A stretch of DNA of 32,208 nucleotides from Bacteroidota bacterium (GCA_023251675.1 JAHEYJ010000018.1:1-32208), one strand, 5' to 3'; counted from the stretch's first letter, positions 1 to 32,208 are shown. Numbers and translations are program-made. The notes: generated by a model from the letters alone, not told the origin.

Positions 1-91
1 ACCCGGAAGGTTTGTGAAAGAAACTATTTAATATCATATTTTGTAGTTGATAATGTTAATATGTTACAACGAGTTCTTTCATATTAATATA

Positions 92-99
92 TATTTTTG
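92..99 (+). promoter_or_regulatory. Candidate Bacteroidota -7 element (TATTTTTG) for phaB
   Basis: The octamer matches the Bacteroidota -7 consensus TAnnTTTG and lies about 45 bases before the phaB start codon. No convincing TTTG -33 element is visible at the expected distance, so support is only partial. Confidence 0.3.
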
Positions 100-144
100 A
101 TTTTTCTGCAATCATTATTAAATTACTATAATCCTAGATAATTT

Positions 145-912
145 ATGAGGGAGAAAAATAATAAAGTTGCGCTTGTTACCGGAGGTACCGGTGGTATGGG
201 AACAGCGATTTGCGAACGCCTCTACAGAGACGGATTTACGGTTGTGGCCAACTATGTGGATTTTACGGAGGCATTGAAATGGCGTGAGATGGCAAAGCAG
301 TGGCGCGATGATCAGCTGCAAATGGGTGTTGATGTGAAAATTGTTCAGGGCGATGTCACGGATTATAAATCGGCCTCTGTAATGATGGAAAAAATTGAAA
401 ATGAGATCGGCCCGGTGGATGTATTGGTGAACAATGCAGGCATTTCAAAGGATGCTACCATACGGAAAATGGAACCTGCGCAATGGTATGAGGTCATCAA
501 TACCAACCTGAATAGTGTTTTTATCTGCACCCGGCTCGTCATTAACAAAATGATAGAAAAGAAATGGGGGCGCATTGTCTGCATTTCCTCTGTGAACGGG
601 CATAAAGGTGCATTCGGAACCGTGAATTATTCTACCTCTAAAGCTGCTATGTATGGATTTGTAAAATCAGTTGCCATTGAAACAGTAAAGTATGGTGTTA
701 CTGCCAATACAGTTTCCCCCGGCTATACGGCCACACCTCTTCTTTCCGGAATTGCTGATGATATGATGAAGAAAATTGTTGACCAGATCCCGATGGGACG
801 CCTGGCCAAACCAACGGAGATAGCGGCGGCAGTCTCTTATCTCGTTTCCGATGAAGCCGCATTCATGACCGGCTCTGATCTTTCGATCAACGGAGGTCAG
901 TATATGTTCTGA
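145..912 (+). CDS. phaB: Acetoacetyl-CoA reductase, PhaB-type SDR
   Basis: Short-chain dehydrogenase/reductase of 255 residues, a normal length for the family. The N-terminal nucleotide-binding motif TGGTGGMG lies at residues 12-19, NNAG at 96-99, the active-site Ser at about 148-149 and the catalytic pair Tyr162/Lys166 in the context YSTSK. The region around ISSVNGHKGAFGTVNYSTSK and the ending SINGGQYMF closely resemble PhaB of polyhydroxyalkanoate makers rather than FabG. The family reduces acetoacetyl-CoA to 3-hydroxybutyryl-CoA with NADPH in the cytoplasm. A stretch of about ten extra residues near 40-62 differs from the textbook enzyme. It stands alone: the next gene is convergent, and no PHA synthase or thiolase is visible here, so a role in PHA synthesis, as opposed to fermentative 3-hydroxyacyl-CoA metabolism, is inference. 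FabG is the alternative. Confidence 0.8.
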   Translation: MREKNNKVALVTGGTGGMGTAICERLYRDGFTVVANYVDFTEALKWREMAKQWRDDQLQMGVDVKIVQGDVTDYKSASVMMEKIENEIGPVDVLVNNAGISKDATIRKMEPAQWYEVINTNLNSVFICTRLVINKMIEKKWGRIVCISSVNGHKGAFGTVNYSTSKAAMYGFVKSVAIETVKYGVTANTVSPGYTATPLLSGIADDMMKKIVDQIPMGRLAKPTEIAAAVSYLVSDEAAFMTGSDLSINGGQYMF

Positions 913-976
913 TCTGTACTCATGAATACTAGCAGGATCCTGTTCCCCTGATTTTTTGACGCTGTTTAAAATTAGT

Positions 977-2032
977 TTACAACGTTTCTTTTTTGTTCAG
1001 GAATTTATTCCTGAATGATAATGCCAGTTTCACCAGCAGGATCAGCGCCGGAACTTCCACCAGCGGTCCGATCACTCCGGCAAAAGCTTCTCCTGAATTT
1101 ATCCCGAAAACACCAATGGCGACAGCGATCGCCAGCTCAAAATTATTTCCGGCGGCGGTAAAAGCGACAGAAGCTGTCTTTGCATAATCAGCACCGGTAG
1201 ATTTTGAAAGAAAGAAACTCGCCAGGAACATAATGACAAAATAAATAACCAGGGGAACGGCGATCCTGAGCACATCCAAAGGGATCTGAATGATCATCTG
1301 GCCTTTCAGGCTGAACATCACTAAAATGGTAAAGAGCAAAGCGATGAGTGTGACAGGAGAAATAAACGGGATGTATTTTCTATTGAACCAGTCTTCTCCT
1401 TTCAGTTTGATCAGGCCGTAGCGGCTGATGATGCCGGCGGCAAACGGAATGCCAAGATAAATGGCAACACTTTCTGCAATTTCCCGAATGGTAATATTGA
1501 CCACAGAACCTTTCAAACCGAATAAAGGAAGCAATACGGAAATAAATATAAATGCATACAGGCTAAAAAATAAAACCTGGAAAATGCTGTTCAGTGCAAC
1601 TAATCCTGCTGCGTACTCACGATTGCCTTCTGCCAGCTCGTTCCAAACAATGACCATGGCGATGCAGCGGGCCAGTCCGATCAGGATGAGGCCGATCATG
1701 TAGTCGGGATGATCTCTCAGAAAAATAACGGCAAGTAAAAACATCAGAACAGGACCGATGATCCAGTTCAATACCAGCGAAATGCTGAGCACTTTAACAT
1801 CACGGAACAGCTCTCCCATTTTTTCGTACTTCACTTTTACGAGAGGGGGGTACATCATCAGTATTAAACCAATCGCTAAGGGAATATTAGTAGTGCCGTT
1901 TGAAAAAGAATTGATAAATCCGGCTGAACCCGGAATAAAATAACCCAGGCTCACCCCAGCTGCCATTGCCAGGAAGATCCAAAGTGTAAGAAACCGGTCC
2001 AAAGATTTCAGTTGCTTTGTTTTTCCCTGCAT
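977..2032 (-). CDS. acr3: ACR3-family arsenite efflux permease
   Basis: Inner-membrane protein of 351 residues with about ten hydrophobic segments, the expected size of the ACR3 branch of the BART superfamily. The hallmark fourth-helix segment [13 protein letters not shown] contains the conserved Cys needed for arsenite transport, and the segments [14 protein letters not shown] and [15 protein letters not shown] are also typical. It exports arsenite using the proton motive force. It is the last gene of a minus-strand operon, 39 bases after the ten-heme cytochrome. No arsR, arsC or arsM accompanies it, which is unusual because acr3 normally sits in an ars operon; expression from an electron-transport operon is inferred from spacing alone. 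Confidence in the family is high. Confidence 0.9.
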
Positions 2033-2071
2033 ATGTGTTTTGTAAGATTGTTGAATTATATTGGCAAAGAA

Positions 2072-2968
2072 CTAATCATCATCATCTTCCTCATTATTAT
2101 GGTTCTCTCCTTCGCCGGAGCTTGAACCTTCATTTTTATAATGTGAACCTTCGATCTCATGTTCATTGCCACTTCTATGACAGGAAACGCAGTTGCCGAA
2201 ATTATAAATGCCTTCTTCATTATGCTTACCTGCTATTCTATTTTCAGAATGTTCATGACACCCATAGCAAGTGTACGAACGGAAATCGGAAGCGAAGTGA
2301 CAGATCTTGCATTCAGCATTGTGGTTGTTATCAAGCGCGAAATATTTTGAATGCTCAAAGGTGGATGGCTTCCATTTTTCAGTACGGTGGCATTGGATGC
2401 AATCATCGTTCAACGGATCATGGTAGGAGTCTGTGGGTTTCCGGTGACAGGAAAGGCAGTTGGTGATAGAACCCTTCAGCATTGCGTGATCAAAATTTGC
2501 AGGCTTCCAGCCGGAGGTCTGGTGGCATTGGCCGCAATCCTTGGATAATAAGGTATGAAGTGAATCTTGCCTGGAAGCATGGCAGCCGGCGCAATTTAAT
2601 TTTACCGCACGGGCAAGCGCTTCGTGAGAAAAATTCCGGATGGAGGTTCCGGGCTTGGTTCCCTCGTGATCAGTATGGCAGGAAATGCATTCTTGTCCTG
2701 CTAATTGCTGGTGGAATAAAATATTTTTCCTGTTCTTCCCCGATCGGCCAGAACTGCTGTCTGGAGAAATACCGATCTCAGAAAGTTTATGGCAGGCAAT
2801 GCATTTTTCAGAAGGGAGCCCTTTGAAGAACGTATGGCAGGCATTGCAATCATCTTTTATTTTTTTATGCCCTTCCAGCAATTCTCCCGGATTGACCATC
2901 AGGTACGGAAACTGGAACAAGGCATAAATGCAGCTCAGGATCATCAAAAGTAGGATGGATCTTTTCAT
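2072..2968 (-). CDS. Ten-heme c-type cytochrome (cytochrome c3/c7-like)
   Basis: About 298 residues. I choose the ATG at 2968 because it overlaps the stop codon of the upstream gene in an ATGA arrangement and begins with a hydrophobic export signal or membrane anchor (MKRSILLLMILSCIYALFQF). An in-frame start 84 bases upstream would run inside the neighbour. Ten CXXCH heme motifs are present: CNACH, CIACH, CISCH, CAGCH, CGQCH, CLSCH, CIQCH, CKICH, CYGCH and CVSCH, with many spare His residues that could act as distal ligands. The layout is that of class III-type multiheme electron carriers. It probably sits in the periplasm and takes electrons from the membrane cytochrome b encoded directly upstream. 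The protein ends in a low-complexity acidic tail (EEDDDD), mirrored in the first gene of the operon. Redox partner and physiological acceptor cannot be read from the sequence. Confidence 0.85.
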   Translation of the reverse strand: MKRSILLLMILSCIYALFQFPYLMVNPGELLEGHKKIKDDCNACHTFFKGLPSEKCIACHKLSEIGISPDSSSGRSGKNRKNILFHQQLAGQECISCHTDHEGTKPGTSIRNFSHEALARAVKLNCAGCHASRQDSLHTLLSKDCGQCHQTSGWKPANFDHAMLKGSITNCLSCHRKPTDSYHDPLNDDCIQCHRTEKWKPSTFEHSKYFALDNNHNAECKICHFASDFRSYTCYGCHEHSENRIAGKHNEEGIYNFGNCVSCHRSGNEHEIEGSHYKNEGSSSGEGENHNNEEDDDD

Positions 2969-3537
2969 TTGCTGAACAGAATGATTGATAAAACATGCAG
3001 CAACGCCAGTACGCCAAGGAGTAACGTGATCGGAATATGGACCGACCGCCATTCTTTCATCAGGTCAACGGTAATAGAGTCCATGTGAAGTTTGTCTTCC
3101 ACTTCATTTTCACTGAACCCTTTATTAAAGAGTTCCTTTTTCTTTTCATCCAGTGCTGATTTTGCAACAGCCAGTATGAATTTCCCGATAAATCCACTGG
3201 CCACAGCAATGATCAGCAGAAAAATAGCGAGCCAGGGTAAAAGAGCATGGAAGTGAATACCGGCATGCACCATTACCATCAAGGCGCCGATCCAGGCAAG
3301 AACTTCATGCGTTTGTAAAAGAAGTTTAGGAGAACCTAAATTTATCATCTTCCTTTTTTGCAATGAATAAATAAAGGAGATGAGGATAAGCAAGGTGCCG
3401 GTCACTCCAAAATAAAGGCCCAGAAAAACCAGCTGAAGTTTGTGGAGTATGTAATCGAACAGGAGCGTGGAGACGAAAAGAAGGCTGTACCAGATAATAT
3501 AAGGCAATACATTTTTGAAGAAAATGGATTTCGTCAT
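2965..3537 (-). CDS. Membrane diheme cytochrome b-like protein
   Basis: Integral membrane protein of 190 residues with about five hydrophobic segments. Two HX13H pairs stand out, His77/His91 and His167/His181. That is the spacing seen in ferric-reductase-like and other cytochrome b proteins where two helices hold a pair of stacked b hemes. Additional His95 and His97 follow the first pair. A charged loop (about 125-160) separates the two helices. Its stop codon overlaps the start of the ten-heme cytochrome, implying translational coupling. The likely role, inferred, is to carry electrons from the quinone pool across the membrane to that cytochrome. No FAD/NAD-binding domain is present, so it is not a complete ferric reductase. 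Alternative: cytochrome b561-like protein. Confidence 0.65.
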   Translation of the reverse strand: MTKSIFFKNVLPYIIWYSLLFVSTLLFDYILHKLQLVFLGLYFGVTGTLLILISFIYSLQKRKMINLGSPKLLLQTHEVLAWIGALMVMVHAGIHFHALLPWLAIFLLIIAVASGFIGKFILAVAKSALDEKKKELFNKGFSENEVEDKLHMDSITVDLMKEWRSVHIPITLLLGVLALLHVLSIILFSK

Positions 3538-3549
3538 TTACATGGAATA

Positions 3550-4062
3550 TTAATCATCATCATCTTTCTGTCCGTCCTGCTCACCGCCGTCTTCATTTTG
3601 CGGGTTCTGCGTTCCAGCTGCATTGTTTCTTAATTCTGAATGGTGGATCTGGCCGCCTAAATATCCGGTATTGGCCATGGTCCCAAACGTAATAGCAGAA
3701 AATAAAAGAGCCGCTGCAAGGGCATGTTTGGCATAATTTGATTGCCGGTGCATGAGGAAAAAAGAAATAAGCGCAAGCATGCCCGTCACTTCCATCAGCC
3801 AGAAGGCCAGTTCGGCTGCTTCTTCGTGTTCTTCGATCATGGGTTTGGAAATGTCGGCAATGTTTTTTACCGCATGTTCGGCAGGTTCTCCGGTGAGAAA
3901 TACCGGAATCGCGGCCAAGGCCATTATTACCAGCAGAAAGATCCCCAAAAGTTTTACCTGATGGTTTTTTGAATACATCCCACATGCGAGCAGCGCCATG
4001 CCGATCAATGACCCGAAGATCGGGAAGTGATTTAACAGAAGATGCAGATGAGTTGGGTTCAT
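3550..4062 (-). CDS. DUF2231-like small membrane protein
   Basis: 170 residues with four predicted transmembrane helices (roughly 12-30, 38-56, 84-103 and 112-130). The N-terminus contains several His residues in the context HLHLLLNHFPI, which is typical of DUF2231-type membrane proteins; those His residues could be heme or metal ligands, but this is not shown. The C-terminus is a hydrophilic tail rich in Asn, Gln and Asp ending in DDDD, closely similar in style to the acidic tail of the ten-heme cytochrome of the same operon. It is the first gene of the minus-strand operon, 12 bases ahead of the cytochrome b gene. It is likely a structural or redox subunit of the same membrane complex. The family assignment is by motif recognition only. 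Confidence 0.55.
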   Translation of the reverse strand: MNPTHLHLLLNHFPIFGSLIGMALLACGMYSKNHQVKLLGIFLLVIMALAAIPVFLTGEPAEHAVKNIADISKPMIEEHEEAAELAFWLMEVTGMLALISFFLMHRQSNYAKHALAAALLFSAITFGTMANTGYLGGQIHHSELRNNAAGTQNPQNEDGGEQDGQKDDDD

Positions 4063-4749
4063 GCGTGTTGTGGTTTAATTAGTATTTACTTTTCAAAAGC
4101 CGGTGTATGAAAGAGAAACTATTAAAACGGATTGTATTCTACAGAAGGCGTTCAGTTTTTTTTGCTGTTCATGCGTGAAAAAGATTGCACAATATTACGA
4201 TAATATTCAAATTAATTTTATTAAAAGCCCTTCGTCGAAGAAGACAATCAATGGTTTTATGTCTTATTTTATTTATTTGTGGAATATTTCATTATTGAAT
4301 ATTTCTATATGGATATTAAGGCTCTTTATCTGATTCCCCTCAACTTCCTGACTATTATTAAATACAATCCCCGATGATAATTCTCATTTGCAATACTAAG
4401 ATCATGTCACACTTTTAACATCGAAAATTGAAAGTTCTATTTTAAAATGTTCTTAAAAAATAAATAGCATGCAGGACATTGGAAGCAGTACCCAAACGCG
4501 GTTCCCAAAACCATGCTTTCATTGTGGCAACCTGATGTATTCAGAGATCCTCCAAAATGTCCTTACTTTTAAAAGCATTGCTGCATCGATTCTATGGACA
4601 AGACACGATGTAGTGGGTAACAGGATTTTTAATGCTGGCCTGCTGCTATTTTATCCATTTCTTAATAGGGCCGTTAATTCAATCTAATTTTAACCAATCT
4701 ATTATCGCCAGGAGCAAAACAGAATTTTAATCTTTTTAAAATATTTAGT
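4063..4749. other. Divergent intergenic region, 687 bases
   Basis: AT-rich spacer between the divergent cytochrome operon and the Crp/Fnr gene, which must hold promoters for both. I found no clean TAnnTTTG element. Two short open frames exist. The one at 4469-4687 contains a CFHCG motif reminiscent of the N-terminus of metal-pumping P-type ATPases, but neither has a convincing start context or family resemblance, so I do not call genes here. Confidence 0.4.
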
Positions 4750-5487
4750 ATGAAAGCTTCAACAACGCAGAATATTTTTATTAATAATAATGAATTATTA
4801 AAAAAATATTGTACACCCGGACAGAGATCCATTCTGAATGAGAACGCGATTCGTTGCACTTACAGAAGGGGGGACATGGTTTTTCATGAAAATCACCCCG
4901 CTTCTAATGTTTTTTTTGTTGAGTCAGGAAAAGTTGAGCTTTGGAAAGAAGCTTTGTACACACAAAAACAGGTTGTTCGTTTCGCGGGCGAAGGTGATCT
5001 GATGGGTTACAGGGGATCAATCCTGTCTAATTCAAATTATTATTTGTCGGCGACCGTTCTTGAAGATTCGAAGATATGTTCAGTGGATAAAACTATTATT
5101 TCAACCGTATTAAAGGAGAACACAGAATTGAATTTGAAAATAATGCTGAACTATATTAACGAATTGGAGAAAGTTGAAGATCGTTTAAAGAATATGGTAA
5201 GTATGAACGTAAGGGAAAAAGTGGCAGAGGCATTACTTCTTTTGCAAAATGCTTTAACAAGAAAGGGAGCGACAGCAGAACAAGAAGAGGGCGGGAGGGG
5301 CAAAGAGGAAATACACATACCGGTTTCCCGCCAAACGATCGCGGATGTGGCAGGAACATGCCTGGGCAGGGTTGTGAAGCAAATTGCAGAATTCCGATCG
5401 GAGGAAATACTTGCGGGCAGAGGGAAGAAAATAACATTGTTGAGGCCTGATAAGTTAGAGGAAATGGTAGCGCGCTTCCATCTCTGA
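4750..5487 (+). CDS. Crp/Fnr-family transcriptional regulator
   Basis: 245 residues. Residues about 25-130 form the cyclic-nucleotide-binding-type beta-roll (GDMVFHENHPASNVFFVESG is the recognisable core at 41-60). A dimerisation helix spans about 125-165, and a winged helix-turn-helix follows at about 193-232 (VSRQTIADVAGTCLGRVVKQI). The usual Arg/Glu cAMP-binding signature is not evident, and there is no N-terminal Cys cluster of the Fnr type, although isolated Cys21, Cys36 and Cys110 exist. The sensed signal is therefore unknown. A charged, Gly/Glu-rich insertion (171-187) precedes the DNA-binding domain. Members of this family in Bacteroidota often govern anaerobic respiration and nitrosative stress; control of the neighbouring electron-transfer genes is plausible inference, supported weakly by TGA-N6-TCA dyads near 8540 and 25744. 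Confidence 0.85.
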   Translation: MKASTTQNIFINNNELLKKYCTPGQRSILNENAIRCTYRRGDMVFHENHPASNVFFVESGKVELWKEALYTQKQVVRFAGEGDLMGYRGSILSNSNYYLSATVLEDSKICSVDKTIISTVLKENTELNLKIMLNYINELEKVEDRLKNMVSMNVREKVAEALLLLQNALTRKGATAEQEEGGRGKEEIHIPVSRQTIADVAGTCLGRVVKQIAEFRSEEILAGRGKKITLLRPDKLEEMVARFHL

Positions 5488-5637
5488 GATTGATTTAAGC
5501 AAATAACCCCGTTTTCATAATTATTTTAATTTCCGCCGTATACATCAAGTATATTTCTCGAATTATTATATGAAGTATCATTGTTTTCAAATATAATATC
5601 TGGGAATAGTTGTATTTTAACAGTCGGTTTAGAATAA

Positions 5638-5656
5638 TTGATAAATAGAATATCAA
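5638..5656. promoter_or_regulatory. Inverted repeat TTGATA-N7-TATCAA upstream of tatA
   Basis: A perfect 6-base dyad with a 7-base spacer lies 62 bases before the tatA start codon. It could be an operator for the tatA-moaA transcript. A dyad this short in AT-rich DNA may also arise by chance. Confidence 0.25.
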
Positions 5657-5718
5657 CTTATTTTTAAATAATATTCGGAACAAATTGTCTGATGACCTAA
5701 TCTGTAATACGATAATAT

Positions 5719-5910
5719 ATGCTTACATCTATTTTGATCGGAATCTTAGGAACACAGGAGATTATCCTCATTGCCGTTGTTGTGATCTTGCTTTTCGGCG
5801 GAAAGAAAGTCCCTGAGTTGATGAAAGGTCTCGGAAAAGGGATCCATGAGTTTAATAAAGCAAAGGAGGGAATATCGCAGGAAACCCGGGAGCTTATTAA
5901 AAAAGATTAA
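5719..5910 (+). CDS. tatA: Twin-arginine translocase subunit TatA/E
   Basis: 63 residues with the standard TatA plan: a short N-terminal transmembrane helix (about 8-25, [20 protein letters not shown]), the [20 protein letters not shown] hinge and amphipathic helix, and a charged tail. TatA multimers form the pore that exports folded, cofactor-loaded proteins. It lies one base before the moaA start and is presumably co-transcribed with it. The pairing fits the context: two Tat-signal iron-sulfur proteins are encoded 3-6 kb downstream and moaA provides molybdenum cofactor. TatC is not in the window. TatA and TatB-like paralogues cannot be separated at this length with certainty. Confidence 0.88.
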
Positions 5911-5911
5911 G

Positions 5912-6895
5912 ATGCTTACCGATCGTTTTGGACGTACGCACGATTACTTACGCATTTCATTGACCGATAAGTGCAATCTTCGTTGTTCGTATTGCATGCC
6001 TTATGATCTGCCAAAGGGATTTTATGCCAATGCGCCCAAAATGAGTGCCGTCGAAATTGACAGCATTGTTTCCGTGTTTGTAAAACTTGGAATCAAAAAG
6101 GTAAGGCTTACAGGGGGAGAACCATTGATAAGAAGGGATTTTCGTGATATCATCCATCTTCTTTCGAAATATCCAGTAGAACTCGTAGTAACTACGAATG
6201 GAATTTATTTAGATGAGTTCATAGATGATTTCAAGAAAAATGGAATTAGATCTGTGAATGTAAGCCTGGATACGCTCAGCAAATCAAAATTCTTTGAGAT
6301 CACCAAAAGGGATTACTTTGATCGGATAATGAAAAATATTCATCTTTTGCTGGTGAATGATTTTCAGGTCAAAGTGAACATAGTATTGATGAAGAATATA
6401 AATGATAACGAAATTCTTGACTTTGTTGCATGGACAAAAGATATTCCATTGCATCTTCGGTTTATTGAATTCATGCCTTTTAATGGAAACAGATGGGAGA
6501 AAGAAAAAATTGTCGTACAGGACGAGGCGCTTGAAAAAATAAAAGAGTGTTATAAAGTAATAAAGCTGAAGGATGAATTGCAGGATACTGCCAAAAAGTA
6601 TAAGATATCAGAACATGCGGGTACATTTGCTTTTATCAGCACGGTGTCACAGCCATTTTGCAGTGGCTGCAACCGGATCAGGCTTACTTCGGATGGAAAA
6701 TTGCGTAATTGCCTTTTTTCACAATCAGAAATAGAAATTCTTGGCCCGCTCAGGAAGGGGGAAAATATAATCCCGTTAATTCAAAACTCTGTCAAAAGGA
6801 AAGAATTAATGTTGGGAGGTCAAAGGGATTTTGATGCTGTTGTGCCTGGTCTTGAGTCTGACACGGAAAGGGCCATGGTAAGTATTGGCGGGTAA
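5912..6895 (+). CDS. moaA: GTP 3',8-cyclase MoaA (molybdenum cofactor synthesis)
   Basis: 327 residues from the ATG immediately after the tatA stop; an upstream in-frame start would lie inside tatA. It is a radical-SAM enzyme with the CX3CX2C motif at Cys21, Cys25 and Cys28 (CNLRCSYCMP) and the second, C-terminal cluster motif CX2CX13C at Cys250, Cys253 and Cys267. It ends in the conserved Gly-Gly (MVSIGG) needed for activity. With MoaC it converts GTP to cyclic pyranopterin monophosphate, the first step of molybdenum cofactor synthesis, in the cytoplasm. No other moa, moe or mob gene is adjacent. The nearby diheme cytochrome and Tat/iron-sulfur genes suggest that a molybdoenzyme is used by this organism, although none is encoded here. 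Confidence 0.93.
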   Translation: MLTDRFGRTHDYLRISLTDKCNLRCSYCMPYDLPKGFYANAPKMSAVEIDSIVSVFVKLGIKKVRLTGGEPLIRRDFRDIIHLLSKYPVELVVTTNGIYLDEFIDDFKKNGIRSVNVSLDTLSKSKFFEITKRDYFDRIMKNIHLLLVNDFQVKVNIVLMKNINDNEILDFVAWTKDIPLHLRFIEFMPFNGNRWEKEKIVVQDEALEKIKECYKVIKLKDELQDTAKKYKISEHAGTFAFISTVSQPFCSGCNRIRLTSDGKLRNCLFSQSEIEILGPLRKGENIIPLIQNSVKRKELMLGGQRDFDAVVPGLESDTERAMVSIGG

Positions 6896-6989
6896 TCACA
6901 TGCTACGGGTTTAAGTATGTATCATAAGAGATAGAAATGTTTATTTTTGGTCTTCGGAATCAAAAGGCTGAATTGAAAAATTGTATTTT

Positions 6990-7625
6990 ATGAAAACGAT
7001 AAAGAAGGTTATTGCCATTTGTATTTTACTATGCGCATTCATTTTAGTATTCAGTTGCGGATCTTCGGACAGCAGTACCAAGCCAAATGAGGTATCGGAA
7101 AAAAGGGATTCGGTTTATACCGGAGCAGAACTCTTCAGGCTTAATTGCGCAGGGTGCCACGGATTGAACAGGGAAGGAAATCCACCCAATTTTCCTCCGC
7201 TTATCTATGTAAAAGAGAAGATGTCAAAAGATCAGATCCATAGCCAGGTGCTTCATGGAAAAGGATTGATGCACTCTCTTGCTCATCTCTCTGACAGCGA
7301 AGTAAATGCCATTATTGCTTATCTGTTCAATGAAGCGGAGCAGCAAAAGGTCAGTGAGAATTATTCGTCCGAAATTCTTGGGAAGAATATTGTAATGAGC
7401 AATTGCGTAACCTGTCACCGCCTCTCGGAGAAAGATTCTTTACCCGCAGATGCCAAGAAATTATGCCCTTTAGTAGAACCTTCTGCTCTTCAGACAGGTG
7501 CCAAAAAACTTAATAAGGAACAGTTTCTTCTCATTCTTAAAACAGGACCATGCTACATGCCTTCCTTTGATTATTTGAACAAAAACGATAAGGAAGCAAT
7601 CTGGTCCTATCTGAGAACCATTTGA
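6990..7625 (+). CDS. Diheme cytochrome c lipoprotein
   Basis: About 211 residues from the ATG at 6990; a TTG nine bases upstream is a weaker start. A lipoprotein signal ends at LVFSC with lipidated Cys23. Two class I cytochrome c domains follow. The first has CAGCH at 53-57 and a candidate distal Met94 in GKGLMHSLAHL. The second has CVTCH at 139-143 and Met190 in the PCYMPSF context. The second domain is degenerate between motif and ligand. It is likely a membrane-tethered periplasmic electron shuttle. The gene stands alone, about 95 bases after moaA and 170 bases before a pseudogene, and could serve the iron-sulfur/NrfD modules downstream. Partner is unknown. Confidence 0.8.
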   Translation: MKTIKKVIAICILLCAFILVFSCGSSDSSTKPNEVSEKRDSVYTGAELFRLNCAGCHGLNREGNPPNFPPLIYVKEKMSKDQIHSQVLHGKGLMHSLAHLSDSEVNAIIAYLFNEAEQQKVSENYSSEILGKNIVMSNCVTCHRLSEKDSLPADAKKLCPLVEPSALQTGAKKLNKEQFLLILKTGPCYMPSFDYLNKNDKEAIWSYLRTI

Positions 7626-7792
7626 TTTTGTTGATTCTTTAAGTTGCTCTGAGTGCATTCCTGCATAGCTAATGCCATTCTTTGAATATTCTGTTTGGTA
7701 TTATTTATCATATTCCTAATTTATTCATGCCTGATATTTTGCAAATTATTATTTAGTATTTACCTTTAACACATCCCAATAAATTAAATCTT

Positions 7793-8304
7793 ATGGGAAA
7801 ATTTACAAAGCTATTTATACTATTTATTTTCCTGGGCATTGTGCTTTCACTTCACGCCCAAACACTCACCAGTAAACAACAGCAAACGGTAACCAATGGT
7901 ACAGAGCCGGAACAGGAACAATAACAAGTGAAACCGGTATTGCTTTTTCGCCAACTCCAAGCGGAAACTTTTACGTGATAATTACGGATGGTAATGGGTG
8001 CAGTTCTGATACATCAAATATGATTTCATTTATTTATAACAGCATAAATGAAATTAATACGAAAACATTTTCTATATATCCTAATCCAAGCGATGGTGAT
8101 TTTAATATTGATTTAAATGCTAGCTCAAATGTAAAATCAACTATAGAAATTTATGATGTTTTAGGAACTCTTTTGTTCAATGAGCACTTCAAAGGGAGAT
8201 CCATTAAAGTTAATTCTGAGAATTATAAAAGTGGCATGTATTTTATTAAAGTATCAGGCGAAATGAACTCTCAGGTACAAAAAATTATTGTGAAGAAAAA
8301 ATAA
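7793..8304 (+). pseudogene. Remnant of a T9SS-secreted protein
   Basis: A good signal peptide opens at 7793 (MGKFTKLFILFIFLGIVLSL, then HAQ) but its frame stops at 7922-7924. In a different frame, from about 7876, the sequence reads as the end of an Ig-like repeat (ANGNQWYRAGTGTITSETG, then FYVIITDGNGC). It continues without interruption into a T9SS type A sorting domain (FSIYPNPSDGDF... GMYFIKVSGE...) ending at 8304. The two halves are what one expects of a large secreted surface protein, with most of the middle deleted and the join out of frame. An in-frame ATG at 7975 could give a 109-residue product, but it would lack a signal peptide. I therefore regard the locus as a decayed gene. A programmed frameshift is a less likely alternative. 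Confidence 0.65.
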
Positions 8305-8407
8305 TCATCATCATTTCGCAGTAAGCGTCTTTTATGGGGAGGATTCCAATAGTTGAATTCTCGCAAAGCCAATATCTTCTTACATTTTTTTATAATTATT
8401 ATAATAT

Positions 8408-8430
8408 TATTTATTTCTAAGAAATAAATA
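8408..8430. terminator. AT-rich hairpin, possible terminator
   Basis: A perfect 10-bp inverted repeat with a 3-base loop lies about 100 bases after the T9SS remnant. The stem is almost entirely A/T and no U-run follows, so a terminator function is uncertain. Confidence 0.25.
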
Positions 8431-8539
8431 TTGATTTACAATTCCTTTCAAGCCTCTTCAAAAAATTATTTTTTATTTTTCTTGATAATTTGAATTTGTT
8501 TGGCATATTTCAAATGTCGACGAAAAAGTACTCCCAAAC

Positions 8540-8553
8540 TTGACGATTATCAT
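8540..8553. promoter_or_regulatory. Possible Crp/Fnr-type site, TTGA-N6-TCAT
   Basis: The core TGA-N6-TCA has the half-site spacing of Crp/Fnr family operators, with one flank matching the Fnr-type TTGA. It lies 74 bases before the first Tat/iron-sulfur gene. A core of this size is expected by chance several times in a window this long, so support is weak. Confidence 0.25.
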
Positions 8554-8627
8554 TATTATACATGAGCAATGTCATTGGTGTGATTGCGCTTTAGTCAAAT
8601 ATTTAACACGCTAAATCAAATAAATTT

Positions 8628-9581
8628 ATGTCACAAAAAACAGAAGAAAATAACGAAAAAAAGACAAGGGAGGATAACAGCAGACGTGATTTTTTAAAGC
8701 TAGGTGTTTTTGCTGCTGGCCTTACGGTTGCCGGTGCAGGTCTCCAAAAAGCTTTTTCTGAGGAAAAAGAAACCGGAGAAAAAGTGAAAGTACTGACTAC
8801 TGAGGGTAAAGTAGTTGAAGTGGATACTGCACATATTAAAAAAGCGGAGGTTTGTTGTGTTTCTCCTAAAGAATCAAGAGAAGGCATTCCCAACAAAAAA
8901 TGGGTGATGGTCATCGATCTTTCTCGCTGTAAACACGCTCTCAAATGCCAGCATTCATGTCAGAAATATCACCATCTCTCCGGGATGAATGTATGGTTGA
9001 AAGTATTCAAAATGCAGGAAAGCGAAAATACAGCGCCCTATTGGATGCCGAAGCCGTGTATGCATTGCGATCGGCCGCCTTGTGTGAAAGTTTGCCCGGT
9101 AAGTGCTACTTATAAAAGGAGCGATGGAATTGTACTTGTTGATAACGAACGATGTGTTGGATGCCGATTCTGTATGGCGGCATGCCCTTATTCAACACGT
9201 TCATTTAACTGGGAAGAGCCCGAGTTACTTTCTGAAACTACTGGTGAAACCTATTCTCCTGAAAGAGGGTTTCCTCAAAAAAGAGGTACAGTTGAGAAAT
9301 GTGATTTCTGTCCTGATTTGCTAAGACAGGGAAAACTACCTCATTGTGTTGCCGCATGCCCCAACGGAGTTTTTTATATGGGAGATATGACTGAAGATAC
9401 AGTAACCAATGGAGATGAAACATTGCGTTTCAGCCAGTTAATGAAAGACAAAAGCGGTTACCGGCTTAATGACATATTAGGAACACACCCAAGCGTTTAT
9501 TATTTGCCTCCGGTAAATCGATTATTTCCGTTTAAAGAACCCGTTGCAGAAAATTCGGATAAGGAAAAAAAAGCTGAATAA
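8628..9581 (+). CDS. Tat-exported four-cluster ferredoxin subunit, copy 1
   Basis: 317 residues, member of the periplasmic iron-sulfur subunit family of complex iron-sulfur molybdoenzymes (PsrB/NrfC/DsrO-like). A Tat signal (SRRDFLKLG, residues 18-26) plus hydrophobic stretch to about 43 indicates export as a folded protein. Cluster motifs run as follows: C101-x5-C107-x3-C111; C144, C147, C152, C156; C176, C179, C182, C186; and C225, C228, C240, C244. In the first motif the usual second Cys is Ala104, leaving 15 ligands instead of 16. The protein probably relays electrons between the NrfD-type membrane subunit encoded next (86 bases on) and a periplasmic partner. It has a clear paralogue at 12062-12973 with the same substitution. 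No catalytic molybdopterin subunit is adjacent, so naming it after one enzyme is not justified. Confidence 0.88.
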   Translation: MSQKTEENNEKKTREDNSRRDFLKLGVFAAGLTVAGAGLQKAFSEEKETGEKVKVLTTEGKVVEVDTAHIKKAEVCCVSPKESREGIPNKKWVMVIDLSRCKHALKCQHSCQKYHHLSGMNVWLKVFKMQESENTAPYWMPKPCMHCDRPPCVKVCPVSATYKRSDGIVLVDNERCVGCRFCMAACPYSTRSFNWEEPELLSETTGETYSPERGFPQKRGTVEKCDFCPDLLRQGKLPHCVAACPNGVFYMGDMTEDTVTNGDETLRFSQLMKDKSGYRLNDILGTHPSVYYLPPVNRLFPFKEPVAENSDKEKKAE

Positions 9582-9667
9582 TCTTCAATAGTAACTTATT
9601 CATTAATAGTTTATAAAAAAAGAAATTCAACCCATCAATTTTAAGATAAGGAATATTTAATACACTT

Positions 9668-11038
9668 ATGGAAGAACCCAAAAAAATAACCAATGAAGCT
9701 GAGGCAATTCAGATGTTGCGTCAGTATAACGATGACCTGCTGCCCAGAAAATTCGGCATTGTAGGTAATACATGGACGGCTCTGCTGATCATCATATTTC
9801 TTACCGGGGTATATTGTTATACAAATCAGCTCAGGTATGGTTTAAGTATAACCGGAATGAGAGACTTTGTGTTCTGGGGAATTTATATTTCAAATTTTGT
9901 ATTCTTTGTTGCAATCAGCCTGGTTGGTTCGTTGGTAACGGCAGTACTTTATTTGTTAAATATTCCCTGGCGCGCGCCCCTCTCTCGGATTTCAGAAGTA
10001 ATTGCAGTTGCGGCAGTTATTTTTGCAGGGTTAATTATCATCGTAGATATGGGCCGCCCGGAGAGAATCGTGAACATGTTTCTTCATGGCCGTATTCAAT
10101 CACCAATTGTTTGGGATGTCATGGTTGTAACAACTTATATGACACTTAGTATTCTGCTTTTATATTTTCCCTTACTCCCGGGTATTGCCTTTTGCCGAGA
10201 CAATCTAAAAGGAATACCCAAATGGCAGAAATGGATGTATAATATCCTTTCATTAGGGTGGAAGTATAGTCCGGAACAATACCATATTGTAAAGAAGGCG
10301 ATAACTATTTTATCTGTAATGATCATCCCAGTAGCTCTGTGTATTCATACCGTTACTTCCTGGCTGTTTGCAAGTACCTACCGTCCCGGGTGGGACAGTA
10401 CCAACTTCGGAGCCTATTTTGTTTCCGGTGCATTTGTGGTTGGAGCTGGAGGAGTGATAGCCGGAATGGCTGTCCTTAGAAAATTTTACCCTTCCTACAA
10501 AACCTATCTTACCGATCTTCATTTTGACAGAATGGGTAAGCTGTTGGTTCTTCTTACTGTAGTTTATGCCTATTTTTCAATCAATGAATACCTGATTCCG
10601 GCATATAAAATGAAGGGAGAAGAAGCCGAACATCTGCATGAATTATTCACCGGTTATTACGCCCCTTTATTCTGGTCGGTCCAATTTTTCGGAATGGTAC
10701 TGCCGATCATTGTACTTCTCTTTAAAAAGGGAAGGAAGCCAATTCCTATGTTTATAATGGCGGTTTTGGTTGTTGTAGGAGCGTGGTTTAAGCGGTACCT
10801 GATTGTGATCCCAACCATGTCCTATCTTCCCATACAGGAAATTCCGGAAGCCTGGAAACATTATGCACCCACTTTTCAGGAATGGGCAATTACGTTAGGC
10901 TCACTGGCAGGTGCATTGTTGATCATTACTTTCTTTGTTCGTTTTTTCCCGATCATTTCAGTGTGGGAAGTAGCAGAAGAAAGAGGAGTTTCTCATGAAA
11001 CTATTTACAAACATTTAAATGAAGGAAATGAAAAATAA
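9668..11038 (+). CDS. NrfD/PsrC-type membrane subunit, copy 1
   Basis: 456-residue polytopic inner-membrane protein with roughly ten hydrophobic helices. The NrfD family resemblance lies in the second helix region (FVFWGIYISNFVFFVAISLVG) and in the segment VDMGRPERIVNMFLHGRIQS at about 130-150. NrfD-type subunits bind menaquinone/menaquinol and exchange electrons with the periplasmic iron-sulfur subunit. No heme ligands are conserved in this family, and some members translocate protons. The length exceeds the classic NrfD/PsrC (about 320) and is nearer to DsrP/ActC-like proteins. It lies between the iron-sulfur gene and the uncharacterised anchored protein. The second copy at 13010-14380 is exactly the same length, so the module was duplicated as a unit. 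Confidence 0.85.
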   Translation: MEEPKKITNEAEAIQMLRQYNDDLLPRKFGIVGNTWTALLIIIFLTGVYCYTNQLRYGLSITGMRDFVFWGIYISNFVFFVAISLVGSLVTAVLYLLNIPWRAPLSRISEVIAVAAVIFAGLIIIVDMGRPERIVNMFLHGRIQSPIVWDVMVVTTYMTLSILLLYFPLLPGIAFCRDNLKGIPKWQKWMYNILSLGWKYSPEQYHIVKKAITILSVMIIPVALCIHTVTSWLFASTYRPGWDSTNFGAYFVSGAFVVGAGGVIAGMAVLRKFYPSYKTYLTDLHFDRMGKLLVLLTVVYAYFSINEYLIPAYKMKGEEAEHLHELFTGYYAPLFWSVQFFGMVLPIIVLLFKKGRKPIPMFIMAVLVVVGAWFKRYLIVIPTMSYLPIQEIPEAWKHYAPTFQEWAITLGSLAGALLIITFFVRFFPIISVWEVAEERGVSHETIYKHLNEGNEK

Positions 11039-11042
11039 TTTT

Positions 11043-11975
11043 ATGAACCACTTATTTAAAAAATTACGACATGGAACTATTTCCGTTTCGTTAATAACTG
11101 TTACGTGTCTCTTTATAAATAAAGAGGCTATTTCTCAGGCAGAGAAAGATTCTGCCAAACTTTCTGCAACGATGACCGTAAGTTATAAAGCATCGAATGG
11201 CAGCAGGAGTATAAAAGTGAATTTAAAGCGGAAGGTAGAGAAAAAATTTATCGCTGTAGATAATTTGAAAACACCGGTCAGCCTTTATTTTAAATCAGTG
11301 AAAGAACATAATCCTGCTGATGGTACCGGCTTAGTTGGCAAACTTTATCTTGGTAAAGATGGTGAAGGTGTTTTTGAAATTCCTGACGATATTAATAAAC
11401 TGATTTCCGGCTTGCATAAGTACACGTTCATTGCCAAATTTGATGCTGATCCTATATACGAAGATGCTGAAGAAGAGATTTCAATTGCTGATTCAAAAAT
11501 TACGCTCAGCTATTTAGGTGAGGATTCCATTAAAACAGCAACGGCTACACTTTATGAATGGAAAGACAGCGCCTATGTTCCCGTTGCAGGCGCCGAACTT
11601 AAGTTGGGCATTAAACGCACTTTCAGCATATTTCCTATAGGAGAAAGTGGAGCCGTTACGGATTCAAGCGGAAAGGTATCAGCGGATCTTCCTTTGGATA
11701 TGCCCGGAACCTTTGACCGGAAAATAACCATCGTCGCAAAAATTGATGAACATGAATCGTTCGGAAATGTGGAAGTATCAAAAGAAGTTCCTTGGTCCGT
11801 ACTTCCGGAGCCGATTCCTGAAATTGGTCGCGCCTTATGGGCGACTGGCGATAATGCACCATATGTTTTGGTTTTTTCATCCCTATCAATAATTGCCGTT
11901 ATTTGGGGAACTATTTTTTACCTGATATCATTGCTAATAAAAATCAGGAAAATTGGTCGGGATAAATCATCCTGA
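11043..11975 (+). CDS. Exported membrane-anchored protein of unknown function, copy 1
   Basis: I do not recognise a named family. About 310 residues from the ATG at 11043, four bases after the nrfD stop; in-frame ATGs at 11019 and 11028 would overlap it. A signal peptide ends near residue 32 (ISQ), followed by about 235 residues predicted by eye to be beta-rich, with Gly/Asp turns such as KDGEGVFEIPDD and TDSSGKVSADLP. A conserved segment RALWATGDNAPY leads into one transmembrane helix (about 272-294, ending WGTIFYLISLLIKI) and a short basic cytoplasmic tail. The body would lie in the periplasm. No Cys-based cofactor motif is present. It pairs with a homologue in the second module (14403-15323), sharing the RALWA and VWGTI segments, which implies it is a fixed subunit of the complex. 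Confidence 0.75.
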   Translation: MNHLFKKLRHGTISVSLITVTCLFINKEAISQAEKDSAKLSATMTVSYKASNGSRSIKVNLKRKVEKKFIAVDNLKTPVSLYFKSVKEHNPADGTGLVGKLYLGKDGEGVFEIPDDINKLISGLHKYTFIAKFDADPIYEDAEEEISIADSKITLSYLGEDSIKTATATLYEWKDSAYVPVAGAELKLGIKRTFSIFPIGESGAVTDSSGKVSADLPLDMPGTFDRKITIVAKIDEHESFGNVEVSKEVPWSVLPEPIPEIGRALWATGDNAPYVLVFSSLSIIAVIWGTIFYLISLLIKIRKIGRDKSS

Positions 11976-12061
11976 TGAATGAGAGGAGTCATAAGTTATT
12001 TCCTGTAAACTGTTGTTCTTTGAGGTGTTAAAAATAATTTTTAACTCTCAAAAAATAACAT

Positions 12062-12973
12062 ATGGAAGATGAGCAAAAAAACAGGCGCAATTTTCTCAAA
12101 TTTGGATTTCTTGCGGCTGGATTAACGGCAGCAGGTGTAGCCCTTAATAAAGTAGCATCAGGCGATGAGGGCGCTGAAGAAAAAGTTAAAGTTCTTACGG
12201 CCGATGGAAGATTAGCCGAAGTAGCTAAATCAAAAGTAGAAAGCTCCGAATCACTTTCCGCAGCAAGCAAACATGTCCGCCAGGGAATTCCGGGCAGGAA
12301 ATTTATTATGGTCATTGACCTCACGCGTTGCAAGAATGCAAGGAAATGTCTTGAAGGCTGCCAAAAGATGCACAACTTTCTTCCGCCGGTTGAATGGCTG
12401 AAAGTAAAGGAAATGCAGGATTCGGAATTATCCGGAAAATATTGGTTTCCACAATTATGTTACCAGTGTGATAATCCTCCTTGTTGTAAAGTATGCCCGG
12501 TAGGAGCTACTTTTAAACGCAGTGATGGGATTGTTGGAATAGATAACGAGCGATGTATCGGGTGTAAATTTTGTATGGCCGCTTGCCCGTATTCGTCCCG
12601 AAGTTTTAATTATGGAAACCCCAAACAAGTTGAATATTCTAAAAATCATCCCTTAAAAAGTTGTCATACCATGGACCCGAATATGGTGGGTACAGTATCC
12701 AAATGCGATTTTTGTCCGGACTTTGGTTCTAAAGGAATTTTGCCTGCCTGTGTAAGATCCTGCCCGAATGGTGTAATCTTTTACGGCGATGAGAACGAAG
12801 ATGTAGTCTCAAACGGAGAGCAAGTGCTGCGCTTAAAAGACCTTCTTGTAAATAACGGTGGCTATCGGCAATTTGAAGTTTTCGGAACAAAACCAAGAGT
12901 ATATTATCTGCCCCCGGTTAATAGGTTGTTTCCATTTAAACCGGATCCGGTAGAACATAATCAGGAGGAGTAA
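12062..12973 (+). CDS. Tat-exported four-cluster ferredoxin subunit, copy 2
   Basis: 303 residues, paralogue of the protein at 8628-9581. The Tat signal is NRRNFLKFG (7-15). Cluster motifs are C90-x5-C96-x3-C100; C133, C136, C141, C145; C165, C168, C171, C175; and C215, C218, C230, C234. As in copy 1, the second ligand of the first motif is Ala (Ala93), so the substitution predates the duplication or is under selection. Extra Cys142 and Cys201 occur here only. Copies share VVDL/VIDL-type context, the RSDGIV segment and the C-terminal VYYLPPVNRLFPFK. The gene starts 86 bases after the first anchored protein, the same gap as between the first iron-sulfur and NrfD genes. The role is periplasmic electron relay to or from its own NrfD partner. 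Confidence 0.88.
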   Translation: MEDEQKNRRNFLKFGFLAAGLTAAGVALNKVASGDEGAEEKVKVLTADGRLAEVAKSKVESSESLSAASKHVRQGIPGRKFIMVIDLTRCKNARKCLEGCQKMHNFLPPVEWLKVKEMQDSELSGKYWFPQLCYQCDNPPCCKVCPVGATFKRSDGIVGIDNERCIGCKFCMAACPYSSRSFNYGNPKQVEYSKNHPLKSCHTMDPNMVGTVSKCDFCPDFGSKGILPACVRSCPNGVIFYGDENEDVVSNGEQVLRLKDLLVNNGGYRQFEVFGTKPRVYYLPPVNRLFPFKPDPVEHNQEE

Positions 12974-13009
12974 TGAACAAGAAAATACAATAAGAATAAA
13001 AAATACTTT

Positions 13010-14380
13010 ATGAAAAACGAAACCACTGCTGTTGACAGCGTTTTGATGAATAAATACGAAGCAATGCATGATGAATTGCTTCGCCCAATTCAAAAAACCG
13101 GGTTGGCAGGGAAAATTTGGATTGGATTTCTGTTTTGTGTTTTTTTTGCAGGCGTTTTTGCGTTTTACACACAAGAGACAAAAAGCAAATATGAGACCAT
13201 ATCGCTGAATAATTACACCATGTGGGGAATATATATATCAAACTTTGTTTTTTTTGTTGCATTAAGTTTAGTAGGGGCACTCATGTCTGCAGTTTTGAAA
13301 CTTACAAACTTTGAGTGGTACCGACCTTTATCCCGCATCGCCGAAGTGATTGCTGTAGCAGCAATCATGTTTGCTGGTGTAGGAATTATCGTTGCTATGG
13401 GTCATCCAGAGCGGCTTTATTTTTTATTGACACATGGCCGATTGCAATCCCCAATAATTTGGGACATTGTTGTAATCATAACTTATTTTGTTGCAACCAG
13501 TTTGTTTTTATTTATCCCTTTAATACCCGGCATTTCACAATTAAGCAACCATTTAAAGGATAAACCCAAATGGCAAATGTGGATGTATAAAAAATTAAGC
13601 TTGAGCTGGAGAGGAACCCCTGAGCAATGGAAAATAGTTAAAAGATGCATTACCATTTTAGCGATCTTAATTATTCCTTTAGGTATCTCCATCCACACCG
13701 TAACAGCCTGGCTTTTTGCCTCTACATTAAGAGCGGAATGGAATAGCACAAACTTCGGGGCCTATTTTATTGCCGGTGCATTTTTATTGGGCGTGGCAGC
13801 TGTCATAGTAGGCACATTTTTCTTCCGTAAATACTATCGTTTTGAAAAATACCTGACAGATTCTTATTTCGATAAAATGGGAAAGATGCTTGTGTTTCTT
13901 TCAGGCGTTTATTTTTATTTTAATATCAATGAATACCTGGTACCTGCATTTAAAATGGATAGTATGCATTCGCAATACCTGTTAGATGAATTTACGGGTA
14001 AAGATGCAATTTTGTTTTGGCTGGTATTCTTATTTGGAATTTTTGTTCCGGCAATACTCCCTCTTTTCAAATCAATGCTCAAGCCTTGGCCATTAACGGT
14101 TATTGCAATCCTTGTTGTAATTGCCGCCTGGTTTAAACGCTATATTATTGTGATACCGGGATTATCTCATCCCTATCTCCCAATCCAGAATGTTCCCCAT
14201 TCATGGACACATTATGTCCCAAGTTTAATTGAATGTATGGTAGTAGCAGGAATTTTTGCTGCTGCACTTCTCTTTATCACCTTGTTTTCTAAATTTTTTC
14301 CAATTATATCCGTGTGGGAAGTTGCAGAAGGCGATGGAGTTTCTCTTGAAAAAATTAATTTATTATCAAAAAAAGCATAA
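13010..14380 (+). CDS. NrfD/PsrC-type membrane subunit, copy 2
   Basis: 456 residues with about ten transmembrane helices, identical in length to the copy at 9668-11038. Shared landmarks include WGIYISNFVFFVA, the SRIAEVIAVAA helix, VAMGHPERLYFLLTHGRLQS (GHPER here, GRPER in copy 1), the INEYLVPAFKM segment, WFKRY and the end FPIISVWEVAEGDGVS. These conserved charged residues inside or next to helices are candidates for the quinone site or a proton path. It is 36 bases after its iron-sulfur partner and 22 bases before the anchored protein, so all three are one transcript. Divergence between copies argues for distinct substrates, potentials or partner proteins, not simple dosage. Confidence 0.85.
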   Translation: MKNETTAVDSVLMNKYEAMHDELLRPIQKTGLAGKIWIGFLFCVFFAGVFAFYTQETKSKYETISLNNYTMWGIYISNFVFFVALSLVGALMSAVLKLTNFEWYRPLSRIAEVIAVAAIMFAGVGIIVAMGHPERLYFLLTHGRLQSPIIWDIVVIITYFVATSLFLFIPLIPGISQLSNHLKDKPKWQMWMYKKLSLSWRGTPEQWKIVKRCITILAILIIPLGISIHTVTAWLFASTLRAEWNSTNFGAYFIAGAFLLGVAAVIVGTFFFRKYYRFEKYLTDSYFDKMGKMLVFLSGVYFYFNINEYLVPAFKMDSMHSQYLLDEFTGKDAILFWLVFLFGIFVPAILPLFKSMLKPWPLTVIAILVVIAAWFKRYIIVIPGLSHPYLPIQNVPHSWTHYVPSLIECMVVAGIFAAALLFITLFSKFFPIISVWEVAEGDGVSLEKINLLSKKA

Positions 14381-14402
14381 GCAACAATATAAATCTCTAT
14401 TT

Positions 14403-15323
14403 ATGAACTTCAATAATACAGCTCAAAATAAATTTATCAAAAGTTTGATCGCTGCAATACTTTTCCTGTTGATTCCTTTCGTCTATGGTTATAGCCAGGA
14501 TTCGACTGAAAAGAAAAAACCACTATTGAGTATTACTTATTATAATGTTAACAGCGATTCTTTTTTTGTAAAAGTAAGTTCTGGATACAAGGATGAAAAA
14601 TTCTTTCCTATCGAATATCAAAATGTTAAATTATATTTGAACGAAGCCGATAAGAATAATTTTCTTGGGGATGTTATGACTGACCCCAAAGGAGAAGGAA
14701 TAATTCACCTTCCACAAAAATTTAAGGGAATGATAGATTCGCTCTCAACCTTTGATCTTGTTGCAGAGACGGATGCCGATGTGAAATATAAAGCGGCTAT
14801 CGGATCAACCACAATTGAAAATGCCTTTTTAGACGTACAAATCAGGATCGTTGATACAACTAAGATGATTCGGGTTTATGTTTATAAAAAAGGAGCAAAA
14901 GTTAAATCACCCATTAAAGGTGTTGAGATGAGTTTTTTTGTAAAAAGAATGGTTGGATTATTCCCTTTATCAGATAAAACCATTTCTACAGACAGTGCCG
15001 GAATGGCTGAAATGGAATATGCAATTACGGATATGCCAGGTGATTCGTTGGGGGCTATACTTGTTGGTGCTAAAATTGCTGATGCAGATACATATGGAAA
15101 TATATTTAGTATGAAAGAAACATTCTGGGGAGCTAAAACATTTAATAATTATGAATCTGTTCGAGCCTTATGGGCTCCTGCAGACAGAGTGCCGGTTTGG
15201 CTGATCGTTCTTGCTTTAGGGATCATTATTACTGTTTGGGGAACAATCTTATTTATTATTTATCAAGTTTATAGGATTTTTAGACTTGGTCAGCAAGAAA
15301 TTAAAAGGGAAGCAAATCTTTAA
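14403..15323 (+). CDS. Exported membrane-anchored protein of unknown function, copy 2
   Basis: 306 residues from the ATG at 14403, 22 bases after the NrfD stop; the frame extends upstream into that gene but those codons are overlapped. A signal peptide ends near residue 32 (YGYSQ). A predicted beta-rich periplasmic body follows, then RALWAPADRVPVW and one transmembrane helix (about 268-292, containing ITVWGTILFIIYQVYRI) with a basic tail. Its order of features, length and the RALWA/VWGTI segments match copy 1 at 11043-11975, although overall identity by eye is low, so the pair has diverged much more than the iron-sulfur or NrfD subunits. It ends 30 bases before a cytochrome c gene, so it may form the docking surface for that cytochrome; this is inference. 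Confidence 0.75.
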   Translation: MNFNNTAQNKFIKSLIAAILFLLIPFVYGYSQDSTEKKKPLLSITYYNVNSDSFFVKVSSGYKDEKFFPIEYQNVKLYLNEADKNNFLGDVMTDPKGEGIIHLPQKFKGMIDSLSTFDLVAETDADVKYKAAIGSTTIENAFLDVQIRIVDTTKMIRVYVYKKGAKVKSPIKGVEMSFFVKRMVGLFPLSDKTISTDSAGMAEMEYAITDMPGDSLGAILVGAKIADADTYGNIFSMKETFWGAKTFNNYESVRALWAPADRVPVWLIVLALGIIITVWGTILFIIYQVYRIFRLGQQEIKREANL

Positions 15324-15353
15324 AAACGAAACATAAACCAATAAACACATTTT

Positions 15354-15785
15354 ATGAAAACTACATCGAAAAACAAATTTTTAAAAGCTATCATTATGCT
15401 CTTTGCCATTGTTGGAATGGTTGACTTGTCATTTATCAGTTATGCACAGGATGCCAAAAAGAAACCATGGGTGGTTCCTGAAAAATCCAAGACAGCAAAA
15501 AATCCTGTTAAGTCTGATGCTGCTAATCTGGAGTCGGGAAAAGCATTATTTACAAAACATTGCAAGTCTTGCCATGGTGTAAAAGGATTGGGTGATGGGC
15601 CTAAATCAAAGGAACTTAATACACCAACTGGTGATTTTTCTGTTGATCTAAAGGACCAAACGGATGGAGATCTTTTTTACAAAACCAAAGAAGGAAGAGA
15701 TGATATGCCTTCATTCGGCAAGAAGATTCCTGATGACAATGAAATCTGGGCATTAGTAAATTACTTGAGGTCATTGGCGAAATAA
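15354..15785 (+). CDS. Periplasmic monoheme cytochrome c, copy 1
   Basis: 143 residues: signal peptide to about residue 31 (SYA-QDAKKK), a Lys/Pro-rich linker, and a class I cytochrome c domain with CKSCH at about 70-74 and the distal Met in DDMPSFGKK. The linker PWVVPEKSK could act as a flexible tether. It is 30 bases after the second anchored protein and directly followed by a strong terminator, so it closes the 8-gene-module transcript. It is the most likely electron acceptor or donor for the iron-sulfur/NrfD complexes. A paralogue with about 20 amino-acid differences by my count lies 470 bases downstream. Confidence 0.9.
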   Translation: MKTTSKNKFLKAIIMLFAIVGMVDLSFISYAQDAKKKPWVVPEKSKTAKNPVKSDAANLESGKALFTKHCKSCHGVKGLGDGPKSKELNTPTGDFSVDLKDQTDGDLFYKTKEGRDDMPSFGKKIPDDNEIWALVNYLRSLAK

Positions 15786-15794
15786 AGAGATATT

Positions 15795-15830
15795 AAAGTA
15801 GGACCGATCTTATATCGGTTCTACTTTATT
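15795..15830 (+). terminator. Rho-independent terminator after cytochrome c copy 1
   Basis: A 14-bp stem (AAAGTAGGACCGAT with ATCGGTTCTACTTT, one G-T pair) and a 5-base CTTAT loop are followed by a T-rich tract, starting ten bases after the stop codon. Confidence 0.85.
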
Positions 15831-16190
15831 TTGATAATTATGTTTGCACAAGATCACTGAGTCGAGAATTTTTTTCCAAATTATTTCACTACTTTATTAT
15901 AGCAGTAATTTTTTTTCAAGTCATTTTATTTATAAAATCCTTTTCTTTAAAAGATTCTATCCCCTATCGAATAATATGTATTTATACTTCTAAGTATTGC
16001 CATTTTCTAGGGGAAATATACTTTATAATATTCTATGTCACTCTTAAAAAGATGATGACAGTCAGGTTTTCATTGACTTTTCTTTTCTACCTATGGCATA
16101 GTCTTTGTAAAAAGTGAGATGTAATATTTAATAATACCCTTCACGTCATTAAAAAATTTATAATTTTAAATTTAAAATTTAAAAACAAAT

Positions 16191-16220
16191 TTTGACAAGA
16201 ATAAGAAGTAATTATTTTTA
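16191..16220 (+). promoter_or_regulatory. Candidate promoter for cytochrome c copy 2
   Basis: TTTG at 16191-16194 and TATTTTTA at 16213-16220 are 18 bases apart, resembling the Bacteroidota -33/-7 pair (TTTG and TAnnTTTG) with one mismatch in the -7 box. Transcription would begin about 30 bases before the start codon. Confidence 0.35.
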
Positions 16221-16255
16221 AAAAAAGTATCTACAAATTAAACCCTAAACAATTT

Positions 16256-16693
16256 ATGAAAACAACATCAAAAAACAAATTCTTAAAAGCAGCTATTATG
16301 TTGCTTGCCATCGTTGGAATGGTGAACCTGTCATTTACGAGTTATGCACAGGATGCAAAGAAAAAACCATGGGTGGTACCAGAGAAATCAAAAGCAGTTA
16401 AAAACCCTGTAAAATCGGATGCGGCAAATATTGAATCAGGGAAAGCTTTATATACCAAGCATTGCAAATCGTGCCATGGTGTAAAAGGATTGGGCGATGG
16501 TCCAAAATCAGCTGAGCTAGCAACTGCATGTGGTGACATTTCTGTTGATTTAAAAGATCAAACGGATGGAGAAGTTTTTTTTAAAGTAAAAGAAGGCAGA
16601 GATGATATGCCATCATTTGGTAAAAAAATTCCTGATGACAATGAAATTTGGGCACTTGTGAACTACGTTCGTTCATTAGCTCCTGCAAAATAG
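16256..16693 (+). CDS. Periplasmic monoheme cytochrome c, copy 2
   Basis: 145 residues, paralogue of 15354-15785. It has the same signal peptide, PWVVPEKSK linker, CKSCH heme motif and DDMPSFGKK ligand loop. Differences cluster between the heme motif and the Met loop, where this copy reads AELATACGD in place of KELNTPTGD. That adds a non-heme Cys at residue 92, which could form a disulfide-linked dimer or a contact with a partner. Codons differ at many third positions although the protein is conserved, pointing to an old duplication held by selection. It is isolated by a terminator on each side and a candidate promoter of its own, so it can be expressed separately from the modules. Confidence 0.9.
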   Translation: MKTTSKNKFLKAAIMLLAIVGMVNLSFTSYAQDAKKKPWVVPEKSKAVKNPVKSDAANIESGKALYTKHCKSCHGVKGLGDGPKSAELATACGDISVDLKDQTDGEVFFKVKEGRDDMPSFGKKIPDDNEIWALVNYVRSLAPAK

Positions 16694-16997
16694 TCTTTAG
16701 AAAGATAATAGAACGAAACCCCTTTCACTTTTCAAGTGAAAGGGGTTTTTTACTGCAATTTTTTATATAAATAATACTCCTCTTATAAAGGTATAAATGG
16801 AAAATATGGTGTGATTAAAGCCATTCTTCTAAAGTAGGTGGACAAACCAGATTTTATAAAAGTATTGAAATTAGGTAAGTTTCAATGCATATCATAAACC
16901 TCAAGTAGTAAGATTAATTAACTCCAACCTTTTCGTATATTTACTCGTCTAGCTTGTAAAAGGATTAATTAATAGAAAATTTCAATCTGAAGTACTA
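16694..16997. other. Intergenic region after cytochrome c copy 2
   Basis: 304 bases. The first 60 hold a strong terminator. The rest is AT-rich and contains a 10-base direct repeat GATTAATTAA (16912-16921 and 16963-16972), which may belong to the promoter region of the following lipoprotein-sigma operon. No gene seen. Confidence 0.4.
16716..16751 (+). terminator. Rho-independent terminator after cytochrome c copy 2
   Basis: A perfect 15-bp stem (AAACCCCTTTCACTT with its complement), 3-base TTC loop and trailing T run, 22 bases after the stop codon. It is an unusually strong terminator, as expected after a highly transcribed gene. Confidence 0.93.
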
Positions 16998-17696
16998 ATG
17001 ACCAAAGGATTTAACAATTTATTGATATTACTTTTTTGTCCCATTGTGTTCTTTTCCACCTCTTGTCAGAAAAAGTGGAAAAAACCAACTAATGTTTCTT
17101 TTGATTTTAAATTAAATCCAAATACAAGTAATGGGCCCATAAATTTCACAAGTGGGAATCTTTCACTAAGTAAAATTTCTTTTAAGGGAGAAAGAAAGCA
17201 AGGTACGCATGAAGTTGCATTAGATCAACAATATAACGGCGTAATGCCGATTGCATTAGCACAGAATTCAATCGCTTCTGGTATTCAATTCGACATTCCT
17301 CAAGGAACCTATTCTCAGATGGAAATTAAACTGGAAACCAATACAGATCAAAGCGGAAACTCTTTATTGGTTAATGGGGCTTATATTGATTCTTTAAATG
17401 TATCGTATAATGTTAGATTTAAATTTTCTGCTCCTGATGTTTTAACGATGGTAGCAATCAATTCTTCTGGAGGTGGCAGTGGAATAGTTTTAGTTGAAGA
17501 TCAGCCCGCTACTGCAACCATAATAATGAATCCCAATTATTGGTTTGCTCCTCTTTCAAAAAGCATGTTGGATCATGCCGAACATGAGTTGGTAAATGGA
17601 GTGAAGACCATTAAAATAGATAATGATGAAAATGAAGACTTATATAATTTAATTGTAGGCAGAATTAAGGAAGGGAATAGTGTTATTATTAATTGA
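16998..17696 (+). CDS. Lipoprotein of unknown function
   Basis: 232 residues with a lipoprotein signal (FFSTSC, lipid Cys at about 23). The body appears all-beta: alternating hydrophobic strands such as NLSLSKISFKG and YSQMEIKLETNTDQ, with a NPNYWFAPLSKSML segment near 178-192. It resembles DUF4382-type secreted proteins of Bacteroidota, but I cannot confirm the family. It ends 11 bases before the sigma-factor gene, so the three genes 16998-19624 probably form one unit. That makes it a candidate sensor component or a target of the same regulator. No catalytic motif is visible. Confidence 0.6.
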   Translation: MTKGFNNLLILLFCPIVFFSTSCQKKWKKPTNVSFDFKLNPNTSNGPINFTSGNLSLSKISFKGERKQGTHEVALDQQYNGVMPIALAQNSIASGIQFDIPQGTYSQMEIKLETNTDQSGNSLLVNGAYIDSLNVSYNVRFKFSAPDVLTMVAINSSGGGSGIVLVEDQPATATIIMNPNYWFAPLSKSMLDHAEHELVNGVKTIKIDNDENEDLYNLIVGRIKEGNSVIIN

Positions 17697-17707
17697 GTTG
17701 ACAGTTC

Positions 17708-18286
17708 ATGGCAGATAGAGGCAATCTGACTGAGTCGGAGTTAATTAATTATTGCATAAACAATGACCGTTTATGCCAGGAACTGCTTTATAAAAAATTT
17801 GCCTCAAAAATGTTTGGCGTATGTATGGGTTATGCAAATTCTAAGGATGAAGCTAAAGACATTCTGCAGGATGGATTCATTAAAGTTTTTTCCTCTTTAA
17901 AAAAATATAAAGGCATTGGTTCTTTGGAAGGATGGATTAGAAAAATAATAGTTAATACTGCAATCGATTATTATAGGAAAAGTTCGAAGGATTATAGAAA
18001 TGTTGATGTTGAAAAAGCAACCAATATTGAAGTTGAATCTTCCGTGCTTGAAAAAATGGATGCAAAAGAGGTGTTGGAGCTGATTTATAAATTGCCGGAA
18101 GGGGCCAGAATTATATTTAATCTGCATGTTGTTGAAGGATATAATCATAATGAAATTGCGGAGATGCTGCATATAAGTGAAGGAACATCTAAATCCCAGT
18201 TTTCGCGGGCACGAAGCCTATTGCAAGGATGGATAAACAAATTTTATCCGGAATATTCCAGACAAAAACCTCTGCTCGAACCATAA
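17708..18286 (+). CDS. ECF-type RNA polymerase sigma factor
   Basis: 192 residues with the two domains of the ECF group. Sigma region 2 lies at about 20-92 (ANSKDEAKDILQDGFIKVFSSL, then GWIRKIIVNTAIDYYRK). Region 4 is at about 125-180 with the helix-turn-helix NHNEIAEMLHISEGTSKSQFSRAR. It is of the Bacteroidota ECF type that responds to envelope signals. The next gene begins three bases after its stop and encodes its probable anti-sigma factor, so signal transmission across the inner membrane is likely. Target genes are unknown; the secreted and barrel proteins downstream are obvious candidates. Confidence 0.92.
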   Translation: MADRGNLTESELINYCINNDRLCQELLYKKFASKMFGVCMGYANSKDEAKDILQDGFIKVFSSLKKYKGIGSLEGWIRKIIVNTAIDYYRKSSKDYRNVDVEKATNIEVESSVLEKMDAKEVLELIYKLPEGARIIFNLHVVEGYNHNEIAEMLHISEGTSKSQFSRARSLLQGWINKFYPEYSRQKPLLEP

Positions 18287-18289
18287 ATA

Positions 18290-19624
18290 ATGGAAGTACA
18301 AGATAAAAATAGTTTTTCCGAATGGTATAAGAAGCGGTTCAACTCAATGGTTGTGCCTCCGCCTGCTGGGGTTTGGGATAATATTTCCAGAGAGTTGGAT
18401 GTAAATGAGGTTTGGAATAAAGTAGATTCTCGTTTACACAATAATGAAAGGAGAAAAGCATTTATTCGAAGAACAGCATATGTTTCCTTGTTGTTATTGA
18501 TTTTTTTCAGTGGAGGGATAGCGGTTTTCAAATCGAATACAGATTCCAGGAATGAGAATTTAATTTCTGAAAAAGGATCCAATCCATTGCATGCTGATAT
18601 ATCGTTGAACAATAATCTCAAATCAGGAGAAATAGTAAGCCAATCTAAGGGAGCAATAATTAATTCATTTCCAAAAGCCAGCAATAAAAAAGCTCTATTT
18701 AAAAAGAGGACGCTTGAGAACAATTTGCTGAATAACGATATATTTCCTGCTAGCCAAGTAAACAGCACTACTAACTCCCGGGATAAAAACTTATTTTTTC
18801 AGATTGAACCTTCCGATAACAAAGTAAAAGCAAATAATGCTGAAAAATTTAATTCTGTCTCTATTCCTACCACTTATGTGACGGATCCATTCCTGAATTC
18901 TTTTGAAGAGTATATGATGATACCCGTCTCTGCATCTCCTGTTGTCAATTCATCTTCTCCGCCTGATGTTGAAAACGATTTTCACGGTTTTTATTCCGGA
19001 ATGACATTTTCCTATAATAATATCTGGCTGTTAAATCATTTAACATTCGATGGGCTTAAAGCAAATTCTCTGAGCGATACAAAGATTGATTTCGGGGATG
19101 CATATGGGATTTCAGCCGGTTATAATTTTAATATCCATTTTGGAGGGGAACTTAACTGGCACATCAAATCGCAGTCCGGACAATCCTTCAGTTCCTATGA
19201 TGAAGGGAAATATGAAGTAAGAAATATTAGGTTTGATATGTCAGTTATCGATCTTTTATTTAAGTATCGAAAGCAGAGCTACAGTAAATGGCTGAATATG
19301 CCGGTATCTGGAAATATCTTACTCGGAAGCAATTTAGGTTTTATCAAAAGAGACAAGTCGGTTTTGCCGACTGAAGATAATGATGATGATATTGATATTA
19401 CTGAAAATCTTAATTCGCATCTGGAGCATACAAGTTATGGGCTTAGTATAGGATATGAATACGAAGTCATGGCATTTCATCGAATCCTACTTTCTTCATC
19501 TTTCATAGGTAATATTGGGCTCAATAATATTTTTACTGGTAATGGATATGTGCCGGAGAGTTTTAATCGTACGCGAACAGCTTCCTTTGGCTTTAATTTA
19601 TCTGCAAAATACCTTATTAAATAG
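18290..19624 (+). CDS. Probable anti-sigma factor with outer-membrane barrel-like domain
   Basis: 444 residues. The N-terminus has the Bacteroidota anti-sigma-like pattern FSEWYKKRF...VPPPAGVWDNISREL (residues 9-36), then one transmembrane helix at about 62-80 (TAYVSLLLLIFFSGGIAVF). A long polar linker of about 140 residues rich in Ser and Asn follows. Residues about 225-444 form alternating strands ending in FGFNLSAKYLIK, like a PorT/OmpA-type barrel. It starts three bases after the sigma-factor gene, which supports the anti-sigma role. The unusual point is that a single polypeptide appears to link cytoplasm, inner membrane and a barrel-like domain. The barrel assignment is by pattern only, and the domain could instead be a periplasmic beta structure. 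Confidence 0.7.
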   Translation: MEVQDKNSFSEWYKKRFNSMVVPPPAGVWDNISRELDVNEVWNKVDSRLHNNERRKAFIRRTAYVSLLLLIFFSGGIAVFKSNTDSRNENLISEKGSNPLHADISLNNNLKSGEIVSQSKGAIINSFPKASNKKALFKKRTLENNLLNNDIFPASQVNSTTNSRDKNLFFQIEPSDNKVKANNAEKFNSVSIPTTYVTDPFLNSFEEYMMIPVSASPVVNSSSPPDVENDFHGFYSGMTFSYNNIWLLNHLTFDGLKANSLSDTKIDFGDAYGISAGYNFNIHFGGELNWHIKSQSGQSFSSYDEGKYEVRNIRFDMSVIDLLFKYRKQSYSKWLNMPVSGNILLGSNLGFIKRDKSVLPTEDNDDDIDITENLNSHLEHTSYGLSIGYEYEVMAFHRILLSSSFIGNIGLNNIFTGNGYVPESFNRTRTASFGFNLSAKYLIK

Positions 19625-19927
19625 TCGTTCTGTGATTTTATAAAATAAATATTAAATGATTCCAACCTTTTTAATTTTGATTCCGTCTTATGCTATGTGT
19701 TTTATGGAGTGCAATTTTAACAATGCGAATACGAAAAAATAAATGGTTATAGGAATCCAAGTTTCGAATAAAGAATAGTTTTGTGAAGAGTTTATTGATT
19801 TTTAATGTTGCAATAAACTAAAACGAGAAAATGAATTTGATTATTATGTTTATTTTATTGTACTTTGTATTCTGATTATTTTTTTAATAAATGCATAAAA
19901 GCCTGAACTAAATACATATAAAAAATT
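19625..19927. other. Intergenic region upstream of the T9SS adhesin
   Basis: 303 AT-rich bases without a gene. A TTTG at 19836-19839 followed 21 bases later by TACTTTG (19861-19867) is a loose match to a Bacteroidota promoter, one base short of the TAnnTTTG form, about 60 bases before the start codon. Confidence 0.35.
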
Positions 19928-22552
19928 ATGAAAAAATTATTACTTCATTTTGCTGGTATTGCCTTGGCGATATTTTTTTCAGCAAACCTGTTTGCTCAAA
20001 CAGTAGGTACATTAACTTTTTCTTTTACACCCCTCACCCAATCTCCCGGCTATTCCGGTACTAAAAATGATTTAGCTGTCTGGATTCAGAATACAACAGG
20101 TACATTCGTAAAAACCAAACTTCGTTATGTTGGAAGCGGAACCAGCGATCACCTGCCTACCTGGGCGGTTAATTCGGGAGGAACAGCGGGGAATGCTCTG
20201 TCTACTGCGTGCAACAAGTTTGATGCAACCACAGGAGCGACTTTGGCAAATTTCTCCGCAAAATCCTTTGTTTGGGATGGGAAAAATTGCACAACCACGG
20301 CTAACGGAACTACTGTTGCCGATGGAACATACAAAGTAACCATTCAGGAAACCTGGAACCACGGAACTGGTGGAACGGTTACGACTTCGTTTACATTTAC
20401 AAAAGGACCTGTTGCCGATCATCAGACCCCTGCAAGCACCACGTATTTTTCAACTATTAAACTGGATTGGGTTCCTGTTACATCCGGAGTTACAGTTACA
20501 ACAAGCGTTGTCAACGTAAAATGTTTTGGAGGTAATACCGGGTCGGCAACTGCTACGCCGGCCGGAGGGACACCGCCTTATACGTATTCATGGAATACAT
20601 CCCCGGTTCAAAATACAGCTACGGCAACAGGGTTAGCGGCCGGTTCTTACACTGTAACTGTTCAAAATGCAAGCGGATCAACTACTTCTGTCGCTTCCGT
20701 TACGCAGCCAGCATCTGCTCTTTCTTCCAATGCTACTAGTACAAATGCAAATTGTGGTTCTACCAATGGAACGGCCAGCGCAACTGCAAGCGGTGGAACA
20801 GGGGGTTATACCTATTTATGGTCAAATGGCAAAACAACAGCTAATATTACCGGGCTTTCAGCAAATGCCTATACAGTAACCGTAACTGATGCCAACGGAT
20901 GCACATCTACGCATGTTGCGAATGTGCTTAACTCCGGCGCCCCTACTGCATCCATTGCTCCAACAAATGTATCAGGATGTTTCGGAAATTCCAATGGCAG
21001 TGCGACTGTAAATGCTTCCGGTGGAACCGGCACACTGACCTATTCCTGGAATACAACTCCAGTTCAAAATACTCCAACTGCAATTGGCCTTGCAGCCGGA
21101 ACCTATACAGCAACTGTTACTGACGCAACCGGTTGTTATGTTAAAGTAGCTACAACTATTACTCAACCTGCTGCCATTGCGAATTCTCTTACTCCGACGG
21201 ATGCTTCTTCGTGTTCAGTAAATGACGGGAAAGTTACATCTTCTATTTCCGGAGGCACTCCAACTTATACTTATCTTTGGAGCAACGGCAAAACCACTTC
21301 TTCGATCACTGGCCTAGGGGCTGGCACTTATTCGCTTACTGTAACTGACGCCAATGGATGCACAAAGGTTTCCAGTGCCGTGGTGAACTGCACTTCTGGC
21401 GGAAGCAACGATGCAGGTGTTAATGCAGTCAGTAATCCAAACGGATCTATCTGTGCTTCTTCATTTGCTCCTACAGTAACGATTAAAAATTTCGGAACAA
21501 CAACACTGACTTCATGTACGATTAATTTTTATGTCGATAATCCTCCTGCTTCTGCGTTCAACTGGGTGGGTTCTCTTGCTTCGGGAGCTACGGGGAATGT
21601 AAATCTTCCTGTGATATCGGGCATTTCAGTAGGTGCACATACATTCTATTGTTCAACCAGTAATCCTAACGGAGGTAGCGATGTTAATACTGGTAATGAC
21701 CAGTCACAAAGCAATTTTAACGTAAGCGCAACTACAACAGCTATCCCATTAATCGAAGGTTTTGAAACCAGCGGTAATTTCCCAGCAGGCTGGGCTTTAT
21801 CTAATCCAGATAATGATGCGGCTTGGCAAGTTGTCCCCGGTATCGCAGCGACAGGTGTGTACTCTATGGGATTTGATAATTGTGATGGTAACGGACCTGG
21901 CGCAGCTATGAACGGGCTTGTAGATAGAATTAGTACCAATGCCTACGATTTTACAAGTGCAACTGCGTCAGCAAGCATGACGTTTGATCTGGCATATGCG
22001 GTGCTTAACTATCACAACATCACTTACGCTGATACGCTTGCTATATATGCTTCTTCTGATTGTGGTACTACATGGAATCGGGTGTACTATAAAGGAGGAG
22101 CAACGCTTTCAAGTATTACTACCAGCACATCTTGCTGGGCACCCAACGGATGGGATTGGGTAAATGAGAATGTCAATCTGGGCAGTTACAGCGGGCAATC
22201 CAGCGTAATGTTTGCGTTTGAGAACGTTTCAGGTTGGGGAGAATGGATTTATCTTGATAATATCAACATCTTATCGTCTACCGGCGTTGAAAATATAAAC
22301 CCTTTAGCCGGATTCAGTATATATCCTAATCCTGCAGGAACATCTTTCACAATTGAGGGGTCCTGCAATTCAGCTAAAATAAATTACACCATTTATGATC
22401 TGGTTGGATCAGAAGTGAAGACAGGAGCAATCGTTACGACGGGTAATAGTTTTAATGGAAAAGTGCAGGTAAGTGACATTTCCAGAGGAATGTATTTTAT
22501 TAAAATCAATGATGGAAAAAATACCTGGACCCAAAAAGTAAATCTCCAGTAA
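19928..22552 (+). CDS. T9SS-secreted multidomain surface protein with SprB-like repeats
   Basis: 874 residues. A signal peptide (1-23, ending NLFAQ) leads into a DUF2271-like domain (about 27-188; VWIQNTTGTFVKT, DATTGAT, DGTYKVTIQETW). Four SprB-like repeats follow (about 198-490; pattern GGTPPYTYSWN...TGLAAGSYTVTVTDANGC). A CARDB-like domain (about 493-600; NFGTTTLTSCTINFYVD) comes next, then a MAM/jelly-roll-like domain (about 608-785; EGFETSGNFPAGWALSNPDND), and a T9SS type A sorting domain (about 794-874; FSIYPNPAGTSF). It is exported by Sec, moved over the outer membrane by T9SS and attached to or released from the surface. SprB repeats are known from gliding adhesins, but also occur in non-gliding species. 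It may depend on the sigma factor upstream. The jelly-roll domain recurs in the next gene. Confidence 0.88.
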   Translation: MKKLLLHFAGIALAIFFSANLFAQTVGTLTFSFTPLTQSPGYSGTKNDLAVWIQNTTGTFVKTKLRYVGSGTSDHLPTWAVNSGGTAGNALSTACNKFDATTGATLANFSAKSFVWDGKNCTTTANGTTVADGTYKVTIQETWNHGTGGTVTTSFTFTKGPVADHQTPASTTYFSTIKLDWVPVTSGVTVTTSVVNVKCFGGNTGSATATPAGGTPPYTYSWNTSPVQNTATATGLAAGSYTVTVQNASGSTTSVASVTQPASALSSNATSTNANCGSTNGTASATASGGTGGYTYLWSNGKTTANITGLSANAYTVTVTDANGCTSTHVANVLNSGAPTASIAPTNVSGCFGNSNGSATVNASGGTGTLTYSWNTTPVQNTPTAIGLAAGTYTATVTDATGCYVKVATTITQPAAIANSLTPTDASSCSVNDGKVTSSISGGTPTYTYLWSNGKTTSSITGLGAGTYSLTVTDANGCTKVSSAVVNCTSGGSNDAGVNAVSNPNGSICASSFAPTVTIKNFGTTTLTSCTINFYVDNPPASAFNWVGSLASGATGNVNLPVISGISVGAHTFYCSTSNPNGGSDVNTGNDQSQSNFNVSATTTAIPLIEGFETSGNFPAGWALSNPDNDAAWQVVPGIAATGVYSMGFDNCDGNGPGAAMNGLVDRISTNAYDFTSATASASMTFDLAYAVLNYHNITYADTLAIYASSDCGTTWNRVYYKGGATLSSITTSTSCWAPNGWDWVNENVNLGSYSGQSSVMFAFENVSGWGEWIYLDNINILSSTGVENINPLAGFSIYPNPAGTSFTIEGSCNSAKINYTIYDLVGSEVKTGAIVTTGNSFNGKVQVSDISRGMYFIKINDGKNTWTQKVNLQ
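20515..21385 (+). repeat. Four tandem SprB-like repeats of about 230 bases
   Basis: Repeat units begin near 20515, 20748, 20975 and 21208. Each encodes a Cys-starting segment, a G-x-x-x-Y-x-Y-x-W core, an LxAGxYxxTVTD core and a closing Gly-Cys. The first and third units share a SWNTxPVQNT segment and the second and fourth share LWSNGKTT, so pairs appear to have duplicated together. Confidence 0.8.
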
Positions 22553-22610
22553 TTTAACGGCAAGTAGCATCGTGTGATAAATAATAATCTTTAATTCTAA
22601 TGATATCAAT

Positions 22611-23525
22611 ATGCGCAAAGCATTTTATTTTCGTTTACTACTTCTGCTTGTAGGAGTGATTCTTTTCTTTCATTCATGTGTAAAGGACAGAGGCCCGCTG
22701 CCAGAACCTCCTTATAGTTTTACGTATGTTGAAGGATTTGAAAGCAGTTTAAGTCTTCCTTCGGGATGGACACTTTTTAACCCTGATAATGATTGTGCAT
22801 GGCAGGTTGTTAACACGGCACACAGCACGGGTTTAAACTGTATTGGATTTAATAATTGTGATGGAAACGGCACAGCAGATCCAACGGGAAGAAAAGACCG
22901 CTTCACTACGCATGCTTTCGATTTTTCTAAAGCAACTACGGTAAGTTTATCGTTTGATGTTGCCTATGCTGTCCTTAATTTTAAAGGCGTTGTTTATACC
23001 GATTCACTGGCAGTTTATGCATCTACTGACGGCGGTGGTACCTGGAATCGGATCTATTACGATGGAGGATACACGCTTACAAATATTCCCGAATTAACCA
23101 CTTCGCCTCCATGCTGGGCACCCACTTCTTCTTCGGATTGGAGAACCGATAAGACCAGTTTAAATAGTCTTGCAGGGAAATCGAATGTGTTGTTTGCTTT
23201 TGAAAATATTTCAGGATGGGGAGAATGGATCTTTCTTGATAACATCTCAATTGTAGCTACCAATCAGGCACCCTGTAATGCAACTTTTGCAACCGATGTT
23301 CTACCTATTATGCAAACTGAATGCGGCAAAAGCGGATGTCATGATGGGAGCAGTCAATCAGATCTTAATACCTATGCAGGAGTAAAGTCAAGAGTCGATA
23401 ACGGAGGCATAAAAAAGAGGATGTTCGATGGAAACGGAGGTTTTATGCCAGCAACGGGTAAACTGCCGGATGCAACATTAAATAAAGTAAAGTGCTGGAT
23501 GGATAATGGAGCCCTTAACAATTAA
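22611..23525 (+). CDS. Lipoprotein with jelly-roll domain and CX4CH heme-like motif
   Basis: 304 residues. Lipoprotein signal with lipid Cys at about 23 (FFHSC). Residues about 34-218 are a MAM/jelly-roll-like domain highly similar to that of the T9SS protein before it (EGFESSLSLPSGWTLFNPDND, AYAVLNF, SGWGEWIFLDNI). The C-terminal 85 residues (CNATFATDVLPIMQTECGKSGCHDG, in two parts, then DNGGIKKRMF and MPATGKLPD) look like a degenerate cytochrome c domain. Its heme motif is CGKSGCH, that is CX4CH rather than CXXCH, with a likely distal Met in GGFMPATG. CX4CH is known to bind heme in some multiheme cytochromes. It is followed by YceI and barrel genes that often travel with such lipoproteins in Bacteroidota. 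Heme binding is predicted, not certain. Confidence 0.7.
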   Translation: MRKAFYFRLLLLLVGVILFFHSCVKDRGPLPEPPYSFTYVEGFESSLSLPSGWTLFNPDNDCAWQVVNTAHSTGLNCIGFNNCDGNGTADPTGRKDRFTTHAFDFSKATTVSLSFDVAYAVLNFKGVVYTDSLAVYASTDGGGTWNRIYYDGGYTLTNIPELTTSPPCWAPTSSSDWRTDKTSLNSLAGKSNVLFAFENISGWGEWIFLDNISIVATNQAPCNATFATDVLPIMQTECGKSGCHDGSSQSDLNTYAGVKSRVDNGGIKKRMFDGNGGFMPATGKLPDATLNKVKCWMDNGALNN

Positions 23526-23561
23526 CAATAAATAAACCTCAACTCACTAATCAAAAACACT

Positions 23562-24122
23562 ATGCAAACAAAAAAAATCCTGCTGATTGCGCTCATTTCT
23601 TTCGGAAGTCTTATGCTCAAAGCCCAGATTTATATGGGTAAAACAAGTGAAATAAGTTTTTTCTCTAAAGGACCTATTGAAGATATTTATGCTATCAACA
23701 AATCTTCTAAGCCCATTTTAAATTCAACCACAGGAGATGTTGCAATAAAGATCACCATCAAAGGTTTTGTGTTTGATGATAAGCTGATGGAAGAGCATTT
23801 TAATGAAAAATATCTCGAGAGTGATAAATACCCTTATGCAACTTTCAAGGGAAAAATGGCGGATAAGATCGATGACTTTAAAAAAGATGGGACATATACG
23901 GTCAGCGTTCCTGGTAAACTGAATATGCATGGCGTAGAAAAAGACCTGACCATTAAAGTCAATGCGGTGATCAAAGACCAGATCATCACCTATGATAGCA
24001 AATTCAATATCACGATTAAGGACTATAATATTGAAGTTCCGAAATTGGTGATGCAAAATATCGGAGAAGTGATGGAAATTACTGTAAAAGGAACATTAGC
24101 AGAATATGTTTCTCCAAAATAA
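23562..24122 (+). CDS. YceI-family periplasmic lipocalin-like protein
   Basis: 186 residues with an N-terminal signal peptide (about 1-21, ending LKAQ) and the YceI fold core: KTSEISFFSKGPIEDIYAIN, IKGFVFDDKLMEEHFNEKYL, YPYATFKGKM, VPGKLNMHGVEKDLTI and the C-terminal FNITIKDYNIEVPKL. YceI proteins bind polyisoprenoids or amphipathic molecules and occur with cytochrome b561-like and cytochrome c genes. It is 36 bases after the cytochrome-like lipoprotein and about 75 bases before the barrel gene, so these three likely form an operon. The ligand is unknown; a quinone-like compound is possible but not shown. Confidence 0.85.
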   Translation: MQTKKILLIALISFGSLMLKAQIYMGKTSEISFFSKGPIEDIYAINKSSKPILNSTTGDVAIKITIKGFVFDDKLMEEHFNEKYLESDKYPYATFKGKMADKIDDFKKDGTYTVSVPGKLNMHGVEKDLTIKVNAVIKDQIITYDSKFNITIKDYNIEVPKLVMQNIGEVMEITVKGTLAEYVSPK

Positions 24123-24196
24123 TTTTTTCTTATCTGACCTGACCTCCTTGTTTAATAAAATCCATGAATTTTCTTTATAAAGAAAAATCTTACTTT

Positions 24197-25528
24197 ATGA
24201 AAAAGTTATTACTGATCTTTCTTTCTTTCTTTCCTTACTTCGTTTATGCGCAGGATGATCTGCTCAAAATGATTGATGATGTGGAAAAGACCGAACCGAA
24301 AAAGGATAAAAGCCTGAACATGGTTACGGGTATGTTTAAAGATCCCAAGCTCATAAACATTCAGACCGCTCAGACAACCGGTGCGCATGCCTTGAATTTT
24401 AATATCTCGCATCGTTTTGGCAACAGCGGAAAATTAAGCAATGGGGGAGTGCATACGCTTTTTGGCTGGGATGCTATATCGGATGTTCGTATTTCTCTTG
24501 ACTATGGAATTACCCGGTGCTTACAAGTTGGAGCAGGCCGCAACAAAAGAGACGAGGCAATAGATGGATCTGTGAAATGGCGGTTCCTGGAGCAAACCCT
24601 TGATAATAAGGTGCCTCTTTCAATTTGCGTTTATGGTGTTGCGTCATTCACTCCAAAAGCAAAAAGTGCAATATATACCGGTGCTGATACAACATGGGTT
24701 TCCACTCAGTTAGCCGATAATACATTACTCATGCAGGACAGGTTTTCTTATACAAGCCAGATCATTTTTGCACGAAAGTTCTCCAACCGGCTTGCTGTTG
24801 TACTCGCTCCTACTTATACACATCGGAATTATGTTCTTGCGAGTGTAAACCCGGCAAACGGAGCTGAAGATGAATCAGATCTGCTTTCTGCGGCTTTGGG
24901 TGTGCGGTTAAAGATCACGCGTAGTTTTTCAATTCTGGCCGATTATTATTATGTAAATTCAAAATACAGGCAAAAAAATACCACGAATCCTTATTATGCT
25001 CCGTTAGCTGTTGGATTTGAACTTGAAACAGGAGGGCATGTATTCCATATTGATTTCACTAATGTAGAGGCCATCACCCCGAATTATTTCATTCCGCATT
25101 CACCGGATACCTGGACCAAAGGTGGATTTAAATTAGGGTTCAATATATCAAGGGCTTTTCCAATGGGAAAGAAAAAAGGAATCAAGGAAAAAGAAACTTC
25201 AGGAAATAATCATAAATCCGATAAATCCTCTTCTGAACAAACCTCATCGGTAGAAACAAAACCTACATCTGTGCAAACATCCAATAATGAGGCATCACAA
25301 AAGATGATTGAAACGCCAGTAAACAAAACCGTCTCGGCAAAAGAAATGTATAAAGTTTCTGCCGAGTCTCTTAATATGAGATCAGCGGCGGATGGAGGTT
25401 CTACTTTAATTATGAAAATACATAAAAATGCTTCGGTGGAAGTGCTCGAAAAGGTAAATAAAGATTGGTGGAAAATAAAGTACAATGATGAAACCGGTTA
25501 TGTTTCTTCAAAATATCTTTCTAAATAA
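24197..25528 (+). CDS. DUF5777-like outer-membrane barrel with C-terminal SH3 domain
   Basis: 443 residues from the ATG at 24197, chosen because it gives a clean signal peptide (MKKLLLIFLSFFPYFVYAQ); an ATG 33 bases upstream would place charged residues ahead of it. Residues about 45-325 show the DUF5777-type barrel pattern of Bacteroidota (INIQTAQTTGAHALNFNISH, WDAISDVRISLDYG, SFSILADYYYVNSKY, HVFHIDFTNVEAITPNYF). A Ser/Thr/Lys-rich linker of about 60 residues leads to a bacterial SH3 domain at about 382-443 (SLNMRSAADGGST, WWKIKYNDETGYVSSKYL). The SH3 module usually binds peptidoglycan, so the protein may anchor the outer membrane to the wall; this fusion is uncommon for the barrel family. 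It ends the operon with the YceI and cytochrome-like genes. Confidence 0.75.
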   Translation: MKKLLLIFLSFFPYFVYAQDDLLKMIDDVEKTEPKKDKSLNMVTGMFKDPKLINIQTAQTTGAHALNFNISHRFGNSGKLSNGGVHTLFGWDAISDVRISLDYGITRCLQVGAGRNKRDEAIDGSVKWRFLEQTLDNKVPLSICVYGVASFTPKAKSAIYTGADTTWVSTQLADNTLLMQDRFSYTSQIIFARKFSNRLAVVLAPTYTHRNYVLASVNPANGAEDESDLLSAALGVRLKITRSFSILADYYYVNSKYRQKNTTNPYYAPLAVGFELETGGHVFHIDFTNVEAITPNYFIPHSPDTWTKGGFKLGFNISRAFPMGKKKGIKEKETSGNNHKSDKSSSEQTSSVETKPTSVQTSNNEASQKMIETPVNKTVSAKEMYKVSAESLNMRSAADGGSTLIMKIHKNASVEVLEKVNKDWWKIKYNDETGYVSSKYLSK

Positions 25529-25555
25529 TTGACTTTTATTTTTCAATTACCTTTT

Positions 25556-25580
25556 GGGATGCAAAAAACGTCCCGTTTGT
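25556..25580 (+). terminator. Weak terminator-like hairpin after the barrel gene
   Basis: GGGATG and CGTCCC pair as a 6-bp stem (one T-G pair) around a 7-base loop and are followed by a short T/G-rich stretch, about 28 bases after the stop codon. Confidence 0.35.
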
Positions 25581-25622
25581 TTTGTCTAAATAGTTTTCCT
25601 TCTCTACAATTTCAAATTATAT

Positions 25623-25655
25623 TTTCCTAAAATGATTTTTAAGTATTTTAGGAAA
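25623..25655. repeat. 11-bp perfect inverted repeat
   Basis: TTTCCTAAAAT and ATTTTAGGAAA are separated by 11 bases. No T-run follows, so it is more likely a protein-binding or structural element than a terminator. Confidence 0.35.
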
Positions 25656-25743
25656 TGAATCTGCATTTTCTCTTCTGCATGCTATTTTCTTTGTGGAATG
25701 GATCATAACGTGTTTTTAAGCTAAAAAACAAAGAAATGCAATC

Positions 25744-25767
25744 AAAACATGACCATACTCATGTTTT
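25744..25767. promoter_or_regulatory. 9-6-9 dyad with Crp/Fnr-like spacing
   Basis: AAAACATGA-N6-TCATGTTTT is a perfect dyad 69 bases before the first gene of the operon. The core TGA-N6-TCA has the spacing of Crp/Fnr-family operators, although the half-site CATGA differs from TGTGA or TTGAT. A Crp/Fnr-type regulator is encoded at 4750-5487. It could equally form an RNA hairpin in the leader. Confidence 0.45.
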
Positions 25768-25836
25768 CGATTGACAGATGTCATAGATAAGTGTTGAATC
25801 AAACAGTTTCTTTGTTAAGAATAAACACCCCCATTC

Positions 25837-26307
25837 ATGGATAAGATTATTGTTCTCGGAGCAGGATTGGTTGTAAAAGATGTCGCAATTGCATTATCAA
25901 AAAATTACGATGTGTCATGTGCCGACATACAATTGTGTTCACTTGAAATGTTATCCCCGCAATATCCGGTAACTGTTTTTCCTTGCAATTTCAAAGATAA
26001 AAAATCGCTGAGCGAGTTAATCTGCCCTTTTGACCTGGTAATAAATGCTTCGGCTTCTACGGTTGGGTTTGAAACATTGAAAATAATTATTGGGGAGAAG
26101 AAGAATGTTGTCAACCTTTCCCTTTTCCCGGAAAAAGTAGCACAACTTGATGGAATTGCAAAGAAGAACAATGTGACCGCAATAATGAATGACACCCCCG
26201 ATTCCGGATTATCCGATTGGGTATTGGAGGTCACCGAAAAAATACTTACAGGGCATTTATCCCGAAAAGGGATTTTACATATGAAAAAAGAAATAATAAC
26301 CGATTAA
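25837..26307 (+). CDS. Short saccharopine-dehydrogenase-like NAD(P)-binding protein
   Basis: 156 residues. It opens with a Rossmann nucleotide-binding motif (IIVLGAGLVVKDVAIAL, residues 4-20) and an acidic residue after the second strand (CADIQ). The segments FDLVINASASTVGFETLKI, KNVVNLSLF and MNDTPDSGLSDWVLE correspond to the N-terminal domain of saccharopine-dehydrogenase-like proteins (the last to their PGxS motif). The family is normally about 350-450 residues; here the catalytic and C-terminal domains are absent, with no trace downstream, and the next gene starts ten bases later. It is a short stand-alone binding domain or a truncated relic. Position as first gene ahead of a BcrD-type ATPase suggests a role in that pathway, but the function is unknown. 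Confidence 0.6.
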   Translation: MDKIIVLGAGLVVKDVAIALSKNYDVSCADIQLCSLEMLSPQYPVTVFPCNFKDKKSLSELICPFDLVINASASTVGFETLKIIIGEKKNVVNLSLFPEKVAQLDGIAKKNNVTAIMNDTPDSGLSDWVLEVTEKILTGHLSRKGILHMKKEIITD

Positions 26308-26316
26308 ATTATTATT

Positions 26317-27156
26317 ATGAAAAATTCATTTTATACAATGGGAATTGATGTGGGATCTAACTTTATTAAGCTGGTTCTTGTTGATTATGGTTCACCATCA
26401 AAAATAATTGACAAGCATACGGAAAAGATCCGCAAGCGTAATCCTACCCAGGTAGCGGATGAAGTGATTCAGACGATGCTTACAAAGCACAATCTGAAAT
26501 ATGAAGACATTGCTTACCTCGCTTCTACCGGTGAAGGAGACCTGGTAAAAAGAAAGAGAGGGCATTTTTACGGAATGACAACACATGCAAAAGGTGCCAA
26601 TTATTTTTTCCCTGAAGCAAGATCGGTGGTTGACATGGGTGCGCTTTATGTACGTGCAGTCAAAGTTTCAGAAGATGCGCGTGTACAGGATTATAAAATG
26701 ACAGGCCAGTGTGCATCCGGCTCCGGCCAGTTCCTGGAAAACATTTCTCGTTATCTCGGACTGTCAATTGAGGAAGTAGGGGATATTTCACTGAAGGCAG
26801 ATGTTCCGGAAGTGTCATCAGGAATCTGCGCTGTACTCGCCGAAACGGATGTCATCAACATGGTATCGCGGGGAATTACTACGCCGAACATCATCAAGGG
26901 AATTCATATGTCAATTGCCAATAGGATCATAAAGCTTTTGAGTTCTCTCAAGGCGGAATCTCCCATTGTGCTTACAGGAGGAATGGCCCTTAATAAAGGA
27001 ATGATCCAGGCAATAGAAGAACAATTGGCGGAATCAGAAAAGAAATTTATCATTAAAACAAGCCCTGATTCCATTTATGCAGGAGCCATTGGAGCCGCAT
27101 TGTGGGGAGGATTCCGCCATCTGAAATTGAAAGAGAAACAAGCAGTAGCTTCTTAA
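26317..27156 (+). CDS. bcrD: BcrD-type ATPase of benzoyl-CoA reductase / 2-hydroxyacyl-CoA dehydratase activator family
   Basis: 279 residues, ASKHA ATPase fold. The phosphate loop is at 9-15 (GIDVGSN). Two Cys expected to hold the bridging [4Fe-4S] cluster of the dimer are Cys132 (GQCASGSGQFLENISRYLGL) and Cys171 (SSGICAVLAETDVINMVSRG). The segment VVDMGAL at 105-110 replaces the GGQD motif of HgdC and BcrA, and TTHAKGANYFFPEAR precedes it; both are features of the BcrD/BzdQ branch. In class I benzoyl-CoA reductase a BcrA-BcrD pair hydrolyses ATP to push electrons to low potential. Here no BcrA is present, so either the protein works as a homodimer, like dehydratase activators, or its partner lies elsewhere. 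Family confidence is high; assignment to benzoyl-CoA specifically is not. Confidence 0.75.
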   Translation: MKNSFYTMGIDVGSNFIKLVLVDYGSPSKIIDKHTEKIRKRNPTQVADEVIQTMLTKHNLKYEDIAYLASTGEGDLVKRKRGHFYGMTTHAKGANYFFPEARSVVDMGALYVRAVKVSEDARVQDYKMTGQCASGSGQFLENISRYLGLSIEEVGDISLKADVPEVSSGICAVLAETDVINMVSRGITTPNIIKGIHMSIANRIIKLLSSLKAESPIVLTGGMALNKGMIQAIEEQLAESEKKFIIKTSPDSIYAGAIGAALWGGFRHLKLKEKQAVAS

Positions 27157-27434
27157 AAATAATAAATCACGAAATAACTTTGGCTGATGTCCAATAGAAG
27201 AAACTTTGATGCCGGGGAGTTTGACAATAGTATGAACTTGTATGCATCGGGGACTATGGGGGTTCCCAAGTGTGTGCAACTCACTCACAAGCTCATTCTC
27301 TCTCAAAAGGCAGGACAAGAAACCGGAATCCGGATGAGAACTTCGGACTCCCTTCTTGCCTGCCTTGGCATCATTGTATTACGAATGTAAGGTATGCCGA
27401 GACCAGTGAGCAAACAACTTTAGAATGAGGACCA
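27157..27434. other. Atypical spacer inside the BcrD operon
   Basis: 278 bases between two genes of an otherwise tight operon. The segment is richer in G and C than the neighbouring spacers and contains several short self-complementary stretches, for example CCGGAATCCGG near 27331. A 67-residue reading frame spans 27187-27390, but its translation resembles no family and lacks typical composition, so I do not call it a gene. It may be a structured RNA, or a relic of an inserted element. Confidence 0.35.
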
Positions 27435-27977
27435 ATGACATCTATCAAATCTGAAAATCAAACAAGTAAAATCATTCAGAATGTAAAGGTTTGCCTGGCT
27501 CCCGACGGAGAAATAATTGTAAATGTCCCGGCCGAAATTCATAATTTTTATTCCCAAGACGCTGCTTACCAAAATTCATTTACTCCGGAAGGAGGATATC
27601 GCACTAATGTTATTGGGAAAAGCACTTCATCAGGGATAATCCTTGTTAAGAAAAAGAAATCAGCGGAAGAAACGAAAGAAAAAGAAAACGTAATTGCATC
27701 GGCGATGCAGGTTGTTATCGAAGGGAAATGCCATTATATTTCTTCATCTTTAATATTAGGTCCGGAAGGAGATTTTCCGGTCGCTATTTTATTCCCGGAT
27801 AAAACATTTCTAACAAATCCGGATTATAAAATCTCTCCTTTGGAAGGTTGTTTTTGTCCGAGGGATATAAACGAATTGGGGAAATGCCTCAACGGATGTC
27901 TCAACGATGCCAACTGCGAAATCGGCCAGCGGTTTACCAAAATAAAAACCTTTCTCATCGTTGAAGCGGACGAATAA
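27435..27977 (+). CDS. Cys-rich protein of unknown function
   Basis: 180 residues, no family recognised. The first 120 residues alternate strands and charged linkers, including a Lys-rich run (KKKKSAEETKEKE, about 74-86). The C-terminal third carries a Cys cluster CFCPRDINELGKCLNGCLND, continuing to ANCEIG: CXCX9CX3CX5C at about 140-161, plus Cys19 and a Cys near 101. This pattern could bind an iron-sulfur cluster or zinc. There is no signal peptide or membrane segment, so it is cytoplasmic. It sits between the BcrD-type ATPase and the ADP-forming synthetase, where class I benzoyl-CoA reductase clusters often keep a ferredoxin; it could be an electron donor, but it has no standard ferredoxin motif. 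Confidence 0.65.
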   Translation: MTSIKSENQTSKIIQNVKVCLAPDGEIIVNVPAEIHNFYSQDAAYQNSFTPEGGYRTNVIGKSTSSGIILVKKKKSAEETKEKENVIASAMQVVIEGKCHYISSSLILGPEGDFPVAILFPDKTFLTNPDYKISPLEGCFCPRDINELGKCLNGCLNDANCEIGQRFTKIKTFLIVEADE

Positions 27978-28009
27978 ACCAGGATATATTTTTATAAAAA
28001 TACGTGTAC

Positions 28010-30136
28010 ATGAAAGCAGAATTAATTGCCAAAGAAAAAAAAACTATTCATGAGCTGGATTCATTATTCAAGCCTAAATCCATTGCGATCATCGGGGCTT
28101 CTACAAAAGATCTTTCCATAGGAAATGTCATTATTAAAAACCTTGTTCATTATGGATATAAGGGGCCCATTTATCCTATCAATCCGAAAGAACCTGAAGT
28201 AAGAGGGATCAAAGCGTATCCCACCATTTTTGATGTGCCGGGCGAGATCGATCTGGCTCATATCATTATTCCAAGTAAGTTTGTCCCGCAAATGATCGAG
28301 GACTGCGGAAAAAAAGGAATAAAGTCCGTCATCATTAATTCAGCCGGCTTCAGTGAAATGGGAGAAGAAGGAATGGCGCTTCAAACCGCATTTCTCCAAA
28401 AAGCAAAACAATACGGTGTCCGGGTTTTCGGTCCCAACTGCCAGGGAATTATTAATTCAGATCCTGAACTGAAAGCCTACTGCGATTTCACTTTTACTTT
28501 TCCTGAACCGGGTTCTATTTCCATAGTTGCGTTGAGCGGAGGCGTAGGCGCTTTCATCATGCAAAGTGTTTTCGACCTTGGCATCGGCATGCGGATGTAT
28601 GCGTCTAACGGAAATGCCTGCGATGTCTCTATTTCCGATGTGGTAAGTTATTATGGCGAAGACGACGGAACAAAAGCGATCATTCTTTACACCGAAGGTT
28701 TTTCTAATCCAAAAGAGTTTATGGATGTGGCAAAAGTTGTTGCCCGAAAAAAACCGATACTCGCCATGAAGGCGGGAAGAACGGAAGAAGGAGCCAAAGC
28801 GGCTGCTTCTCATACCGGGTCATTGGCAGGAGTTGATATTGCCACCGAACTGATCTTTGAAAAGACCGGCATGCTCACTTTCAATAATGAAGAAGAGATG
28901 TGCCAGACGGCGATGGCATTCGCCACCCAGCCCTATCCGAAAGGCAACCGGGTTGGAATCATAACAAACACCGGCGGGCCTGCTGTGATCGCAACCGATG
29001 AATTGGTAAGCAAAGGACTTCAGATCCCCGCACTTTCAGAACGGGCAAAAAATATTTTGAAGACCACCATGCTTCCCGAAGCCAGCATCAATAATCCCAT
29101 TGATGTGGTGGCAACCGGGGGAGGAAAACATTTCCGCAGTGCGCTGGATGTGCTGATGGATGAAGAAGGCATTGATGCCGTCTATATCAATTTTGTCACC
29201 GCCCCTTTTACCGATACGGATGAAGTGGCACGGCAGATCGTGGAAGTGAATAAAATGAAGAAGAAACCGATCGTCTGTAACTTCATGACCAACATGAGCA
29301 TGGAACGGTACCAGCAGACCGCCAAGATCATGAAAGATGGCGGAGTGCCCTGTTATGCTTTCCCGACCACAGCGGCAAAAGCGCTGGGCGCATTGTACAA
29401 GTATCATCTGGTACGTTCAAGGAACATCGGTGAAGCAAAGTTATTTTCTGACATTAATAAAAAGCAGGCTGAAACAATTCTTATTGAAGCAAAAAAAGAA
29501 GGAAAGACTTTCCTATCTTCAAAACAGGTGTTTAACCTGCTTGGCGCATATAAAATCCCATTGGCTGACTGGCGGATATCCGATAGTCCTTACGATGTGG
29601 CCAAAGCAGCCCGGGAAGTTGGTTTCCCTGTAGTGCTGAAAGCGGATTCTGAATCGTTGGTTCATAAAAGTGATATGGGCGGAGTGGTGGTCAACCTAAA
29701 AAATATGGATGAAGTATTAACGGCCGTTGAGAAGATGAAAAACAAGTTTGACATGAAGGATCTGAAGTTCCTGGTTCAGAAATTCCTGCCGGGCGGAAGG
29801 GAACTGATTGGCGGCGTAAGCGCGAAGCAGGGACTGGGCCATTTACTCATGTTTGGTATAGGAGGAATTTATGTCGAAGTACTTAAAGATGTGGCCTTTA
29901 AAATTGCGCCCGTTACCGAAGTAGAAGCCAAAGAAATGCTATCTTCAATCAAAACATCGAAGCTCCTGGACGGCGTTAGAGGTGAAAAAGGAATTCATAA
30001 AGAAAGTGTGGTCGAAATCATACAGCGTTTGTCACAACTGGTGTGTGATTTTCCTGAGATCCGGGAAATGGATCTGAACCCGATCATGGCGTTTGAGAAC
30101 AATGCAATGGTAGTGGATGCTCGAATAAAAATATAA
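28010..30136 (+). CDS. ADP-forming acyl-CoA synthetase (acetyl-CoA synthetase type, fused subunits)
   Basis: About 708 residues from the ATG at 28010; a GTG two codons upstream is also possible. Layout is CoA-binding domain (about 18-140; PKSIAIIGASTKDLSIGN, FGPNCQGI), succinyl-CoA-ligase-like domain (about 165-455) with the catalytic phospho-His268 in AAASHTGSLAG, and a C-terminal ATP-grasp domain (about 485-708; VVLKADSESLVHKSDMGGV). This is the single-chain alpha-beta form. It interconverts acyl-CoA plus ADP and phosphate with acid, CoA and ATP. In fermenters it saves the thioester energy as ATP, or it activates a carboxylic acid at the expense of ATP. Here it is flanked by BcrD-like and BcrB/BcrC-like genes, so it likely handles the substrate or product CoA ester of that system. 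Confidence 0.9.
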   Translation: MKAELIAKEKKTIHELDSLFKPKSIAIIGASTKDLSIGNVIIKNLVHYGYKGPIYPINPKEPEVRGIKAYPTIFDVPGEIDLAHIIIPSKFVPQMIEDCGKKGIKSVIINSAGFSEMGEEGMALQTAFLQKAKQYGVRVFGPNCQGIINSDPELKAYCDFTFTFPEPGSISIVALSGGVGAFIMQSVFDLGIGMRMYASNGNACDVSISDVVSYYGEDDGTKAIILYTEGFSNPKEFMDVAKVVARKKPILAMKAGRTEEGAKAAASHTGSLAGVDIATELIFEKTGMLTFNNEEEMCQTAMAFATQPYPKGNRVGIITNTGGPAVIATDELVSKGLQIPALSERAKNILKTTMLPEASINNPIDVVATGGGKHFRSALDVLMDEEGIDAVYINFVTAPFTDTDEVARQIVEVNKMKKKPIVCNFMTNMSMERYQQTAKIMKDGGVPCYAFPTTAAKALGALYKYHLVRSRNIGEAKLFSDINKKQAETILIEAKKEGKTFLSSKQVFNLLGAYKIPLADWRISDSPYDVAKAAREVGFPVVLKADSESLVHKSDMGGVVVNLKNMDEVLTAVEKMKNKFDMKDLKFLVQKFLPGGRELIGGVSAKQGLGHLLMFGIGGIYVEVLKDVAFKIAPVTEVEAKEMLSSIKTSKLLDGVRGEKGIHKESVVEIIQRLSQLVCDFPEIREMDLNPIMAFENNAMVVDARIKI

Positions 30137-30216
30137 ATATCAGGATGGCGGGTTTTAGAAAAGAACCATAGAACGATATCTCAATTCTAAAATCTAATAT
30201 CTCAAATCTCTTTTGT

Positions 30217-31434
30217 ATGTACAAAATTCAATCAGCAAAACTCCTGAAAGATGTAATGGGAAATTACTTCCGTGGAATGGGCGACACCAGCAAAAAAATG
30301 GCCTGGTGCACCAGTGTTGGCCCTGCCGAATTACTGCGGTCTTTTGGTTTTGAAGTCCATTTTCCCGAAAATCACGGCGCACTTTTAGGCGCAACCCGCA
30401 CTGCAAATGATTTCATTCCCGAAGCAACAAAACTCGGATACTCAAATGATATCTGTTCTTACCTGACTGCCGACTTGGGTTCTTATCTGAAAAAAGAAAC
30501 TCCTATGACCGAACATTACGGGCTGAAAGGCGCACCCAAACCTGACCTGATCGTTTACAGCACCAACCAATGCCGGGAAGTGCAGGATTGGTTCTGCTAC
30601 TTTGCAAAAGAACTGAATGTGCCCGTAGTAGGAATTGTCCCTCCACGGCATTTGGACGAAGTGACCAGGGAAGTGATTGACGATGTAGCAACTCAGTATA
30701 AAAATATGATTCCCGCCTGTGAAAAAGCAAGCGGAAAGAAATTCGATATAGATAAATTCCGCGAAACGTTACGCCTCAGCAAAGAAGCAACTGAACTTTG
30801 GAAACAGGTGCTTTTCACTGCTAAGGCAAGCCCTGCACCGATCAGTTTCTTTGATGCTACCATTCACATGGGGCCGATCGTGGTGCTGCGTGGAACACAA
30901 GTGGCAAAAGATTATTATGGTACTTTGCTTAAAGAACTTTCTGAAAACGTAACGAAGGGAGTTGGTTTCCTTGAAAAAGAAAAAAGCCGTTTGTATTGGG
31001 ATGGAATGCCGATCTGGGGAAAGCTGCGCCCGCTGAGTGAACTTTTTATGCAGAACAATTCAGCAATCGTAGCATCTACTTATTGCAACAGCTGGGTGTT
31101 TGATGCTTTTGATGAGAAGAATCCGTTTGAATCTTCAGCAAAAGCCTATACGGAAATATTCATCAACCGCAGTGACAGGGCAAAAGAAAAAATCCTGAAA
31201 GGGCTGTTCCGGGATTTTAAAATTGACGGTATCATCTATCACGATGCAAAGACCTGTTTTAATAACTCCAATTCCAATTTTGGAATGCCCCAGCGCCTGA
31301 AAGAGGAAACAGGGGTTCCGTTCCTGATCATTGAAGGCGACCTCTGTGACCTGCGATTTTATTCTGAAGGACAAAGTGTTACCAAGATGGAAACCTTTAT
31401 TGAGCAGATCGAAAGGCAAAAGGTATTGGCATGA
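30217..31434 (+). CDS. Benzoyl-CoA reductase BcrB/BcrC-type (2-hydroxyacyl-CoA dehydratase) subunit
   Basis: 405 residues of the HgdB/BcrB/BcrC family that carries a [4Fe-4S] cluster at the acyl-CoA site. Landmarks: WCTSVGPAELLRSFGFEVHF with Cys31, PENHGALLGATRTAND at 50-65, Cys80, Cys119 in STNQCREVQDWFCY, the DGMPIWGKLRP segment, STYCNSW and KTCFNNSNSNFGMPQR. The WCTSVGPAE start and PENHGA segment favour the BcrB/BzdO-like branch. The enzyme needs two such subunits plus an ATPase; only one is encoded here. Substrate is undetermined: aromatic ring reduction and 2-hydroxyacyl-CoA dehydration are both possible. It starts 80 bases after the synthetase gene and overlaps the next gene by an ATGA. 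Confidence 0.85.
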   Translation: MYKIQSAKLLKDVMGNYFRGMGDTSKKMAWCTSVGPAELLRSFGFEVHFPENHGALLGATRTANDFIPEATKLGYSNDICSYLTADLGSYLKKETPMTEHYGLKGAPKPDLIVYSTNQCREVQDWFCYFAKELNVPVVGIVPPRHLDEVTREVIDDVATQYKNMIPACEKASGKKFDIDKFRETLRLSKEATELWKQVLFTAKASPAPISFFDATIHMGPIVVLRGTQVAKDYYGTLLKELSENVTKGVGFLEKEKSRLYWDGMPIWGKLRPLSELFMQNNSAIVASTYCNSWVFDAFDEKNPFESSAKAYTEIFINRSDRAKEKILKGLFRDFKIDGIIYHDAKTCFNNSNSNFGMPQRLKEETGVPFLIIEGDLCDLRFYSEGQSVTKMETFIEQIERQKVLA

Positions 31435-32208
31435 AATTAATTTTTTATATAGTTGTTTTATGTATTTGCCTGATACCTGTAAGCTGCCAAAAGGATAAAT
31501 GTGATGATTACAAAGGCTATCCTGCCGAAGTCGGTAAGATCATTTTAAACCGATGCGCGACCGCCGGCTGCCATACCGATAAAAGCAAGGATGCAACCAA
31601 TGGGTTATCGCTGGAAAGCTGGACACGTTTATTCAATGGAAGCCGTAATGGCAACACGGCTGTTATTCCTTACCGTTCCGATTACAGTTTCCTGAATTAT
31701 TTCATCAATACCTACAGCGACCTTGGCATTTCAATTAAGCCCACAATGCCTACCGGAAGCAACCCGCTTACAAGAGAGGAAGTGATCACCATCCGTGATT
31801 GGATCAACAGCGGAGCCCCTGCCAATAACGGGCTTGTGAAATGGTCAGAGGCCGGAAGGCAGAAAATGTTTGTTGTGAATCAGGGATGTGATAATGTTTT
31901 CATTATTGATCCGGCCAGCGGTTTGGTGATGCGATGCGTTGATGTGGGGGCGGTACCATCAATAGAATCTCCGCACTACATTGAAATTTCCCCTGACGAA
32001 AAATATTTCTATACCTGTTTCTTTGCGGGTACGAAGTTTCAGAAGTACCGCACCAGCGATGGCGGGTTTGTCGGAGAGACAGAGATCGGCACCGGCCAGT
32101 GGAGTGTTTTTGAAATTACTCCCGACGGAAAAATGGCTTTTGTGGTCGACTGGAATGCAAACGGGTCCATTGCAGTGGTAGACCTTGAAACCATGGCCAT
32201 GCTGGATA
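31431..32208 (+). CDS. Lipoprotein with CX4CH motif and beta-propeller repeats (partial, cut by window end)
   Basis: The frame is open from the ATG at 31431, which overlaps the preceding stop codon, to the last base; 259 codons are visible. The lipoprotein signal ends at LIPVSC (Cys19). Residues about 30-135 look like a cytochrome c-like domain with CATAGCH (CX4CH, about 42-48) and a distal Met candidate in PTMPTGSNPLT, ending IRDWINSGAP. From about 140 onward YncE-like beta-propeller strands start (KMFVVNQGCDNVFIID, ISPDEKYFYTCFFAG, ITPDGKMAFVVDW). Such cytochrome-propeller lipoproteins are known in Bacteroidota but their substrates are mostly unknown. Overlap with a cytoplasmic iron-sulfur enzyme gene implies translational coupling of an exported protein to a cytoplasmic one, an odd pairing. 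Confidence 0.75.
   Translation, partial: MKLIFYIVVLCICLIPVSCQKDKCDDYKGYPAEVGKIILNRCATAGCHTDKSKDATNGLSLESWTRLFNGSRNGNTAVIPYRSDYSFLNYFINTYSDLGISIKPTMPTGSNPLTREEVITIRDWINSGAPANNGLVKWSEAGRQKMFVVNQGCDNVFIIDPASGLVMRCVDVGAVPSIESPHYIEISPDEKYFYTCFFAGTKFQKYRTSDGGFVGETEIGTGQWSVFEITPDGKMAFVVDWNANGSIAVVDLETMAMLD

Follow-up and report, generated by a model that had tools for sequence, protein, structure and literature searches.

Tandem FeS–NrfD–anchored protein sets with monoheme cytochromes c in a Bacteroidota genome: a candidate menaquinol:cytochrome c oxidoreductase

Gene content of the locus

The window, by which we mean the whole stretch of 32,208 nucleotides analysed here, covers bases 1-32208 of a 34,240-base contig from a Bacteroidota genome of 3.4 Mb (96% complete). 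Two sets, each comprising an iron-sulfur (FeS) protein, an NrfD-type membrane protein and a membrane-anchored protein, lie head to tail at 8628-15323 and are followed by two monoheme cytochromes c, in the order FeS 1, NrfD 1, anchored protein 1, FeS 2, NrfD 2, anchored protein 2, cytochrome 1, a terminator-like stem and cytochrome 2. Open reading frames were confirmed for all eight genes at the coordinates listed below, and the FeS, NrfD and cytochrome genes match their families far beyond chance, which confirms the arrangement put forward in the original prediction.

6981-7625, plus strand: diheme cytochrome c lipoprotein upstream of the sets, a possible electron partner
8628-9581, plus strand: FeS protein 1, Tat-exported, DsrO/PsrB-like, with 15 of 16 cluster cysteines
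9668-11038, plus strand: NrfD 1, about 10 transmembrane segments, quinone site D/S/D/L, nearest solved relative ActC
11019-11975, plus strand: anchored protein 1, exported, two beta-sandwich domains and a C-terminal transmembrane helix
12062-12973, plus strand: FeS protein 2, Tat-exported, Cys 2 of group I lost as in FeS 1
13010-14380, plus strand: NrfD 2, an old paralogue, quinone-site Asp replaced by Ala (A/S/D/L)
about 14403-15323, plus strand: anchored protein 2, start taken as the ATG at 14403
15354-15785, plus strand: monoheme cytochrome c 1, ActE-like
15795-15827, plus strand: stem-loop with T-rich tail, probable terminator (read by eye from the sequence rather than scored by a terminator program)
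16256-16693, plus strand: monoheme cytochrome c 2, 87% identical to cytochrome 1
22611-25528, plus strand: Cx4CH-cytochrome lipoprotein, YceI and DUF5777 barrel, a widespread core set

Because the start of anchored protein 1 overlaps the end of NrfD 1 and every gap up to cytochrome 1 is shorter than 90 bases, 8628-15785 is probably one operon. Cytochrome 2 begins 470 bases after cytochrome 1 and, given the stem with its T-rich tail between them, probably forms a separate transcription unit. The same genome contains a third complete set on another contig (C117; FeS, NrfD, anchored protein and cytochrome), followed there by an EB_dh lipoprotein, a Cx4CH cytochrome and a DUF5777 barrel, as well as part of a canonical alternative complex III (ACIII; contig C240; ActB C-terminus, ActC, ActD, ActE and ActF).

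The FeS proteins of the window (303-317 amino acids) match Fer4_11 (E 4e-21 for FeS 1 and 9e-17 for FeS 2) and each start with a twin-arginine motif (SRRDFLK and NRRNFLK). The nearest NCBIfam model of both is DsrO (E 4e-55 and 6e-49), the nearest family models overall are DsrO, TtrB, QrcC and NrfC, all with scores below cut-off, and the nearest solved relatives are PsrB and ArrB. Of the 16 cluster cysteines, 15 never vary; the exception, Cys 2 of group I, is Ala in FeS 1 and FeS 2 and replaced in 49 of 59 proteins (counted from the alignment). Since most FeS proteins lack this Cys, one [3Fe-4S] cluster is likely, and judging from these residues the protein probably carries three [4Fe-4S] clusters and one [3Fe-4S]; the description as a "four-cluster" protein was imprecise. 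In ActB it is the second Cys of group III that is lost, and there the [3Fe-4S] cluster lies close to the quinone (PMC8552683). By comparison with ActB, the altered cluster of the window proteins would not be the membrane-proximal one.

NrfD 1 and NrfD 2 match PF03916 (E 9e-34 and 3e-26), each with about 10 hydrophobic segments. Their identity to each other is 52% at the protein level and 60% at the DNA level; NrfD 1 is 82-83% identical to copies from other Bacteroidota MAGs, and NrfD 2 reaches 65% with the copy of L080. In a maximum-likelihood tree of both copies, an approach suggested by the original prediction, they fall into separate well-supported clades, each with members elsewhere. In view of the low identity and the separate old clades, the window sets are old paralogues and not products of a recent tandem duplication. 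The tree groups the NrfD proteins near ActC/ActF and away from DsrP, a placement that is safe only in broad terms given the midpoint root and long deep branches; among solved structures, ActC is closest (E 2e-49).

At the NrfD-type quinone site (defined in PMC8076601), NrfD 1 carries D/S/D(/L), the same residues as DsrP, and ActC carries H/S/D. In NrfD 2 the Asp is replaced by Ala, as in six other rows of the alignment, and seven further rows have Cys (two pairs of rows are possibly duplicates). Loss of the acid could point to a different role for NrfD 2, but there are also loci where no NrfD other than an A-type one was detected (L089). It could also be that the tandem pair forms one complex in the manner of ActC plus ActF, with NrfD 1 oxidising menaquinol and NrfD 2 inactive there. 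ActF likewise lacks the site residues (PMC8076601), and tandems pairing a D-type with an A- or C-type NrfD occur in L011, L012, L015 and L064 as well as in the window, but other tandems are D plus D (L062, L081, L086), in G313/L089 and G347/L084 the A- or C-type NrfD was detected without a second copy, and each NrfD copy is accompanied by its own FeS protein. We consider a single joint complex unlikely.

Neither anchored protein matches any family in Pfam or NCBIfam, and each has one C-terminal hydrophobic segment, in agreement with the prediction of an unrecognised membrane-anchored exported protein. In the predicted model (pLDDT 79), two beta-sandwich domains are followed by a C-terminal helix, and Foldseek returned only macroglobulin- and fibronectin-like sandwiches with low TM-scores. 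Short forms with a single domain are found in L015 and L022. A redox role was rejected because there is no cofactor motif (the one Cys of anchored protein 1 lies outside any such motif) and the PDB matches include no redox fold.

The cytochromes match PF13442/PF00034 and resemble ActE of their own genome (blastp E 1e-11 to 1e-14). With 87% amino acid and 79% DNA identity to each other, they are the only close twins among the duplicated genes.

Distribution and conserved gene order

Carriers of the module were identified with a profile of the anchored protein, which matched 39 of 395 genomes of the class (~10%), representing 28 of 197 genera, and four of seven genomes of the same genus. In a phylum-wide sample biased to other groups, 11 of 396 genomes matched, one of them weakly (E 5e-4); a single clear match came from outside the class. 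Gene neighbourhoods of the profile matches, together with loci from the search that gave the NrfD relatives in other MAGs, amounted to 51 loci, a count that includes same or near-identical genomes (L014/L056, L015/L057 and L013/L058). NrfD is present in 49 of them, a cytochrome in 47 and FeS in 46. The order FeS–NrfD–anchored protein–cytochrome is seen in most of the 51 loci and again in L155 (outside the class) and L158. Four loci beyond the 51 follow this pattern as far as their contigs extend. Both the order and the co-occurrence of the subunits, which the original prediction had proposed to look for in relatives, are thus conserved in many Bacteroidota.

Catalytic subunit and electron acceptor

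Family searches of the window genes found no catalytic subunit, as predicted, and none recurs across the 51 loci. The accompanying premise, that families with such subunits normally include a molybdopterin or other catalytic subunit, was not supported: FeS–NrfD modules that do without a molybdoenzyme are well established (PMC3534657, PMC11434368, PMC6303296). SirCD of Shewanella and CbcSTU of Geobacter (PMC11434368) and an NrfCD pair of Melioribacter (PMC3534657) are known or proposed FeS–NrfD quinol dehydrogenases without a molybdopterin subunit. E. coli NrfCD is annotated as a putative menaquinol-cytochrome c reductase.

Conceivably, the set could belong to a molybdoenzyme complex whose catalytic subunit is encoded elsewhere, with moaA (at 5846) as its trace; moaA adjoins the set in the window and in L015/L057. 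Against this, the genome has a single PF00384 (molybdopterin oxidoreductase) protein, identified by TIGR01591 (811 bits, cut-off 666) as a formate dehydrogenase of the NAD type, which adjoins FdhD and a NuoF-like protein (contig C116) and lies in a cluster of what we take, from their sequences, to be Moco genes, and five of the 39 carriers have no PF00384 match. Because the formate dehydrogenase sits with Moco genes in the same genome, moaA in the window is explained and was discarded as a sign of a molybdoenzyme partner. A separate partner of this kind is largely refuted and highly improbable.

Our preferred reading, to which we assign a probability of roughly 0.6, sees in each set a compact menaquinol:cytochrome c oxidoreductase that has an FeS–NrfD module at its core and an acceptor encoded elsewhere, N2O reduction by NosZ being favoured. 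The proposal of an undescribed enzyme of this class fares best given the conserved order, the ActC- and ActE-like subunits and the lack of a catalytic gene. From gene content, conserved order, homology, residues and co-occurrence we infer a reaction, a direction, a scaffold role and an acceptor. NrfD would bind menaquinol on the periplasmic side, electrons would pass from there through the clusters of the FeS protein, and the ActE-like monoheme cytochrome c would collect them and hand them on. The anchored protein may act as a periplasmic scaffold, perhaps as a docking surface for the cytochrome replacing ActA and the cofactor-less ActB domain. A reaction of this class, from menaquinol to cytochrome c, is likely; as to the terminal acceptor, NosZ enrichment and gene linkage to an outer-membrane unit point in different directions. 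Several observations speak against the preferred reading: the genome's own ACIII could also feed cytochromes, the stable neighbours of the module are outer-membrane-type genes and no nos genes, and the acid presumed to deal with the quinone proton is missing from NrfD 2.

The set might instead run in reverse, reducing menaquinone with electrons from periplasmic or outer cytochromes as Qrc does. FeS–NrfD modules run both ways (Qrc, PMC6303296), and at the quinone site the acid is D, which QrcD and DsrP also have (PMC8076601). We regard this direction as very unlikely, as NrfD 1 scores only 60 bits against the QrcD model (cut-off 570) and groups with ActC, and the association with NosZ is in keeping with electron export.

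Bacteroidota are major N2O reducers. The nos operons that we read consist of a cytochrome c gene, NosZ and genes that, from their sequence, are presumably NosL/D/F/Y-like, and contain neither NosR nor NosGH; because these operons, including that of the genome studied here, are devoid of a dedicated quinol dehydrogenase, the question arises by which route electrons pass from menaquinol to NosZ. NosZ over the curated cut-off was found in 29 of 39 carriers compared with 17 of 41 family-matched non-carriers (Fisher p 0.004; within-family permutation test of the link, p 5e-5), in all four carriers and none of the three non-carriers of the same genus, and, in a further sample, in 4 of 4 carriers versus 19 of 64 systematically picked non-carriers (p 0.01). 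The pooled comparison (33 of 43 carriers versus 36 of 105 non-carriers, p 4e-6) ignores phylogeny and uses hand-picked non-carriers. NosZ is absent in 10 of the 43 carriers and present in a third of non-carriers, module and nos genes are not adjacent, and the co-occurrence may reflect a shared anaerobic lifestyle. NirK as acceptor is not supported, being over cut-off in only three of 39 carriers. For ~10% of the sampled class genomes, the module provides a concrete, testable candidate for electron transfer from menaquinol to NosZ.

The gene neighbourhoods point to another acceptor, with the set as the inner-membrane half of an outer-membrane (extracellular) electron-transfer system. Electrons would then travel from menaquinol via FeS–NrfD and the monoheme cytochrome to a Cx4CH cytochrome (cytPC) and the DUF5777 beta-barrel and on to surface heme lipoproteins or T9SS-secreted cytochromes. 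DUF5777 is found in 34 of the 51 loci, a Cx4CH cytochrome in 33 and an EB_dh protein in 21 (two clusters of 16 and 5, possibly overlapping), typically in the order X–cytPC–DUF5777–FeS–NrfD–anchored protein–cytochrome, where X stands for one of three proteins: a lipoprotein with an EB_dh heme domain (PF09459), a lipoprotein with 6 hemes, or a choice-of-anchor V protein that carries both CxxCH and a T9SS tail. At least two DUF5777 genes occur in 35 of 39 carriers versus 52 of 356 non-carriers (p 7e-22; hand count from a table), the DUF5777 model is porin-like (NanC, E 7e-8), and FeS–NrfD modules are tied to extracellular chains in Geobacter (PMC11434368), with the same proposed for Melioribacter (PMC3534657). 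However, confidence in the barrel model is low (pLDDT 62), most loci are without a periplasmic multiheme wire of the MtrA kind, and the window has only the cytPC–YceI–DUF5777 core set nearby. DUF5777 is present in 342 of 395 genomes and the core set also occurs where the module is absent, so the barrel serves some broader function. Taken together, we consider an outer-membrane route possible but rather doubtful.

The YceI–DUF5777 genes of the window were dismissed as module-specific partners, the same set being present in same-genus genomes without the module. The Cx4CH cytochromes of the loci are mostly single-motif proteins, with 6- to 7-heme proteins in few loci only. In one genome with NosZ and without the module (G009), a set of CYT, DUF5777 and cytPC adjoins a NapH-like polyferredoxin, and in G093 one such set lies near a RIC iron-sulfur repair protein and a COX1-like protein; these contexts suggest that the set is a unit into which various quinol dehydrogenases feed electrons, perhaps in connection with nitrogen oxides.

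An even more doubtful extension is that FeS–NrfD–anchored protein–cytochrome and X–cytPC–DUF5777 together make up a complete trans-envelope conduit, unrelated to MtrCAB, from menaquinol to the cell surface, where it would end in EB_dh-domain, choice-of-anchor V or multiheme surface proteins. Our literature search returned no paper naming DUF5777 and none joining EB_dh, Bacteroidota and extracellular electron transfer. If the outer-membrane unit is the real acceptor, it would represent a new class of extracellular electron transfer. With either acceptor, DUF5777 gains a first redox context.

Comparison with known systems

The set shares with ACIII an ActC-like NrfD, an ActE-like monoheme cytochrome, an FeS partner and an identical predicted reaction. 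In contrast to ACIII, the window sets have no ActA multiheme cytochrome, ActD or ActF, none of which recurs in the 51 loci. Their FeS protein is separate, Tat-exported and DsrO/PsrB-like, with neither the cofactor-less Mo-like domain of ActB nor a Mo-like gene adjacent; its missing Cys belongs to group I instead of group III as in ActB, and NrfD 1 has D at the quinone site where ActC has H. Matches in Gemmatimonadota were rejected as relatives of the module, as their neighbourhoods identify them as ordinary ACIII operons.

DsrMKJOP provides the closest NCBIfam models for FeS and NrfD and has the quinone signature D/S/D/L of NrfD 1, but scores stay below cut-off for DsrO (187 and 167 bits, cut-off 200) and far below it for DsrP (132 and 93 bits, cut-off 350), and DsrM, DsrK and DsrJ are not among the window genes. 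Like NrfCD and SirCD, quinol dehydrogenase pairs of the CISM type, the set combines FeS and NrfD without a molybdopterin subunit and would feed periplasmic cytochromes; it differs in its ActC-like NrfD of about 10 helices, the extra anchored subunit and the monoheme partner. The window contains no gene for the NrfA pentaheme nitrite reductase of NrfABCD. CbcSTU and CbcVWX of Geobacter, which we compared by description only, likewise join a cytochrome c, an FeS protein and a membrane subunit without an enzyme subunit and are linked to extracellular transfer, whereas their cytochromes are multiheme and no anchored protein is reported. Porin-cytochrome complexes (MtrAB, OmbB-OmaB-OmcB) are similar in that a gene for a putative barrel and cytochromes lie beside the module in most loci, and dissimilar in that the putative barrel belongs to DUF5777 and the cytochromes are mostly monoheme Cx4CH proteins.

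The set agrees with the general FeS–NrfD quinol dehydrogenase module in its FeS protein and its NrfD with quinone-site signature, of which NrfD 2 lacks one residue. It is not an ACIII, not a Dsr complex and not a molybdoenzyme, the Mo/W-bisPGD catalytic subunit of the CISM enzymes (Psr, Ttr, Dms, Nar) being absent. The anchored protein would be an undescribed subunit of a respiratory complex, new relative to NrfCD, SirCD, CbcSTU and ACIII, and the set as a whole would function like NrfCD, SirCD and CbcSTU, its membrane subunit being of the ActC type, its cytochrome of the ActE type and its scaffold subunit new.

Module variants and related cytochrome sets at other loci

Two features lie at or close to module loci of other genomes.

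L013 6066-11564 (also L058, from the same or a near-identical genome): variant module set of FeS protein, divergent NrfD and anchored protein
L079 10112-12841: cytochrome b domain fused to about 11 heme c motifs, close to a module locus

In the variant set, the anchored protein is followed downstream by what we take, from its sequence, to be an SPFH-type protein and then by a 504-aa NapC/NrfH-type 6-heme cytochrome. Sets of a cytochrome, the beta-barrel gene DUF5777 and a Cx4CH cytochrome also occur in genomes without the module.

L107 4530-7874: adjoins a NapH-like polyferredoxin with TPR repeats
L109 2062-8464: close to an iron-sulfur repair protein (RIC) and a membrane protein resembling COX1

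A Cx4CH cytochrome-YceI-DUF5777 set is near-universal in Bacteroidia (L101-L103 and most genomes of the class).

Other gene groups in the window

2075-4062, minus strand: class III-like cytochrome with about 10 CxxCH motifs, membrane protein, DUF2231 protein
19928-23525: SprB-repeat protein (T9SS tail), choice-of-anchor J lipoprotein
26317-31434: BadF/BcrA-type ATPase, acyl-CoA synthetase-like ATP-grasp protein, HGD-D protein

The first group, from which a Crp-type regulator at 4750 diverges, is possibly a separate operon for electron transfer. The two proteins of the second share a segment that is 54-55% identical, and the lipoprotein ends C-terminally in a Cx4CH cytochrome domain. The third group is 2-hydroxyacyl-CoA dehydratase-like.
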